In this document: positions 1-64,000 of the stretch, in pieces | Numbering within the stretch: position 1 is the first letter of the stretch | Layout: every line of letters starts with the position of its first letter | Assembly: GCA_019468145.1 (NCBI GenBank) | Contig: JAHXDM010000002.1 | Location: 62,001 to 126,000, forward strand | DNA length: 64,000 nucleotides | Reading direction: 5' to 3' | Origin: Rickettsia endosymbiont of Bradysia coprophila | Lineage (GTDB): Bacteria; Pseudomonadota; Alphaproteobacteria; Rickettsiales; Rickettsiaceae | Translations under genes and position numbers: made by a program | Notes under the pieces: model-generated | What the model was told of the DNA's origin: nothing | Database searches by the model: none | The model's input: the letters and a program-made list of their open reading frames with translations, nothing else

Positions 1-156
1 TAAAATAATAGTCATTCTTGCAAAAGTATTCTTCTTAACCCCTGTTAAACGTCTAAATTCTTCTTCCCCAAACTTTTTAAGTTCTTCATATCTCATATGA
101 TAAAATTCCTAAAATCTTATCATTTTATCCTATATCCTAGGTTATGCAAGAAGTCT
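1..156 (-). mobile_element. IS5-like element, partial (runs off the left edge)
   Basis: The first 156 bases are the reverse complement of the left end of the complete IS5-like copy at 49230-50133. They include the terminal repeat (GGTTATGCAAGAAGTCT, ending at 156) and the first codons of its transposase, whose ATG is at 96 and which reads leftwards out of the window. The element truncates the 5' part of the histidine-kinase-like gene that follows. Confidence 0.9.
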
Positions 157-710
157 AATGTTATACAGGGCTCACTTCTGTAGCTTTAGAAGAATTTAAT
201 CCTAAAAAATTAATAGAGCAATCTATAGAAAAAGCAACACCCGCTTCATTGTATAAGGGAATAAGATTAGTATCTAATATTCATTATGAAATGCCAGATG
301 TTTTGGTAGGTGATAGCTATAGATTGCAAGCAATATTGGATCAGCTAATTGGCAACAGTATCAAATTTACTGACGAAGGGATGGTGGTAATTACCGCTAA
401 TCTATTTCCTGCTAGAAGTTCCGCGGATGCCCACGATTTTGATGATCTAGAACAAGATGGTAACCGGATATTACAACTTATGGTCCACGATACTGGCATT
501 GGTATCTCTTTAGAGAAGCAACAAGATATGTGTGAAGAGCTCGAAAGTGCTGGTTCTGCTATGCAATATAAAGTATTAGGTTTAGGGTTAACATGTGTGA
601 AACAGTTGGTCCACGAAATGAATGGTAAAATTATCCTTAGCAGCATCGAGGGTAAAACTACTACTGTTGAGTGTAAAATTCCGGTGCAACTGCCAAATAG
701 TACTGATTAA
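157..710 (+). pseudogene. Histidine-kinase-like ATPase, 5'-truncated (module copy A)
   Basis: This is the C-terminal part (about 184 codons) of the protein that is complete at 9669-10625. It enters directly from the IS5-like end at 156, so the N-terminal linker and dimerisation-helix region are lost. It keeps the HATPase_c domain: N-box (LDQLIGNSIKFT), G1 box (DTGIGI) and G2 box (GLGLTCVK). The AAA/nuclease gene follows 145 bp downstream, the same spacing as in the other two module copies. An internal ATG at 249 could still give a 153-residue ATPase fragment. Clear paralogue, probably non-functional. Confidence 0.85.
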
Positions 711-726
711 GTTAGCCTACAACACA

Positions 727-755
727 TTGCTGTAAGCCTTACAAACTTACAGCAA
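727..755 (+). terminator. Hairpin between the kinase-like and AAA genes (copy A)
   Basis: Perfect 10-bp inverted repeat (TTGCTGTAAG / CTTACAGCAA) with a 9-base loop, just after the kinase-like stop codon and before the promoter-like region of the AAA gene. It lacks a real T-tract, so it could be a weak terminator, a transcript-stabilising hairpin or a protein site. The same hairpin recurs at 7000-7028 and, with one mismatch, at 10642-10670. Confidence 0.5.
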
Positions 756-776
756 TAAATTATTTGCTTAAATTAC

Positions 777-805
777 TTAAGTATCTAATTTATTTATGCT
801 ATAAT
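777..805 (+). promoter_or_regulatory. Probable sigma-70 promoter of the AAA/nuclease gene (copy A)
   Basis: A TATAAT -10 hexamer at 800-805 lies 17 bases after TTAAGT at 777-782. It is placed between the hairpin and the ATG at 856, which suggests the AAA gene can be transcribed independently of the upstream kinase-like gene. The same region precedes copies B and C with small changes. Confidence 0.5.
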
Positions 806-855
806 TTGTTATAGTTTAAAGATCGATGGTAATTCTCAAAATATAATCAACTAAT

Positions 856-2700
856 ATGACAGTGACACTTTCAGATGCTAATTCAATAGATCAAGCTATT
901 CCCTCCTTCCCAGCTGGTAATAAGCTCCCTAGAATGCTAGTAGGCACTGATGAATTCTATGATTTAGTAGTTAATAGTGATGTATTTGTTGATAAAAGCC
1001 TAATGATTATGGAAGTACTCCAAGATAGTGGTAAAGTGATTCTCATTACTCGTCCAAGGCGCTGGGGTAAGAGCTTGAATATGAATATGCTCCAGAAGTT
1101 CTTTGAAATAGAAGTGGATGAAGATGGTAGGCCTTTACCTGAGGAAGAGAAGATAAATAATAAGCTGTTTTGGGGAGGTGCAGTAGATTTAGGTATTAAA
1201 GGTAAAAGGACCCTTAAACCGTTAAAGATTAGCGCTAATGAATATGCCATGGCTCAACAGGGTAATTATCCAGTTATCTCAATAAACTTTAAGGATGTGA
1301 AAGGGAATAGTTACCAGGAGATTGAGAATGGAATAAAACGACAAATTATAGGTTTGTTTTTACAGCACCAATACTTAGAACAATACATAAGAGACAATAC
1401 AGGATTACTGCAAGAGGTACAAAAAAAGGAGCTGAAGAAATACTTTACAGGAGAGCTGAGTACAGATGATCTAAAAATTAGTTTAAAATTTTTAAGTGAA
1501 TTACTTTTTATACACTTTGGTCAAAAAGTGTACATACTAATCGATGAATATGATACACCGATCAATAGTGCCTATATTGAATTTGGTAACAAACCCAAAG
1601 AATTTGAAAATGTTCTAAAAATATTCCGCGGTATGTTTGGTAGCGCCCTGAAAACCAATCCATATTTAGAAAAAGGTGTAATAACCGGTATATTACGGAT
1701 TGCTAAAGCTAATTTATTCTCTGATTTAAATAACGTAAGTGAATATACTTTATTAGATGAAGATTTTTCTAAATTCTATGGTTTTACTAAAGGTGAAGTA
1801 GATGAGTTACTTACAAAAGTACCAACTAAAACAGATCCTGAGAAGATTAAAGACTGGTATAATGGTTACACATTTGGTGGAGAAATAATATATAATCCAT
1901 GGTCCATTATGCAATGTTTAGCGCATAAAGGTAAGCTTGATCATTACTGGCTAGATAGCGGTGGGACAAGCCTTATAGATAAAGCACTGCTCTCTGATGA
2001 AATGCAGGAAGATTTACAGAACTTAATTACGGGTAAAAATATTACTTCTACTATCGTTAAACAAATAAGCTTTGCTGACATTAATAAACCAGTGGGATTA
2101 TTAAGTTTATTACTATTTAGCGGTTATTTAAACCCTAAGGCCAAAAGTCACGAGGAAAATATTTATGAGTTATCAGTACCAAATAAAGAAGTGCGGTATA
2201 TATATAATACTCGAATGTTACAATGGGTTACTGATCAGCTAAAGATTGATAGTTCCAGGTATTATTCCTTTGTGAGTCTACTACCTGCTGCTAGGCTAGA
2301 GGAATTTAAAGAGAAACTACAAAAATTGTTATTAAATTCCACTAGTTTTCACCAGACAGGAATTGCTAGGGCAGAGCTATTTTATAGCGGTTTTATGCTT
2401 GGGTTAATTAATATGTTAGCCTCAGATTATATAATAGATAGTGAAAAAGAAACAGGGGATGGTAGAGCTGATATTGTTTTAGTTCCGCAAGCAGAGAGAG
2501 CTGAGAATGCAATTATCATTGAGTACAAGGTCGCTAAAGTGGCAGAAGAGCTAGAATTCGTAGCTAAGTCTGGTTTGCTACAAATCAATAATAAGAGATA
2601 TGATGCTAAAATAAAAGAACATAAACACGTTAAAAAAATTATCAAGATCTCTATGGCTTTTTGTGGGAAGGAGGTTGCTATGCAGTATCAAATTGACTGA
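856..2700 (+). CDS. AAA-ATPase-like / PD-(D/E)XK nuclease-like protein (copy A)
   Basis: A 614-residue protein of the AAA-ATPase-like plus DUF1703-type family common in Rickettsiales and other endosymbionts. Residues about 30-75 carry the family N-terminus and Walker A (RPRRWGKSLNMN); Walker B is around residue 230 (YILIDEYDTPINSA). The C-terminal nuclease-like core is near residues 535-560 (GRADIVLVP then IIIEYKVAK), giving the D and ExK acid/lysine pattern. The cellular role is unknown; defence, DNA processing or element maintenance are all possible. It is one of three paralogues here and shares its variable middle block (residues about 95-207) with copy C but its N-terminus with copy B. 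The 3' end is intact, with an IS481-like element inserted 12 bp after the stop. Confidence 0.9.
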   Translation: MTVTLSDANSIDQAIPSFPAGNKLPRMLVGTDEFYDLVVNSDVFVDKSLMIMEVLQDSGKVILITRPRRWGKSLNMNMLQKFFEIEVDEDGRPLPEEEKINNKLFWGGAVDLGIKGKRTLKPLKISANEYAMAQQGNYPVISINFKDVKGNSYQEIENGIKRQIIGLFLQHQYLEQYIRDNTGLLQEVQKKELKKYFTGELSTDDLKISLKFLSELLFIHFGQKVYILIDEYDTPINSAYIEFGNKPKEFENVLKIFRGMFGSALKTNPYLEKGVITGILRIAKANLFSDLNNVSEYTLLDEDFSKFYGFTKGEVDELLTKVPTKTDPEKIKDWYNGYTFGGEIIYNPWSIMQCLAHKGKLDHYWLDSGGTSLIDKALLSDEMQEDLQNLITGKNITSTIVKQISFADINKPVGLLSLLLFSGYLNPKAKSHEENIYELSVPNKEVRYIYNTRMLQWVTDQLKIDSSRYYSFVSLLPAARLEEFKEKLQKLLLNSTSFHQTGIARAELFYSGFMLGLINMLASDYIIDSEKETGDGRADIVLVPQAERAENAIIIEYKVAKVAEELEFVAKSGLLQINNKRYDAKIKEHKHVKKIIKISMAFCGKEVAMQYQID

Positions 2701-2712
2701 CTCTTTCTTATA

Positions 2713-3914
2713 TGTATTAGTTGACATTTGATCTTACATTTAATAAAAATAATGTATAAAAAATACAGATAAAAAAATGGAAGGTCACAATGAACTTAAA
2801 TCAAAAAATAATAAAGCCCAAACTAGGGTTATTAGGGCTAGCAAAGAGTTTAGGCAATGTATCAGCAGCATGTAAGGCTATGGGATATAGTAGAGATAGT
2901 TACTATAGATTTCAAGAATTATATGAAACTGGAGGAGAAGAAGCCCTATACGAAATAAGTCGGAAGAAGCCCATAATAGCTAATAGAGTAGATCCACGTG
3001 TGGAGAAAGCAGTTGTGGATATGGCTGTAGAATATCCAGCATATGGGCAACTGAGAGTATCAAATGAGCTTAAGAAGACAGGTGTTCTTGTATCACCTGG
3101 TGGGGTAAGATCAATTTGGTTGCGTAATGATTTAAACAATATCAATAAAAGGCTTAAAGCATTAGAAGCTAAGATGGCTCAAGATGGTATTGTTCTTACC
3201 GAAGCCCAGTTACAAGTATTAGAGAAGCGTCGTAATGAGAAAGAAGCCCATGGTGAGATAGAAACGCAGCATCCAGGTTATTTAGGGTGCCAGGATACAT
3301 ATTATGTTGGCAATTTTAAAGGTATAGGTAAGGTTTATTCTCAGGTCTTTATCGACAGCTATACCAGAGTAGCAGATGCTAAACTATATACTGAGAAAAC
3401 AGCGCTGACGAGTGCTGATATGCTCAATGACCGGATATTACCATGGTATGAGGACCAAGGGATACCTATCTTACGTATCCTTACTGATCGGGGGAGCGAA
3501 TATAAAGGCAATATAGAGCATCATGCTTTTGAGTTATTCTTAAGCATCGAAGGTATAGAACATACTGTTACTCGCGCTTACTCGCCTCAAACCAATGGTA
3601 TGTGTGAGCGTTTTAACAAAACTATGAAACAGGAATTCTTTGATACAGCTATGCGAAAAAAGATTTATACATCCCTTGAAGATTTACAGCTAGATCTTGA
3701 TATTTGGTTAGAGTATTACAATCATGAAAGGCCACATTCAGGAAAATATTGTTATGGTAAAACCCCTATGCAAACTTTTCAAGATAGTAAAAAATTAGCT
3801 GTTGAAAAGAATAATGAAATCTTGTACCTTGAATATATATCTGACAGTCAAAATTTAACTGACAATCAGGTGCAAAATTTATAGTGTCTGTAAGATCAAA
3901 TCTTGACTTCTACA
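2713..3914 (+). mobile_element. IS481-like insertion sequence, copy 1 (intact, 1202 bp)
   Basis: Starts TGTATTAGTTGACATTTG and ends with the imperfect inverted version (CTTGACTTCTACA). It is flanked by a 7-bp target duplication, TCTTATA, at 2706-2712 and 3915-3921. The uninterrupted target is present in the paralogous module at about 8957, which confirms both ends. One full transposase gene fills the element. Its left end carries a TTGACA box that could serve as the transposase promoter -35. Confidence 0.95.
2790..3884 (+). CDS. IS481-like family transposase (copy 1)
   Basis: A 364-residue DDE transposase. The N-terminal third is helix-turn-helix (residues about 15-75, including [18 protein letters not shown]), followed by an rve-type catalytic core. 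Candidate catalytic acids are D in [10 protein letters not shown] in [10 protein letters not shown] and E in [10 protein letters not shown]; the HERPHSG motif follows near the C-terminus. RBS-like GGAAGG lies 5-6 bases before the ATG. It is identical in length and nearly identical in sequence to the copies at 14629-15723 and 30234-31328, so expansion is recent. Confidence 0.95.
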
Positions 3915-4183
3915 TCTTATAGCCCTGTGCTTTTTAGCTAATAATGCACTCGGGTCTAGGGTGGTTTTGGCTAATTGTATAAACTCCTTTAGTATAGGGT
4001 GGTGTTTATTGTCTTCATTCATAGCAAATAATAGGAATCCGGCAAGGAGCTGATCATCAATAGTCATGGCATTACAGTTACTTACAATCTCTAATAAATC
4101 TTCTCTGCGGGTTACGAGTATCTTCTGTTTTTTCTCCTCAATTTTTTCAGTTTTTCTAATGCTGTTACCGGATCTCTTGGCAT
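3915..4183 (-). pseudogene. TraD-like small protein, frameshifted and 3'-truncated (copy A)
   Basis: Homologous to the intact gene at 8945-9226. Starting from the equivalent ATG (4183), an A/G-rich run within the codons for residues 12-14 is one base shorter than in copy B, which shifts the frame. The IS481-like copy 1 then removes the natural C-terminus, so the reading frame runs into the element. An alternative start further upstream (4208) opens a longer chimeric frame, but its N-terminus does not match the paralogue. Best read as a decayed copy. Confidence 0.75.
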
Positions 4184-4366
4184 AATATATGCTCCTACAT
4201 TTTAACAAAATAAAATAATATTTTGGTACAGTTTAGTATATATAATACTACAATATGCGTCAAGAAAAAGACCTAAATAATATACAAAATATTAGATTTT
4301 TTATAAGATAAGTTACTTTTGTTCTGCGAGCAAACTATAGGCTTAGCTCATGGTTAATAGGATAAA

Positions 4367-4400
4367 AATGCTGGTTCAAAGAAAAAGTTTTGTAAAGCTT
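4367..4400 (+). repeat. Conserved non-coding element, copy 1 (candidate oriT or operator core)
   Basis: Begins AATGCTGGTTCAAAGAAAAA and ends GTAAAGCTT. Identical at 9411-9444 and 14115-14148, and a 26-base version lies on the opposite strand upstream of traA at 16039-16064. Position relative to TraD-like and TraA-like genes is the main hint to function. Confidence 0.7.
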
Positions 4401-4539
4401 GTATCTACTATACTACCTACCTCCCCTATTAGAATTTACTGGGGGTTTTAGACAAAATCTAATAATAAATAACGTCTCTGTACTCCTCATATTAATGGTG
4501 ATATCTCTGCTGATTAGGTACTTACACTAATGTAGTATT

Positions 4540-4592
4540 AAGTACAGAGGTTAAATTGAAACCGCAAAGTTAACATATTAACCTCTGTGCTT
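4540..4592 (+). promoter_or_regulatory. 15-bp inverted repeat upstream of the kinase-like gene (copy 1)
   Basis: AAGTACAGAGGTTAA at 4540-4554 pairs with TTAACCTCTGTGCTT at 4578-4592 (one mismatch). A related CTCTGTACT lies at 4476-4484. The repeat sits about 30 bases before the kinase-like ATG (4625), so it could be an operator or a 5' leader hairpin. It recurs at 9584-9636 and, degenerate, at 32622-32676. Confidence 0.65.
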
Positions 4593-4798
4593 CCCTTTGT
4601 TTTAACCAATGGTAGAGGCATTTTATGACAGATAATGTTAAAAATCAACAACAACAGCAAAACCCACTTGCAGAAAAAAGCTGGATCATTAAACTTTCTC
4701 CAATATTTGCTACACTAATTCCAGCTTCTGAGTCTAGCGCTGACGTAAGTGGCGATCACGAGCATTATGTTGATATCACTAAATTCAAAAACTTAGAA

Positions 4799-6186
4799 GG
4801 GTACAGCTATTGAATAATGTTAACTAAGATATCAAGATGTCGCTTAAGGCATTTTGGTTAATCATGTTCCAAAATTGATTCCACCTTCCTTTTGTTTGAA
4901 CAAGAGATCTAATGGAAATAACTATTTTGGCACCTTGAGTTCGCCACTGCATTGCTGATTTACATAATCTTTGCTTGATCAGCGTCTTGCAAGCCGCTTC
5001 CGTCACACCAGAACCTATAGGAAAATTTTGTGCTGTGTAATTACTATAATTCATACGTTCTAATTGATTAGTAAAATAGCTCACCGCTTTACTCAAATTG
5101 TCCTTTATTGCTGGTGATATTTTTTTATTTCCTTCATTTTTTTTCACTTGTTCCTTCATCGTGTCTAAAAGCTCTGCAGCCGCATTGTTTTCATGCTTTA
5201 ATTTATGACAAGCATTACTCAACCATTCCTTTCTTCTCCCTTCATCACTAAAAAGTGAATATGAACTTTTTGCTAAATATTCGCTAGCATGATAAAAATC
5301 TAGAATATGATATTGTGTATTCAGTTCTAAAAATTTCCAATTATTACTTGCGCCATCAGCAATGCCAATATAATTTGCTGCAGGATATTTTTGTTTGATT
5401 TTATTAACCTCTCCTTGTAAACGAGCTATAAATAACCCTTTACCATATTCAGGAGACGCTCCAATATATATTGTATGCAATCTTTCGCTTTGCGCATCGT
5501 ACAAAGAGATATTACCTGTCATAGCTTCACGATAACCTTGTTCTTTCATTAAAATACATGTGCCATCTAAACTAATACCTATACTGGTAACCGGTTCTAC
5601 AATCTTGGGAATAGCATATTCCCAATCTTCTTCTGTCGCTAAAGCTATAGATCCTATATAATCAGCAACCTTTTGGATATATCCTCTCGAACAACTCCTA
5701 GAATGATTCTCTGCAAAATCTTCACTGACATCTTTCGCACTTAAAGATGCATATTTATACGAAATCATTTTGGCAAATTTTGGTGTAGAATGAATAATTA
5801 TACGCCCTTTCTCATCAACTGGACAAAACGTCTTGCCTCCTTTCGAGCTCTGATATACATGTCGCATTATCTCAACAGTACCATAGGGTGTCTCATACTC
5901 TTTTTTCACTTTGCCCTTTGAAGACATTCTGACACTACCAATATTAATTATCGCACCAGTTGCATCAAACTTACTTAGGGCTTCTTTAGTTGCAATGCAC
6001 CCAACCTCATTTACTCCTTTCTGTATCGCATCTTCCATTTCAAGCATAGAGCCATCCAATTTTAATGTAATTTGTATTGTGATTTCTTCTCCGTTCCGTG
6101 TTATTATTTCTGCCATAGCTTAATTCCAATTATTTACTAAAACCTCACCATAGCATAATTTAAAACATTATTCAATAGCTGTACCC
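4799..6186 (-). mobile_element. ISKra4-like insertion sequence, complete (1388 bp)
   Basis: Both ends are perfect 23-bp inverted repeats starting GGGTACAGCTATTGAATAAT. The element is flanked by an 8-bp duplication, ACTTAGAA, at 4791-4798 and 6187-6194. It carries one transposase gene on the minus strand and interrupts the kinase-like gene. A partial second copy lies at 30029-31750. Confidence 0.95.
4824..6116 (-). CDS. ISKra4-like family transposase
   Basis: A 430-residue DDE transposase filling the element. The likely catalytic residues are D in SLDGTCILM (about residue 193), D in IGIADGASNNW (about 265) and E in GSGVTEAACKTL (about 375), the spacing expected for ISKra4/UPF0236-like transposases. 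FPIGSGVTE and the following RLCKSAMQW are family-typical. The frame is complete, so the element may still be active. Confidence 0.9.
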   Translation of the reverse strand: MAEIITRNGEEITIQITLKLDGSMLEMEDAIQKGVNEVGCIATKEALSKFDATGAIINIGSVRMSSKGKVKKEYETPYGTVEIMRHVYQSSKGGKTFCPVDEKGRIIIHSTPKFAKMISYKYASLSAKDVSEDFAENHSRSCSRGYIQKVADYIGSIALATEEDWEYAIPKIVEPVTSIGISLDGTCILMKEQGYREAMTGNISLYDAQSERLHTIYIGASPEYGKGLFIARLQGEVNKIKQKYPAANYIGIADGASNNWKFLELNTQYHILDFYHASEYLAKSSYSLFSDEGRRKEWLSNACHKLKHENNAAAELLDTMKEQVKKNEGNKKISPAIKDNLSKAVSYFTNQLERMNYSNYTAQNFPIGSGVTEAACKTLIKQRLCKSAMQWRTQGAKIVISIRSLVQTKGRWNQFWNMINQNALSDILIS

Positions 6187-6999
6187 ACTTAGAATTAGAA
6201 TTACAAGAAGTAAAAGCCAGGTTACAAACAGCTGAAATAACTAAAATAAATTTGCTTAAAAATATTGGTAATAATATTAGTACGCCTGGTAAGGAAATTT
6301 TTGCGCAGTTAGTTGCACTCTATGAAATGGAGCAAAATCCTGAGGTAAGAAATCATTTGGCTACCATTATGGATAGCGCTAAAGTTTTGCTGGATTCTTC
6401 TAATGATCTATATGAGTTTCTGCAATGTTATACAGGGCTAACTTCTATAGCTTTAGAAAAATTTAATCCTAAGAAATTAATAGAACAATCTATAGAAAAA
6501 GCCACACCAGCTTCATTGTATAAGGGGATAAGGCTTGTCTCTAATATTCATTATGAAATGCCCGATATCGTGGTAGGTGATAGTTACCGCTTGCAAGCAA
6601 TATTGGATCAGTTAGTTGGTAATAGTATTAAATTTACTGAAGAAGGTATGGTGGTAATTACCGCCAATCTATTTCCTGCTAGAAGACTCAGCCAAGATGA
6701 AAATGATTTTGATAATTTAGAACAAGATGATAGAGATCGGATATTACAAGTTATGGTCCACGATACTGGCATTGGTATCTCTGTAGAAAAGCAGCAAGAT
6801 ATGTATGAAGAGCTCGAAAGTGCTGGTTCTGCTATGCAATATAAAGTATTAGGTTTAGGGTTAACATGTGTGAAACAGTTGGTCCACGAAATGAACGGTA
6901 AAATTATCCTTAGCAGCATCGAGGGTAAAACTACTACTGTTGAGTGTAAAATTCCGGTGCAACTGCCAAATAGTACTGATTAAGTTAGCCTACAACACA

Positions 7000-7028
7000 T
7001 TGCTGTAAGCCTTACAAACTTACAGCAA
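7000..7028 (+). terminator. Hairpin between the kinase-like and AAA genes (copy B)
   Basis: Same perfect 10-bp inverted repeat and loop as at 727-755, at the same distance from the kinase-like stop codon. No strong T-tract, so the termination role is uncertain. Confidence 0.5.
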
Positions 7029-7127
7029 TAAATTATTTGCTTAAATTACTTAGTGGTCTAACTTATTTATGTTATAATTTGGTATAGTTTAAAGAACTAA
7101 AATAATTTTTAAATATAATCCACTAAT

Positions 7128-8957
7128 ATGACAGTGACACTTTCAGATGCTAATTCAATAGATCAAGCTATTCCCTCCTTCCCAGCTGGTAATAAGCTCC
7201 CTAGAATGCTAGTAGGCACTGATGAATTCTATGATTTAGTAGTTAATAGTGATGTATTTGTTGATAAAAGCCTAATGATTATGGAAATACTCCAAGATAG
7301 TGGTAAAGTGATTCTCATTACTCGTCCAAGGCGGTGGGGTAAGAGCTTAAATATGAATATGCTCCAGAAATTCTTTGAAATAGAAGTAGATGAAGATGGT
7401 AGGCCTTTACCGAACGAGCAGAAATTAAATAACAAGCTGTTTTGGGGAGGTACAGTAGATTTAGGTTTTGATGAAACTAAAGAGCTTAAACCTTTAAAAA
7501 TTTCCAGTATTGCAAATGCAATAAAACGTCAAGGTCAATTTCCTGTTATTTCCATAAACTTTAAGGATGTGAAAGGTAGCGACTATCAAGAAATCGAAAA
7601 TGGTATCAAAATAAGTGTTAAAAACCTATATAATAGTCATAAATATTTGCAGTTTAGTGATAAAATTAGTTTAAATGAAAAGAATAATTTTCTAGATTAT
7701 TTACAAGGACAAATAGATAAAACTAATTTAAAAATTAGTTTAAAATTTTTAAGTGAATTACTTTTTATGCATTTTGGTCAAAAAGTGTACATACTAATCG
7801 ATGAATATGATACACCGATCAATAGTGCCTATATTGAATTTGGTGAAAAATCAAAAGAATTTGATAATGTTCTAAAAATATTCCGCGGTATGTTTGGTAG
7901 CGCCCTGAAAACCAATCCATATTTAGAAAAAGGTGTAATAACCGGTATATTACGGATTGCTAAAGCTAATTTATTCTCTGATTTAAATAACGTAAGTGAA
8001 TATACTTTATTAGATGAAGATTTTTCTAAATTCTATGGTTTTACTAAAGGTGAAGTAGATGAGTTACTTACAAAAGTACCAACTAAAACAGATCCTGAGA
8101 AGATTAAAGACTGGTATAATGGTTACACATTTGGTGGAGAAGTAATATATAATCCATGGTCCATTATGCAATGTTTAGCGCATAAAGGTAAGCTTGATCA
8201 TTACTGGCTAGATAGCGGTGGGACAAGCCTTATAGATAAAGCACTGCTCTCTGATGAAATGCAGGAAGATTTACAGAACTTAATTACGGGTAAAAATATT
8301 ACTTCTACTATCGTTAAACAAATAAGTTTTGCTGACATTAATAAACCAGTGGGATTATTAAGTTTATTACTATTTAGCGGTTATTTAAACCCTAAGGCCA
8401 AAAGTCACGAGGAAAATATTTATGAGTTATCAGTACCAAATAAAGAAGTGCGGTATATATATAATACTCGAATGTTACAATGGGTTACTGATCAGCTAAA
8501 GATTGATAGTTCCAGGTATTATTCCTTTGTGAGTCTACTACCTGCTGTTAGGCTAGAGGAATTTAAAGAGAAACTACAAAAATTGTTATTAAATTCCACT
8601 AGTTTTCACCAGACAGGAATTGCTAGGGCAGAGCTATTTTATAGCGGTTTTATGCTTGGGTTAATTAATATGTTAGCCTCAGATTATATAATAGATAGTG
8701 AAAAAGAAACAGGGGATGGTAGAGCTGATATTGTTTTAGTTCCGCAAGCAGAGAGAGCTGAGAATGCAATTATCATTGAGTACAAGGTCGCTAAAGTGGC
8801 AGAAGAGCTAGAATTCGTAGCTAAGTCTGGTTTGCTACAAATCAATGATAAGAGATATGATGCTAAAATAAAAGAACATAAACACGTTAAAAAAATTATA
8901 AAGATTTCTATGGCTTTTTGTGGCAAGGAGGTTGCTATGCAGTATCAAATTGACTGA
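7128..8957 (+). CDS. AAA-ATPase-like / PD-(D/E)XK nuclease-like protein (copy B)
   Basis: A 609-residue paralogue of 856-2700 with the same Walker A (RPRRWGKSLN), Walker B (YILIDEYDTP) and C-terminal GRAD...EYK nuclease-like core. Residues 1 to about 95 match copy A, but about 95-205 are strongly different (for example VDLGFDETKELKPLKISS and NSHKYLQFSDKISLNEK). A short block near residue 250 also differs (GEKSKEFDN for GNKPKEFEN). After this the sequence returns to near identity. The last 13 bp overlap the 3' end of the convergent TraD-like gene. This is the only module copy in which that 3' junction is undisturbed. Function is not known. Confidence 0.9.
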   Translation: MTVTLSDANSIDQAIPSFPAGNKLPRMLVGTDEFYDLVVNSDVFVDKSLMIMEILQDSGKVILITRPRRWGKSLNMNMLQKFFEIEVDEDGRPLPNEQKLNNKLFWGGTVDLGFDETKELKPLKISSIANAIKRQGQFPVISINFKDVKGSDYQEIENGIKISVKNLYNSHKYLQFSDKISLNEKNNFLDYLQGQIDKTNLKISLKFLSELLFMHFGQKVYILIDEYDTPINSAYIEFGEKSKEFDNVLKIFRGMFGSALKTNPYLEKGVITGILRIAKANLFSDLNNVSEYTLLDEDFSKFYGFTKGEVDELLTKVPTKTDPEKIKDWYNGYTFGGEVIYNPWSIMQCLAHKGKLDHYWLDSGGTSLIDKALLSDEMQEDLQNLITGKNITSTIVKQISFADINKPVGLLSLLLFSGYLNPKAKSHEENIYELSVPNKEVRYIYNTRMLQWVTDQLKIDSSRYYSFVSLLPAVRLEEFKEKLQKLLLNSTSFHQTGIARAELFYSGFMLGLINMLASDYIIDSEKETGDGRADIVLVPQAERAENAIIIEYKVAKVAEELEFVAKSGLLQINDKRYDAKIKEHKHVKKIIKISMAFCGKEVAMQYQID

Positions 8958-9226
8958 CTCTTTCTTATAGCCCTGTGCTTTTTAGCTAATAATGCACTCG
9001 GGTTGGTTTTGGCTAATTGTATAAACTCCTTTAGTATAGGATGCTGCTTATTTTGCTCATTCATAGCAAATAGTAAGAATCCGGCAAGGAGCTGATCATC
9101 AATAGTCATGGCATTACAGTTACTTACAATCTCTAATAAATCCTCCCTACGAGTTATTAATACTTTCTGTTTTTTCCCCTCAATTTTCTTCAGTTTTTCT
9201 AGTGCTGTCACTGGATCTCTTGGCAT
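8945..9226 (-). CDS. TraD-like small conjugation-associated protein (copy B, intact)
   Basis: A 93-residue basic protein starting MPRDPVTALEKLKKIE; AGGAG lies 8 bases before the ATG at 9226. The pattern of a lysine-rich segment (KKIEGKKQKVLITRREDLLEIV) followed by DDQLLAGFLLFAM resembles Ti-plasmid TraD proteins, which accompany TraA in Rickettsiales RAGEs; the assignment is from pattern, not a search. The gene converges on the AAA gene and their 3' ends overlap by 13 bp. Its start faces the conserved intergenic region shared with the kinase-like gene. An upstream ATG at 9250 is possible but has no RBS. Confidence 0.65.
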   Translation of the reverse strand: MPRDPVTALEKLKKIEGKKQKVLITRREDLLEIVSNCNAMTIDDQLLAGFLLFAMNEQNKQHPILKEFIQLAKTNPSALLAKKHRAIRKSQSI

Positions 9227-9410
9227 ATATATTCTCCTACATTTTAACAAAATAAAATAATATTATGGTACAGTTTGGTATATATAATAGTACAATATGT
9301 GTCAAGAAAAAGACCTAAAACAATATACAAAATATTAGATTTTTTTATAAGATAAGTTACTTTTGTTCTGCGAGCAAACTATAGGCTTAGCTCATGGTTA
9401 ATAGGATGAA

Positions 9411-9444
9411 AATGCTGGTTCAAAGAAAAAGTTTTGTAAAGCTT
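9411..9444 (+). repeat. Conserved non-coding element, copy 2
   Basis: Identical to 4367-4400 (AATGCTGGTTCAAAGAAAAA...). Confidence 0.7.
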
Positions 9445-9583
9445 GTATCTACTATACTACCTACCTTCCCTATTAGAATTTACTGGGGGTTTTAGACAAA
9501 ATCTAATAATAAATAACGTCTCTGTACTCCTCATATTAATGGTGATATCTCTGCTGATTAGGTACTTACACTAATGTAGTATT

Positions 9584-9636
9584 AAGTACAGAGGTTAAAT
9601 TGAAACCGCAAAGTTAACATATTAACCTCTGTGCTT
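9584..9636 (+). promoter_or_regulatory. 15-bp inverted repeat upstream of the intact kinase-like gene (copy 2)
   Basis: Same arms and spacing as 4540-4592, about 30 bases before the ATG at 9669. Candidate operator or leader hairpin. Confidence 0.65.
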
Positions 9637-9668
9637 CCCTTTGTTTTAACCAATGGTAGAGGCATTTT

Positions 9669-10625
9669 ATGACAGATAATGTTAAAAATCAACAACAACA
9701 GCAAAATCAAACTGCAGAAACAAGATGGATTGTTAAACTTGCTCCAATATTTGCTACACTAATTCCAGCTTCTGAGCTTACAACTGACGTAAGTGGCGAT
9801 CACGAGCATTATGTTGATATTACTAAATTCAAAAACTTAGAATTAGAATTACAAAAAACAAGAGAAAAATTACAAATAGAGGAGCTAATTAAAATAAATT
9901 TGCTCAAAAATATTGGTAATAATATTAGTACTCCTGGTAAGGAATTTTTTGCGCAATTAGTTGAGCTTTATGAGTTGGAGCAAAATCCTGAGGTAAGAAA
10001 TCATTTGGCTACCATTATGGATAGTGCTAAAGTTTTGCTGGATTCTTCTAATGATCTATATGAGTTTCTGCAATGTTATACAGGGCTAACTTCTATAGCT
10101 TTAGAAAAATTTAATCCTAAGAAATTAATAGAACAATCTATAGAAAAAGCCACACCAGCTTCATTGTATAAGGGGATAAGGCTTGTCTCTAATATTCATT
10201 ATGAAATGCCCGATATCGTGGTAGGTGATAGTTACCGCTTGCAAGCAATATTGGATCAGTTAGTTGGTAATAGTATTAAATTTACTGAAGAAGGTATGGT
10301 GGTAATTACCGCCAATCTATTTCCTGCTAGAAGTTCCGCGGATGCCCACGATTTTGATGATCTAGAACAAGATGGTAACCGGATATTACAACTTATGGTC
10401 CACGATACTGGCATTGGTATCTCTTTAGAGAAGCAACAAGATATGTGTGAAGAGCTCGAAAGTGCTGGTTCTGCTATGCAATATAAAGTATTAGGTTTAG
10501 GGTTAACATGTGTGAAACAGTTGGTCCACGAAATGAACGGTAAAATTATCCTTAGCAGCATCGAGGGTAAAACTACTACTGTTGAGTGTAAAATTCCGGT
10601 GCAACTGCCAAATAGTACTGATTAA
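9669..10625 (+). CDS. Histidine-kinase-like ATPase lacking the phospho-acceptor His (copy C, intact)
   Basis: A 318-residue protein with no signal peptide or membrane segment, so cytosolic. A polyQ-containing N-terminus (residues 8-12) leads to a helical linker (about 58-80) and a degenerate HisKA region at about 80-130. The usual H-box SHEIRTP appears as GNNISTP: the acceptor His and following Glu are both Asn. The HATPase_c domain follows: N-box LDQLVGNSIKFTEEG, G1 DTGIGIS, G2 GLGLTCVKQ. Histidine-kinase-like genes are regular RAGE passengers. Since ATP-binding boxes are kept but the acceptor is lost, it may act as an ATP-dependent regulator rather than a true kinase. Followed by the AAA gene after 145 bp. 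Confidence 0.85.
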   Translation: MTDNVKNQQQQQNQTAETRWIVKLAPIFATLIPASELTTDVSGDHEHYVDITKFKNLELELQKTREKLQIEELIKINLLKNIGNNISTPGKEFFAQLVELYELEQNPEVRNHLATIMDSAKVLLDSSNDLYEFLQCYTGLTSIALEKFNPKKLIEQSIEKATPASLYKGIRLVSNIHYEMPDIVVGDSYRLQAILDQLVGNSIKFTEEGMVVITANLFPARSSADAHDFDDLEQDGNRILQLMVHDTGIGISLEKQQDMCEELESAGSAMQYKVLGLGLTCVKQLVHEMNGKIILSSIEGKTTTVECKIPVQLPNSTD

Positions 10626-10641
10626 GTTAGCCTACAACACA

Positions 10642-10670
10642 TTGCTATAAGCCTTACAAACTTACAGCAA
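10642..10670 (+). terminator. Hairpin between the kinase-like and AAA genes (copy C)
   Basis: TTGCTATAAG / CTTACAGCAA, the same hairpin as at 727 and 7000 with one changed base in the left arm. Confidence 0.45.
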
Positions 10671-10770
10671 TAAATTATTTGCTTAAATTACTTAAGTATC
10701 TAATTTATTTATGCTATAATTTGTTATAGTTTAAAGATCGATGGTAATTCTCAAAATATAATCAACTAAT

Positions 10771-12612
10771 ATGACAGTTAACCTTTCGGATACTATTTCA
10801 ATACATCAAGCTATTACCTCTCTCCCTATTGGTAATAATCTACCTAGAATGAGAGTAGGTACTGATGACTTTAAAACTTTGTTGTTCAATAGTGATGTAT
10901 TTGTTGATAAAAGTTTAATGATTAAAGAATTACTAGAAGATAGTGGGGATGTAATTCTCATTACTCGTCCAAGGCGCTGGGGTAAGAGCTTGAATATGAA
11001 TATGCTCCAGAAATTCTTTGAAATAGAAGTGGATGAAGATGGTAGGCCTTTACCTGAGGGAGAGAAGATAAATAACAAGCTGTTTTGGGGAGGTGCAGTA
11101 GATTTAGGTATTAAAGGTAAAAGGACCCTTAAACCGTTAAAGATTAGCGCTAATGAATATGCCATGGCTCAACAGGGTAATTATCCAGTTATCTCAATAA
11201 ACTTTAAGGATGTGAAAGGTAGTAGTTACCAGGAGATTGAGAATGGAATAAAACGACAAATTATAGGTTTGTTTTTACAGCACCAATACTTAGAACAATA
11301 CATAAGAGACAATACAGGATTACTGCAAGAGGTACAAAAAAAGGAGCTGAAGAAATACTTTACAGGAGAGCTGAGTACAGATGATCTAAAAATTAGTTTA
11401 AAATTTTTAAGTGAATTACTTTTTATACACTTTGGTCAAAAAGTGTACATACTAATCGATGAATATGATACACCGATCAATAGTGCCTATATTGAATTTG
11501 GTAACAAACCCAAAGAATTTGAAAATGTTCTAAAAATATTCCGCGGTATGTTTGGTAGCGCCCTGAAAACCAATCCATATTTAGAAAAAGGTGTAATAAC
11601 CGGTATATTACGGATTGCTAAAGCTAATTTATTCTCTGATTTAAATAACGTAAGTGAATATACTTTATTAGATGAAGATTTTTCTAAATTCTATGGTTTT
11701 ACTAAAGGTGAAGTAGATGAGTTACTTACAAAAGTACCAACTAAAACAGATCCTGAGAAGATTAAAGACTGGTATAATGGTTACACATTTGGTGGAGAAG
11801 TAATATATAATCCATGGTCCATTATGCAATGTTTAGCGCATAAAGGTAAGCTTGATCATTACTGGCTAGATAGCGGTGGGACAAGCCTTATAGATAAAGC
11901 ACTGCTCTCTGATGAAATGCAGGAAGATTTACAGAACTTAATTACGGGTAAAAATATTACTTCTACTATCGTTAAACAAATAAGTTTTGCTGACATTAAT
12001 AAACCAGTGGGATTATTAAGTTTATTACTATTTAGCGGTTATTTAAACCCTAAGGCCAAAAGTCACGAGGAAAATATTTATGAGTTATCAGTACCAAATA
12101 AAGAAGTGCGGTATATATATAATACTCGAATGTTACAATGGGTTACTGATCAGCTAAAGATTGATAGTTCCAGGTATTATTCCTTTGTGAGTCTACTACC
12201 TGCTGCTAGGCTAGAGGAATTTAAAGAGAAACTACAAAAATTGTTATTAAATTCCACTAGTTTTCACCAGACAGGAATTGCTAGGGCAGAGCTATTTTAT
12301 AGCGGTTTTATGCTTGGGTTAATTAATATGTTAGCCTCAGATTATATAATAGATAGTGAAAAAGAAACAGGGGATGGTAGAGCTGATATTGTTTTAGTTC
12401 CGCAAGCAGAGAGAGCTGAGAATGCAATTATCATTGAGTACAAGGTCGCTAAAGTGGCAGAAGAGCTAGAATTCGTAGCTAAGTCTGGTTTGCTACAAAT
12501 CAATGATAAGAGATATGATGCTAAAATAAAAGAACATAAACACGTTAAAAAAATTATAAAGATTTCTATGGCTTTTTGTGGCAAGGAGGTTGCTATGCAG
12601 TATCTGTATTAG
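10771..12612 (+). CDS. AAA-ATPase-like / PD-(D/E)XK nuclease-like protein (copy C)
   Basis: A 613-residue paralogue. Its first about 65 residues differ from copies A and B (MTVNLSDTISIHQAITSLPIG, RVGTDDFKTLLFNS, IKELLEDSGD), while the middle block (about 95-207) is that of copy A. The remainder is almost identical to both. Walker A, Walker B and the GRAD/EYK nuclease-like residues are present. The 3' end was hit by IS481-like copy 2: the last residues read MQYLY instead of MQYQID because the stop codon comes from the element. All domains are retained, so the protein is probably still made. Confidence 0.88.
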   Translation: MTVNLSDTISIHQAITSLPIGNNLPRMRVGTDDFKTLLFNSDVFVDKSLMIKELLEDSGDVILITRPRRWGKSLNMNMLQKFFEIEVDEDGRPLPEGEKINNKLFWGGAVDLGIKGKRTLKPLKISANEYAMAQQGNYPVISINFKDVKGSSYQEIENGIKRQIIGLFLQHQYLEQYIRDNTGLLQEVQKKELKKYFTGELSTDDLKISLKFLSELLFIHFGQKVYILIDEYDTPINSAYIEFGNKPKEFENVLKIFRGMFGSALKTNPYLEKGVITGILRIAKANLFSDLNNVSEYTLLDEDFSKFYGFTKGEVDELLTKVPTKTDPEKIKDWYNGYTFGGEVIYNPWSIMQCLAHKGKLDHYWLDSGGTSLIDKALLSDEMQEDLQNLITGKNITSTIVKQISFADINKPVGLLSLLLFSGYLNPKAKSHEENIYELSVPNKEVRYIYNTRMLQWVTDQLKIDSSRYYSFVSLLPAARLEEFKEKLQKLLLNSTSFHQTGIARAELFYSGFMLGLINMLASDYIIDSEKETGDGRADIVLVPQAERAENAIIIEYKVAKVAEELEFVAKSGLLQINDKRYDAKIKEHKHVKKIIKISMAFCGKEVAMQYLY

Positions 12613-13808
12613 TTGACATTTGATCTTACATTTAATAAAAATAATGTATAAAAAATACAGATAAAAAAATGGAAGGTCACAATGAACTTAAATCAAAAAA
12701 TAATAAAGCCCAAACTAGGGTTATTAGGGCTAGCAAAGAGTTTAGGCAATGTATCAGCAGCATGTAAGGCTATGGGATATAGTAGAGATAGTTACTATAG
12801 ATTTCAAGAATTATATGAAACTGGAGGAGAAGAAGCCCTATACGAAATAAGTCGGAAGAAGCCCATAATAGCTAATAGAGTAGATCCACGTGTGTGGAGA
12901 AAGCAGTTGTGGATATGGCTGTAGAATATCCAGCATATGGGCAACTGAGAGTATCAAATGAGCTTAAGAAGACAGGTGTTCTTGTATCACCTGGTGGGGT
13001 AAGATCAATTTGGTTGCGTAATGATTTAAACAATATCAATAAAAGGCTTAAAGCATTAGAAGCTAAGATGGCTCAAGATGGTATTGTTCTTACCGAAGCC
13101 CAGTTACAAGTATTAGAGAAGCGTCGTAATGAGAAAGAAGCCCATGGTGAGATAGAAACGCAGCATCCAGGTTATTTAGGGTGCCAGGATACATATTATG
13201 TTGGCAATTTTAAAGGTATAGGTAAGGTTTATTCTCAGGTCTTTATCGACAGCTATACCAGAGTAGCAGATGCTAAACTATATACTGAGAAAACAGCGCT
13301 GACGAGTGCTGATATGCTCAATGACCGGATATTACCATGGTATGAGGACCAAGGGATACCTATCTTACGTATCCTTACTGATCGGGGGAGCGAATATAAA
13401 GGCAATATAGAGCATCATGCTTTTGAGTTATTCTTAAGCATCGAAGGTATAGAACATACTGTTACTCGCGCTTACTCGCCTCAAACCAATGGTATGTGTG
13501 AGCGTTTTAACAAAACTATGAAACAGGAATTCTTTGATACAGCTATGCGAAAAAAGATTTATACATCCCTTGAAGATTTACAGCTAGATCTTGATATTTG
13601 GTTAGAGTATTACAATCATGAAAGGCCACATTCAGGAAAATATTGTTATGGTAAAACCCCTATGCAAACTTTTCAAGATAGTAAAAAATTAGCTGTTGAA
13701 AAGAATAATGAAATCTTGTACCTTGAATATATATCTGACAGTCAAAATTTAACTGACAATCAGGTGCAAAATTTATAGTGTCTGTAAGATCAAATCTTGA
13801 CTTCTACA
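12605..13808 (+). mobile_element. IS481-like insertion sequence, copy 2 (1204 bp, no target duplication)
   Basis: Ends are the same as copy 1, but the flanks (CAGTATC left, AGTCATG right) are not duplicates. By comparison with module copy B, the AAA gene tail and the 3' part of the TraD-like gene that should lie between the flanks, roughly 160 bp, are missing. This suggests an IS-mediated deletion. The transposase gene inside carries a 2-bp insertion. Confidence 0.93.
12682..13778 (+). pseudogene. IS481-like transposase with frameshift (copy 2)
   Basis: Identical to the 364-residue transposase except for an extra GT at about 12893 (GTGTGTGG instead of GTGTGG). This stops the first frame after 80 residues and leaves the remaining 294 codons, including all three candidate catalytic acids, in another frame starting at 12894. 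Inactive unless frameshifting occurs. Confidence 0.93.
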
Positions 13809-13931
13809 AGTCATGGCATTACAGTTACTTACAATCTCTAATAAATCCTCCCTACGAGTTATTAATACTTTCTGTTTTTTTCCCTCAATTTTCTTCAGTT
13901 TTTCTAGTGCTGTCACTGGATCTCTTGGCAT
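13809..13931 (-). pseudogene. TraD-like small protein, 3'-truncated (copy C)
   Basis: Only the first 41 codons (MPRDPVTALEKLKKIE to SNCNAMT) remain. The IS481-like copy 2 end at 13808 cuts off the DDQLLAGFLLF half. The RBS and start region match copy B. Confidence 0.8.
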
Positions 13932-14114
13932 ATATATTCTCCTACATTTCAACAAAATAAAATAATATTATGGTACAGTTTGGTATATATAATAGTACAA
14001 TATGTGTTAAGAAAAAGACCTAAATAATACACAAAATATTACATATTTTTTTAAGATAAATTACTTTTGTTCTGCGAGCAAACTATAGGCTTAGCTCATG
14101 GTTAATAGGATAAA

Positions 14115-14148
14115 AATGCTGGTTCAAAGAAAAAGTTTTGTAAAGCTT
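14115..14148 (+). repeat. Conserved non-coding element, copy 3
   Basis: Same 34 bases as 4367-4400. The downstream similarity to the other intergenic copies breaks off at about 14210 (TTTTAGACAAAA), which marks the right edge of the third module copy. From there to 14383 I see no gene or clear signal. Confidence 0.7.
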
Positions 14149-14598
14149 GCATCTCTACTACCCTCCTACCTTCTCTATTAGAATTTACTGGGGGTTTTAG
14201 ACAAAAGCCTTATAATAAATAACGTGAGTCAATAGCGAAAAACATGCAACATAATTACCGTAAATTATCTAATAAATAGCGTAAATAAAGTATATTATTG
14301 TACTTTATTATTTGACTCTAGTTGTACTGTATTGTATAATATACTGTATGGAAGAATAAACTTATATACATTATAAAAATTTATTGAAGCTCGAAAAAAT
14401 CCAAAAGGAATATTCGCAATATGAAGAAAAAATAAAAGAGAAAAATGAGCATTCTAACCTACAAAAAGCCCAAATTACTTCTTCTCAAAACTTAATGAAC
14501 CTCTCTCTTACTGAATATCAAAATAAATTTTGCCGGAAATATACTGAAGCAGATCATCAAGTGCTGCTTTTACAACCAAACCTCCTACCTGAATTAAA

Positions 14599-15800
14599 TG
14601 TAGAAGTCAAGATTTGATCTTACAGACACTATAAATTTTGCACCTGATTGTCAGTTAAATTTTGACTGTCAGATATATATTCAAGGTACAAGATTTCATT
14701 ATTCTTTTCAACAGCTAATTTTTTACTATCTTGAAAAGTTTGCATAGGGGTTTTACCATAACAATATTTTCCTGAATGTGGCCTTTCATGATTGTAATAC
14801 TCTAACCAAATATCAAGATCTAGCTGTAAATCTTCAAGGGATGTATAAATCTTTTTTCGCATAGCTGTATCAAAGAATTCCTGTTTCATAGTTTTGTTAA
14901 AACGCTCACACATACCATTGGTTTGAGGCGAGTAAGCGCGAGTAACAGTATGTTCTATACCTTCGATGCTTAAGAATAACTCAAAAGCATGATGCTCTAT
15001 ATTGCCTTTATATTCGCTCCCCCGATCAGTAAGGATACGTAAGATAGGTATCCCTTGGTCCTCATACCATGGTAATATCCGGTCATTGAGCATATCAGCA
15101 CTCGTCAGCGCTGTTTTCTCAGTATATAGTTTAGCATCTGCTACTCTGGTATAGCTGTCGATAAAGACCTGAGAATAAACCTTACCTATACCTTTAAAAT
15201 TGCCAACATAATATGTATCCTGGCACCCTAAATAACCTGGATGCTGCGTTTCTATCTCACCATGGGCTTCTTTCTCATTACGACGCTTCTCTAATACTTG
15301 TAACTGGGCTTCGGTAAGAACAATACCATCTTGAGCCATCTTAGCTTCTAATGCTTTAAGCCTTTTATTGATATTGTTTAAATCATTACGCAACCAAATT
15401 GATCTTACCCCACCAGGTGATACAAGAACACCTGTCTTCTTAAGCTCATTTGATACTCTCAGTTGCCCATATGCTGGATATTCTACAGCCATATCCACAA
15501 CTGCTTTCTCCACACGTGGATCTACTCTATTAGCTATTATGGGCTTCTTCCGACTTATTTCGTATAGGGCTTCTTCTCCTCCAGTTTCATATAATTCTTG
15601 AAATCTATAGTAACTATCTCTACTATATCCCATAGCCTTACATGCTGCTGATACATTGCCTAAACTCTTTGCTAGCCCTAATAACCCTAGTTTGGGCTTT
15701 ATTATTTTTTGATTTAAGTTCATTGTGACCTTCCATTTTTTTATCTGTATTTTTTATACATTATTTTTATTAAATGTAAGATCAAATGTCAACTAATACA
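14599..15800 (-). mobile_element. IS481-like insertion sequence, copy 3 (intact, 1202 bp)
   Basis: Minus orientation, with ends TGTAGAAGTCAAG and CAACTAATACA. Flanked by the 7-bp duplication AATTAAA at 14592-14598 and 15801-15807. Complete and probably recent. Confidence 0.95.
14629..15723 (-). CDS. IS481-like family transposase (copy 3)
   Basis: Full-length 364-residue transposase with no difference seen from copy 1. It has the N-terminal helix-turn-helix and the D, D, E core (QDTYY, TDRGSE, CERFNKT). It is transcribed away from traA. No frameshift. Confidence 0.95.
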
Positions 15801-15835
15801 AATTAAATGGCGAGTACGCATTTTACGTTCTTTAA

Positions 15836-16342
15836 TTTTGAATTTTACTTCTTCCATTATCAACCTAGCTTTTTTCTGCTGGAGTTTAATTTTTTGCTGA
15901 GCAGTGTCGTGCATTTGGTTCGCTGCTACTATTTCAGTATTTTGTTCTTCACTATTTACCATAATTTTCTACATAAGTTGTTTTGTATGTCATGTTGCTC
16001 AAACTGCTGAAGTCAGTCAAGTGTTAGATGTGATTGCCTTAAAACTTTTTTTTGAACCAGCATTTCTAACTCTAAACAAACGCCATCACAATCCAATTAT
16101 ACTGCTCTCCAAAACCTACCACGCCATAAAACCATCAACGCAAATCCTACTGTCTCTAACTGGAGACAGGGGAAAAATAACGAGCCTAAGGGTTATAGAC
16201 TGCCTTCCCAAGAAGCAGGCTATACGCAATATACAAACTTTAGTTTGTAAGAGATTTTCTTGCTCTTTGTGCTTGCATTTGCAATTTTTCCATGCTAAAC
16301 TGTCCATGCAAAGTAATGCTAGATTGAATAATATTAAAAATC
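15836..16342. promoter_or_regulatory. Leader region of traA, candidate oriT
   Basis: 507 bases without a convincing gene. It holds the inverted conserved element at 16039-16064, a 7-bp hairpin CTGTCTC / GAGACAG at 16150-16169 followed by GGGGAAAAATAACG, and a palindrome TACAAACTTTAGTTTGTA at 16232-16249. Relaxase genes of this type often lie beside their transfer origin, and such hairpins next to a nick site are typical. No nick sequence could be matched with confidence. Confidence 0.4.
16039..16064 (-). repeat. Conserved non-coding element, inverted copy upstream of traA
   Basis: Reverse complement reads AATGCTGGTTCAAA then AAAAAGTTTTAA, matching the first 26 bases of the element at 4367-4400 with small changes. 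It is the only copy near the relaxase gene. Confidence 0.6.
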
Positions 16343-19300
16343 ATGGCGATACAATTTGCAAGAATCGAGATAGTTAGTAGAAGTAAAGGGGGAAACGCTT
16401 GTTGCAAGGGTGCTTATAATGCTAGAACTATTATTCAAGATGAGCTTACAAATATTAAGTACGATTTTAGTAAGCGAGGTGACAATGTTTATCACACAAT
16501 TTTATTGCCCAATCACGTAAGTAAAAAATTTAAAGATCCAAAAATATTAATGAATGAGGTAGAGAAATCGGAGAAACGAAAGAACAGTCAGCTGCTAAAA
16601 GATATAGTAATTGCTTTGCCTGATGATAAGGAGTTGACCCTGGAAGATAGAATAGCCATTACCCATGAAATAATTGAGGAAATGGCTTGGGTAAAAAATG
16701 GTTTAGGGGTGCAGGTAGATATCCATAAACCGCATAAGGGTGAGAAGAACTGGCACGCTCATTTATTGCTCACAACTAGAAAATTTAGTGAAGATGGTAA
16801 AAATTTAGGAGCAAAGGCAGTAGATTTAAATCCACAATTTAAAAATACGAAAGGGGGAAAAGGCTTTATTATTCCCGAAGCAGAAATGATTCATGAGAAA
16901 GCTAAAGGTATAATCGATAGATACTTCGAAAAATTAGGTTTAGACAACCGGGTAGATGCTATTGGCGCAATAGCACAGCAACATATTGGTCCCGTTAGAA
17001 TGCGAAGCCTAATCAACAAGACTGTAGAGGAAAATGAATTAGTTAAGGATGCCAATTTAAAGATCATAAAAGAAGCAAATAGCTTATTGGATCACATTAC
17101 TAAGTATCAAGCTATTTTTAGTAAAAAAGACGTGCAGCACGCGTTGCAAAAAGTAGAGGATGAAACAATACAAACGGAAGTAATAGAACAAGTAATGAAT
17201 TCCCCAAGGTTAGTAAAATTATACCACCAAGATGGTAAGGCAACAAATTATTATACTACTGCCTGCGTACGAGCAGAAGAATTACGGGCATGTAGAGTAG
17301 CTGACAAGGTAAACCAGCACACTAATTATGACAATATTCTTACTTTTAAAAAAGATATAGAAAACCTAACGAATGTCAGTGAGCTGCAAAGAGAAGCGCT
17401 AAAAACTATATTAATAACCGATAAAGGAGTCAGAATTTTAAGAGGCAGAGCTGGCACCGGAAAATCTCATGTCTTAGGCATAGCTTATAGACTTGCAACT
17501 AGCCGCCGGCAAAATGTCATAGGTTTAGCCCCCACTCATAAGGCTGCAAGCGGGCTAAAAGATCAGGGATATCAGGATTGCCATACAGTTAAGGGATTCC
17601 TATTTAAACTATATAATAATAGAATAAATCTGCCCCGCAATAGCCTGCTAGTGGTAGATGAAGCTGGCATGGTAGGAACCTCAGATTATCTAGAATTATT
17701 CAAGGTTGCCAGGAAATATAACTGCGGGGTGATACTGGCTGGAGATGAGCGGCAGTTAACTTCTATCGAGCGCAGCGGCATGTTTGAAGTATTCGCCGGT
17801 AAGTTTGGTTCATATGTTTTAAGTGACATTAGAAGACAAAGCCAAGCCTGGGGGCGCCAGATGGCAATGTGCTTTGCTGAAGAAGATATTGTAGGAGGCG
17901 TGCAATTACTAGCCAAAAATCAAGGCCTAAAGTTTAATGGGATATTACAGCAATCTATAGATAGGCTGGTTAACGATTGGAGTAATAGTCAATTTTCCGT
18001 AGAAGAGCGGTTAATAATCACTGTGGGTAACAAGGAAGTAGCCGCTCTAACCTTGCAGATACGGAAATTATTAAAGGAGCAAAAGGTGCTGACAGGGATG
18101 GAATATAGACGCACTAGCTTCGATCAGCAATTAGGTAAAGAAATATCGGAAGATTATATGAAAGGTGATCGTATTATCTTTAAAACTAGCAATAAGGAGC
18201 TCCAAACAAAAAATGGTGAATTTGCCACTTTGATTGAAGTGAATCAAAATAAATTTATAGCTAAGACAGATAAGGGCCAGATAATCACATTTAACCCCCA
18301 AGATATTAACTTCAAACAGGCTTACGCCAGCACAGTCTATAAAGCCCAAGGCTCCTCAATCAAAAATGTTTATGTTTTGCATAATTTAGCAGGTAATAGC
18401 AGGAGCTCTTATGTTGAAATGACCAGACATGTCGAGCAAGTAGGGCTTTATGCCAATATGGATGCTACCAAGGGGGCAGTAGGTTTGATATCGCAGCTGA
18501 GTAGGATAAATGATAAATCTGCTAGTATAGGTTTCCTTACCAGTAAGGATTTAATACCAGAGAAAAATAATAAACAGCCAGGTTTTTTAGAGAAAGCAAG
18601 TAGTTGGCTTAAATCTGTAACCATCAATATTGGCGATAGATTGCACTTAAATTTGCAATATTACCAAATTAAAGATAATATAGAACCTACTGCCAAAGTT
18701 GAAGAAGTAGCGATGCAAACTGTAAACGTCATTGCGAGTGAGCCGAAGGCGAGCATGGCAATCCAGGAAAATAATTTACAAGATGGATTACTTTATCAAC
18801 CTAACGTCCTGCCGCGCCATGACGTTGGCACGGTTGTAGATTTAACTACAAAGCTTCGCGCCAATGACAATTATAATCTTGCCAATGACAATTATAAAAT
18901 TAACGACAACTCTCAACACCAACTGGAGATAAGTAAAAAAATAACCGTCGGTCAGCAAGAAGTAACAAAGGTTAAGAATGATCTGAAAGCTAATAGTAGC
19001 CATAGCAATACTCCTCCCCCTACTTATAATTCCTCTACCAACAAGAAATATCTTTCTGAGCTAAACCGCAAGCAAGAAATGGCTGATTTAAAGCGACAGC
19101 TCTCAATGAGAGCCGAAAGAGTAGCTTATTCTCTTCTGGGGTTACCAAATAAATATTTATCCAATAACCACACGCTACGCTGGGGAGAGGATGGGAAAAT
19201 AGTGATGAAAATTACAGGTAGCAAAGCTGGTATCTGGCACGATTTTAGTAACGATAGTGGGGGAGACTTATTTACATTAGTGCAAAGGGAGAAAGACTGT

Positions 19301-20623
19301 GATTTTATTCAAGCTAAAGAATATCTGCAAGATATGGTTGGTATGGTTAATAACTATCAAAATAAAGCAACCTGGCTAAAAGATTTGGCAGCAGACGCAT
19401 TCTACCAAAAAGTTAAATCACAGGAGCAAAAGGAACAAGATGTTGAAAAAGCGAAAATCAAATACGCGCAAGATTTATATAATAAATCCAATTCTCTCAA
19501 ATATTCCACGCCAGATAATGTAGCAAAAAAATATTTATCAGAACATCGTGGAATTGAAATAATACTAACAAAATATCAGCTAAGCCAAGACCTACGAACC
19601 AGCATGATATGGGATAATACAACTAAACAACATTACCCGGTTCTAATTAGCTTTGCCAGGGACAAAGAAGGCAAAATCACCGGCGGGCAAGCAATATATT
19701 TAAACAAAGATACAGGTGCTAAAGCTAATATTGACGTTAACAAACGTTCCTTTGGTAAAATTAGCAGATCTTTTGTAGAAATTCAACGAGATAATGACCA
19801 AAAAAGCAATATCACCATTATAGCAGAAGGGGTAGAAACCGCCCTTAGCCTCCAAGAAGCAGGACTAAAAGGCAATATCTTCTGTAGCCTTGGAGTTAGT
19901 AACATCAAGAATTATCACCCCAAAGCCAATGAACGTATCATAATCGCTGCCGATAATGATGGTCAAAATGCCCCAGCAATAAAAGCTGTAGCAAATGCTA
20001 AGGAAATATTAGAACAAAAAGGCGCTATAGTTTCAATCACCATGCCTAAAGAGCCTGGTGACTTTAATGATCTTCTTAAAACTCAAGGCAAAGAAGCAGT
20101 AAGAGACCTGCTGGTACCAGAGATTGAGAAATCAGCACTTGGGCATAAAAATAACCAGATCAAATCTATTGAGCTAGAATTATCCAAGGTAGCAACTGCT
20201 AATAATGCTCAGACTCTACAAACCTTCCAAAATGCAATAAAATCATTGGAAAGATTTGGCTCAGCGCAAAATATCACCGCTGCTCTGCAAATATATAAAC
20301 AACAAGGACTAGAAATTTTCATCGACTACAGCTACAAAACCTGCGCTACAGCAATTGAACACAAAATAGCTACAGATTTACAAACCATGCACAATAAATT
20401 TAATCCTAATTATCACTTAGTGGGCGTGAGATTTTGTGATATAGTCATACATGACTTTAAAGACAAAAGCCATACAATACTAGAAGATTACCTGATAGCC
20501 ATAAGTAAAGATAAGCAAGTAATGCGATATATTAATCAGGAATCAACAATAGGCAAGGAAATCAAACTTGAGATGCAGAATGTAGCAGAGATGCAGAGAA
20601 ATCATAGGATAGTAGTAAAATAA
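16343..20623 (+). CDS. traA: TraA-type conjugative relaxase-helicase-primase
   Basis: A 1426-residue Ti-type TraA. Residues 1 to about 230 are a MobA/MobL relaxase domain with the HUH metal site (DIHKPHKGEKNWHAHLLLTTR) and a candidate N-terminal tyrosine (GAYNARTI). About 335-720 is an AAA_30/RecD-like helicase: Walker A RGRAGTGKSH, Walker B VVDEAGMVG, and the late motif ASTVYKAQGSS. After a variable linker (about 770-890), the C-terminal third has a primase-like part (WHDFSNDSGGDLFTLVQ) and a Toprim domain (IIAEGVETALSLQ, AADNDGQN). It would nick oriT and unwind the transferred strand. The frame is intact, unlike most of the element. The linker contains an RPE-like insertion (18725-18826). 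Confidence 0.95.
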   Translation: MAIQFARIEIVSRSKGGNACCKGAYNARTIIQDELTNIKYDFSKRGDNVYHTILLPNHVSKKFKDPKILMNEVEKSEKRKNSQLLKDIVIALPDDKELTLEDRIAITHEIIEEMAWVKNGLGVQVDIHKPHKGEKNWHAHLLLTTRKFSEDGKNLGAKAVDLNPQFKNTKGGKGFIIPEAEMIHEKAKGIIDRYFEKLGLDNRVDAIGAIAQQHIGPVRMRSLINKTVEENELVKDANLKIIKEANSLLDHITKYQAIFSKKDVQHALQKVEDETIQTEVIEQVMNSPRLVKLYHQDGKATNYYTTACVRAEELRACRVADKVNQHTNYDNILTFKKDIENLTNVSELQREALKTILITDKGVRILRGRAGTGKSHVLGIAYRLATSRRQNVIGLAPTHKAASGLKDQGYQDCHTVKGFLFKLYNNRINLPRNSLLVVDEAGMVGTSDYLELFKVARKYNCGVILAGDERQLTSIERSGMFEVFAGKFGSYVLSDIRRQSQAWGRQMAMCFAEEDIVGGVQLLAKNQGLKFNGILQQSIDRLVNDWSNSQFSVEERLIITVGNKEVAALTLQIRKLLKEQKVLTGMEYRRTSFDQQLGKEISEDYMKGDRIIFKTSNKELQTKNGEFATLIEVNQNKFIAKTDKGQIITFNPQDINFKQAYASTVYKAQGSSIKNVYVLHNLAGNSRSSYVEMTRHVEQVGLYANMDATKGAVGLISQLSRINDKSASIGFLTSKDLIPEKNNKQPGFLEKASSWLKSVTINIGDRLHLNLQYYQIKDNIEPTAKVEEVAMQTVNVIASEPKASMAIQENNLQDGLLYQPNVLPRHDVGTVVDLTTKLRANDNYNLANDNYKINDNSQHQLEISKKITVGQQEVTKVKNDLKANSSHSNTPPPTYNSSTNKKYLSELNRKQEMADLKRQLSMRAERVAYSLLGLPNKYLSNNHTLRWGEDGKIVMKITGSKAGIWHDFSNDSGGDLFTLVQREKDCDFIQAKEYLQDMVGMVNNYQNKATWLKDLAADAFYQKVKSQEQKEQDVEKAKIKYAQDLYNKSNSLKYSTPDNVAKKYLSEHRGIEIILTKYQLSQDLRTSMIWDNTTKQHYPVLISFARDKEGKITGGQAIYLNKDTGAKANIDVNKRSFGKISRSFVEIQRDNDQKSNITIIAEGVETALSLQEAGLKGNIFCSLGVSNIKNYHPKANERIIIAADNDGQNAPAIKAVANAKEILEQKGAIVSITMPKEPGDFNDLLKTQGKEAVRDLLVPEIEKSALGHKNNQIKSIELELSKVATANNAQTLQTFQNAIKSLERFGSAQNITAALQIYKQQGLEIFIDYSYKTCATAIEHKIATDLQTMHNKFNPNYHLVGVRFCDIVIHDFKDKSHTILEDYLIAISKDKQVMRYINQESTIGKEIKLEMQNVAEMQRNHRIVVK
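18725..18826 (+). repeat. RPE-like palindromic element inside traA
   Basis: AACGTCATTGCGAG at the left and CCATGACGTT at the right are inverted partners, with GGCAATCCAGG inside. This is the same pattern as the intergenic elements at 42127-42250 and 48890-48998. It is translated in frame (VIASEPKASMAIQENN...) within the linker between the helicase and primase parts, which tolerates insertion. Confidence 0.75.
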
Positions 20624-20810
20624 GTTTAAAATTGTTCCAAGTATCTATGTGTAACTTTTTAATCTATTACCAAATAAAATAGTTAATAGTAAATGTTAAT
20701 TATCTTTAATATTAGCTAATTTGTGATACAATTAGTTAATTTTTTTAAGTAGATAGGTTGACTAGTCCTCTAGTTAAAATAAAATTTGTTAAGTAATTCA
20801 AGAGGTAAAA

Positions 20811-23810
20811 ATGTCGACGATTAATTTCAATAAATATATCAAAAATAATCAGGTTTTAGATCTTTCCGGTAAATGGGGAATATTTTGTAATTCAGAATAC
20901 GAAGAGCGCGTAAAAGATCTAGGTGAATTTATAAAAAATAATCCTAATATTACAACACTTAACTTAAGTAAGTCTTATATTAAAGTAGACTCACTTCACT
21001 CATTAGTAGATTCCATAAACAATAGTAATATTACTACTCTTGATATAAGCTCTAACAACGTAGGTCTTGAGGGAGTGGAGGCTATAGCCAAAATGAAACT
21101 CCATAACCTTGATATAAGCTTTAACAACGTAGGTCTTGAGGGAGTGGAAGCTATATCCAAAATGAAGCTCACTAGCCTTAATATATCGAGTAATAACCTA
21201 GGTCCTAAAGGGGCAGAGGCTATATCCAAAATACCTAACCTCACTATCCTTAATATATCGCGTAACGACATAGGTCTTGAGGGAGTGGAAGCTATAGCCA
21301 AAACGAACCTCAATAGCCTTAATATATCGGATAACAACATAGGTCCTAAAGGGGCGGAGGCTATAGCCAAAATGAAACTCAATAGCCTTAATATATCGTG
21401 TAACAACCTAGGTCCTAAAGGGGCGGAGGCTCTATCCAAAACGAACCTCACTAGCCTTAATATATCGTATAACAACCTAGGTCCTGAATGGGCAAAATAT
21501 ATACCCGAAATGCCTAACCTCAATAGTCTTGATATATCGGGTAACAACATAGGTCCGGATGGGGCAAAATATATACCCGAAATGCCTAACCTCAATAGCC
21601 TTAATATATCGTATAACAACCTAGGTCCTGAATGGGCAAAATATATACCCAAAATTCCTAACCTCACTAGCCTTAATATATTGGATAACAAGCTAGGTCC
21701 TGATGGGGCAAAATATATACCCCAACTGCCTAACCTCAATAGCCTTAATATATCGGGTAACAACCTAGGTCCTGAAGGGGCAAAATATATACCCCAAACG
21801 CCTAACCTCACTAGCCTTGATATATCGGATAACAACATAGGTCCTGAAGGAGCAAAATATATACCCGAAATGCCTAACCTCAATAGCCTTAATATATCGG
21901 GTAACAACCTAGGTCCTGAATGGGCAAAATATATATCCCAACTGCCTAACCTCACTAGCCTTAATATATCGGGTAACAACATAAGTCCGGATGGGGTAAA
22001 ATATCTATCTGAACTGCCTAACCTCAATAGCCTTGATATATCTGGTAACCAGCTAGGTCCTAAAGAGGCGGAGGAGTTAGGTAAATTAACAAATTGTTCT
22101 TTTGAAGGATTTGGGCCAGAAAAAGTATTTTGCTCTTTGGCGCAACAAAAGAATAGGAATCCTAATATTACTCCTGAAGAAATTCAAAATGATGTATTTG
22201 CGCTAGTAAGAGGCCGCAATGATGAGTGGGTAGAATATATACTAAATAATGACTATCCAGTTCTTATTAGCTCACCCGATCCGCACAGAATTCCAATAGG
22301 GCATTTCTATCCTGACTCACCAAGAATGCAACAATTGTTGTTTCATAAGGGGCTAATTCCAATGCCAGCCCCTGGTTCAGATCAAAGAGGAAGTATCGGA
22401 AATGTCATCCAGCATCGAGAAGGAGTGCATTTAACGGAAGTAGTGGATCCCATTAATTTTACTGTGGCAGAATTAATAGAGTTTTACGGCCAAGATGAAA
22501 AACAAGTATCAGCAGCAGTAAAATCATTCCAAAACAAACTAGCTGGATTTAACCCTAATTCACTTAAAGTAAGTTTGCTAAGTTTAACTGAAAGTGGGAA
22601 AAAAATTACTATGAGAACCGCGCAAGATCAGAATCCGCTTCCACTTGATGATAAATCATTTGTAAAAAAAACTATTAATACCGCAAGTGAAAGGTTACAA
22701 ACCCAATACTTAAATGACAATAATGATTATGCGACAACAGCATATCAATATGAGTATGAGAATGTTAAGATGGGTAAGAAGGATAAGACGATTACTATCC
22801 CTATAATGATAGGTCTTGTCACAAGATTGATCGATACTATCGAAATTCCACTTCAGGATAAACAAGCACTGCTTGTAACATTATGTGAGAAGAATCCTGA
22901 ATTATTAGTTAATAAACTGTCTATGATCCAGGAAAAATTAGGGCAAGAAGTAACACTAGAGAAATTAGGTAATAGGCAGGAAGTGTATAAATTGTTGGCA
23001 AATACTGACTCTAAAACAATAGAAGATATGTTTAGTAATATTAGTGGTTTAAACCTAGAGGATACTTGGCGAGAACAGAGATATTTTGATTTAGCTGAAA
23101 CTATTGTTATGGCTGCTAACACTCATGCGAAAAATCTAAGTACCTGTCCTCCAGGAGTAATAACTGCATTAGTTACTAGGGCAAAAGCCATAGATGGAGA
23201 ATTAGATAATCACTATGCAAATTCCCTGGCAGGACAAGCTAAAGAAGTAATAAACCAGAAAGAAATTACAAAAAACAGTATGACACTTACAGAATTTGAT
23301 AATAAATTAGTAGAAGAATTATATTTTTCTGTTAATAATCAAAATAATCCTGATTTACTTGAAACTTTGTTTGAAGGGAGTTGGATAGCAAAGATTGACA
23401 ATCCACCAGAAATTACCCTCGAAGAGCAGAAGATAATAGCCTCTCTTAATCAAAGCTTTAATAAACTACAACCAGAATATTTACCAAAGACTAGAGTTAT
23501 TCCATATTTGGAAGAATATAGAATTATAGTTGCCGCAGTAGGAACCAGCAGTTCAATGGCATTGCTGGCAGCAAAATATGCGGCAGAACAACAACCATCT
23601 AATGCAGTAAAAGATGCCCAACACCCATCAAATAAATTAGTAAATACTATTTCTGCAGCAGATGCACAAGAGGCTAAATCTTTATTAGCTAATGTTTTGG
23701 CTCCTCCTTCCACTAGTGGCGTTGCGAGTAACAGTAGATTAGAAAATACCGAAGCTGTAGGACAGCAACATCGGAGAAACAGTGCTCCATCCTCAAGTCG
23801 AAATATATAA
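20811..23810 (+). CDS. Leucine-rich-repeat protein with large unidentified C-terminal domain
   Basis: A 999-residue protein with a good RBS (AGAGG, 6 bases before ATG) and no signal peptide. Residues about 45-425 are 15 or more tandem leucine-rich repeats of 23-24 residues, pattern LNSLNISGNNLGPEGAKYI, close to the ribonuclease-inhibitor class. Residues about 430-930 are mainly helical with no family I recognise; motifs visible are FALVRGRNDEWVEYIL, STCPPGVITALV and LVEELYF. The tail (about 930-999) is low in complexity and rich in A, S, N and Q. LRR proteins with extra C-terminal domains are frequent among Rickettsiales secreted effectors, so a host-directed role is plausible but unproven. 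It lies alone between traA and an IS. Confidence 0.8.
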   Translation: MSTINFNKYIKNNQVLDLSGKWGIFCNSEYEERVKDLGEFIKNNPNITTLNLSKSYIKVDSLHSLVDSINNSNITTLDISSNNVGLEGVEAIAKMKLHNLDISFNNVGLEGVEAISKMKLTSLNISSNNLGPKGAEAISKIPNLTILNISRNDIGLEGVEAIAKTNLNSLNISDNNIGPKGAEAIAKMKLNSLNISCNNLGPKGAEALSKTNLTSLNISYNNLGPEWAKYIPEMPNLNSLDISGNNIGPDGAKYIPEMPNLNSLNISYNNLGPEWAKYIPKIPNLTSLNILDNKLGPDGAKYIPQLPNLNSLNISGNNLGPEGAKYIPQTPNLTSLDISDNNIGPEGAKYIPEMPNLNSLNISGNNLGPEWAKYISQLPNLTSLNISGNNISPDGVKYLSELPNLNSLDISGNQLGPKEAEELGKLTNCSFEGFGPEKVFCSLAQQKNRNPNITPEEIQNDVFALVRGRNDEWVEYILNNDYPVLISSPDPHRIPIGHFYPDSPRMQQLLFHKGLIPMPAPGSDQRGSIGNVIQHREGVHLTEVVDPINFTVAELIEFYGQDEKQVSAAVKSFQNKLAGFNPNSLKVSLLSLTESGKKITMRTAQDQNPLPLDDKSFVKKTINTASERLQTQYLNDNNDYATTAYQYEYENVKMGKKDKTITIPIMIGLVTRLIDTIEIPLQDKQALLVTLCEKNPELLVNKLSMIQEKLGQEVTLEKLGNRQEVYKLLANTDSKTIEDMFSNISGLNLEDTWREQRYFDLAETIVMAANTHAKNLSTCPPGVITALVTRAKAIDGELDNHYANSLAGQAKEVINQKEITKNSMTLTEFDNKLVEELYFSVNNQNNPDLLETLFEGSWIAKIDNPPEITLEEQKIIASLNQSFNKLQPEYLPKTRVIPYLEEYRIIVAAVGTSSSMALLAAKYAAEQQPSNAVKDAQHPSNKLVNTISAADAQEAKSLLANVLAPPSTSGVASNSRLENTEAVGQQHRRNSAPSSSRNI
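20955..22085 (+). repeat. Tandem DNA repeats encoding the LRR array
   Basis: Units of 69-72 bp with a highly conserved core (CTTAATATATCG, TAACAACCTAGGTCCT). The right-hand units, with GCAAAATATATACCC, are more alike than those on the left with GGAGGCTATAGCC. This suggests recent unit duplication or slippage and a repeat number that can change between strains. Confidence 0.9.
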
Positions 23811-23998
23811 TGGAATTTTGGGTAATGTCAAACTTTAGGTGACCAAGTAATTTTCTACCAATACAAGATTGTAGGTGCCAATAGTATTTAATTCTGATTG
23901 CGTTAATAGAAAAGAGTTTTCTTCTTGTTATAAGACAAGTAAAGAGTTATATAGCAAGGATATAACAAAATAAGACAGTGGATAGACATGTTATGACG

Positions 23999-25202
23999 TG
24001 TATTAGTTGACATTTGATCTTACATTTAATAAAAATAATGTATAAAAAATACAGATAAAAAAATGGAAGGTCACAATGAACTTAAATCAAAAAATAATAA
24101 AGCCCAAACTAGGGTTATTAGGGCTAGCAAAGAGTTTAGGCAATGTATCAGCAGCATGTAAGGCTATGGGATATAGTAGAGATAGTTACTATAGATTTCA
24201 AGAATTATATGAAACTGGAGGAGAAGAAGCCCTATACGAAATAAGTCGGAAGAAGCCCATAATAGCTAATAGAGTAGATCCACGTGTGGAGAAAGCAGTT
24301 GTGGATATGGCTGTAGAATATCCAGCATATGGGCAACTGAGAGTATCAAATGAGCTTAAGAAGCCAGGTATTCTTGTATCACCTGGTGGGGTAAGATCAA
24401 TTTGGTTGCGTAATGATTTAAACAATATCAATAAAAGGCTTAAAGCATTAGAAGCTAAGATGGCTCAAGATGGTATTGTTCTTACCGAAGCCCAGTTACA
24501 AGTATTAGAGAAGCGTCGTAATGAGAAAGAAGCCCATGGTGAGATAGAAACGCAGCATCCAGGTTATTTAGGGTGCCAGGATACATATTATGTTGGCAAC
24601 TTTAAAGGTATAGGTAAGGTTTATTCTCAGGTCTTTATCGACAGCTATACCAGAGTAGCAGATGCTAAACTATATACTGAGAAAACAGCGCTGACGAGTG
24701 CTGATATGCTCAATGATCGGATATTACCATGGGGTATGAGGAGCAAGGGATACCTATCTTACGTATCCTTACTGATCGGGGGAGCGAATATAAAGGCAAT
24801 ATAGAGCATCATGCTTTTGAGTTATTCTTAAGCATCGAAGGTATAGAACATACTGTTACTCGCGCTTACTCGCCTCAAACCAATGGTATGTGTGAGCGTT
24901 TTAACAAAACTATGAAACAGGAATTCTTTGATACAGCTATGCGAAAAAAGATTTATACATCCCTTGAAGATTTACAGCTAGATCTTGATATTTGGTTAGA
25001 GTATTACAATCATGAAAGGCCACATTCAGGAAAATATTGTTATGGTAAAACCCCTATGCAAACTTTTCAAGATAGTAAAAAATTAGCTGTTGAAAAGAAT
25101 AATGAAATCTTGTACCTTGAATATATATCTGACAGTCAAAATTTAACTGACAATCAGGTGCAAAATTTATAGTGTCTGTAAGATCAAACCTTGACTTCTA
25201 CA
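23999..25202 (+). mobile_element. IS481-like insertion sequence, copy 4 (1204 bp, no target duplication)
   Basis: Same ends as copy 1 (start TGTATTAG at 23999, end TTCTACA at 25202). The flanks TATGACG and AATCAAC do not match, so this copy marks a deletion or recombination junction. The right flank starts in the middle of a TraG/VirD4-type gene. Between the LRR gene and the IS (23811-23998) nothing is recognisable. Confidence 0.92.
24076..25172 (+). pseudogene. IS481-like transposase with frameshift (copy 4)
   Basis: Same gene as copy 1 but with an additional GG at about 24733 (CCATGGGGTATGAGG), just before the second catalytic Asp. The first 242 codons and the last 147 are therefore in different frames. 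A few substitutions (for example KKPGIL for KKTGVL) make it the most diverged copy in the window. Confidence 0.93.
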
Positions 25203-25412
25203 AATCAACAAATTATCTTATTAAACGGCGAAAACCCCATCCGCTGCGAGAAAGCTTTGTACTATGATGACCCTTTCTTCATGAGCAAGATAATTGCCCT
25301 TTCCCCAACACTGCAGCAATATTCTGGTAAAACGAAACTCCCTACTAAAGATCAGCTCACTATTGCCTTAAGTAAAGGGGGATTGGCGGTTGAACTAATG
25401 GAAACGGATTAA
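25203..25412 (+). pseudogene. C-terminal remnant of a TraG/VirD4-type coupling protein
   Basis: About 69 codons: NQQIILLNGENPIRCEKALYYDDPFF and onwards. The pattern of IILLNGENPIR followed by KALYYDDPFF matches the end of TraG/VirD4-type coupling proteins, which bring relaxase-DNA to the secretion channel. Everything upstream was removed at the right end of IS481-like copy 4. A TTG inside the IS can open the frame but is not a true start. It is a strong marker that a RAGE transfer operon once lay here. Confidence 0.7.
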
Positions 25413-25544
25413 ATGCAACGTAGAAAAAATTGTTATTTCATAATGAGGATATTAAATAACAAACGTTAATCTTTACGATTGAATGTATAAGCTATATTAT
25501 GTTACTTGTAGAATAAGTCCCGTAACTAAAGTGGAGTAGGAACA

Positions 25545-26618
25545 GTGTCCAAAGAACAAGGTGTTGATAGTAATGTTGAGTCACAAGCTACCAGTAGTTA
25601 TAAAAATAGTGAGATTGAGAAAAATGCTCAAGAATATGGTTATAAGGCAGCTAATTTAATAAATTTAGCTAATCTTGTTAAAAGATTTAAGGAAACTTTC
25701 GAGTATAAAAGATTAGTTGAATTTTATGGGGAAGTAGAGATAGAGGTACCTGTTTTCCAGCCTATAGGTTCAAGTGTAATCATAAGCCATTTAGATCAGC
25801 ATGCGCGAAAGTGGCGTGATTTATGGGATAAGTTTACAATAACTTTTGAAGGACAAAAAAATCGTAATACTTTAGGTGAGGCAAGTATCAAATGTTTAGA
25901 GGATCTGCAAACAGTTATTCTAGATTGTTTTAACAAAAATCTAGTATCAGAAGAATTATATGGCCAGTTTTTACAAGATAATGCTATCACAGCTGATGAT
26001 TTACTGATGGTACGCAGCACTGGGATTCATGAAGATAAAGCGGATATGGCTAATCCTGGGGGCAATGAGAGTTTGCCATGCAAGGCCACACGAGAAGAAA
26101 TATCGAAGGCTCTTGGCAAGGTGGCGGCTTCTTATGTTTGTGTTAAGTCTTTGTCCCAACGTTTAATAAATAGTCAGGATCCGAAATCAATTACTGAAGT
26201 TCCCGTTATGCCTGGTTTGATTCAAAAGATGGTGTATGAGAAGGACGATCAGATGGTTTCTTCGGGGATATCTTATACTAATGATGGTTCTACGACTACC
26301 AACGTTACTTATGGTCATGGAGAGGGGATAGCAAATAGTACAATACGTGGTGATAAGATTTTTTTTAGTAAGGTAGGTATCGAGTATTATGCAAGTAACC
26401 CCAAACCAGAACGTTTAAAAACCATAATAGATGTTGTCGGAAAGGAAGCGGAAGTTAGATTAGTACCAGTAAAGAATGATAGGGATGGCAAATTTAATCG
26501 TGCACTTGATCAACGTTCTTCAAATTACCTTAATGCATTTACTCAATATACTGAGAAGCAATATGGTAAGGAGGTGGATATAGAATTTGGCTGTAGTGAT
26601 TTTGGTAAGGAAAATTAG
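25545..26618 (+). CDS. PEP-synthase-like ATP-grasp (PPDK_N) protein, N-terminal part of a split gene
   Basis: 357 codons from a GTG at 25545 (GGAGTAGG upstream). It resembles the nucleotide-binding domain of PEP synthase/pyruvate phosphate dikinase: YKAANLINL (about 35), VRSTGIHED (about 160), IQKMVYEKDDQMVSSGISYTND (about 225-245) and YGHGEGIANS (about 255). The expected domain end, normally a KLYILQ-type strand, is found in another frame just past the stop codons TAG TAA at 26616-26621 (KLVIFYSQSF). This implies small indels that split one gene from 26622 onwards. It may be a truncated protein or a pseudogene half. It is not likely a metabolic enzyme, given its unusual C-terminal continuation. 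Confidence 0.7.
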   Translation: MSKEQGVDSNVESQATSSYKNSEIEKNAQEYGYKAANLINLANLVKRFKETFEYKRLVEFYGEVEIEVPVFQPIGSSVIISHLDQHARKWRDLWDKFTITFEGQKNRNTLGEASIKCLEDLQTVILDCFNKNLVSEELYGQFLQDNAITADDLLMVRSTGIHEDKADMANPGGNESLPCKATREEISKALGKVAASYVCVKSLSQRLINSQDPKSITEVPVMPGLIQKMVYEKDDQMVSSGISYTNDGSTTTNVTYGHGEGIANSTIRGDKIFFSKVGIEYYASNPKPERLKTIIDVVGKEAEVRLVPVKNDRDGKFNRALDQRSSNYLNAFTQYTEKQYGKEVDIEFGCSDFGKEN

Positions 26619-26801
26619 TAATATTCTACTCTCAATCTTTTTCAAGTAAGAATAATCCCTAAAGGTAAGAATAGAGGTGAACCTTCAGCTATATCTCCTA
26701 CCTTTCTAGCTGAGAATCAACATAAGCTCAACATTATAAATGGCCAAAAAGTACTAACACCTTATGCAGATAGAGCAGCAGTAATTACTAATAGCAATCA
26801 G

Positions 26802-29800
26802 GTGATAATTGATAGTAATGGTGAGAATGCATTAAAGCAGTATAATGCATTAGGTAAGGATTCTGGGATTAAAGTTGTAGTTGTGCAAGATGAAAAAGAT
26901 GGTGAATTTTCGCATGCTGTAGGATTTTTTAACTCTCAATCTGTAGTAGTAATACAGGTAAAAGATATTAACATAGTAAAAGAATTATTGGATAAAAATC
27001 CCGGCCACCCTCTAATCATAGATCCACAACGTAGTAAAATTTATCAACTACCTCATGAATTATTGCCCTCAAATTTTGCAAATATAGAAGGAGCTTTATA
27101 TGAAGCTGAACCCCCTATCTTAGAAACTGGAATTTTTGCTTCACCTGATAAGGATTCGATAATTTCCAGCAGCCATCCTTTACCTCAGCCTCAAGAAAAA
27201 TTAGACAAGCCAGTAGCAATTGATCCATTACAAGAAGCCCTTGGTGTATTAATAGCTAGGGCACAATCAGGTGATTCCTATAGCTTAAATCAGGTACTAG
27301 CTATTGCTCATGCGGTGATCTCATATGGAATAATTGAGAGTCAAAATCAACTTGAGAGAGAGAAAGTTGATCCGCAAATATTACGTAAGAATATAGAGAG
27401 ATTATCCACCCCTCAGATGGGCCAGGACAATAAAGAATGTAGAGCAGCACTTAGCCGCAATTTAAGGGCAGTGCGAGATAGCTACAATGATGGTGTCATC
27501 TCTCAAGAGTTGTTTATTCAAACTATGATAGTGGGAGTAAACTTACATGACTTATTAAATAAGATGAGTCTACTCACAGCAGAAGGACTAACTAAAGAAC
27601 GGTATAAAGAGAAAAGCAATAAAAATTATCTTGAATATTTTACTATCTTAGAGAAATTTAAAGGTTTAATAATTAAACCTGGTGAATCTCTAATGACTAG
27701 CATCCACACTGACATATATAGGGGGCAGGCAGAGAAATTAATTAAAGAATCGTTAGCTAATGATCGAAAATATAAGATACCGCATGATCTATCGATCAGA
27801 AAAACAAGTCTAACAATTTCGGATGAGGAACGCCGAGATGTGTTAATAAAAAGTTTAAGTGTTAAACAGTATTTAATTAGCAAAGAACCACAAGATACGT
27901 GGGGACAGTTCTGCGCCCATATATGCGCTAGGGGGACAGCAGAACATATAATGAAGTTAAATAATATACTTGATCAACTAGATTCCTATCAGATTCAGGA
28001 ACAATGGTTAAGCTCTATCTTTACTCAAGAAAATATTCCAGAACAACCTTTAGAAACCTTAAAGAAGTTAGAGCGAGCTTTTCAAGACATTGCTAATAGC
28101 GGTTTTTTAAAGAAAATTGACAAAGCAACTAACTTAATAGGCAAGATGGAGGGACAAATATCCAAATGGGCTGATCCAAAGAAGTTTGATAGTTTATATC
28201 AGAATCTCCAGGAAAATCTTCAAGAGATTAATCAAAATCTTGAATGGAAGGAGAACAGGAGTAATTTAGAAAAAATCTTGATGGAACAGCAAGAGCATAA
28301 ATTGTTTAATATAATAGATAAAAGCATTAAAACACTACAGCTCTCTAGCTTATATACTGAAGATCATAAAGATCAAAAAGGTTACAATCTAAAAGTGTCT
28401 AGATTTAAAGATATGCTTTCCCCTTTTTTTGACTTAATGAAAATCGTGGTAAACATAGCTGCTCCTCAAATAGCAAAAGATGTAAAAGGTGTTATAATAC
28501 AATATAGGTTAGATAGGATTGAACAATTTTTGAAGCAACGCAATATAGCTAATGCAACTAAAATAGAATTATCTCCTTCTGCTAATTTTGATGTAAATAG
28601 AGCAACTATAAATATTACAGGAAATATACTAGAGCCTAATACCTTAGCAGATGTTCATAGCTTAATACATCAAACTGGTGAAATAGGATGTAATTATATC
28701 CGTAAAGAAATAGGTATTAACGACAAGATTATTTCTCAATGTCCTCTTTTAGTACAATCCTTATATGATAAGCTGATTAATAATATATCCCTACCAGGAG
28801 GTACAAAACCTAATCCATCTACTAGAGTAGACATAGAGTATCCTAATATAATTATCACTATAAACATACCTTTAAAAGGTCATTCTGTTAGTACTAAGAT
28901 TCACTATAATCGCACTAACAATGAAATCATATCAAGTTTTTCCATGTTTGGTCAAAATGAAGGTAATAGGTGGGATAATATTGTATTAGACGTTAAACTC
29001 GATTCGATTGTCGCGGGTCTTAAGTTTGTGCAAGAACCTTGTTCTGATATACAAAAAGGAACAGTTATATCTGCAATAAAAATTGATAATGAACTACAAG
29101 TGGATGCTCTAATTACAATAATACAAAAATCAGTAGATACTAGTAATCTAAGCCACGATGCTTTATCAGTTAAATCAAAATTAGTAGAGGAGCGAATAAA
29201 ACTACTAAAGCCATATTATAAGAATCATCCAGATGAAGAATTTAAGAAATGCGCTAGTCTTATGAAGATTATGTTGTTGGAACCAAAAAAATTTTTTGGA
29301 CTTGGTGCTCTTTTGTCTGGAAATGATTTGATTACTCTTAGTAAGAATTCTGTAGAAATTCTAGGTAAGTTAAGTGAATATTGTGATAAAAAGGAAATAT
29401 TTGAAATATGTTTATATCATGAATTATACAATTTGTCTAAAACACAGCCCTACATAGAAATATATGACACTTGTTTAAAACAAATTACTAATAAAAATGG
29501 AGAGTTAAATATTTCATTAGTAGAATTATTAAAAGATACCGATGAAAAAAAGCAGGTTGATATCCTTTTTACTCTTTTAAAGTTAAGAGATAATACAACA
29601 CCTATATTTAAGTCTATATTTAAGGAATTATTAAATGAAAAGGCAGAATTACTCAATATTCTTAAACCGCAAGCACAGAACATTTTAAAATACTATCTTG
29701 TAAAATTAAGCCATACTAAAAACCTTAAGTCCAAATTTACAGACAAGATATCATTGCAGGATTATAATTATAACCTTAAGGAAATATTGAATGGTGTAGC

Positions 29801-30047
29801 AAAGGCCCTTAGCTCTTTAGATAAAAAAGAGCAACGCTATTTTATACCCGAAATAGTAAAATTATCTAACCCTGTCGAGCTAATAGAGTTATGCAAGCAT
29901 CTTGATTCGAATACTCAAGAAGAATTAATTCATAACCACCTTCCCTTAGACCGTAATAACTATGATCCATTACAACTCAGATTAAGAGAAGTAGAATTAC
30001 TACAAGTGTTAGATCCAAAAGTCCAACAGGGTACAGCTATTGAATAA
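26802..30047 (+). CDS. Continuation of the PEP-synthase-like gene: swivel-like domain plus large helical region
   Basis: Open from 26622 in the same frame as the upstream gene; the first usable start is the GTG at 26802 (1081 residues). Residues about 25-85 resemble the phosphohistidine swivelling domain (DGEFSHAVGFF, then PLIIDPQRSKIYQL). The remaining about 950 residues are predominantly helical, with a beta-rich patch near 610-720, and no family is recognised. The real C-terminus is lost: the last codons (QGTAIE) and the stop are provided by the ISKra4-like element that begins at 30029. Together with 25545-26618 it looks like one giant ORF of about 1500 codons decayed at both a junction and its end. 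Possible effector or passenger gene. Confidence 0.6.
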   Translation: MIIDSNGENALKQYNALGKDSGIKVVVVQDEKDGEFSHAVGFFNSQSVVVIQVKDINIVKELLDKNPGHPLIIDPQRSKIYQLPHELLPSNFANIEGALYEAEPPILETGIFASPDKDSIISSSHPLPQPQEKLDKPVAIDPLQEALGVLIARAQSGDSYSLNQVLAIAHAVISYGIIESQNQLEREKVDPQILRKNIERLSTPQMGQDNKECRAALSRNLRAVRDSYNDGVISQELFIQTMIVGVNLHDLLNKMSLLTAEGLTKERYKEKSNKNYLEYFTILEKFKGLIIKPGESLMTSIHTDIYRGQAEKLIKESLANDRKYKIPHDLSIRKTSLTISDEERRDVLIKSLSVKQYLISKEPQDTWGQFCAHICARGTAEHIMKLNNILDQLDSYQIQEQWLSSIFTQENIPEQPLETLKKLERAFQDIANSGFLKKIDKATNLIGKMEGQISKWADPKKFDSLYQNLQENLQEINQNLEWKENRSNLEKILMEQQEHKLFNIIDKSIKTLQLSSLYTEDHKDQKGYNLKVSRFKDMLSPFFDLMKIVVNIAAPQIAKDVKGVIIQYRLDRIEQFLKQRNIANATKIELSPSANFDVNRATINITGNILEPNTLADVHSLIHQTGEIGCNYIRKEIGINDKIISQCPLLVQSLYDKLINNISLPGGTKPNPSTRVDIEYPNIIITINIPLKGHSVSTKIHYNRTNNEIISSFSMFGQNEGNRWDNIVLDVKLDSIVAGLKFVQEPCSDIQKGTVISAIKIDNELQVDALITIIQKSVDTSNLSHDALSVKSKLVEERIKLLKPYYKNHPDEEFKKCASLMKIMLLEPKKFFGLGALLSGNDLITLSKNSVEILGKLSEYCDKKEIFEICLYHELYNLSKTQPYIEIYDTCLKQITNKNGELNISLVELLKDTDEKKQVDILFTLLKLRDNTTPIFKSIFKELLNEKAELLNILKPQAQNILKYYLVKLSHTKNLKSKFTDKISLQDYNYNLKEILNGVAKALSSLDKKEQRYFIPEIVKLSNPVELIELCKHLDSNTQEELIHNHLPLDRNNYDPLQLRLREVELLQVLDPKVQQGTAIE

Positions 30048-30156
30048 TGTTAACTAAGATATCAAGATGTCGCTTAAGGCATTTTGGTTAATCATGTTCC
30101 AAAATTGATTCCACCTTCCTTTTGTTTGAACAAGAGATCTAATGGAAATAACTATT

Positions 30157-31358
30157 TGTATTAGTTAACATTTGATCTTACATTTAATAAAAATAATGTA
30201 TAAAAAATACAGATAAAAAAATGGAAGGTCACAATGAACTTAAATCAAAAAATAATAAAGCCCAAACTAGGGTTATTAGGGCTAGCAAAGAGTTTAGGCA
30301 ATGTATCAGCAGCATGTAAGGCTATGGGATATAGTAGAGATAGTTACTATAGATTTCAAGAATTATATGAAACTGGAGGAGAAGAAGCCCTATACGAAAT
30401 AAGTCGGAAGAAGCCCATAATAGCTAATAGAGTAGATCCACGTGTGGAGAAAGCAGTTGTGGATATGGCTGTAGAATATCCAGCATATGGGCAACTGAGA
30501 GTATCAAATGAGCTTAAGAAGACAGGTGTTCTTGTATCACCTGGTGGGGTAAGATCAATTTGGTTGCGTAATGATTTAAACAATATCAATAAAAGGCTTA
30601 AAGCATTAGAAGCTAAGATGGCTCAAGATGGTATTGTTCTTACCGAAGCCCAGTTACAAGTATTAGAGAAGCGTCGTAATGAGAAAGAAGCCCATGGTGA
30701 GATAGAAACGCAGCATCCAGGTTATTTAGGGTGCCAGGATACATATTATGTTGGCAATTTTAAAGGTATAGGTAAGGTTTATTCTCAGGTCTTTATCGAC
30801 AGCTATACCAGAGTAGCAGATGCTAAACTATATACTGAGAAAACAGCGCTGACGAGTGCTGATATGCTCAATGACCGGATATTACCATGGTATGAGGACC
30901 AAGGGATACCTATCTTACGTATCCTTACTGATCGGGGGAGCGAATATAAAGGCAATATAGAGCATCATGCTTTTGAGTTATTCTTAAGCATCGAAGGTAT
31001 AGAACATACTGTTACTCGCGCTTACTCGCCTCAAACCAATGGTATGTGTGAGCGTTTTAACAAAACTATGAAACAGGAATTCTTTGATACAGCTATGCGA
31101 AAAAAGATTTATACATCCCTTGAAGATTTACAGCTAGATCTTGATATTTGGTTAGAGTATTACAATCATGAAAGGCCACATTCAGGAAAATATTGTTATG
31201 GTAAAACCCCTATGCAAACTTTTCAAGATAGTAAAAAATTAGCTGTTGAAAAGAATAATGAAATCTTGTACCTTGAATATATATCTGACAGTCAAAATTT
31301 AACTGACAATCAGGTGCAAAATTTATAGTGTCTGTAAGATCAAATCTTGACTTCTACA
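30157..31358 (+). mobile_element. IS481-like insertion sequence, copy 5 (intact, 1202 bp)
   Basis: Flanked by the 7-bp duplication AACTATT (30150-30156 and 31359-31365) within an ISKra4-like remnant, so it arrived after that element. Its left end reads TTAACA where the other copies have TTGACA, altering the putative -35 box of the transposase promoter. Confidence 0.95.
30234..31328 (+). CDS. IS481-like family transposase (copy 5)
   Basis: Full-length 364-residue transposase, same as copies 1 and 3, with the D, D, E residues in place (QDTYY, TDRGSE, CERFNKT). It is probably functional, although the altered -35 hexamer could lower expression. Confidence 0.95.
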
Positions 31359-31750
31359 AACTATTTTGGCACCTTGAGTTCGCCACTGCATTGCTGATTT
31401 ACATAATCTTTGCTTGATCAGCGTCTTGCAAGCCGCTTCCGTCACACCAGAACCTATAGGAAAATTTTGTGCTGTGTAATTACTATAATTCATACGTTCT
31501 AATTGATTAGTAAAATAGCTCACCGCTTTACTCAAATTGTCCTTTATTGCTGGTGATATTTTTTTATTTCCTTCATTTTTTTTCACTTGTTCCTTCATCG
31601 TGTCTAAAAGCTCTGCAGCCGCATTGTTTTCATGCTTTAATTTATGACAAGCATTACTCAACCATTCCTTTCTTCTCCCTTCATCACTAAAAAATGAATA
31701 TGAACTTTTTGCTAAATATTCGCTAGCATGATAAAAATCTAGAATATGAT

Positions 31751-32204
31751 AAAGACAAAAACGCTACTATTCAGGTAAGAAGAAAAGACATACTTTAAAA
31801 ACTCAGCTGGTAGTAGACAAAAAGACAAAACAAATAATATGTACAAATTATGCAAATGGTAAACGACATGATTTTAGGTTATTTAAGGAATCCAAAATTA
31901 ATATCCATCCTGATACTAATGTAATTACCGATACTGGATATCAAGGGTTACAAAAGATTCATGCTAAATCTGAGTTACCAAAAAAGAAGACTAAAAAAAA
32001 TCCATTAACAAAACAAGATAAGAAAAATAACCAAAAACTGGCAAGTACCAGGGCCCTGAATGAAAATGTTATCGGCATGCTAAAACGTTTTAAAATTATT
32101 GCTGATAAATATCGAAATCGACGTAAAAGATTTGCTCTAAGATTTAATTTAATCGCTGGTTTATATAATTGGGAACTAAATTATTAGGGTTATGCAAGAG
32201 GTCT
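31751..32204 (+). mobile_element. IS5-like element, 3' half only
   Basis: Matches the full copy from about 49682 to its right end (GGTTATGCAAGAGGTCT, ending 32204). It holds only the second part of the transposase (RHTLKTQLVVDKK to NWELNY, stop at 32187). It begins abruptly against the ISKra4-like remnant and ends within the kinase-like remnant on the right, so it marks a recombination scar. Confidence 0.9.
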
Positions 32205-32588
32205 ATTAGAAGAATCCAGCAAAACTTTAGCACTATCCATAATGGTAGCCAAATGATTTCTTACCTCAGGATTTTGCTCCATTTCATAGAGTGCAACTAA
32301 CTGCGCAAAAATTTCCTTACCAGGCGTACTAATATTATTACCAATATTTTTAAGCAAATTTATTTTAGTTATTTCAGCTGTTTGTAACTTTGCTTTTATT
32401 GCTCGTAATTCTAATTCTAAGTTTTTGAATTTAGTAATATCAACATAATGCTCGTGATCGCCACCTCCTTCAGCATTATGCTCAGATGCTGGAGCCAGCG
32501 TGGCAAATATTGGAGAAAGTTTAATGATCCAGCTTTTTTCTGCAAGTGGGTTTTGCTGTTGTTGTTGATTTTTAACATTATCTGTCAT
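32205..32588 (-). pseudogene. Histidine-kinase-like ATPase, N-terminal remnant (copy D)
   Basis: Minus-strand copy of the first 128 codons: ATG at 32588, MTDNVKNQQQQQNPLAEKS through GNNISTPGKE to LLDSSN. It is cut by the IS5-like right end. It has its own linker variant (HNAEGGGDHEHY, ELRAIKAKLQTAE). The ATPase domain is missing. As in the other copies, the degenerate H-box has Asn instead of His. Confidence 0.88.
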
Positions 32589-32621
32589 ACTATGTCCTCT
32601 ACCATTGGTTAAAACAAAGGG

Positions 32622-32676
32622 AAGCACAGAGGTTAAAGTGTTAAAATTTTGTGGTTTTAATTTAACCCCTGTGCCT
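32622..32676 (-). promoter_or_regulatory. Degenerate inverted repeat upstream of the kinase-like remnant (copy D)
   Basis: AAGCACAGAGGTTAA at 32622-32636 and TTAACCCCTGTGCCT at 32662-32676 correspond to the hairpin at 4540-4592 in reverse orientation, with several mismatches. Similarity to the module leader fades at about 32740. From there to 32930 nothing else is recognisable. Confidence 0.5.
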
Positions 32677-32936
32677 GATGTTACATTAGTGTCTCATCAT
32701 CAGCAGAGATATCACCATTAATATGAGGAGTACAGAGAATTTCTGAAAGCAGCTGTTCAGATTTTTACCAACAACTTCTCAAGCGCTGCAAATTAGAGAC
32801 AGATTTCCAAAACCCCCAAAAAATACAGTGACAATCATGCACTTTGGCCGCAGAAAAAACCTCTCTATCCCGCATTGCTACTGGCATTTCAACTACATTT
32901 ATGATATAATTGGGTATCATTTATACGGTAAAAACT

Positions 32937-33487
32937 ATGCTACCTACTGCTAATAAACCTCAACCCTTTTTACAATGGGTTGGTGGTAAAAGAAAAATCA
33001 CTGATAAACTAATTGAACGTATTCCAACAGGGTTAAATAATTATTACGAACCATTTCTTGGTGGTGGCGCGTTGTTTTTTCAAGTAAAGCACATGTTCAA
33101 CCAATGTTTCCTATCGGACATAAACCTTGATTTAGTTACCAGCTACAATAGCGTTAAAAAAGATCCAGCTGAAGTAAGTAAATTATTAGAATAGATTTTT
33201 CTTTCATAGAGCCCCAAAAAAACGATTTTGTATATTTCGATCCACCCTATCATCAATCAGGTGAAACATTTTATACCACCTTACCCTTCGATGAAAATGA
33301 GCAAATAAGATTACGAGATTTTGCTAAAGAACTAGATAGCAAAGGGGTTAAACTGATGATCTCTAATAGTGATACACCCTTTATCAGAGATCTCTATCAA
33401 GGCTTTAACATCAGTACGGTAGACATAAAATACTCCATCCCAGAGAAACGAAAAACCTCTTATGAAGTAATTATTACAAATTACTAA
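32937..33487 (+). pseudogene. Dam-like N6-adenine DNA methyltransferase with internal deletion
   Basis: The first part (ATG 32937; QPFLQWVGGKRKITDKL, EPFLGGGALFF) has the D12-class SAM-binding motif, and LSDINLDLVTSY follows. The frame ends at 33194. A different frame then gives IDFSFIEPQKNDFVYFDPPYHQSG to EVIITNY, with the catalytic DPPY motif, ending at 33487. About 80 residues between SKLLE and IDFSF, including much of the recognition domain, are missing relative to Dam enzymes of about 270 residues. The deletion joined the halves out of frame. Dam-like genes are common RAGE passengers. Non-functional. Confidence 0.85.
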
Positions 33488-33520
33488 ATTTATAGGTAAT
33501 AAACATATTTATTCAATCTA

Positions 33521-35176
33521 TTACAATTCCATTAATTTGCTCTCCTTATCTGCTTGCTCTAGCTTAAAAGTAAAATTTTGGGCTTGAAAAGCCAATCTTA
33601 AATCCCCCATATGACGCTGCTTTACTAAATACTCAATAAAGGAAGTATTGGGTTTAAGAATTACTTGGCTGGTAACCTTATCTTCTTCTACCACTGCTAA
33701 TTTACTGAATATGCTACAGTCCGCATTTTGGCCATGTTCTTCAATCAAAGATCGCCTGACCTTATACCATACTGAAGCTGGATCTAGCTTATTTAGTCCT
33801 GAAAAATCATGGGTATCTTTAGTTTCTTGTTTTTGTACTGTAACTGGCTTAAATGATAATATTTGTAGTTGCTTAATTTTATTACCATACACTAGCTGCA
33901 CTTGCTCTAATATCTTAGTTTTTATATGCTCTGACAAGGCAATATCTTTTAGTAACTTCAGTTGATACTGATCTTGCTCTTCTCCTTTAAATTCGCAAGA
34001 AGTTAATAACTCATAAGCCGTATTAGCCTCAAATACTCTAGTTCAGCAGCACTTTTTTATTACCAAACTGATGATTAGGATACTGATCTGCTAATTTCAA
34101 TAACAACTTGTTGATAAAATTCAAGTTGAATTCACGATTTGACCTGATCTGCAGTAAATCAGCGTCTTCCTCAGTTAATGGATGAAAATCTGCTAATCTT
34201 TTTCTTGGCAGCCAGCCCTTATTATTATCAGGCACTGAAGTGTTAAGATATAATCAATTAACTTGAGATAGGGACGGAATCGATTCATTGCTTACTTAGT
34301 AGTTCTAGGCTTTGAGCCTCGCTCCTAGTCCCTAATTCATCTTAATTTACTATATGAGGAGATTGCTGAATCATTGCCATTGGAATTAGGCATTTTCTGT
34401 ATAACAGATGTAAGGCTAGTAGCTAACGTTGTTTCAGCTGCGTAAGCCTTTTCAGTCAGATCCTCAATGTTGCGAGTCCTCTCTTCTGCTAACCCTTGCC
34501 CCTCGCTAGGAGAAAGAGTACCTTGTGATTCTTGACAGGATGATGCTACTGGCAGTTCTGCTTGTTCTTCGTGCTGTTCTATTTGCTCTTGGGGTGATTT
34601 TTGTTCTTGCCCCTGGACTGGCTCATTTTCTTCATGAATATTTTTTAAAACCTCAGATTCGCTAGATCTAGATATATTAGATTTATTATTAATATCTATA
34701 ATATTGTGTGCCTGAAATTTTTTTCGGGTTGACACGAAATTTCTTTCAGCTTCACCTGAAAATTTTTTCGGGTAAGGCTGAAAATTTTTTGCCAATTTGA
34801 TGCATGGGGTGTTACGACATTTTACATATTGTTTCACTATAGTGGCATTATATAGATGAATAAACCCTCCTTCTTGCAATTCAAGTATGCATTGCCTAAT
34901 ACGCCTTTGACAAACACCTAAAGATTGTTCAAAAAAATGGTACGATTCTTGCAATTCATCTTCTTGTAGATGGTTACCACTATTATAACAAACCTGAAGG
35001 CGAAAAACTACTAGCGACAATAATTGCTTAGCAGTCTTACTTAAAGCCTTACCATCGTTAGCTTGGAGATCACGCCACTCTGGTGGTACAAAATTACCAA
35101 CGAAATTATAAAAGATAGTATTATTATCGTAAGTATCAACGGGGGGTTCAGAAGGTAAGCTGCATAATCTTAGCAT
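33521..35176 (-). pseudogene. Plasmid-type DnaA-like replication initiator, broken into three parts
   Basis: Read from 35176 leftwards: part one (to 34337, 279 codons) has a winged-helix-like region (FEQSLGVCQRRIRQCILELQEGGFIHLY) and a Q/E-rich spacer. Part two (34235-34038) reads EEDADLLQIRSNREFNLNFINKLLLKLADQYPNHQFGNKKVLLN. Part three (open from about 34040, ATG at 33937, end 33521) ends with a DnaA domain-I-like segment (SVWYKVRRSLIEEHG, VILKPNTSFIEYLV). These pieces resemble, in order, the DnaA-like initiators of Rickettsia plasmids and integrated elements. Stops and frame changes separate them. It suggests that the element had its own replication function. Confidence 0.6.
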
Positions 35177-35314
35177 AATCCCTCCACTGGAACAGCAGAT
35201 CCAGAAAGGGGTTTAGAGCAATTGAATCTATGGTTTTTTAAAATATTAGCAGCATATACGCAGCATATGGATTTTGGGAGGAAATTATCAAATCTTGAAA
35301 AGCTGATAAGTATA

Positions 35315-35390
<76 letters not shown>

Positions 35391-35443
35391 TTAAATAATC
35401 TTTAAATTAAAGCATTATTTAATATAGTTTTATACTATAATTG

Positions 35444-35989
35444 TTAAAATGAATCTATGAATTTTTTAAATATTTCACTATTTTTCACTATTTTGACCTC
35501 TTCTTTACACCAGGGAGTAAATTTTTCTGAATATTTTTGGAGGTATAAATTAAATTCTTCCCATTTTAAGAATTTTGTTTCTGTTACTTCCATAGGGTTT
35601 GTTTTGATAGTATCATCGGTAAGAGCTAAATATACCGGGCATATTTCATTTTCTATAATGTTATTAATATGAAATTTATAGCGATAATTACTAATGAAAT
35701 ATATTTGTTGTAAATTTTCTACTCCTAATTCAAATTTTGCATGCCGATAAATTGCTTGTTCTGGCGTTTCATTAATTTGGGGATGGCCGCAAAAACTATT
35801 GGACCAAAATCCTCCCCAAGTTTTTTTAGTGTTATTTCTTTTTTGTATTAAAAACTCCTTATTACTATTAAATAAAAATACTGAAAATCCTCTATGAAGG
35901 GGTGTATCTGAATTATGAACTTGTAATTTATCTTGAATGCCCAGGATATTATTCTCCTCATCAACTAGTATAACATGCGGTATATTCAT
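35444..35989 (-). CDS. idi: Isopentenyl-diphosphate delta-isomerase, type I
   Basis: A 181-residue Nudix-fold enzyme interconverting IPP and DMAPP in the cytosol. The catalytic-cysteine motif WSNSFCGHPQ (about 66-75), the Nudix-like TPEQAIYRHAKFELGVE and the glutamate motif ENEICPVY (about 118) match type I isomerases. It is the first of four minus-strand genes read right to left; its start lies 7 bp after the waaA stop. Many Rickettsiales lack an upstream isoprenoid pathway and take precursors from the host; the isomerase would then balance imported IPP and DMAPP (inference). Confidence 0.93.
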   Translation of the reverse strand: MNIPHVILVDEENNILGIQDKLQVHNSDTPLHRGFSVFLFNSNKEFLIQKRNNTKKTWGGFWSNSFCGHPQINETPEQAIYRHAKFELGVENLQQIYFISNYRYKFHINNIIENEICPVYLALTDDTIKTNPMEVTETKFLKWEEFNLYLQKYSEKFTPWCKEEVKIVKNSEIFKKFIDSF

Positions 35990-35996
35990 TGTTATA

Positions 35997-37286
35997 TTAT
36001 TTTTCTCCTAAATATTGTTTTATGATAGTTAAATAATCCTGGACTATTTGCTGATTTTTATTAACAAACTTTAGAACATTAGTTCGATAAATATTTACTT
36101 CCTTACTACCTTCTTCAGAGAGGAGATAATATAGTTTATTTAACAACTCATCTTCGCTGTGAATTTGAGTTGCAGCCTTGTGATGAATCATGCTATTTGC
36201 CATATCTACAAAATTACTCATATCTGGACCAAATATAATATAGTTAGAAAAATATGCTGGTTCAACTATATTATGCCCCCCATGTTTAAATGAGCCACCA
36301 ATGAAAGTAATATACGCCAAGCTAAAAAACAACCCTAATTCCCCAAATGTATCAATAATATAGAGATCATCAGTCATAATCGGTATAGGATGCTCAGACT
36401 TTAAATTATAGGTTATCCGTAAGTTATTACACATTTTACCTATCTCATTTTTACGTTCTGGATGACGCGGAATTAGCATAATATAGCAATCAGGGTAGCG
36501 CTCTTTTAGTGGCTTGATAATATTAAGCAACCTTTGTTCATCTTCCAGATGAGTGCTAGCAAAAACAATGATTTTTTTATTACCAATATGGTTAGATAAA
36601 ATCCCCAATTCTGACTTGTCAACGGGTAGTTGTTTATTAGCAAATTTAATGTTACCTAAATTAGTGATATTTTCTGTTACCCCTAGCTGAATAAATTTTT
36701 GCAAGTCAGTTTGACTTTGCACTACAATGTGAGAGAACTTATTAACAATTAACTTAAAAAAATAATTTAACTTCTTCCAAGCCCCAAATGAACTATCTGA
36801 TAGCCTGGCATTAAGCAATAATAATGAACAATAGTTACTTCCCTGGCTTATTAACACTGGCCATAATTCTGATTCGATAAAAATGCCCAGGCTAGGGCGC
36901 CAATTACTAAAAAATTTTTTAACAAACATAATGTTATCTATCGGAACGAATTGATGAATAGCATTTTTAGGAAGTTTTTGCTGCAAAAGCCTAGCAGAAG
37001 AGTTAGTCCCCGAAGTGACAAGAAATCTTAAAAATGGGGAGGGTATCTCTCCTGTCAACCAAAGATTATTGATGTTTTCTACTAAAGTAATCGCTATAAG
37101 AGATTCACCAAGGCTTGCTGCATGTAGCCAAACCAAAGTTCCATCCTTATTATTATATGCTTTACTAATAGCAAACCGTTCACCAATTCGTTTTATATCT
37201 TCTTTACCATTTATAACCCTTCCTATCAGTAACACCAAATATACTGGTAGCAGGAGGAAACTTAATAGATGGTAAAAATACATCAT
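35997..37286 (-). CDS. waaA: 3-deoxy-D-manno-octulosonic acid (Kdo) transferase
   Basis: A 429-residue inner-membrane-associated glycosyltransferase adding Kdo to lipid IVA in LPS core synthesis. A hydrophobic N-terminal anchor (MMYFYHLLSFLLLPVYLVLL) precedes the N-domain motif HAASLGESLIA (GEs loop) and IFIESELWP. The C-domain has FIGGSFKHGGHNIVEPA. Length fits the family. Its ATG overlaps the end of the upstream acyltransferase gene by 4 bp, suggesting translational coupling. Confidence 0.95.
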   Translation of the reverse strand: MMYFYHLLSFLLLPVYLVLLIGRVINGKEDIKRIGERFAISKAYNNKDGTLVWLHAASLGESLIAITLVENINNLWLTGEIPSPFLRFLVTSGTNSSARLLQQKLPKNAIHQFVPIDNIMFVKKFFSNWRPSLGIFIESELWPVLISQGSNYCSLLLLNARLSDSSFGAWKKLNYFFKLIVNKFSHIVVQSQTDLQKFIQLGVTENITNLGNIKFANKQLPVDKSELGILSNHIGNKKIIVFASTHLEDEQRLLNIIKPLKERYPDCYIMLIPRHPERKNEIGKMCNNLRITYNLKSEHPIPIMTDDLYIIDTFGELGLFFSLAYITFIGGSFKHGGHNIVEPAYFSNYIIFGPDMSNFVDMANSMIHHKAATQIHSEDELLNKLYYLLSEEGSKEVNIYRTNVLKFVNKNQQIVQDYLTIIKQYLGEK

Positions 37287-37936
37287 GAATTTGAGGTTAA
37301 TAGCATTAATGCTTGTTTTAAATTTACCTTATCCTGATTCTCATCCCCAATTACTTCCAAAGGATCCCCTATGGTAACTATTATCCTACCAAAAGGTAGG
37401 GGCATAATTAACTTATCCCAGCTATTAATTAGAATAGCTCTAGAAGTATTACAAGATATTGGTATTATCTTGATATTATGTTTATGAGCCACCTTATTAA
37501 TATTACTATTTATCTGATAAATAGGTCCACGTGGTCCATCGGGGGTAATTACTATATTATTTCCATTATGTAATTTTTTTATAATGGTTTTTAAAGCAGC
37601 TATCGGCTCCTTATTAGTTGAACCATTTATTACTCCAAAACCAAATTTAGAAACTATATTACTAATGATTTTACCATCTGAATGAGGGGAAATCAATGCA
37701 TAGATATCTTTATGACCAACAAACATCCCTGGTCCTAAAGCAAGTCTATTATGCCAAAAAGCAAAAATCACTCCTTTTTCTGTTAAAAATTTTTTCTCAC
37801 TATAACCCTTTGAAAAAATAAATTGCCAATTTGAAGTAAAATAAACAATCCTTAAGTAAGTATATAATAAATTAGTGACAACACTAAGTATAAAATCACT
37901 TTTTTTCTTAGTTTTTTTAAGAATTTTTTTTAGCAT
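37283..37936 (-). CDS. DUF374-type lysophospholipid acyltransferase-like protein
   Basis: A 217-residue member of the DUF374/LPLAT-like family often coupled to waaA. Diagnostic segments are FAFWHNRLALGP (about 65), SPHSDGKIISNIV, GSTNKEPIAALK and ITPDGPRGPIYQ (about 135). An N-terminal hydrophobic stretch (LSVVTNLLYTYLRIVYF) suggests membrane association. It probably acts in lipid A or phospholipid acylation. It overlaps the waaA start by 4 bp. Confidence 0.85.
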   Translation of the reverse strand: MLKKILKKTKKKSDFILSVVTNLLYTYLRIVYFTSNWQFIFSKGYSEKKFLTEKGVIFAFWHNRLALGPGMFVGHKDIYALISPHSDGKIISNIVSKFGFGVINGSTNKEPIAALKTIIKKLHNGNNIVITPDGPRGPIYQINSNINKVAHKHNIKIIPISCNTSRAILINSWDKLIMPLPFGRIIVTIGDPLEVIGDENQDKVNLKQALMLLTSNS

Positions 37937-37958
37937 GTATAATTCTAACAGAGGAATA

Positions 37959-39164
37959 TTAAGAAGTTAATTGTTGACAAGCCTTTTCTATCCGCCTGCA
38001 ACCTTCTCGTAAATTTTCTAGGGAAGTGGCATAAGAAATTCTAAAATACCCTTCTAAACCAAAGGCGATACCAGCCACTACACCAACACCCGCTTCTTCC
38101 AGGAGATAACCAGCAAAATCATTGCTATTTTTGATGGTTTTACCATTTGGGGTTTTAAGACCAAATAACTTTTTACATTCCAGGAACAAATAAAAAGCCC
38201 CTTCTGGCTTATAACAACTGATTAATTTGATATTATTCAAAATAGATAAAGCTAAATCTCGTTTTTTCTCAAAATCTTTAGCATTTTTCTTAATAAAATC
38301 CTGACAGCCTGTTAAAGCTTCAATAGCAGCCATTTGACTGATAGAGCAGGGGTTAGAAGTACTTTGTGATTGAATTATAGTCATGGCCTTAATTAATGGT
38401 TTAAAACCTGCGCCATACCCAATTCGCCACCCGGTCATGGAGTAAGCCTTCGATACCCCATTGATCGTAAATATGCGATTTTTGAGTTCCGGTGCTATTT
38501 GAGCAAAAGTATAATATTTAAAATTATCAAAAATAATATGTTCATATATATCATCCGACATAACATTAATATGAGGGTAGCCCCGCAGTAACTCAGCAAT
38601 CGCCTCTAATTCTTTATAAGTGTAGGTAGCGCCTGTAGGATTACTTGGGGAATTAATAATTACCCATTTAGTTTTTGAAGAGATTATTCTTTCTAATGCA
38701 TCAGGATTGAGTTTAAAATTATTAGTAATATCGCAATTAATAAATACTGGAGTTCCGCCCGACAAAATCACCATATCGGGGTAGGAAACCCAATAAGGGC
38801 TTGGGATAATCACTTCATCACCAGCTTCCAATGAAGCCATAAATAAATTATATATTACTTGTTTCCCGCCGCTAGATACTATAATCTCATCTAGCTGATA
38901 GTCTAAATTATTTTCATTCTTAAATTTAGCTTGTATTGCTTGTTTCAGCTCTAATATACCCGAGACATCCGTATATTTTGTGAAACCTCCTTGAATTGCC
39001 TTAATAGCGGCCTCTTTGATGTTATCTGGCGTATCAAAATCAGGTTCACCAGCCCCTAAAGAGATGATATCTTTGCCTAATTTTTTTAATTCAATGATTT
39101 TATTAACTATTGCTAAAGTAGAAGATGGTTTTATTAGATCCAGACGTTTAGAAATAAGTGACAT
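37959..39164 (-). CDS. aatA: Aspartate aminotransferase (class I/II PLP enzyme)
   Basis: About 401 residues from the ATG at 39164 (MSLISKRLDLIKPSSTL), which matches the family start; an ATG six codons upstream (39182) is also possible. PLP site: SKAYSMTGWRIGYGAG with the Schiff-base Lys (about residue 238). Substrate residues: LGAGEPDFDTPDN near the N-terminus, SPSNPTGATY, and FRISYATS with the C-terminal Arg. Transfers the amino group between aspartate and 2-oxoglutarate in the cytosol. First gene of the minus-strand cluster aatA-DUF374-waaA-idi. Confidence 0.95.
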   Translation of the reverse strand: MSLISKRLDLIKPSSTLAIVNKIIELKKLGKDIISLGAGEPDFDTPDNIKEAAIKAIQGGFTKYTDVSGILELKQAIQAKFKNENNLDYQLDEIIVSSGGKQVIYNLFMASLEAGDEVIIPSPYWVSYPDMVILSGGTPVFINCDITNNFKLNPDALERIISSKTKWVIINSPSNPTGATYTYKELEAIAELLRGYPHINVMSDDIYEHIIFDNFKYYTFAQIAPELKNRIFTINGVSKAYSMTGWRIGYGAGFKPLIKAMTIIQSQSTSNPCSISQMAAIEALTGCQDFIKKNAKDFEKKRDLALSILNNIKLISCYKPEGAFYLFLECKKLFGLKTPNGKTIKNSNDFAGYLLEEAGVGVVAGIAFGLEGYFRISYATSLENLREGCRRIEKACQQLTS

Positions 39165-39355
39165 AATTTGAAGATCCGACAATTTAGTTTTAAAAATTCT
39201 ATTTATATCTGGTGGACTTATAAGATATAATAGTTATTTAGTTGACAATTTATATATAATATTAGAAAAATTGACTTATAGCTAGTAGTGGCTTTTAAAT
39301 TTAGTATTTAAATAACATTTTTTCTAACAGTTTGCAATTGGAGTTTCGTAAATTT

Positions 39356-40387
39356 ATGCTTGGGTCAGTAAAAGATAAAATAAAATTATGGTATCAATGC
39401 ATTGTAAATTCACCAGCCTGGTATAAAGAAAAATTCCTTATGTTTATCAATTATTGGGTAGATGTTAAGTATAAAATAGGCCATATAAAGGAAACTAATC
39501 TAACCCTTGGTTTAGAACATTTGCAGAAAAATAACTTAAATGATGCTATATTAAGGTTTAAGTTGGTAGAGAAATTTTTTGATCCTGGTAACTCCTACGC
39601 TAATTACTGGCTAGGTTGGACTTATTTTTTAAAAAATAAGCTTCCAGAAGCTTTATTTTATTTAAGGAAAGCTGGCACAACTGATCAGGTAAAATTAGGG
39701 GAATTTTTACAAAATTATCAAAACCTTCCAGAAACATCACAAAAAACATTACAAGAAATACCACAAGAAATTTGGCAGCAATATAAAAATCTTATTGCTT
39801 TTCAGTATGCTAATAAATTTCTTAAAACTGACAAGCTAGATTTGCCCTATAGTTTTGTCCATAAAACTATGAGTAGGATTACAGATTTGCCAAATATTTA
39901 TAATATTCTAGAACTGGGTAGTAATGTTGGGATGGTCGGCTATGAGGTGCGAAAACGTTTCCCTGATTATTTTACTTTTACTGGCGTTGAAAATGCTGAA
40001 ATTATGAATAAACTTGCTTCCTCATATTATACGAATATTTATAATCAGTTAATAGAAATTTCAATACCAGATTTTCTTCAACAAAATTCTAATAATTATG
40101 ATATAATTTTATGCTGGAACTCCTTATCATTTACTAAAGATCTAGTAAAGTATTTTACTTTAATTTATTCAATAACTAATAAGATGGGGTATTTTGCTTG
40201 TTGTTTACCAATTAATAAAAATGCTAATTTTTTCACAACTTTCTCATTAACAAAAAAAGAATTCCTTTTTTCTGTTAAAGATATAAAAGAAGCTTTGAAA
40301 CAGACTGATTTTATTATATTAAGTAGTGAAGAATTAGATATAGAAAAAAATAGTAATTACTATATGGTAGTTTGTAAGAAAAAATAG
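39356..40387 (+). CDS. TPR-containing methyltransferase-like protein
   Basis: 343 residues from ATG 39356; TTG codons at 39332 and 39338 could extend it by 6-8 residues. Residues about 50-105 have TPR-like helices (LEHLQKNNLNDAILRFKLVE, YANYWLGWTYFLKNKLPEALFYLRKA). Residues about 185-290 form a Rossmann methyltransferase-like fold with ILELGSNVGMVGYEV as the SAM-binding glycine loop and YDIILCWNSLSF as motif post-II/IV. Substrate unknown. The stop codon TAG coincides with the first bases of a 297-bp palindromic element, which may have replaced the native end. Confidence 0.7.
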   Translation: MLGSVKDKIKLWYQCIVNSPAWYKEKFLMFINYWVDVKYKIGHIKETNLTLGLEHLQKNNLNDAILRFKLVEKFFDPGNSYANYWLGWTYFLKNKLPEALFYLRKAGTTDQVKLGEFLQNYQNLPETSQKTLQEIPQEIWQQYKNLIAFQYANKFLKTDKLDLPYSFVHKTMSRITDLPNIYNILELGSNVGMVGYEVRKRFPDYFTFTGVENAEIMNKLASSYYTNIYNQLIEISIPDFLQQNSNNYDIILCWNSLSFTKDLVKYFTLIYSITNKMGYFACCLPINKNANFFTTFSLTKKEFLFSVKDIKEALKQTDFIILSSEELDIEKNSNYYMVVCKKK

Positions 40388-40681
40388 ACTACCTTAGCAT
40401 AATTCTACTCAAGATGGTAATTTGGGGGTCGATCCGGAACCGTGGGCTTAAAGGCTCGCTTAGCTAATGACGGCTTTTGTATTCGTACCTTAAAAAGCGT
40501 ATAAATATAGGGTGTTTAGTGTTTTTTATTTAATCACCTAAATTTACTTATGATGTCAACAAAAACTTAAGGTTAATTATTAGGACTTAAATCCTCACGT
40601 ACATTTAAGTAGGAGGTGGGTCCGCGGTTTCGGGTCTCCTACAAATTTTCTACTAGAAACCAATTATGCTAAGGTAGTCTA
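40385..40681. mobile_element. 297-bp MITE-like element with 20-bp perfect terminal inverted repeats
   Basis: Left end TAGACTACCTTAGCATAATT (40385-40404) is the exact reverse complement of 40662-40681. No ORF inside. Internal GC-richer stretches (GATCCGGAACCGTGGGC; GGGTCCGCGGTTTC) are unlike the neighbourhood. The outermost TA may be the target duplication, as for the IS5-like element (TA-GACTTCTTGC). The left TAG is the stop codon of the upstream gene. Confidence 0.85.
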
Positions 40682-40725
40682 GTTAACCAAGTTACATTAA
40701 CCAAGTCACATAAAATCTAGCTTAT

Positions 40726-41478
40726 ATGAAATATTTTACTCTATTAATATTAATTAGTATGTTGGCTTCCACTGCCCATGCTAATGACTTGCAGCCTTCC
40801 GATGATAAAGATGAATTTAGTTATGACTATAATTCTAGTAAAGGATGTAATCAAGTCTACGATCCTTATTATAAAATAAATCGAAGAATTTTTGTTTTTA
40901 ACTCGGTGTTAGATCACTTATTATTGAGGCCTGTTACTATAGGTTATAAGCGTCTTACTAATGATTATACCAAAGTTAGGGTCAATAGCTTTTTAGGCAA
41001 TGTTACCCTGCCAGTTACAATTGTTAATTATGGTTTACAGATGAATTATGAGCAAACCATGAAAAGTGTCTGGAGATTTTTGATTAATAGTACCTTTGGG
41101 ATAGGGGGGTTATTTGATGTAGCCAGTAAAATTGGCCTAAAAGTTACTCCTCAAACTTTTGGTAGCACCCTTGCTACTTACGGTGTTGGGCCTGGGCCAT
41201 ACCTAGTATTGCCATTTTTTGGTGGTACTAATAGTCGGGATGTCACTGATTCGCTATTTACAAATACTTATTTTAATCCTATAATGCATGTAGCGCACAG
41301 AGATTTTAAAATAGTCAATCTGACACTTCAAACTATTGATACTAGATTAATATTACTGCCATTTACTGATTATGTAGAAAAAAATTCTACTGATCCGTAT
41401 ATTGCTATCAGATCAGCTACACATCAAAACCGTGAATCTGTAGTTTTTTATCCTAAGCAATTTCTTTGCCCTAAATAA
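40726..41478 (+). CDS. mlaA: MlaA/VacJ-family outer-membrane lipid-asymmetry protein
   Basis: 250 residues with a signal peptide (MKYFTLLILISMLASTAHA). No lipobox Cys follows the cleavage site; C47 is further in. Family motifs: DPYYKINRRIFVFNSVLD, FLGNVTLP, RFLINSTFGIGGLFDVAS, FGSTLATYGVGPGPYLVLPFFGG, and a late DPYIAIRSA. MlaA removes misplaced phospholipids from the outer leaflet and hands them to MlaC, which is encoded 15 bp downstream. Confidence 0.93.
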   Translation: MKYFTLLILISMLASTAHANDLQPSDDKDEFSYDYNSSKGCNQVYDPYYKINRRIFVFNSVLDHLLLRPVTIGYKRLTNDYTKVRVNSFLGNVTLPVTIVNYGLQMNYEQTMKSVWRFLINSTFGIGGLFDVASKIGLKVTPQTFGSTLATYGVGPGPYLVLPFFGGTNSRDVTDSLFTNTYFNPIMHVAHRDFKIVNLTLQTIDTRLILLPFTDYVEKNSTDPYIAIRSATHQNRESVVFYPKQFLCPK

Positions 41479-41493
41479 AAATAAGTATAAATT

Positions 41494-42102
41494 ATGAAAA
41501 AAATTATCCTTTACTTAATTTTGAGTTCTTTATCTTTGACGGCTTATTCACAAGGTTCATCTACTCAAAATTCTGCACCTGCTTCTGCCAGTGAAACTGT
41601 TGATAGTTATGTCAACCAATTAGTGCATGATGGGCTCGATATACTTGATGATACCACTATTACTCAGGAAGTGAAAATTACTAAAACTAAAAAGCTAATT
41701 CTAGCTAATCTGGATCTTGGTTGGATGGCTAAATTTACTCTGGGCGGATATAGAAATACCCTTACCCCTGAGCAAATTAACAAATTTACAACTGTTTATA
41801 GTAATTATGTTAGCAAGGCTTATGCTGATTTGGTAAAAAATTATCATGGTCAGAAGCCTGGCTCGCTAGAATTTCGTTCTATTGACAAAGGTGAATTTGA
41901 AGTGGAAATGGCAATAGGAGAAGTACGAGTAAGGTATAGAGTTCATCAATTTGCTGATGTAAATAATAAAAGCATCTTTAAAGTATCAGATGTTATTACT
42001 GAAGGCGTAAGCCTTATTCAATCACAACAATCAGAATTCATGAATATTTTAAGTAATAGAGGTTTTGATGCTCTAGTAGAAGAATTAATGAGCAAGTCTT
42101 AA
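41494..42102 (+). CDS. mlaC: MlaC/Ttg2D-family periplasmic phospholipid-binding protein
   Basis: 202 residues with a signal peptide (MKKIILYLILSSLSLTAYS). Features of the family: ANLDLGWMAKFTLGGYRNTLTPEQ (about 75-98), SKAYADLVKNYHGQ and VSDVITEGVSLIQSQQSEF near the C-terminus. It shuttles phospholipids between MlaA and the inner-membrane MlaFEDB transporter; the latter is not in this window. Same operon as mlaA. Confidence 0.93.
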   Translation: MKKIILYLILSSLSLTAYSQGSSTQNSAPASASETVDSYVNQLVHDGLDILDDTTITQEVKITKTKKLILANLDLGWMAKFTLGGYRNTLTPEQINKFTTVYSNYVSKAYADLVKNYHGQKPGSLEFRSIDKGEFEVEMAIGEVRVRYRVHQFADVNNKSIFKVSDVITEGVSLIQSQQSEFMNILSNRGFDALVEELMSKS

Positions 42103-42126
42103 GGGGATATCTCCCCGTATTTATAT

Positions 42127-42250
42127 CGTTATTGTGAGAAGGAGCGAAGCGCTGTACGTAAGCAATCCAGAAAATTAAACCATCGTATTTTTGTAGATTT
42201 TCCTGGATTGCTTCGTCGGCCTTAATTAAGGCGGTCTTCTCGCAATGACG
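42127..42250. repeat. RPE-like palindromic element (124 bp), mlaC-thrS interval
   Basis: Outer arms CGTTATTGTGAGAAG and CTTCTCGCAATGACG, inner arms AAGCAATCCAG and CTGGATTGCTT. Same family as 48890-48998 and the insert in traA. Could also fold as a terminator-like hairpin after mlaC. The rest of the interval to 42414 shows nothing else. Confidence 0.85.
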
Positions 42251-42414
42251 TTTTCTTGTTTGGCATTACGCGTAATGATGGAAAATAGCTTTTTCTTAAA
42301 AGTGTCGGGTGCTATGAAAAAAAATCTTAAAAATAATGCTCCTGGCTATTAGTGTCTCATTATTCTTGTGGTAATATACATTTAATTAATAAAAGTTGGT
42401 TTGATTTATAAAAA

Positions 42415-44325
42415 ATGATTAATGTTACTTTTCCTGATAACTCAAAAAAACAATTCCCAGCAAATATTACTGCGCTAGAGATCGCCGCTTCTATCTCCAA
42501 ATCTTTAGCAAAAGATGCAATAATAGCAGAGATAGATAAGCAATTGAAGGACTTAAGTACTATTATAAAGACGGATTGTAATTTAAGAATTTTAACCTCT
42601 AAAGATCCCGAATGTTTAGAAATAATTAGGCATGATGCTGCTCATATAACAGCCGCTGCTGTAAAGGCGTTATTTCCCAATACTCAAGTAACTATTGGGC
42701 CAGTAATCGAGAATGGTTTTTATTATGATTTTGCTACCGAAAAACCTTTTATCCTTGAGGATTTACTGAAGATCACAGAGAAAATGCAAGAAATCATTGC
42801 TCAAGATCAACCAATTATTAGGGAAGTATGGGCTGCAGATAAAGCAATAGAATTTTTCCATAGAATAGGTGAACATTATAAAGCTGAAATAATTTCAGAA
42901 ATCCCTGTCCATGAAGATATTACCTTATACCGCCAAGGTAATTTTGTTGATTTATGTAGGGGACCGCATGCTTTGTCAACTGGCAAGGTTAAATATTTTA
43001 AATTAATGAAAATAGCTGGGGCGTATTGGCGAGGCAATAGCAATAACCCCATGTTGCAGCGAATATATGGCACCGCCTTTGTGACTCAAGAACAACTAGA
43101 TACTTATCTGCACAATCTGGAAGAAGCAGAAAAGCGAGATCACCGAAAACTGGGGAAAGAACTAGGCCTCTTTCACTTCCAAGAAGAAGCTCAAGGGATG
43201 GTATTTTGGCATGAGAAAGGTTGGAGTATATATAATACTATTGAACAATATATTAGAAAAAAGATTAAAAAAGTTGGATATAAGGAGGTTAAGACCCCTA
43301 TATTAGTCGATAAAAGCCTCTGGGAACAATCGGGTCACTGGGAGAAATTTAGAGATGATATGTTTGCTTTAAACTTAAGCCCTGATAAAGTGTTAGCGCT
43401 CAAACCCATGAATTGCCCCTGCCATGTCCAAATTTTTAAGCAACAGATTAAGAGTTACAAAGATTTGCCTCTGCGTATGTCGGAATTTGGTTTATGCCAC
43501 CGCAATGAAGCTTCTGGAGCCTTGCATGGTTTAATGAGGGTTAGAAGCCTGGTGCAAGATGATGCTCATATATTTTGTAGTGAAGAGCAAATTAACAGTG
43601 AAACCGTCAATTTCTGCAAATTATTGACTGAGATTTATCAAGATTTTGGCTTTTTTGATATAAAAATTAAATTCTCCGACCGACCCTTGTTGCGGGCAGG
43701 TAGTGATGAAGTGTGGGATAAGGCTGAGAATTCCTTAAAACAAGCAGTAGAAGAAGCTGGATATACTTATATATTAAGCCCGGGCGACGGCGCGTTTTAT
43801 GGGCCAAAGCTGGAATTTTGCCTTAAAGATTCCATAGGTAGAGAATGGCAATGCGGTACCCTGCAAGTAGATTTTGTCCTACCAGAGCGCCTGGATGCTC
43901 ATTATATTGCGGCAAATGGCGAGAAAAAAAGGCCAGTAATGCTGCATAGAGCAGTAATTGGTTCGTTTGAAAGATTTATTGGTATATTAATTGAAGAATA
44001 TGCAGGACGATTCCCAATATGGCTTGCCCCTGTGCAAGTAGCTATTGCAACTATTACCAGTGATTTAAGTGATTATGCTTTAGAAGTAAATAAATTGCTA
44101 ATTAACGAAGGGATTAGAACAGATATTGATATTTCGCCAGAAAAAATTAATTATAAAATACGTAATTTTTCTAACCATAAAGTGCCCATAATAGCGGTGA
44201 TTGGTAAGCAAGAAAGGGCAAATAATACCGTTACCCTAAGACGTCTTGGAACCGATACGCAAGAAGTAGTTACTATGCCAGCCTTAATACAATTAGTCCA
44301 AGAACAAAATGCCCGTTATTTATAA
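42415..44325 (+). CDS. thrS: Threonyl-tRNA synthetase
   Basis: 636 residues, the expected length. Domains in order: TGS (1-60, [24 protein letters not shown]), editing domain with [11 protein letters not shown] (about 76) and the zinc/editing C in [14 protein letters not shown], class II catalytic core with [11 protein letters not shown] (zinc Cys), [20 protein letters not shown] (motif 2) and [16 protein letters not shown] (motif 3), and the C-terminal anticodon-binding domain. Charges tRNA-Thr. Confidence 0.98.
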
Positions 44326-44476
44326 CCACATTATTTGTTCTAATTAAGGTGACTTTGGAAAATTTTGGTTATAAACATAACTTAAGTAGAGATTTACTTG
44401 TAATTTTTGCAAGAATACATTAAATTCACAGAGAATTTAAAAAAAATAATTAAACAATAATAAATGGAGAAGTTTT

Positions 44477-45013
44477 ATTTCTGGAGTTAAAAACAATAAT
44501 TTTCCGAAGGCTAACAGGGAAATTAGATCTAGTCAAGTTCGTTTAGTCGATGAAAACGGTGAAATGCTTGGCATTGTTCATATTAGAGAAGCTTTAGAAC
44601 GTGCTGAAAAAGCTAATTTAGATTTGGTAGAAATTTCTCCAAATGCTGAGCCCCCGGTATGCAAAATCTTAGATTTTGGTAAGTATAAATACGAAAGCAA
44701 AAAACGTGTGCATGACGCTAAGAAAAAGCAAAAGATTATTGTACTGAAAGAAATGAAGTTCAAACCAAATATCAGTCAGGGTGATTTTGAAGTCAAACTT
44801 CGTAAAATAAAGGATTTTCTAAAAGATGGAGATAAAGTAAAAATTTCTCTGTGGTTTAAAGGGCGAGAAATTATCCATAACGAGATCGGGATGAAACTAT
44901 TTGAACGCATCACTTTGGCATTAGAAGGGCTTGTGAAAATAGATTCTCCTCCTAAAATGGAAGGGAAGCAGATCATAATGTTAGTGAGTCCTGATTCTGT
45001 AAAACCTCATTAG
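44477..45013 (+). CDS. infC: Translation initiation factor IF-3 (ATT start)
   Basis: 178 residues from an ATT at 44477, which lies 6 bases after GGAGA (44466-44470). This gives [29 protein letters not shown], matching the IF-3 N-domain; the first ATG in frame (44564) would delete it. Use of AUU is a conserved feature of infC, enabling IF-3 to limit its own translation. N-domain has [16 protein letters not shown]-domain has [17 protein letters not shown] and [11 protein letters not shown]. The stop TAG at 45011 is also the first triplet of a palindromic element. Confidence 0.95.
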
Positions 45014-45157
45014 ACTTCTTGCGTAAGTCGATCTAGTTGGTGATTTTGTCGTCAAAACTTGCCTTCGCTCCTCATGTACATATCTGGTACACGCAGGTAG
45101 CCGGCTTCGTTTTTCCTAAAAATCCCGAGGGCTTTTTCGACTTATGTAGGAAGTCTA
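45011..45157. mobile_element. 147-bp palindromic MITE-like element on the infC stop codon
   Basis: Left arm TAGACTTCTTGCGTAAGTCG and right arm CGACTTATGTAGGAAGTCTA are inverted partners with few mismatches. It is related to the in-gene element at 58498-58643 (CTTCCTGCATAAGTCGAAAA). Its end resembles the IS5-like terminal repeat (AGACTTCTTGCATAACC). Begins exactly on the infC stop codon. Confidence 0.85.
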
Positions 45158-45256
45158 TTAAAAGAATCACGCCACTTGACTTCGGTAAAGAACCTGACCC
45201 CGTAACCTAGGCAGGTCCGCGTGTTTTTCATGATATTAAATTAACAATTGATATTT

Positions 45257-46492
45257 ATGCCTATAAAAATCCTAATGCCTGCATTATCACCTACCATGGT
45301 AGAGGGTAATATTGCAAAATGGCTAAAACAGGAAGGAGATAAAATTATCCCTGGAGATGTTATAGCGGAGATAGAGACCGACAAGGCTACTATGGAAGTA
45401 GAAGCGGTAGAGGAAGGAATTCTTGCTAAAATACTTATTCCGCAAGGAACAGAAAATGTCCCTGTTAACTCACTTATAGCGGTGTTACTAGAAGAAGGAG
45501 AAGATGTTGGTTTAATAGATAATGTAATAAATAATTTCACTTCTACCAAAAAAAGTGCTGAGCCTGCTGCTTCCTTTGCGCCTTCCTTCGAAGATCTAAA
45601 AGTAAATGTAGTAAATACCGATAAGGATAAACGGATATTTGTCTCGCCTCTAGCAAAAAAACTAGCGGTTGCCGAAAATATTGACCTTGCCAATATGCAA
45701 GGTAGCGGTCCTTACGGCCGAATAATAAAACAGGATATAATTTCCTATCTCGGTCAGGAGCAGGGGGGGAATAAAGTTGTTGGAATAACTCGCAATAAGG
45801 AAGAATATCGAGTAACACCTAATAATAACATTCGAAAAATTATTGCTAAACGGTTATTGGAATCTAAACAAACTATTCCTCATTTCTATCTTTCGATAGA
45901 ATGTAGTATGGATAAACTTCTGGAAATTAGAGAAGATATCAATAAAAGCCTAATGCTTGAGAAAAAACTTAAAATTTCGGTTAATGATTTTATTGTTCGG
46001 GCAACAGCTCAAGCTTTAAAGATAGTTCCTGAAGCAAATGCCAGCTGGAGGGAGGATGCTATCTTGTATTACAACAATGTGGACGTCTCTGTGGCAGTAG
46101 CAATAGATAACGGATTGATAACCCCGATTGTTCGGAATGCGGATCAAAAAAATCTTATCACCTTATCGCTGGAATTGCAAAACTTGATCAAAAAAGCTAG
46201 AGATAATAAGCTATCTCCTGAAGAATTTCAGGGCGGAGGTTTTAGTGTCTCGAATTTAGGAATGTATAATATTAAAAATTTTAGTGCTATTATTAACCCT
46301 CCTCAGAGCTGTATTTTAGCAGTAGGAGCAAGCTCTAAGCGACCAATTATTATAAATGATCAAATCAAAATTGCCACTATTATGGATGTGACATTATCTT
46401 CTGATCACCGCGTGGTGGATGGGGCAGTGGGAGCTAAATTTTTAGCGGAGTTTAAAAAATTTATAGAAAGCCCCAGCCTAATGCTACTATAA
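45257..46492 (+). CDS. pdhC: Pyruvate dehydrogenase E2 (dihydrolipoamide acetyltransferase)
   Basis: 411 residues from ATG 45257 (MPIKILMPALSPTMVEG); a TTG three codons upstream is less likely. Lipoyl domain at 1-75 with EIETDKATMEVEA (lipoylated Lys). Peripheral-subunit-binding domain around 130-165 (VSPLAKKLAVAENIDLANMQGSGPYGRIIKQDI). The catalytic domain has HFYLSIECSMDKLL and the active-site SSDHRVVDGAVGA near the end. It transfers acetyl groups from E1 to CoA; E3 (lpd) lies at the right end of the window. Confidence 0.97.
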   Translation: MPIKILMPALSPTMVEGNIAKWLKQEGDKIIPGDVIAEIETDKATMEVEAVEEGILAKILIPQGTENVPVNSLIAVLLEEGEDVGLIDNVINNFTSTKKSAEPAASFAPSFEDLKVNVVNTDKDKRIFVSPLAKKLAVAENIDLANMQGSGPYGRIIKQDIISYLGQEQGGNKVVGITRNKEEYRVTPNNNIRKIIAKRLLESKQTIPHFYLSIECSMDKLLEIREDINKSLMLEKKLKISVNDFIVRATAQALKIVPEANASWREDAILYYNNVDVSVAVAIDNGLITPIVRNADQKNLITLSLELQNLIKKARDNKLSPEEFQGGGFSVSNLGMYNIKNFSAIINPPQSCILAVGASSKRPIIINDQIKIATIMDVTLSSDHRVVDGAVGAKFLAEFKKFIESPSLMLL

Positions 46493-46537
46493 TTTAACTT
46501 GATCTTTGCAACTTTATTCTTCAATTAATATTATATT

Positions 46538-47605
46538 ATGAGCTTTTCTGATAATCTAACTAAAATTCTGGAGAAATATCAGGAATTATCAAAGAAATTA
46601 TCTACTGGTATAGTTGGAGAAGAATTTGTAAAAACCTCTAAAGAATATGCCGATTTAGAAGAAATTGTTGAAACAATTACTCGGTATAATAAAGCCCTAT
46701 CGGAGCTTGATGAACTCAAGGAGATGGCAAAAACGCTTGATCTAGATAGTGATACTCACTCTTTAATATATGAGGAAACCCACCGGCTAGAAAATCTTAT
46801 CCCGACATTAGAAAGAGAAGTAAAATTATCGTTATTACCGAAAGATGAAGCAGATAGTAAAAATGCTATCATTGAAATTAGAGCCGGTACGGGCGGGGAG
46901 GAAGCCGCTTTATTTGCCGCCACTTTGTTTAATATGTATATGCGATATGCTGAATTAAAAAATTGGAAATTTGAGATATTATCAATCTCGGATACTGGTA
47001 TTGGCGGATATAAAGAAGCATCAGCCTTAATCAAGGGACGGGATGTCTTTTCCAAACTTAAATTTGAATCAGGGGTTCATAGAGTCCAAAGAGTACCAGA
47101 AACTGAATCGAATGGCAGAATTCATACTTCGGCGGCTACCGTAGCGGTGTTACCAGAAGCGCAGGAACTGGATATCAAAATTGATGAAAAAGACTTAAGA
47201 ATCGATACCTACAGAGCTTCCGGGGCAGGGGGGCAACATGTTAATACTACCGAATCGGCTGTAAGAATTACCCATCTACCAACTGGGATTGTTGTGGCTT
47301 TGCAAGATGAAAAATCGCAACATAAGAATAAAGCCAAAGCGATGAAGATTCTAAGATCAAGGGTATATGAAGCAGAACGTCATAAAAAAGATGCAGAAAG
47401 AGCTTTGTCTCGTAAAGGACAAGTAGGCTCTGGCGATAGATCAGAGAGAATTCGCACCTATAATTTCCCACAAGGCAGGGTCTCCGACCATAGAATCAAC
47501 CTAACTCTCTATAAAATAGAAGAAATAGTAAAAAATGGCCAGCTGGATGAATTTATTGAAGGCTTAATCTCCGATGATGAAGCAAGAAAATTATCCCAGG
47601 TATAG
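46538..47605 (+). CDS. prfA: Peptide chain release factor 1
   Basis: 355 residues, normal length. Recognition domain in the middle with the PXT-type region ([23 protein letters not shown]); the GGQ loop reads [18 protein letters not shown] (about 225-245). Terminates translation at UAA and UAG. Follows pdhC by 45 bp, an order familiar from Rickettsia. Confidence 0.97.
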
Positions 47606-47632
47606 TTGTGAATTAAAGAAGTTAAAATGTTG

Positions 47633-47661
47633 TTGACAAATGTTAATTAATTAAGTATACT
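47633..47661 (+). promoter_or_regulatory. Sigma-70 promoter of the hypothetical gene at 47702
   Basis: Perfect TTGACA (47633-47638), 17-base spacer and TATACT (47656-47661), about 40 bases before the ATG. Its first 14 bases (TTGACAAATGTTAA) are repeated in the promoter at 51110. Confidence 0.8.
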
Positions 47662-47701
47662 TAACAAAAATATCATATTAATAACTTAAAAAGGATTTTT
47701 T

Positions 47702-48631
47702 ATGAGAGTCACACTAATGACACGTTTAATTGGATTTCAAATTGAAGAAACTGTAAAATCCTGGGGTAACTATTGTGTAGAAATATTTAGCAGTTTTTAC
47801 AATAGCTATAATGTACCAAAAATGCCCATGCTAGATTTTAGTAATGAAGCAGCTATTGCACTTATTAAAAAGGAAGAATCAGAGAATAAAGATATAAATG
47901 CCATTGATCTAGCTTTGAGTTTTCAAAATCTTGAAGCATCTGCTGAGGAAAAAAGCCTTTCCACTGAAAATGATGAACTAACACCTAAACTTACTGAAAT
48001 TGCAGAATCCCATGTTGAAAGTCTAAAAAAGGCATTGGAAGACATTCCTGTTACTTTAAGTTCACAAACGATATTGAAGGAGTTGGTAGTTAGTACTCTT
48101 GATATAAAAAACAATGAGCCAAAAACTCAAGATCCAGATATTTCGCTAGCTGTTGTTTCTCAGACTCTTGAAACGCCTTCTGATGAAGAAATAAATTTTG
48201 AGGCATTTCCGGAAAAGAGTATTAGATTATATGTAGAACTAACTAAATCTGCCGTAACTTCACCCTCATCAACCGAAGCTTTAGTAGAATTAGATAGGCT
48301 TATAAAATTACATCATAAAAATTGGGACGAGGTACTCAGAGATTGTTATAATGCTACAAAGGTAAGGATAACTTTTTGTAATTTAACTAATAGTATATAT
48401 CAGAAGAAAGATGATATAGTAGCTAAAGTTGTAAAATATGGTGGTCCAGCTTTAAGCTACAAGAGTTTTGAGGAAGGCTGTGGTTCGGCGCCCAATATTT
48501 GTACTTACGCTAAGCTGAGGGGTGCTGAAATTACTTTAAAAGAGTTAGAGAAACTTAGCATAGAAGCGCCAATTGATTACGAATGGGTGTTGCTATGGGG
48601 AGATTGCCCTTCACTTCCAAATGAAGGCTAG
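47702..48631 (+). CDS. Hypothetical protein, possible effector
   Basis: 309 residues with RBS AAGGA. No signal peptide, membrane segment or known family recognised. The N-terminal 40 residues are amphipathic (RVTLMTRLIGFQIEETVKSWGNY). Residues about 60-180 are acidic and E/S-rich (ENDELTPKLTEIAESHVESL), probably disordered or helical. The C-terminal third is more globular and has several Cys and His (LHHKNWDEVLRDCYN, EEGCGSAPNICTYAKLRG). It has its own strong promoter. A lineage-specific protein; role unknown. Confidence 0.75.
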   Translation: MRVTLMTRLIGFQIEETVKSWGNYCVEIFSSFYNSYNVPKMPMLDFSNEAAIALIKKEESENKDINAIDLALSFQNLEASAEEKSLSTENDELTPKLTEIAESHVESLKKALEDIPVTLSSQTILKELVVSTLDIKNNEPKTQDPDISLAVVSQTLETPSDEEINFEAFPEKSIRLYVELTKSAVTSPSSTEALVELDRLIKLHHKNWDEVLRDCYNATKVRITFCNLTNSIYQKKDDIVAKVVKYGGPALSYKSFEEGCGSAPNICTYAKLRGAEITLKELEKLSIEAPIDYEWVLLWGDCPSLPNEG

Positions 48632-48733
48632 GTGTTATAGGCTAAATAATAAAAACTTATCCACGTCTATCTTCTGGCTAGGACAATGGATGAAAAATCA
48701 CTAAAAATACTATACAGTACCTTTCTTTTAACC

Positions 48734-48779
48734 TGCGTCATTAGCGAAGTAAGCTATAAGCCTGGCTTGTAATGACGCA
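48734..48779. repeat. Short 46-bp palindromic repeat
   Basis: TGCGTCATTA ... TAATGACGCA, a perfect 10-bp inverted repeat, in the untranscribed-looking interval after the hypothetical gene. It shares the GTCATTA / TAATGAC ends of the RPE-like family, so it may be a short form. Confidence 0.7.
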
Positions 48780-48889
48780 TAGATGTTATAATAATTTACG
48801 CTACTCTCTACCTGTCTGCCCACAGGGCGGTTTAAAGGTCGCCTTCTAGAGTTGAAAAACAAATAAGTACAACCGCAATCGTCATTACG

Positions 48890-48998
48890 AGTCGGCTGCA
48901 GCTAAGCGTGGTAATCCAGGAAAAATTATTTAAGTCATCGTATTTTTATAGTTTTTTCTGGATTGCCGCGCGGGCTTCCGCAAGGTCCTGCAATGACG
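48890..48998. repeat. RPE-like palindromic element (109 bp)
   Basis: Outer arms CGTCATTACGAG and CTGCAATGACG, inner arms GGTAATCCAGGAAAAA and TTTTTTCTGGATTGCC. Same family as 42127-42250. Lies between the convergent genes ending at 48631 and 49041; the remainder of that 400-bp gap has no gene. Confidence 0.85.
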
Positions 48999-49229
48999 AG
49001 CGTGATATACCTTCAATAAAAATGTAGATACAAGGATTAATTACTGACTCTCTGCTTTAAGCAAATCAACATTTCCTATTGCTTCTACTTCTAATGGCGA
49101 CCTTTCATTAGAACCCTGGACATCTGATGAAATTAGGATATCAGGGAGAGTGGAATCATTTTCATTTACTTTAGTATAATCTTGTTTTGTCTCTGATTTG
49201 TACCATTTGACCGCCTTATACCCTAGAAT

Positions 49230-50133
49230 AGACTTCTTGCATAACCTAGGATATAGGATAAAATGATAAGATTTTAGGAATTTTATCATATGAGATATGA
49301 AGAACTTAAAAAGTTTGGGGAAGAAGAATTTAGACGTTTAACAGGGGTTAAGAAGAATACTTTTGCAAGAATGACTATTATTTTAGAAGAAGCAGAAACA
49401 AAGAAGAAAAGATTTGGGGGCAAACCAAACCATTTAAGTATAGAAGAGAGGTTATTGATGGCCCTAGAATATATAAGGGAATATAGAACATATTTTCATA
49501 TATCAGCTTCATATGGAATATCTGAAAGTAGTTGTTATCGGAATATAAAATGGGTAGAAGATACTTTAATTAAGCATCCGGATTTTGCTCTTCCTGGTAA
49601 GAAAGCTTTAGTTAAAAGTGATATGACGTATGAAACCATTCTAATTGATGCCACAGAAAGTCCTATCCAGCGTCCAAAAAAAGACAAAAACGCTACTATT
49701 CAGGTAAGAAGAAAAGACATACTTTAAAAACTCAGCTGGTAGTAGACAAAAAGACAAAACAAATAATATGTACAAATTATGCAAATGGTAAACGACATGA
49801 TTTTAGGTTATTTAAGGAATCCAAAATTAATATCCATCCTGATACTAATGTAATTACCGATACTGGATATCAAGGGTTACAAAAGATTCATGCTAAATCT
49901 GAGTTACCAAAAAAGAAGACTAAAAAAAATCCATTAACAAAACAAGATAAGAAAAATAACCAAAAACTGGCAAGTACCAGGGCCCTGAATGAAAATGTTA
50001 TCGGCATGCTAAAACGTTTTAAAATTATTGCTGATAAATATCGAAATCGACGTAAAAGATTTGCTCTAAGATTTAATTTAATCGCTGGTTTATATAATTG
50101 GGAACTAAATTATTAGGGTTATGCAAGAGGTCT
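49230..50133 (+). mobile_element. IS5-like insertion sequence, complete (904 bp)
   Basis: 17-bp terminal repeats AGACTTCTTGCATAACC and its inverted partner with one mismatch (GGTTATGCAAGAGGTCT). Flanks fit either a TA or AAT duplication; the exact border cannot be fixed. Contains one transposase in two frames. Partial copies lie at 1-156 and 31751-32204. Confidence 0.93.
49290..50116 (+). CDS. IS5-like family transposase in two overlapping frames
   Basis: The first frame (49290-49727, 145 residues) has the DUF4096-like N-domain (FGGKPNHLSIEERLLMALEYIREYRTYFHIS) and the first catalytic Asp (LIDATESPIQRPKK). It ends just past an A/G-rich run (AAGAAGAAAAG). A -1 shift there gives RHTLKTQLVVDKKTKQI, the family sequence, continuing through ITDTGYQGL (second Asp) and NENVIGMLKRFKI (Glu) to a stop at 50116. 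The same break is present in the partial copy at 31751-32204. This fits programmed frameshifting rather than damage, though an inherited mutation is possible. Confidence 0.85.
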
Positions 50134-50919
50134 AATGAATGTTGTTCCAAGGACTGCTAGTATACATGGAATTACTATTTGAGGATAATTACTTAAGGCC
50201 TGCCAGAAATCAAAAGAGCTATTATTATTTCCTAAATGTTCTTCCTGATAAGGATCAGAAGGGGGATGATAAAATCTACCTGATAACTGTTGATTATTAG
50301 AGTTATCTTCTGCTTCATGTTGGATGATCATGTGATTTTCAACGATTTGATTGGTAGAACTGGTGCCGTTATTAAATAATTCATGAGGCAGATTAGAGAA
50401 ATTACTACCAGCGGTATCGTGGTGTAAAGTAACGTTTTGGTTAAATAGTTCATCCGTAGTCCCATTAAGATACTCATTACCTAGAACACTAGAAGTGGAG
50501 TTAGTTGCTTTTTCAAATGTAATGCTTAGTCTACCCTTTTGGTCATACGTCTCTTTACTGCTTACCTCGTACTCTGTGCTAAGGCAGTCTACAGTCCGCT
50601 GTTTAACTTCTGTTGCATTATTTTTACTCATTTCATGAGGTTTTTTCCATTCCCTACATTTGGTTTCTAAGTTATATAGTTTCACAAGTTGGGCATTTTT
50701 TACTGTTGAATTTTTGATAATAGCAGCCTTAAATTTCCCTTGTATTAATGCCTTATTACATACACTATCATAAAACCCTATGGTTTCTTGGGCATTATTT
50801 ATTTTTTTTTGTTGCTCTATTAAATTATTTTTTAATTCTGCTTCAGTGCTATTAGTGCATCCTGTATTTTGTGGTAACATAGTGAAAAATCTTTTTTAAT
50901 TTATAAAATTGGTTTAGTT

Positions 50920-50960
50920 AACAAAAATTGTACAGTTTAGTTAAAATGACAATTTTTGTT
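50920..50960. promoter_or_regulatory. 12-bp inverted repeat in a divergent intergenic region
   Basis: AACAAAAATTGT (50920-50931) and ACAATTTTTGTT (50949-50960) are perfect inverted partners, 40 bp upstream of the minus-strand membrane-protein start and 290 bp from the plus-strand amidase. Suitable as an operator or as a strong hairpin in the 5' leader. The remaining 50961-51109 is AT-rich without other clear signals. Confidence 0.5.
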
Positions 50961-51109
50961 ATTAATAGTTAAAAACATTAACAAATTATTAACTTATTAA
51001 TGTTATTTTAACCAGTGTATGTATAAACTCTGAAAAGCAGAAGTCAAGCAATTTATGTAATAAAATTAGTTTTTTGTTGTAAATTGTGAGATCTTGAGTC
51101 AATCAATAG

Positions 51110-51139
51110 TTGACAAATGTTAACAAATTCAGCTATACT
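51110..51139 (+). promoter_or_regulatory. Sigma-70 promoter of the amidase gene
   Basis: TTGACA at 51110-51115, 18-base spacer, TATACT at 51134-51139; about 110 bases of leader before the ATG at 51249. The leader includes an imperfect hairpin, TGAAAGC / GCTTTTCA. The -35 box and following AATGTTAA are shared with the promoter at 47633. Confidence 0.75.
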
Positions 51140-51248
51140 GAAAGCTTGTGGCTTTTCAATTTTCCTTCCACTATTTAAGGGGAAGTTTAAGTGGTATAAC
51201 AATAAATTTGGTTATATATAATAAAAATATAAATAAGGAGAAGCTAAA

Positions 51249-52199
51249 ATGTCATTAAGTCTAAAATCTGTAAATTCCATCCCGATAGATCAAGCTTTTC
51301 CGGGAGTATTTGAACCCAATACGGGTATTAATGTTTCAGGGAGTACTATTCATGGAGTGGAAGGGAGTTATACCGTAGACCTATTTCCGGAAGCCCAGAA
51401 AAACCGTAATCATTATGACAGCCGTGAGGGAGCTCAAATAAAATATCTGATTATGCATTACACAGTGGTGGATTTTGCTGCAACCGTAGATATATTTACG
51501 GCTAATATCGATAAGGGCCGTACTAGTGCTCATTTTGTTGTTACCCAAAAAGAAGAGTGTTTGCAAGGAGGGAAATTATTACAAGCCATGCCAGATAACA
51601 GCAGAGCGTGGCATGCGGGGGTCAGTGCTTGGCAATTGGATAAAAATCTTAATGCGCTTTCATTGGGGATTGAGCATGTTAACCTGGGGTTTACGGCAAG
51701 GGAGGGGTGTGAAAAAATAGAGCTTCCTAAAAAATATTATCCTTTTGATGAAGAACAAATTTGTAGCTCTGGGATTTTGAGCAAAAATATTGTTAAGCAA
51801 TATAATATTTTACCCCAGCATGTGCTAGGACATGAAGACATTACGCCAGGACGGAAATCTGATCCAGGTCCTTTATTTCCGTGGGCTAGGTTGTACCATA
51901 ATTATGGCGTGGGTGCGTGGTTGGATGATGAAGAAATGAACAAAGAGGTGATTATCCAAAAATATCACCCTACGCGGCCTTATCCTCCTATAAGTCATGA
52001 TATTTTACTAGAAATATTAGTATCTTATGGCTATTGTCTTGCAGGAACTACTCCTTCAGATATTATCAAAGCTTTTAAAACGCATTTTTCTGCTAATCAA
52101 TGCCCAGAAATTTGTGATGACAGTATTAGAGAAGAAGAGATGTTTTGGGCGTGGGCTTTAGAAGCCAAATATTGTGTGGCAAAATACAGAGCAATTTAA
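51249..52199 (+). CDS. N-acetylmuramoyl-L-alanine amidase (Amidase_2 / AmiD-like)
   Basis: 316 residues with a strong RBS (AGGAG). The Amidase_2 domain (about 60-235) has the zinc-site pattern: IMHYTVVDF (first His), SRAWHAGVSAW, VLGHEDITPGRKSDPGPLFPW (second His and the catalytic Lys/Asp region). A C-terminal extension (about 245-316) looks like a peptidoglycan-binding helical domain. Cleaves between N-acetylmuramic acid and L-Ala. No signal peptide is evident, so export may be non-classical, or the enzyme may recycle wall fragments inside the cell. The stop codon lies in a palindromic element (52195-52345). Confidence 0.9.
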   Translation: MSLSLKSVNSIPIDQAFPGVFEPNTGINVSGSTIHGVEGSYTVDLFPEAQKNRNHYDSREGAQIKYLIMHYTVVDFAATVDIFTANIDKGRTSAHFVVTQKEECLQGGKLLQAMPDNSRAWHAGVSAWQLDKNLNALSLGIEHVNLGFTAREGCEKIELPKKYYPFDEEQICSSGILSKNIVKQYNILPQHVLGHEDITPGRKSDPGPLFPWARLYHNYGVGAWLDDEEMNKEVIIQKYHPTRPYPPISHDILLEILVSYGYCLAGTTPSDIIKAFKTHFSANQCPEICDDSIREEEMFWAWALEAKYCVAKYRAI

Positions 52200-52345
52200 A
52201 AGTCGCACCCTGAAGTTAAAAAATCTAAAATGATTTTAAGTGAATATGACTGCAACCGTCATTGCCAGGAGGTTGCTGCCTTGTCGCAATGACGTTGGTT
52301 ATTCGTAATAATCACTTATTACAACCTTTGGGTGTGACTTTTAAA
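52195..52345. repeat. Nested palindromic elements at the amidase stop codon
   Basis: Outer arms TTTAAAAGTCGCACCC (52195-52210) and GGGTGTGACTTTTAAA (52330-52345); the amidase stop TAA is inside the left arm. An inner RPE-like unit sits at 52257-52294 (CGTCATTG ... GCAATGACG). One element has probably inserted into another. Confidence 0.85.
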
Positions 52346-52501
52346 CTACCCTGGGCAAAATATGGATAAGAAATTCTCGCTAATTTGTGAAAATTCTGGT
52401 AAATTATCAATTTTTATAAATAAAAATAACTTCTTTTGCAACAATGTGCTAGAATCATGTTGTGAGTAAAAATTGTTTAGTAAATAATAATTTTTGTATT
52501 A

Positions 52502-53197
52502 ATGGATAAGTTATTAAAATCACTGCAAGATTATATTAAATCTGGGGAATATTTTGTAGATTCTAGAGAGTGGTATAATACTACCTATCTCTACCCTCTT
52601 GTGCAGAGGTCAGTGTTATTATTCTTTTTTGGGATAATGTTAACATTATCTGTGATAATGATTGCTAGTGTTAATAGTTTATTACCACTAGTCCAGGATG
52701 TAAGATATACTATTACAGCAGAAACCCTTAAAAATGCCACAATAACGAGTGCTAATCATGTAAAAAATGATGAAATTAGTGCTATTGCGGATATTATGAT
52801 TAGGAATTATGTGACGCATAGGGAATCCTATGATTATGACTTATTACGTCCACAATTTCAGTTTATTCAAAATAATTCTACGCGTATAGTTTTTTTACAG
52901 TTTGTTAATTTTATGAATATTGATAATCCAATATCTCCAGTAATGCGGTATCAAAGAAATTTTAGGCGGACGGTTAATATCTCATCAATAACTTATCATA
53001 AAAATAATGTAGCAGAGGTGATATTTACTTCGCTCGTGAATAATATTTCCAAGGAAGTTTTAGAACGAGTAGTATGGAAAGCTATGATAAATTTTGAAAT
53101 AGATCCAATTAATATACATTTGCCTCCTAAGTCAAAATTTAACTTTGCTGTTACTAATTATAAACTTAAGTTAATAGAAGATAAAAGTATTAGATAA
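52502..53197 (+). CDS. virB8: VirB8-family type IV secretion protein
   Basis: 231 residues. A short cytosolic N-terminus (EWYNTTYLYPLVQRS), one membrane segment (about 38-60, VLLFFFGIMLTLSVIMIASV) and a periplasmic NTF2-like domain with the family motif IADIMIRNYVTHRESYDYDLL (about 95). It is an inner-membrane assembly factor of the Rickettsiales vir homologue (rvh) secretion channel. The stop overlaps the virB9 start (ATGA-type junction at 53197), so the pair is translationally coupled. Confidence 0.93.
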   Translation: MDKLLKSLQDYIKSGEYFVDSREWYNTTYLYPLVQRSVLLFFFGIMLTLSVIMIASVNSLLPLVQDVRYTITAETLKNATITSANHVKNDEISAIADIMIRNYVTHRESYDYDLLRPQFQFIQNNSTRIVFLQFVNFMNIDNPISPVMRYQRNFRRTVNISSITYHKNNVAEVIFTSLVNNISKEVLERVVWKAMINFEIDPINIHLPPKSKFNFAVTNYKLKLIEDKSIR

Positions 53198-53946
53198 TGA
53201 AAAAGTTAATAGCATTTTTTATATTAATATCTTTGGTAAATACTGTATTAGCGGTGAGGGAATCAAGGCCAATGCCTATTGATAGCAGGATCCGGGTTAT
53301 GATATATAATCCTGATGATGTATTTAAGTTTATTGGTTATTATGGATATCAAGCAAGTATTGAACTGGCAAAAGAAGAGGAGATAGTTAGCATATCGATG
53401 GGGGATACTACTTCGTGGCAAATAGTACCGGCGGGTCATAGGATCTTCATTAAGCCTATGGAACAAAATGCTACTACTAATATGACTATTATTACTAACA
53501 AAAGAACCTATTTTTTTGAATTATATGCTGCAGAAGCTTTAGATATGAGAGATCCCGAAATGGTCTTTAATTTAAGGTTTATTTATCCGGACGATGAACA
53601 AACTGGAGATCATGTGCAAAATTATACTGCTTCCAGCTCGGCTAGCCCGGATTTAGTTCATCCCGAGAAGTATAATTTTAATTATTCGATAAGTGGGAAT
53701 GAATCGATTGCGCCGATTAAAATTTTTGATGATGGGGTATATACTTATTTGCAGTTTAGAGATAAGAACGCTGAGTTACCTGCTATTTTTGCAGTAGATG
53801 AGGCTCTACGAGAATCTATGGTAAATTATCGTCTGGCGCAAGATAATGCTAATATGGTGATTATTGAGCAAGTATTCCAAAAATTATCCATACGGTTAGG
53901 GAAAAAAATAGTGTGCGTGTATAATGAAGCATTTAAACCATATTAA
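53197..53946 (+). CDS. virB9: VirB9-family type IV secretion protein
   Basis: 249 residues with a signal peptide (MKKLIAFFILISLVNTVLA). The N-domain has the VirB9 order: RESRPMPIDSRIRVMIYNPDDVFKF, SISMGDTTSWQIVPAGHRIFIKPME, NMTIITNKRTYFFEL. The C-domain has the YNFNYSISG, PIKIFDDGVYTYLQF and LPAIFAVD strands. It forms part of the outer-membrane core complex with VirB7 and VirB10, neither of which follows here. Rickettsiales typically carry extra scattered virB8/virB9 copies. Confidence 0.93.
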   Translation: MKKLIAFFILISLVNTVLAVRESRPMPIDSRIRVMIYNPDDVFKFIGYYGYQASIELAKEEEIVSISMGDTTSWQIVPAGHRIFIKPMEQNATTNMTIITNKRTYFFELYAAEALDMRDPEMVFNLRFIYPDDEQTGDHVQNYTASSSASPDLVHPEKYNFNYSISGNESIAPIKIFDDGVYTYLQFRDKNAELPAIFAVDEALRESMVNYRLAQDNANMVIIEQVFQKLSIRLGKKIVCVYNEAFKPY

Positions 53947-53955
53947 TTTTTGCCT

Positions 53956-54462
53956 ATGATAATGTTTTTAGAAACCATATATTCTCCAAAAATCCTGTAT
54001 TTTTTTACCCTATGGATATTAACTACTGGCTTGTTTATAATGTTGAGTAGTGATAATTATGTTCGGAAAATTATAGGCCTGAGTGTAATGCAAAGTTCGG
54101 TATTAATTTTTTACCTTATTTTAGGAAAGGTGAATGGGGGTACGGTGCCAATTGAGCGTAATAGTAGCCAAGCGATAAACCAAAAGGAATCTTCACGTAA
54201 AGAGGTCGTTAGTTCTTTAGAATCTCCAATTTTAATTTCCTCTCCTAGCATTACAGCGCAATATTCCAGTCCAGTTCCTCAAGTCCTTATGTTAACCGCT
54301 ATTGTAGTGGGATTTGCCACTTTATCGGTAGGATTAGCCTTAATTTATCGTATATCGCAACAATTTTCTACTATATGTGAATCTAAAATTCTTGCAGCCA
54401 AAATTCTTGAACTTAAGTTGCCTGAACCGAAGGTTCTTTATAATGAAATGGCCGAAAAATGA
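53956..54462 (+). CDS. mnhC: Monovalent cation/proton antiporter subunit C (MnhC/MrpC, NuoK-like)
   Basis: About 168 residues from ATG 53956; TTG at 53950 or ATG at 53962 are alternatives. Three membrane helices: FFTLWILTTGLFIMLSS (about 15-32), IIGLSVMQSSVLIFYLILG (about 40-60) and VLMLTAIVVGFATLSVGLALIYRI (about 115-140). The segment between helices 2 and 3 (about residues 64-112, rich in S, with ERNSSQAINQKESSRKEVVSS) is far longer than usual in NuoK-like proteins and may be an inserted element. Overlaps the next gene by 4 bp (ATGA). Confidence 0.85.
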   Translation: MIMFLETIYSPKILYFFTLWILTTGLFIMLSSDNYVRKIIGLSVMQSSVLIFYLILGKVNGGTVPIERNSSQAINQKESSRKEVVSSLESPILISSPSITAQYSSPVPQVLMLTAIVVGFATLSVGLALIYRISQQFSTICESKILAAKILELKLPEPKVLYNEMAEK

Positions 54463-56012
54463 TATTAATTAAGCATTTCCCTGTATTGCAGGTAATTTCT
54501 CCATTATTTGGCGCATTATTTTCTCTATTAACTTACCGTTTTACTATTATTGCGCGCCTAATAGCCATTGCTTCAATTTTATTCAGTCTCTATTTAAGTA
54601 TTCAAGGGTTAGGGGCTGTTAATATACCAGTCTTATATCAGTTTGGTAATTGGCCCGCCTCTATTGGCATTGAGTACAAATTAGATTATCTCAATCAGCC
54701 TATAATTATATATATTAATTGTGTAATATTATTTTGCTTAATTTTTTGTAATAAATTAATTCAAGAAACGGTGCTGGAATTTATTGAGAAAAAAAGGCAA
54801 TCATTATTTTATGCTGTTTTATTATTTGCGCATGTAGGTTATCTTGGCATATTAAGTACTAATGATCTGTTCAACTTGTATGTATTCATTGAAATATCAT
54901 CCCTTGCTACTTATGTCCTGATGGCGCAAGGGAATAACCCTCGGGCAGCAGTAGGGGCCTTTGATTATCTTATGCTCGGAACTATCGGGGCAACTTTAAT
55001 ATTAATATCGATTGGGTTGCTGCTAAGCTATACTGGCAATCTTAATATGACTTCAGTATCAAGGCTATTAAAATTACATTATAATTCAAAAATAGTACTT
55101 ACGGCAATTAGTTTTTTTTTAATTGGTGCTATTTTGAAAACGGCTTTTTTCCCTATGCATTTTTGGATGGTAAGAGCATATTATTCAGTAGCACCCGTGA
55201 TGTTAATCTATATTGCTGGGATATCTAGTATCGTAGGTATCTATATAATTTTAAGGTTTATTCATTGTATTATTGACTATAATGTTATTATTAATATTTT
55301 ACCGCCGTTTATTAAGCCATTAGCTTTATCGGCTATTATTTTATGTACTTATTTTGCTTTTACGGCTCAAAAAATTAGAAAGATTATTATATATTCTTCT
55401 CTTTCCCAAATTGGTTATGTTTTTTTATTTCTGGCTATCCTGAAGAATGACAATATTCTATTACCGTTTTTATTTGCCGATAGTCTTAATAAAATAGCGC
55501 TATTTCTAATAGTCGCGATTAGCGATTTATATACCACTAATATTTTAAAAAAATCTGGAATATTATGGCGTTTTTTAGTAGCCTTTAATTTAATTTGTAG
55601 CTGCGGGTTGCCAATTAGTAGTATGTTTATTATTAAGCTTACTATTTTTGAGATGTTGATTAGCCAAAATTTCTGGTTGGAGTTTTGCATTATTACCATC
55701 ACTTCATGTATAGGATTTCTGTATCATTATAAAATTGCCAAAAAACTATTTTTTGAAGAGAGTACTATACTCCTCTCAGATGATTTTGCTGCCTTGCGTG
55801 AGGGTAGAGCTGAGTCAAAATCTAGGAGAGCATTGAATAACAACGCACGCAAATTCATATCAGAGGAGTATAGTCGAGATTCACCTTTGGGAGTATTATC
55901 TCCTCCTAGTTATTACGGGTTAATGGCGATCAGTTTAGCGCAAATAGGTTTATTAATATATTTAACTAGATGGCAAGGTTACTATTATACCATATTAGGA
56001 ACCATAATTTAG
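54459..56012 (+). CDS. mnhD: Cation/proton antiporter subunit D (MnhD/MrpD, NuoN/NuoM-like)
   Basis: 517 residues, about 14 membrane helices. It has the proton-translocation signature: Glu in YVFIEISSLATYVLMAQG and Lys in GAILKTAFFPMHFWMVRAY followed by the AGISSIVG helix. Near the C-terminus (residues about 437-473) an in-frame palindromic element is translated (LSDDFAALREGRAESKSRRALN). It falls in a loop between the helices ending YHYKIAKKLF and starting YGLMAISLAQ. Probably works with the neighbouring subunits in ion homeostasis. Confidence 0.88.
   Translation: MILIKHFPVLQVISPLFGALFSLLTYRFTIIARLIAIASILFSLYLSIQGLGAVNIPVLYQFGNWPASIGIEYKLDYLNQPIIIYINCVILFCLIFCNKLIQETVLEFIEKKRQSLFYAVLLFAHVGYLGILSTNDLFNLYVFIEISSLATYVLMAQGNNPRAAVGAFDYLMLGTIGATLILISIGLLLSYTGNLNMTSVSRLLKLHYNSKIVLTAISFFLIGAILKTAFFPMHFWMVRAYYSVAPVMLIYIAGISSIVGIYIILRFIHCIIDYNVIINILPPFIKPLALSAIILCTYFAFTAQKIRKIIIYSSLSQIGYVFLFLAILKNDNILLPFLFADSLNKIALFLIVAISDLYTTNILKKSGILWRFLVAFNLICSCGLPISSMFIIKLTIFEMLISQNFWLEFCIITITSCIGFLYHYKIAKKLFFEESTILLSDDFAALREGRAESKSRRALNNNARKFISEEYSRDSPLGVLSPPSYYGLMAISLAQIGLLIYLTRWQGYYYTILGTII
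55765..55873 (+). repeat. Palindromic element inside the mnhD-like gene
   Basis: Ends CTATACTCCTCTCAGATGA and its inverted partner TCATATCAGAGGAGTATAG. 109 bp, over 90 percent alike by eye to the intergenic copy at 61629-61735. The open frame is preserved through the element. Confidence 0.92.
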
Positions 56013-56023
56013 GGGGATGAAAA

Positions 56024-57493
56024 ATGTATCCGACCGTTACTCCTGATTTTTTGATTTTATCCACTTTATTATTAGCTAGCTTAAATTTAATTACGCCTTT
56101 TATTAGTAACAGCGATAATAGTACCCGTAATTCTTTGTTAATTATAATCAGCTGTTTCTTTTTTAGTAATATATTCATTATTGATTGGTTGTTTCTGAAA
56201 GGAGTCAGAGCCCAGCATACAGTACAATTAAGTGGGAATTTTTCTTTTAGTTTTCATCTAGAAGCCCTTAGTCTAATTTTTTTAACGCTAATAAGCTTTT
56301 TGTGGATTTGTGCTCTTATTTATACTATCAAATATTTAAAGATTAACAATATTGGCAATTCAAGTAGTTTTCTCTTTTTTTTAAATCTAAGTGTGTTTTC
56401 TGGAATAATGATTGCCTTGTCCGCTAATCTTTTTACGATGTTTACTTTTTATGAGATATTAACATTAGCAACGGCGCCGTTAATTGGTCATTTAGGGGGA
56501 GATAAAGTTATTGCAGGAATGTATCAATATTTAAAAATATTGATAATCTCCGGAGCTTTATTATTTTTACCTGCTATCTTAATAATCTACTCTAAAGTAG
56601 GGCATGGCAATTTTCTAACCCATGGTTTTATAGAAAATTATTTTTCTAAAAATCAGGCAATAATTTTATTCTTTATGTTTATTTTTGGGATAGCTAAGAC
56701 AGCTTTATTGCCGCTGCATCAATGGTTACCAGCGGCAATGGTAGCTCATTATCCTGTCAGTGCATTATTACATGCCGTCATAGTGGTTAAATCTGGGCTA
56801 TTTTGTATTTATAAGGTTCTTATCTATGTTTTTGGTCTGCAATATTTACAATCTATTTTTGCCGAATTTAATATTGCTCTTTTATTCCCCGCCTTAACCA
56901 TATTTTATAGTTCTTTGAAAGCTTTACAGAGTGATAATATTAAGAAGATTTTAGCATATTCTACCATGAACCAATTAGGGATAGCGTTACTCAGTGCTTT
57001 TATGTTTACCTCCAAATCTATGGGAGCGGCTGTTTTGCATTTATGCTCGCATTCTTTTACTAAAATTTGTTTATTTTATGGTATGGGAAGTATTTACAGT
57101 TTAAAAAAGACAGCACAAATTTCCGATCTGTTAGGGGCAGCTGCGGCAATGCCTAAAACTAGTTTTATGGTATTTTTAGCAAGTCTATCATTAATTGGCA
57201 TTCCTCCTTTTGGAGGATTTATTAGTAAATTTTATATTATGCTGGCGGCCAGCCAGCAGGATCAAATATTTATTATGTGTATGTTAGCTTTCAGTTCTTT
57301 ATTTTCGGCCGCTTATTTAACGAAATTGCTGATATTTATGTATAAACCTACTGACAATAATATTACACCCCTCTCTCTTGAACAAAAATTACCCTTACCC
57401 ATGTTCATTAGTTTAATTATTTGTACCAGCTGCGTGGTATTATTTTATTTTATCCAAATTTTTGTTAAAAAGTTTTTTATATATATTGTGTAA
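56024..57493 (+). CDS. NuoL/NuoM/MrpD-like proton-conducting membrane subunit
   Basis: 489 residues, about 14 membrane helices; RBS-like AGGGGGAT upstream, 11 bp after the previous stop. Conserved Glu in TFYEILTLATAPLIGH and Lys in GIAKTALLPLHQWLPAAMVAHYPVSALLHAVIVVKSG, plus KILAYSTMNQLGIAL and LSLIGIPPFGGFISK. It is a canonical antiporter-like subunit. The exact subunit name is not assignable, as Rickettsia encodes several such paralogues side by side. Confidence 0.88.
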   Translation: MYPTVTPDFLILSTLLLASLNLITPFISNSDNSTRNSLLIIISCFFFSNIFIIDWLFLKGVRAQHTVQLSGNFSFSFHLEALSLIFLTLISFLWICALIYTIKYLKINNIGNSSSFLFFLNLSVFSGIMIALSANLFTMFTFYEILTLATAPLIGHLGGDKVIAGMYQYLKILIISGALLFLPAILIIYSKVGHGNFLTHGFIENYFSKNQAIILFFMFIFGIAKTALLPLHQWLPAAMVAHYPVSALLHAVIVVKSGLFCIYKVLIYVFGLQYLQSIFAEFNIALLFPALTIFYSSLKALQSDNIKKILAYSTMNQLGIALLSAFMFTSKSMGAAVLHLCSHSFTKICLFYGMGSIYSLKKTAQISDLLGAAAAMPKTSFMVFLASLSLIGIPPFGGFISKFYIMLAASQQDQIFIMCMLAFSSLFSAAYLTKLLIFMYKPTDNNITPLSLEQKLPLPMFISLIICTSCVVLFYFIQIFVKKFFIYIV

Positions 57494-57566
57494 TTATTAG
57501 TTGTAATTTGTAGTAAGTTTTGCTATTATATTATCCTAAACTCGCGTGCATAAGTGATGTAATCAT

Positions 57567-59315
57567 ATGGCCATTTATATTAGTTCAATAATTTATCCTC
57601 TATATATCATTTATTTATTATTAATAAATAAGGAAAATACGATAATTAATTTATATAAGGATTTATCCCTTAACTTTAACTATGACAATAAACTCCTAGC
57701 TCTAGCCTTTATTATGGTAACTTTGGCTACTAACCTATATGCCATTAGCACGAAAAGAAAACTTGAAGTAGTAATAGGGAGTATATATTCTTTTTTTTCT
57801 TTAATAGCTCTATTTGCTGGTGATTTTATTTCATTATTCATGTCCTTAGAAATTATGATGATAATGGCAACTATACTAATTTTTTATGGTAATCATCATA
57901 ATAGCGCCATAGGGGCAAGGCAATATTTTCTTACCCATCTCATTAGCGGCAGTCTTATTTTAATAGGTATTAGTTATATTATTGCTAATAATCCTAATAT
58001 TCAACTAATCCCTTTAACAGATTTAATAGAAAATAATAATAGTAATGTAATATTTTATATTTTAATTCTGGCAGGTTGTTTAATTAATGTGGCTGTTCCT
58101 CCTTTTTCTGGTTGGATGGTAAACTGTTATCCAGCTTCTTCAACAACTGGGCTAATATATTTAATTAGTTTTACGAGTAAAATATCGATTATTATTATAT
58201 TGAAACTATTTAGTGGATTAGAAATACTGAAATTTTTTGGAATATTAATGATCATTTATAGTGGGATTTACGCTTGTCTTGAAGATAATATCAAACGCGT
58301 AATATGTTACCTTACTATTCTGTCGCTAGGGTTTATGTTAATTGCTATTGGGACAAAAGGAACTGAGATGACTGCTGAAATTACAATGTTTCTATTTGTC
58401 CATATAGTTTATAATGCATTATTTAGCTTATATTTTGCCGTATTAATAGATAAATATAGAACCGAATATTTCTCGGAAATAAAAATGGGGGGTGGAACAA
58501 ACTTCCTGCATAAGTCGAAAAAGCCCTCGGAATTTTTAGGAGAAACGAAGCCGGGCCGAGTTGCTTACTCAAGTAGTAGTGAGGAAAGCATGCAAGCTTC
58601 GACAACAAAATTATCAACTAGATTGGCTTATGTAGGAAGTTTGATAAAAAACCCTTTATTACTCAGTAGCTTGACGTTAAGTATTTTATTAATGATTTCT
58701 TTCCCTTATCTTTCTAGTTTTAGTAGTAAAAACTTTATCATAGGAGCTTTGAATAAAGATATTAGCTATTATGCGGTAGTATTTTCTAAAATAATAATAT
58801 GTGTTGCTATCTTTTCTATGGTTAAACTGAAGAATATAGTGAGCAATTCTCTGGCCTCCGATCTTTTAAGTAAAATTAGCTTACTTATAATGTTATTATT
58901 TACTCTTATTATTAGCTGTTGGTTGGAAGAATTTTGTAATTTATGCAATCTCCCTTATCCATTACCAACAACAGCTGTCCATTGGTCAGATATAACAGAG
59001 CAACTAGCAATTATTCTCTCAGGTATTTTAGGGGCTGTAGCTGTAAGATATGCTTGCCGTAGACATTCCACTGCTAACTTTAATATAGATGTATTTCGGT
59101 TTATTGAAAATATTATAGGAAATATTTATTTTAAATATCATCATCAGCACGTGCAGCATGAACAACCTCATCCTATAGGAGATAATTATGCTATTTTTCA
59201 AAGGACAGAAAAAACAGTTTTACATAAAATAAAATCTTTACATAATCAATCAACAAGTTTATTTATAGTGATGAGTTTATTAATTAGTTTCACTATATAT
59301 ATGAATTTTGGATAA
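57567..59315 (+). CDS. Divergent antiporter-like membrane subunit with in-frame palindromic insert
   Basis: 582 residues, multiple membrane helices, related to the preceding subunits: SLEIMMIMATILIFYG keeps the Glu helix, but the expected Lys before the P-x-H motif is Asn (LINVAVPPFSGWMVNCYPAS). KRVICYLTILSLGFMLIAIG follows. Residues about 311-359 (FLHKSKKPSEFLGETKPGRVAY) are encoded by a palindromic element between helices. A tail of about 60 residues (FNIDVFRFIENIIGNIYFKY) ends with a last helix. Probably a structural or modified ion-path subunit. Confidence 0.75.
   Translation: MAIYISSIIYPLYIIYLLLINKENTIINLYKDLSLNFNYDNKLLALAFIMVTLATNLYAISTKRKLEVVIGSIYSFFSLIALFAGDFISLFMSLEIMMIMATILIFYGNHHNSAIGARQYFLTHLISGSLILIGISYIIANNPNIQLIPLTDLIENNNSNVIFYILILAGCLINVAVPPFSGWMVNCYPASSTTGLIYLISFTSKISIIIILKLFSGLEILKFFGILMIIYSGIYACLEDNIKRVICYLTILSLGFMLIAIGTKGTEMTAEITMFLFVHIVYNALFSLYFAVLIDKYRTEYFSEIKMGGGTNFLHKSKKPSEFLGETKPGRVAYSSSSEESMQASTTKLSTRLAYVGSLIKNPLLLSSLTLSILLMISFPYLSSFSSKNFIIGALNKDISYYAVVFSKIIICVAIFSMVKLKNIVSNSLASDLLSKISLLIMLLFTLIISCWLEEFCNLCNLPYPLPTTAVHWSDITEQLAIILSGILGAVAVRYACRRHSTANFNIDVFRFIENIIGNIYFKYHHQHVQHEQPHPIGDNYAIFQRTEKTVLHKIKSLHNQSTSLFIVMSLLISFTIYMNFG
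58498..58643 (+). repeat. Palindromic MITE-like element inside the antiporter subunit gene
   Basis: Arms CAAACTTCCTGCATAAG and its near-inverted partner CTTATGTAGGAAGTTTG. It is related to the infC-linked element at 45011-45157, sharing ends and internal CCCTCGG/AGGAGAAACGAAGCCGG-type sequence in opposite orientation. About 48 codons are added to the protein without breaking the frame. Confidence 0.88.
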
Positions 59316-59527
59316 GTTGGTATTACAAATTCACCAACTCAATGGTATGTTATATGTTGTGGCGGATCTTATCTTTTTTATTTAATACTTATCCTCCTGG
59401 GGAGGAAAGTTGGTATAGAGGCAAACCCCAGATAACCCCGATAGAGATAGTAGTATATATAATTGTAGGGATTATGATCTCGATTATTGTAGGGATATTG
59501 TTAAGTAATTCGAAAGAGGAGAATAAT

Positions 59528-61591
59528 ATGACGCCGCCTATAGCCGACAAAATTGCTTACAGCTTTACCCTCCATAATCAAAAAATTACCGATGAGTATG
59601 CTTGGCTGAGAGATCCCAATTGGCCCAATGTGCAAGATAAAAAAATTATAGAGTATTTACAAGCAGAAAATAATTATACGGAACAATTTTTTCAGACTAC
59701 TCAGAAAGAAAAAGAGACAATATTTGAAGAAATTAAAGGTAGAATTAAATTAGCAGATCAATCTGTATACACCAAGAAGGGCGATTACTATTATTATACT
59801 AGGACTGAAGAAGATAAAGGCTATCCTATATATTGTCGGAAAAAACATTCAATGTTAGCTGCCGAAGAGATTATACTTGATATTAATTTTATTGCTCGGG
59901 ACAATTCTTTTACTACTGTAAGAGCAGTAGCAATATCCCCGGATCAGACATTGATGGCGTATAGTGTTAATTTTACTGGTGATGAAAAATTTACAATTAA
60001 AGTTTATGATTTTAAACTTAACAAATATTTAGACGATGAAATAAAGGATGTTGGTCATAGCATAGTTTGGCATGAAAAGCTTAACGGATTTTTTTATATG
60101 CCTCTTAATGAGAATTTGCGGCGAGATAAAGTAATGTTTCATTCATTGGGTGAAAGACAAGAAAATGATAAATTAATGTTTAAAATCCACGATCCTTTAT
60201 ATCAATTAAACATCGAAAAATCTTCTAGTAAGCAATATGTTTTTATTAATGTTTCAGGACTTAATACTAATGAAATTCATGTGATTGCCATGGAGGATGA
60301 TAAATTCCAACCAAAGCTTATCAGGCCCCTTAAAGAAGGAATATTTTATGATATAGAACATAATTGCCATAATGGGGATAATAATTTTTATATTAGGACT
60401 AATGAAGGAGCTAAGAATTTTCGGGTAGTACTAGTAGATGTTAATAATTTTCAAAATAGCGGCTGGGATAATAATTATGTTCCAGAAGATCCGGACAAGT
60501 ATTTAATAAACTGTGAGATAACTAAAAACTATCTAATATTGAACTATAGTGATTTGGCCTTAAATTTAAGTAAAGTAAAATCTCTGCAAGATGGAGCCGA
60601 GAAGATTATTCATTTTCCGGATCCTGCTTTTTTGGCGATAACTTCCTCTACTAATTTTGAAGAAGATGATATTAGGGTATTTTATTCTTCCCTTGTTAGG
60701 CCAATCACTACTTATAGTTATGACTTTAATAGTGAAAAATTATCAATATTAAAAACTCAAGAAATACCTAGTGGTTTTAATTCTGAAGAATATGCTGTTG
60801 AGCGAATATGGGTAGATAATGAAGGAGTAAAAATACCCATTAGTTTATTTTATAAAAAATCCTTATTTCACAAAGATGGCTCTAACCCTTTATATCTATA
60901 TGGTTATGGTTCGTATGGTATAGGGATGGCGGCGGCCTTTAGAAATATTCCTATATCGTTAGTAAATCGCGGTTTTGTATATGCTATTGCTCATATTAGA
61001 GGGGGAAATGATCTGGGGCAGGACTGGTACGAGTCGGCGAAGTTTCTTAATAAAAAGCGCACCTTTACTGACTTTATTGCATCTGCGGAACAGTTGATTA
61101 AAGAGAAATATACTAAGAAAGGTAATATAGTAATTGGTGGGGGAAGTGCAGGGGGGTTATTAATGGGCGCGGTGATGAATGAAAGGCCAGAATTGTTTAA
61201 AGCAGTAGTTGCCCACGTACCTTTCGTGGATGTATTAAATACTATGCTTGATGAAAGTTTGCCCTTGACTCCTGGTGAATTTAAGGAATGGGGAAACCCA
61301 AAAGAATTAGAATATTTTACCTATATTAAGTCATATTCTCCCTATGACAATATAAAGCCACAGAACTATCCAAATTTATTTATTACTGCTGGGATTTCTG
61401 ATCCCCGAGTAGGTTATTGGGAAGCAGCTAAGTGGGTGGCTAAATTGCGGGCCTTAAAAACAGATGATAATATATTATTGTTAAAGACTAACATGGGAGC
61501 AGGACATCAAGGAGCTTCGGACCGTTTTGATTATTTAAAAGAATCTACTGAAGAGATAGTATTTATCCTTAAAATTTTTGGAATAATATAA
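59528..61591 (+). CDS. ptrB: Oligopeptidase B (S9A prolyl-oligopeptidase family)
   Basis: 687 residues from the ATG at 59528, preceded by AGAGGAG with 6-base spacing; MTPPIADKIAYSFTLHNQKITDEYAWLRD is the normal family start. The frame is open further up to an ATG at 59342, which would add 62 residues with a hydrophobic segment (IVVYIIVGIMISIIVGILL). N-terminal beta-propeller, then the alpha/beta hydrolase domain with the nucleophile GGGSAGGLLMG, Asp in ISDPRVGYWE and His in MGAGHQGASDR. Cleaves short peptides after basic residues. Confidence 0.93.
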   Translation: MTPPIADKIAYSFTLHNQKITDEYAWLRDPNWPNVQDKKIIEYLQAENNYTEQFFQTTQKEKETIFEEIKGRIKLADQSVYTKKGDYYYYTRTEEDKGYPIYCRKKHSMLAAEEIILDINFIARDNSFTTVRAVAISPDQTLMAYSVNFTGDEKFTIKVYDFKLNKYLDDEIKDVGHSIVWHEKLNGFFYMPLNENLRRDKVMFHSLGERQENDKLMFKIHDPLYQLNIEKSSSKQYVFINVSGLNTNEIHVIAMEDDKFQPKLIRPLKEGIFYDIEHNCHNGDNNFYIRTNEGAKNFRVVLVDVNNFQNSGWDNNYVPEDPDKYLINCEITKNYLILNYSDLALNLSKVKSLQDGAEKIIHFPDPAFLAITSSTNFEEDDIRVFYSSLVRPITTYSYDFNSEKLSILKTQEIPSGFNSEEYAVERIWVDNEGVKIPISLFYKKSLFHKDGSNPLYLYGYGSYGIGMAAAFRNIPISLVNRGFVYAIAHIRGGNDLGQDWYESAKFLNKKRTFTDFIASAEQLIKEKYTKKGNIVIGGGSAGGLLMGAVMNERPELFKAVVAHVPFVDVLNTMLDESLPLTPGEFKEWGNPKELEYFTYIKSYSPYDNIKPQNYPNLFITAGISDPRVGYWEAAKWVAKLRALKTDDNILLLKTNMGAGHQGASDRFDYLKESTEEIVFILKIFGII

Positions 61592-61628
61592 TAAGCCGTA
61601 AGTTCGATGTAAAAATGAATAATGATTA

Positions 61629-61735
61629 TATACTCCTCTTCAGATGATTTTGCTGCCTTGCGTGAGGGTAGAGCTGAGTCAAAGTCTAGGAGAGCATTGA
61701 GTAACAACGCAGGCAATTCATATCAGAGGAGTATA
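61629..61735. repeat. Palindromic element, intergenic copy of the mnhD insert
   Basis: TATACTCCTCTTCAGATGA at the left and its inverted partner at the right (TATCAGAGGAGTATA). Nearly identical to 55765-55873. Lies between ptrB and the methyltransferase gene. Confidence 0.92.
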
Positions 61736-61748
61736 AATATAATTTAAA

Positions 61749-62546
61749 GTGAATATTATATTTAACCGAGAAAAATTAACAGCTAATCGTAATAAAAGCG
61801 TAGATTCTATCAAAAAATGTCCTTACTTCCAGCAGGCGGCAGAGGATATTATGATGAGATTAAATTATATTGACAAAGATTTTGTTAATGTTTTAGATTT
61901 AGGATGTCGGAGTGGTTGTTTAACAAAACTATTAGCGCAGCGCTATAAACATGCTATAATTATAGTGGCTGATTCATCTAATAAACTGCTGCAATCTTTT
62001 GGGCATGCGCAAAAATTATTAGTTGATGAAGAAAATTTAAAAATAGCCTCAGGTAGCTTTGATCTTATAACCTTTTCGCTAGGTTTACAGTGGATTAATG
62101 ATGTGCAAAAATTTTTATTGCAAATTAGATTTCTGCTTAAAGAGAATGGGATATTTATTGGGAATTTTGTTGGTGGGAATAGTTTAAGCAGGCTTAAAAA
62201 AATTTTTATTGATGCGGAAATAGCCTTAATGCGTCCTACTAGCCCCCATATTTCTCCCTTCATTCACTTTGATCATGTTACCCCTTTGCTCTCTAGTGCT
62301 GGCTTTGCCGAAATCATCGTGGATTATGAAAATATTGAGCTAAAATACCGAAGTCCGTTAGAATTTATTAGAGAATTAAAAAATATTGGCGAATCTGGGG
62401 CCTTAAATAATAAAAATCATTATGCGATATCCAAGCAAATGCTTGCCATGTTACGCAAAGGTAATATTCCTTTCGTGGAACAAATTAATGTAATTAGTTT
62501 TATTGCTTCTCCTAATAAAAATAGTATAAAATTAACTTATAAATAA
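61749..62546 (+). CDS. NDUFAF5/BioC-like SAM-dependent methyltransferase family protein
   Basis: 265 residues from a GTG at 61749, without clear RBS. SAM-binding loop VLDLGCRSGCLTKLLAQR (about 48), ITFSLGLQWINDVQKFL (motif IV/V) and LKENGIFIGNFVGGNSL. The segment SPHISPFIHFDHVTPLLSSAGF and the late ELKNIGESGALNNK follow mitochondrial NDUFAF5 closely, a complex I assembly factor that hydroxylates an arginine. BioC is the alternative, but biotin genes are not seen here. I favour the NDUFAF5-like role. Confidence 0.75.
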   Translation: MNIIFNREKLTANRNKSVDSIKKCPYFQQAAEDIMMRLNYIDKDFVNVLDLGCRSGCLTKLLAQRYKHAIIIVADSSNKLLQSFGHAQKLLVDEENLKIASGSFDLITFSLGLQWINDVQKFLLQIRFLLKENGIFIGNFVGGNSLSRLKKIFIDAEIALMRPTSPHISPFIHFDHVTPLLSSAGFAEIIVDYENIELKYRSPLEFIRELKNIGESGALNNKNHYAISKQMLAMLRKGNIPFVEQINVISFIASPNKNSIKLTYK

Positions 62547-62567
62547 CTTAAATCAGGCACTTATATT

Positions 62568-63977
62568 ATGCAAGAATTTGACTTAATAGTAATTGGTAGT
62601 GGCCCAGCTGGCTATACTGCAGCAATAAGAGCAACGCAATTAGGCATGAAAGTTGCCTGTATAGAAAAAAGACTTGCCTTGGGTGGCACTTGTCTGAATG
62701 TTGGTTGCATTCCTTCTAAAGCTTTACTAAATTTCTCGGAAAAATATCATGAAGCTACTCATAAATTCTCGGAAGTAGGTATAATAACTGATGCTAAACT
62801 TGATTTATCCAAAATGATGGCTAAAAAAAACCAAATAGTATCCGAGTTATGTAAAGGTATAGATAGTCTATTTATAAAGAATAAAATCACTAAATTTATT
62901 GGTACTGCTAAACTTTTAGATAGCAATATTGTTGAAATAAAAAATGAAAAGTCAGTTGAGCAAATTTCCGCTAAAAATATTTTAATTGCTACGGGATCAA
63001 GTATTATTGAAATCCCTAATATTGTAATTGATGAACAAACCATTATCTCATCGACGGGAGCTTTGAGTCTTACAAAAGTACCAGAAACTATGGTAGTAAT
63101 TGGGGGTGGTTATATTGGTTTAGAACTGGGCTCCGTCTGGAATAGGCTTGGGAGTAAAGTAACGGTCATAGAATATGCAAACACCATAGTTCCTGCTTTG
63201 GATAAAGAGATTATTAGTCAATTTACTAAAATATTACAAAAACAATCTCTTGAATTACGGCTTGGTACTAAAGTTTTATCTGCTGAAAAGAAAATAGCAA
63301 ATGGTAGAGAGAAGGTTATTTTACAACTAGAAGAAGTAACTAGCAAGGTAGTTTCGCAAATTACCGCTGATATAGTATTAGTCGCAGTGGGGAGAAAAGC
63401 TAGTACTACCAATCTAGGGCTGGATAAATTAGGAATAGTATTAGATCAGCAAAATAGGATTGTGGTAAATAATCATTTCCAAACAACAATTCCCAGTATT
63501 TACGCGGTGGGCGATGTAATTGCTGGTCCAATGCTTGCTCATAAAGCTGAAGAAGAAGCTATAGCAAGTGTGGAAATAATGGCTGGTTTAGCAGGTCATG
63601 TAAATTATAACCTGATCCCTAGCGTCGTTTATACCTGGCCTGAAGTAGCAAGTGTTGGTTTGACAGAAGAGCAATTAAAAGAAGCTAAGATCGATTATCA
63701 AGTGGGTAAATTCCCATTTGTAGCTAATAGTAGAGCAAGAACCATCGGTGCTACTGAAGGTATGGTAAAAATCCTTGCCGATCGTGTGACTGATAAAGTG
63801 CTAGGAGCACATATTATCGGTCCCGATGCCGGTACTATGATCGCAGAAATGGTAGCCTTTATGGAATTTGGAGCTTCTTCCGAAGATATTGCTAGAACGT
63901 GTCACGCGCACCCTACTGTAAGTGAAGCTATCAAAGAAGCGGCTTTAGCTATTGATAAAAGAACTATTAATATTTAA
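62568..63977 (+). CDS. lpd: Dihydrolipoyl dehydrogenase (E3)
   Basis: 469 residues, normal length. FAD loop VIGSGPAGYTAAIRA at the N-terminus, redox disulfide GGTCLNVGCIPSKALL (about 39-54), NAD loop VIGGGYIGLELGS (about 178), FAD site YAVGDVIAGPMLAHKAEEE (about 310) and the catalytic HAHPTVSEAIKEAAL at the C-terminus. Reoxidises dihydrolipoamide in the pyruvate and 2-oxoglutarate dehydrogenase complexes. Starts 21 bp after the methyltransferase stop. Confidence 0.97.
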   Translation: MQEFDLIVIGSGPAGYTAAIRATQLGMKVACIEKRLALGGTCLNVGCIPSKALLNFSEKYHEATHKFSEVGIITDAKLDLSKMMAKKNQIVSELCKGIDSLFIKNKITKFIGTAKLLDSNIVEIKNEKSVEQISAKNILIATGSSIIEIPNIVIDEQTIISSTGALSLTKVPETMVVIGGGYIGLELGSVWNRLGSKVTVIEYANTIVPALDKEIISQFTKILQKQSLELRLGTKVLSAEKKIANGREKVILQLEEVTSKVVSQITADIVLVAVGRKASTTNLGLDKLGIVLDQQNRIVVNNHFQTTIPSIYAVGDVIAGPMLAHKAEEEAIASVEIMAGLAGHVNYNLIPSVVYTWPEVASVGLTEEQLKEAKIDYQVGKFPFVANSRARTIGATEGMVKILADRVTDKVLGAHIIGPDAGTMIAEMVAFMEFGASSEDIARTCHAHPTVSEAIKEAALAIDKRTINI

Positions 63978-64000
63978 TGGCTAATACAATAGTAATCACA

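What the first reader, a model, noticed from the sequence alone, without database searches (positions are those of the whole stretch)
157..13955. Tandem kinase-like / AAA-nuclease / TraD-like module with mosaic variable blocks
The same module occurs about three times with constant gene order and 144-145 bp kinase-AAA spacing. Most of the AAA proteins are about 99 percent identical by eye, yet the first 65 residues switch between two types (A and B versus C) and residues about 95-207 switch independently (A and C versus B). Kinase-like copies show similar switched blocks. Sharp borders between identity and divergence suggest cassette exchange or gene conversion rather than simple drift. A variable segment in front of a conserved nuclease-like domain could set specificity. 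Function is inference.
Basis: partly seen in the sequence, partly recalled or inferred. Interest (0 to 1): 0.75.

Follow-up and report, generated by a model that had tools for sequence, protein, structure and literature searches.

The report
Shuffled nuclease gene family in symbiont
A bacterium that appears to live inside arthropods carries 26 intact copies of one gene for a predicted DNA-cutting enzyme with a built-in molecular switch, and its copies are almost all different mixtures of the same exchangeable segments, a known kind of gene family seen here in unusually clear combinatorial form.

Summary
Three tandem HK-AAA-traD modules lie beside a RAGE-type relaxase gene, and the AAA and kinase copies are sharp mosaics. 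The AAA gene is DUF1703: PF09820 ATPase plus PF08011 PD-(D/E)XK nuclease. The genome has 26 intact copies, all with a promoter-like element and the catalytic residues tested, while kinase and TraA genes mostly decay (my tally). Discrete module types are reshuffled: 26 of 26 combinations differ (25 of 26 with looser typing). Types recur in other genomes of the genus, and closely similar copies show purifying selection. A distant expansion in another Rickettsiales family is also mosaic; its most variable block is the same helical insert before Walker B, a suggestive coincidence. The nuclease fold resembles Wolbachia CidB/CinB. DUF1703 expansion with recombination is published for Cardinium and a Torix Rickettsia (PMC6387759). 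Function is inferred: NTP-gated nucleases whose trigger or target varies by module.

The parts
157..710 (+). Histidine-kinase-like gene, copy A, 5'-truncated remnant
   Evidence: tblastn with kinase C, residues 136-318 at 97%; alignable homology to B and C starts at about 157
856..2700 (+). DUF1703 gene copy A (AAA-ATPase_like + PDDEXK_9), 614 aa
   Evidence: PF09820 E 1.7e-34, PF08011 E 3.8e-20
2790..3884 (+). IS481-family transposase just after AAA copy A
   Evidence: NF033577 2.1e-85
3897..4208 (-). small traD-like gene, copy A
   Evidence: 75% to the copy B product; no Pfam or NCBIfam hit; named by position beside TraA
4625..4798 (+). Kinase copy B, 5' piece (residues 1-58)
4824..6116 (-). 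ISKra4-type transposase that splits kinase copy B
   Evidence: NF033572 2.1e-54, 185 bits, below its curated cut-off of 205
6186..6983 (+). Kinase copy B, 3' piece (residues 56-318)
7128..8957 (+). DUF1703 gene copy B, 609 aa; aa ~81-253 of another type
8945..9250 (-). small traD-like gene, copy B, overlapping the AAA 3' end
9669..10625 (+). Kinase copy C, full length 318 aa; HATPase_c; Asn in place of the H-box His
   Evidence: PF02518 7.6e-15; H-box reading, motif recalled
10626..10770 (+). Kinase-AAA spacer with an inverted repeat and an extended -10-like element (TGCTATAAT, 10712-10720, counted by eye)
   Evidence: pattern TGnTA[TC]AAT within 150 nt upstream in 26 of 26 copies
10771..12612 (+). 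DUF1703 gene copy C, 613 aa; aa 1-65 of another type; last codons differ where an IS481-type element follows
12682..13778 (+). IS481-family transposase copy split into two reading frames
13797..13955 (-). traD-like remnant, copy C
16343..20623 (+). TraA_Ti-type relaxase, the only intact one of 13 loci (my tally)
   Evidence: TIGR02768 1.5e-122, 410 bits, below its curated cut-off of 590

Best explanation
The region is a RAGE-type end, tandemly repeated, in a Torix-group Rickettsia relative. Its kept part is a DUF1703 gene: an AAA+/STAND-like ATPase switch fused to a CidB/EcoRV-like PD-(D/E)XK nuclease domain. SHOWN: the 26 intact copies of the genome have exchanged segments by recombination, giving new combinations of old, discrete modules (aa 28-60, aa 100-136, the helical insert aa 160-207, aa 237-256, and the linker-nuclease unit aa 387-595); each copy keeps a promoter-like element and the catalytic residues tested, while kinase and TraA genes mostly decay. 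INFERRED: exchange is homologous, with borders in the conserved stretches between modules; each protein is an NTP-gated nuclease; the variable insert between Walker A and Walker B sets the trigger or target; diversity is kept because it broadens recognition, most likely of nucleic acid of rival mobile elements or phages inside the bacterium; the kinase and traD-like genes are RAGE passengers, not working partners.
Confidence: 0.5

Rival explanations
1. Host-directed effectors: the proteins act on arthropod nucleic acid or chromatin, as CifB does in cytoplasmic incompatibility, and variation tracks or evades host factors.
Against: No hydrophobic N-terminus or membrane-like segment in the 26 copies (12-aa maximum 1.44 in the first 35 residues, 19-aa maximum 1.67 overall; hydropathy only, no signal-peptide program). 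One PF08011 stretch per protein. Relatives with both domains occur in a Pseudoflavitalea isolate and a Cytophagales MAG and in a phage-like contig, another such contig having the ATPase domain by Pfam.
Confidence: 0.25
2. Passive repeat dynamics: RAGE copies of different ages recombine wherever they are similar; the mosaic and the variable blocks reflect weak constraint, not selection for diversity.
For: The kinase copies in the window are mosaic too; pS is 0.39 for the kinase and 0.38 for traD-like (AAA 0.54); overall dN/dS is 0.19; nearest relatives by block are in the same genome for 22-26 of 26 copies.
Against: AAA copies stay intact while kinase and TraA decay. Similar copies are constrained in every block and block types recur across genomes. 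Copies have not been homogenised. A second expansion shows the same pattern.
Confidence: 0.2
3. Assembly artefact: repeats were chimerically joined.
For: 25 contigs and many near-identical repeats.
Against: The mosaic signal is found in the own genome and in all 4 other genus genomes with at least 5 full copies in the set, three of them single-contig's table, and in one genome of another family. Copies have different flanks and intact frames.
Confidence: 0.03

Closest known systems
DUF1703 family (PF09820 + PF08011), expanded in Cardinium cCpun and the Torix Rickettsia RiCNE (PMC6387759; passages and all of section 14 seen)
   Same: Domain order, many paralogues, intragenic recombination without homogenisation, arthropod symbionts, function unknown
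   Different: Not stated in the parts seen: discrete module types, all-different combinations, trans-genome types, a conserved promoter-like element, the same most variable insert in two expansions. cCpun paralogues average 39% identity; here tracts of >=98% nucleotide identity abut tracts of 55-60%
CifB (CidB/CinB) nucleases of Wolbachia
   Same: PD-(D/E)XK fold of the C-terminal domain; RAGE setting reported for some cif pairs of Rickettsiaceae
   Different: One PF08011 stretch, an AAA+ domain with intact Walker motifs, 26 intact copies; cifA was not searched for
RAGE (Rickettsiales amplified genetic element)
   Same: TraA_Ti-type relaxase, traD-like gene, histidine kinase and LRR genes, repeated and decayed copies
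   Different: DUF1703 as the selectively kept gene; three stretches of about 10 kb around AAA copies gave no kinase, traD-like or TraA hit (L129, L130, L136). The F-type transfer genes were not searched for
Gene-conversion antigen families (e.g. Anaplasma msp2; recalled, listing only)
   Same: Segmental conversion among paralogues gives mosaics
   Different: No single expression site with silent donors seen: all 26 have a full frame and a promoter-like element; no hydrophobic segment of a surface protein

Membership tests
DUF1703 (AAA-ATPase_like + PDDEXK_9) | N-terminal PF09820 and C-terminal PF08011 over the gathering scores | tested here: met
   119.9-123.3 and 71.6-72.3 bits against 26.1 and 25.5, copies A and C
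DUF1703 (AAA-ATPase_like + PDDEXK_9) | RPRRxGKS variant Walker A, DEYD Walker B, D..ExK and a motif IV Gln (PMC1913061 passages) | tested here: met
   26 of 26 copies at the positions tested
DUF1703 (AAA-ATPase_like + PDDEXK_9) | acidic motif I residue in the first nuclease helix | tested here: inconclusive
   Glu at column 507 in 17 of 26, gap in 9 of 26
RAGE | Ti-type relaxase TraA | tested here: met
   TIGR02768 E 1.5e-122, but 410 bits against a cut-off of 590
RAGE | TraD_Ti | tested here: inconclusive
   small convergent gene in place; no Pfam or NCBIfam hit
RAGE | F-type type IV secretion genes and integrase | not tested
   not searched
CifB toxins | two PD-(D/E)XK domains in one protein | tested here: not met
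   one PF08011 stretch per protein; a second, diverged domain would not necessarily be seen
CifB toxins | cifA partner upstream | not tested
   no cifA search made
Known anti-phage system (PADLOC) | match to a listed defence model | tested here: not met
   no hit at E 0.1 for three proteins in a 2023 library
Silent-cassette antigenic variation | one expressed copy and promoterless donors | tested here: not met
   promoter-like element and full ORF in 26 of 26; transcription not measured
Two-component signalling (kinase as partner) | phospho-accepting His in the H-box | tested here: not met
   Asn in window copy C; over the genome His in 3 of 13 copies or pieces that cover the box, Asn in 9, Cys in 1; motif recalled

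The most novel reading that the evidence does not exclude
A heritable intracellular bacterium keeps a combinatorial repertoire of switch-gated nucleases, comparable in logic to NLR or hsdS specificity shuffling. Old alternative modules are maintained across species and recombined within each genome, and at least two Rickettsiales lineages have arrived at the same hypervariable insert next to Walker B as the recognition element.
Probability: 0.25. Interest if true: 0.85.

Novelty: new variant of a known kind. Interest (0 to 1): 0.58.

Why it matters
Reduced symbiont genomes are expected to lose or homogenise repeated genes. Here a large nuclease family is kept intact and kept different while the mobile element around it decays, which asks what the family does. 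The module types, and natural pairs that differ in few blocks, give a ready set for testing whether the insert sets specificity, and the CidB-like fold links an orphan family to nucleases of reproductive parasitism.

Tried and rejected
Rejected: kinase and AAA as a conserved two-gene system (kinase within the fetched flank of 6 of 61 loci of genus and family, some flanks cut by contig ends; kinase mostly broken). Rejected: variable N-terminal half in front of a uniformly conserved nuclease. Not found: dN/dS above 1; the counts keep only pairs with at most 12% differences in a block, which lowers pN in all regions. Weak: the promoter pattern occurs upstream of 18 of 61 homologues elsewhere, some at other positions, the start there being taken as the first Met. 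The test for ends of the inverted repeat is met by 15 of 26 own copies. Led nowhere: PDB sequence searches, PADLOC (19), PHROGs for the AAA protein (98), viral scans with distant members (79-82, only self or nothing). Structural families absent are not thereby excluded. Variable residues were not mapped onto a surface: the models were weak and I had no coordinates. I make no claim that the combinatorial pattern is absent from print beyond searches. Papers opened without bearing on the result: PMC12507336 (abstract and outline), PMC12123380 (passages), PMC9098888 (passages), PMC5656822 (passages).

Tallies: the locus counts (AAA 34, kinase 21, TraA 13) are my own merging of the hit tables. Three distant kinases and a distant relaxase on contig C12 were left out; the diverged kinase at C6:402 kb was counted as intact; two TraA pieces at C6:381 and 388 kb were counted as two loci though they may be one. 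In the sharing analysis 80 of 87 aligned copies (one genus) were used, the 7 from other genera dropped; the 87 are copies with an open frame of 500 aa or more among loci fetched, not all copies of those genomes (one search lists at most 15 per genome). G151: 7 of 11 fetched stretches held a full copy, the other 4 were left out. On checking this report I corrected the position of cif pairs in RAGEs and lowered the host-effector rival from 0.27 to 0.25 for that reason.
Full report
Setting. The window is G000:C22:62001-126000 of a 2.27 Mb genome in 25 contigs. Its genus-mates include genomes whose match positions equal those of named contigs (compare: G068:C130:3305-5143 and RiCNE NZ_MWZE01000041.1 3305-5143; G070:C1 and RiCimp CP084573.1, both 1,469,631 bases). 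It therefore belongs with the Torix-group Rickettsia ('Ca. Tisiphia'); this is inference.

What is at the coordinates. Three tandem modules carry kinase (+), AAA gene (+) and a small convergent traD-like gene (-), followed by a TraA_Ti-type relaxase at 16343-20623. IS481-type and ISKra4-type elements interrupt or follow them. The AAA protein is DUF1703: PF09820 plus PF08011. The traD-like product has no Pfam or NCBIfam match and is named by position.

Mosaic in the window. On the codon alignment of the three AAA copies, 183 two-state sites make 14 runs against a permutation mean of 82 (minimum 63 of 10,000); the 92 at third positions make 10 against 44. The switch borders are aa ~65, ~81 and ~253. 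The kinase copies switch between A-coordinates 398 and 419, as the alignment of the whole module shows.

Genome-wide family. The own genome has 39 matches, of which 26 are full-length open copies. PF08011 gives 33 matches here and at most 14 in the 84 other genomes of the family. Merging hits by hand gives 26 of 34 AAA loci intact, 6 of 21 kinase loci and 1 of 13 TraA loci (Fisher p 7e-4 and 2.5e-5). The Walker and nuclease residues tested are kept in all 26, except that column 507, a possible motif I Glu, is a gap in 9. An extended -10-like element (TGnTA[TC]AAT) lies within 150 nt of the start in 26 of 26 (shuffle maximum 3), also where the kinase is gone. Pooled dN/dS is 0.19 for AAA, 0.30 for the kinase and 0.18 for the traD-like gene.

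Recombination and modules. Among 486 biallelic sites r2 falls from 0.24 (under 10 nt) to 0.05 (over 1,200 nt); near-site incompatibility is 0.435 against 0.593; Rm is 231; 272 of 325 pairs have a longest shared run never reached in 200 permutations. Clustering each block gives 2 types (aa 28-60), 5 (100-136), 9 (160-207), 5 (237-256), 6 (387-440), 6 (441-500) and 5 (501-595), plus 10 N-terminal types. Mean identity within types is 0.86-0.96, between types 0.46-0.70. All 26 combinations differ. Blocks 28-60, 100-136 and 160-207 show no significant association with the three C-terminal blocks (p 0.08-0.90), while aa 387-595 travels as one unit (p 0.001). Some neighbouring blocks are linked: the N-terminus with blocks up to aa 256 (p 0.01-0.05), 100-136 with 160-207 (0.048), 160-207 with 237-256 (0.017), 237-256 with the C-terminal blocks (0.001-0.002). 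With five blocks and a looser cut-off 25 of 26 differ. Of 18 pairs with >=98% identical nucleotides over aa 160-207, several are 55-60% identical in aa 100-136 or 387-595, so some exchange is recent.

Other genomes. The PHI-like test is significant in the own genome and in the 4 other genus genomes with at least 5 full copies in the set. Of 80 genus copies, 63 to 79 (by block) carry a type found in at least two genomes; there are 71 combinations. In that larger set blocks 100-136, 160-207, 237-256 and 387-595 are associated (p 0.002), below complete linkage. Three pairs between two close relatives keep the same combination at 99.7-99.9% identity, so reshuffling was not seen on that time scale. 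Counting only pairs at most 12% different, dN/dS for aa 160-207 is 0.10 in the own genome (15 pairs) and 0.28 in the genus (120 pairs): the alternative types are constrained.

Independent case. G151, from another Rickettsiales family, has 25 PF09820 matches. Seven full copies, about 37% identical to ours, are also mosaic (0.327 against 0.558, p 0.001). L148 and L149 differ by 0-1% over the first 630 nt, 1-7% up to 900, then 24-48% over the next 360 and 12-20% after that. Their most variable block is again aa 160-207 (entropy 0.95; nuclease 0.15). The smoothed profiles correlate at 0.38, reached by 3.7% of circular shifts, so the coincidence is suggestive, not proven. Parts of aa 86-122 are missing in three of four distant family members and parts of aa 157-212 in all four, so the variable blocks are partly insertions in the ATPase fold. 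The second model places helices at 153-221 with block pLDDT of about 85-93.

Known work. DUF1703 was described as AAA+ plus PD-(D/E)XK in PMC1913061 (passages). PMC6387759 (passages; section 14 whole) reports 25 paralogues with recombination in Cardinium cCpun and PHI p<0.001 in the midge Rickettsia, function unknown. PMC12445526 (passages) places some cif pairs in RAGE cargo next to relaxosome genes. PMC10732058 (passages) describes histidine kinase copies in Orientia RAGEs. PMC10952713 (one passage) lists PF09820 for RdrA, PARIS1 and Old-tin. PMC12039267 (passages) reports DUF1703 fragments among upregulated elements of a mite Cardinium. Hence the family, its expansion and its recombination are known; the modular, combinatorial, trans-genome structure and the second mosaic expansion were not in the parts I saw.

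Verdict. Mosaic exchange is near certain. The nuclease-switch mechanism with a variable recognition insert is my best inference, at about one in two.

Noticed in passing
window 9669-10625 and kinase copies in G000: The RAGE kinase lacks the expected phospho-accepting His of the H-box in 10 of 13 copies or pieces that cover it (Asn in 9, Cys in 1), while the ATP-binding boxes remain: a pseudo-kinase-like change (motif recalled).
   Followed up: partly
L142:3905-5806: A DUF1703-like gene (PF09820 only by Pfam) sits inside a phage structural operon, between a head-tail adaptor gene and, after one further phage-type gene, a major head protein gene.
   Followed up: partly
window 10626-10770 and the same place in other copies: Inverted repeat TTGCTGTAAG...CTTACAGCAA just upstream of the AAA promoter-like element; homology of several kinase-less copies begins at or near it. 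It may be a kinase terminator or the edge of an exchanged unit.
   Followed up: partly
window 2790-3884, 12682-13778, 14629-15723, 24076-25172, 30234-31328: Near-identical IS481-type elements, two of them with split frames; AAA copies A and C are directly followed by such elements.
   Followed up: partly
window 20811-23810: 999-aa leucine-rich-repeat protein after TraA, followed by a protein with a partial PPDK_N match (25545-26618) and a 1,081-aa protein without Pfam match (26802-30047).
   Followed up: no
G063:C1:850299-850592, G064:C1:11686-11958, G040:C1:1274973-1275263, G041:C1:1508516-1508809: PF08011 scores above its cut-off inside very long or mid-size ORFs (2,812, 2,893, 833 and 833 aa) of other Rickettsiaceae, possibly CifB-like toxins.
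   Followed up: no
C6:393117-394954 of G000: One AAA copy is split in two frames at residue ~413, the two parts being 94% and 99% identical to window copy C; described only.
   Followed up: no
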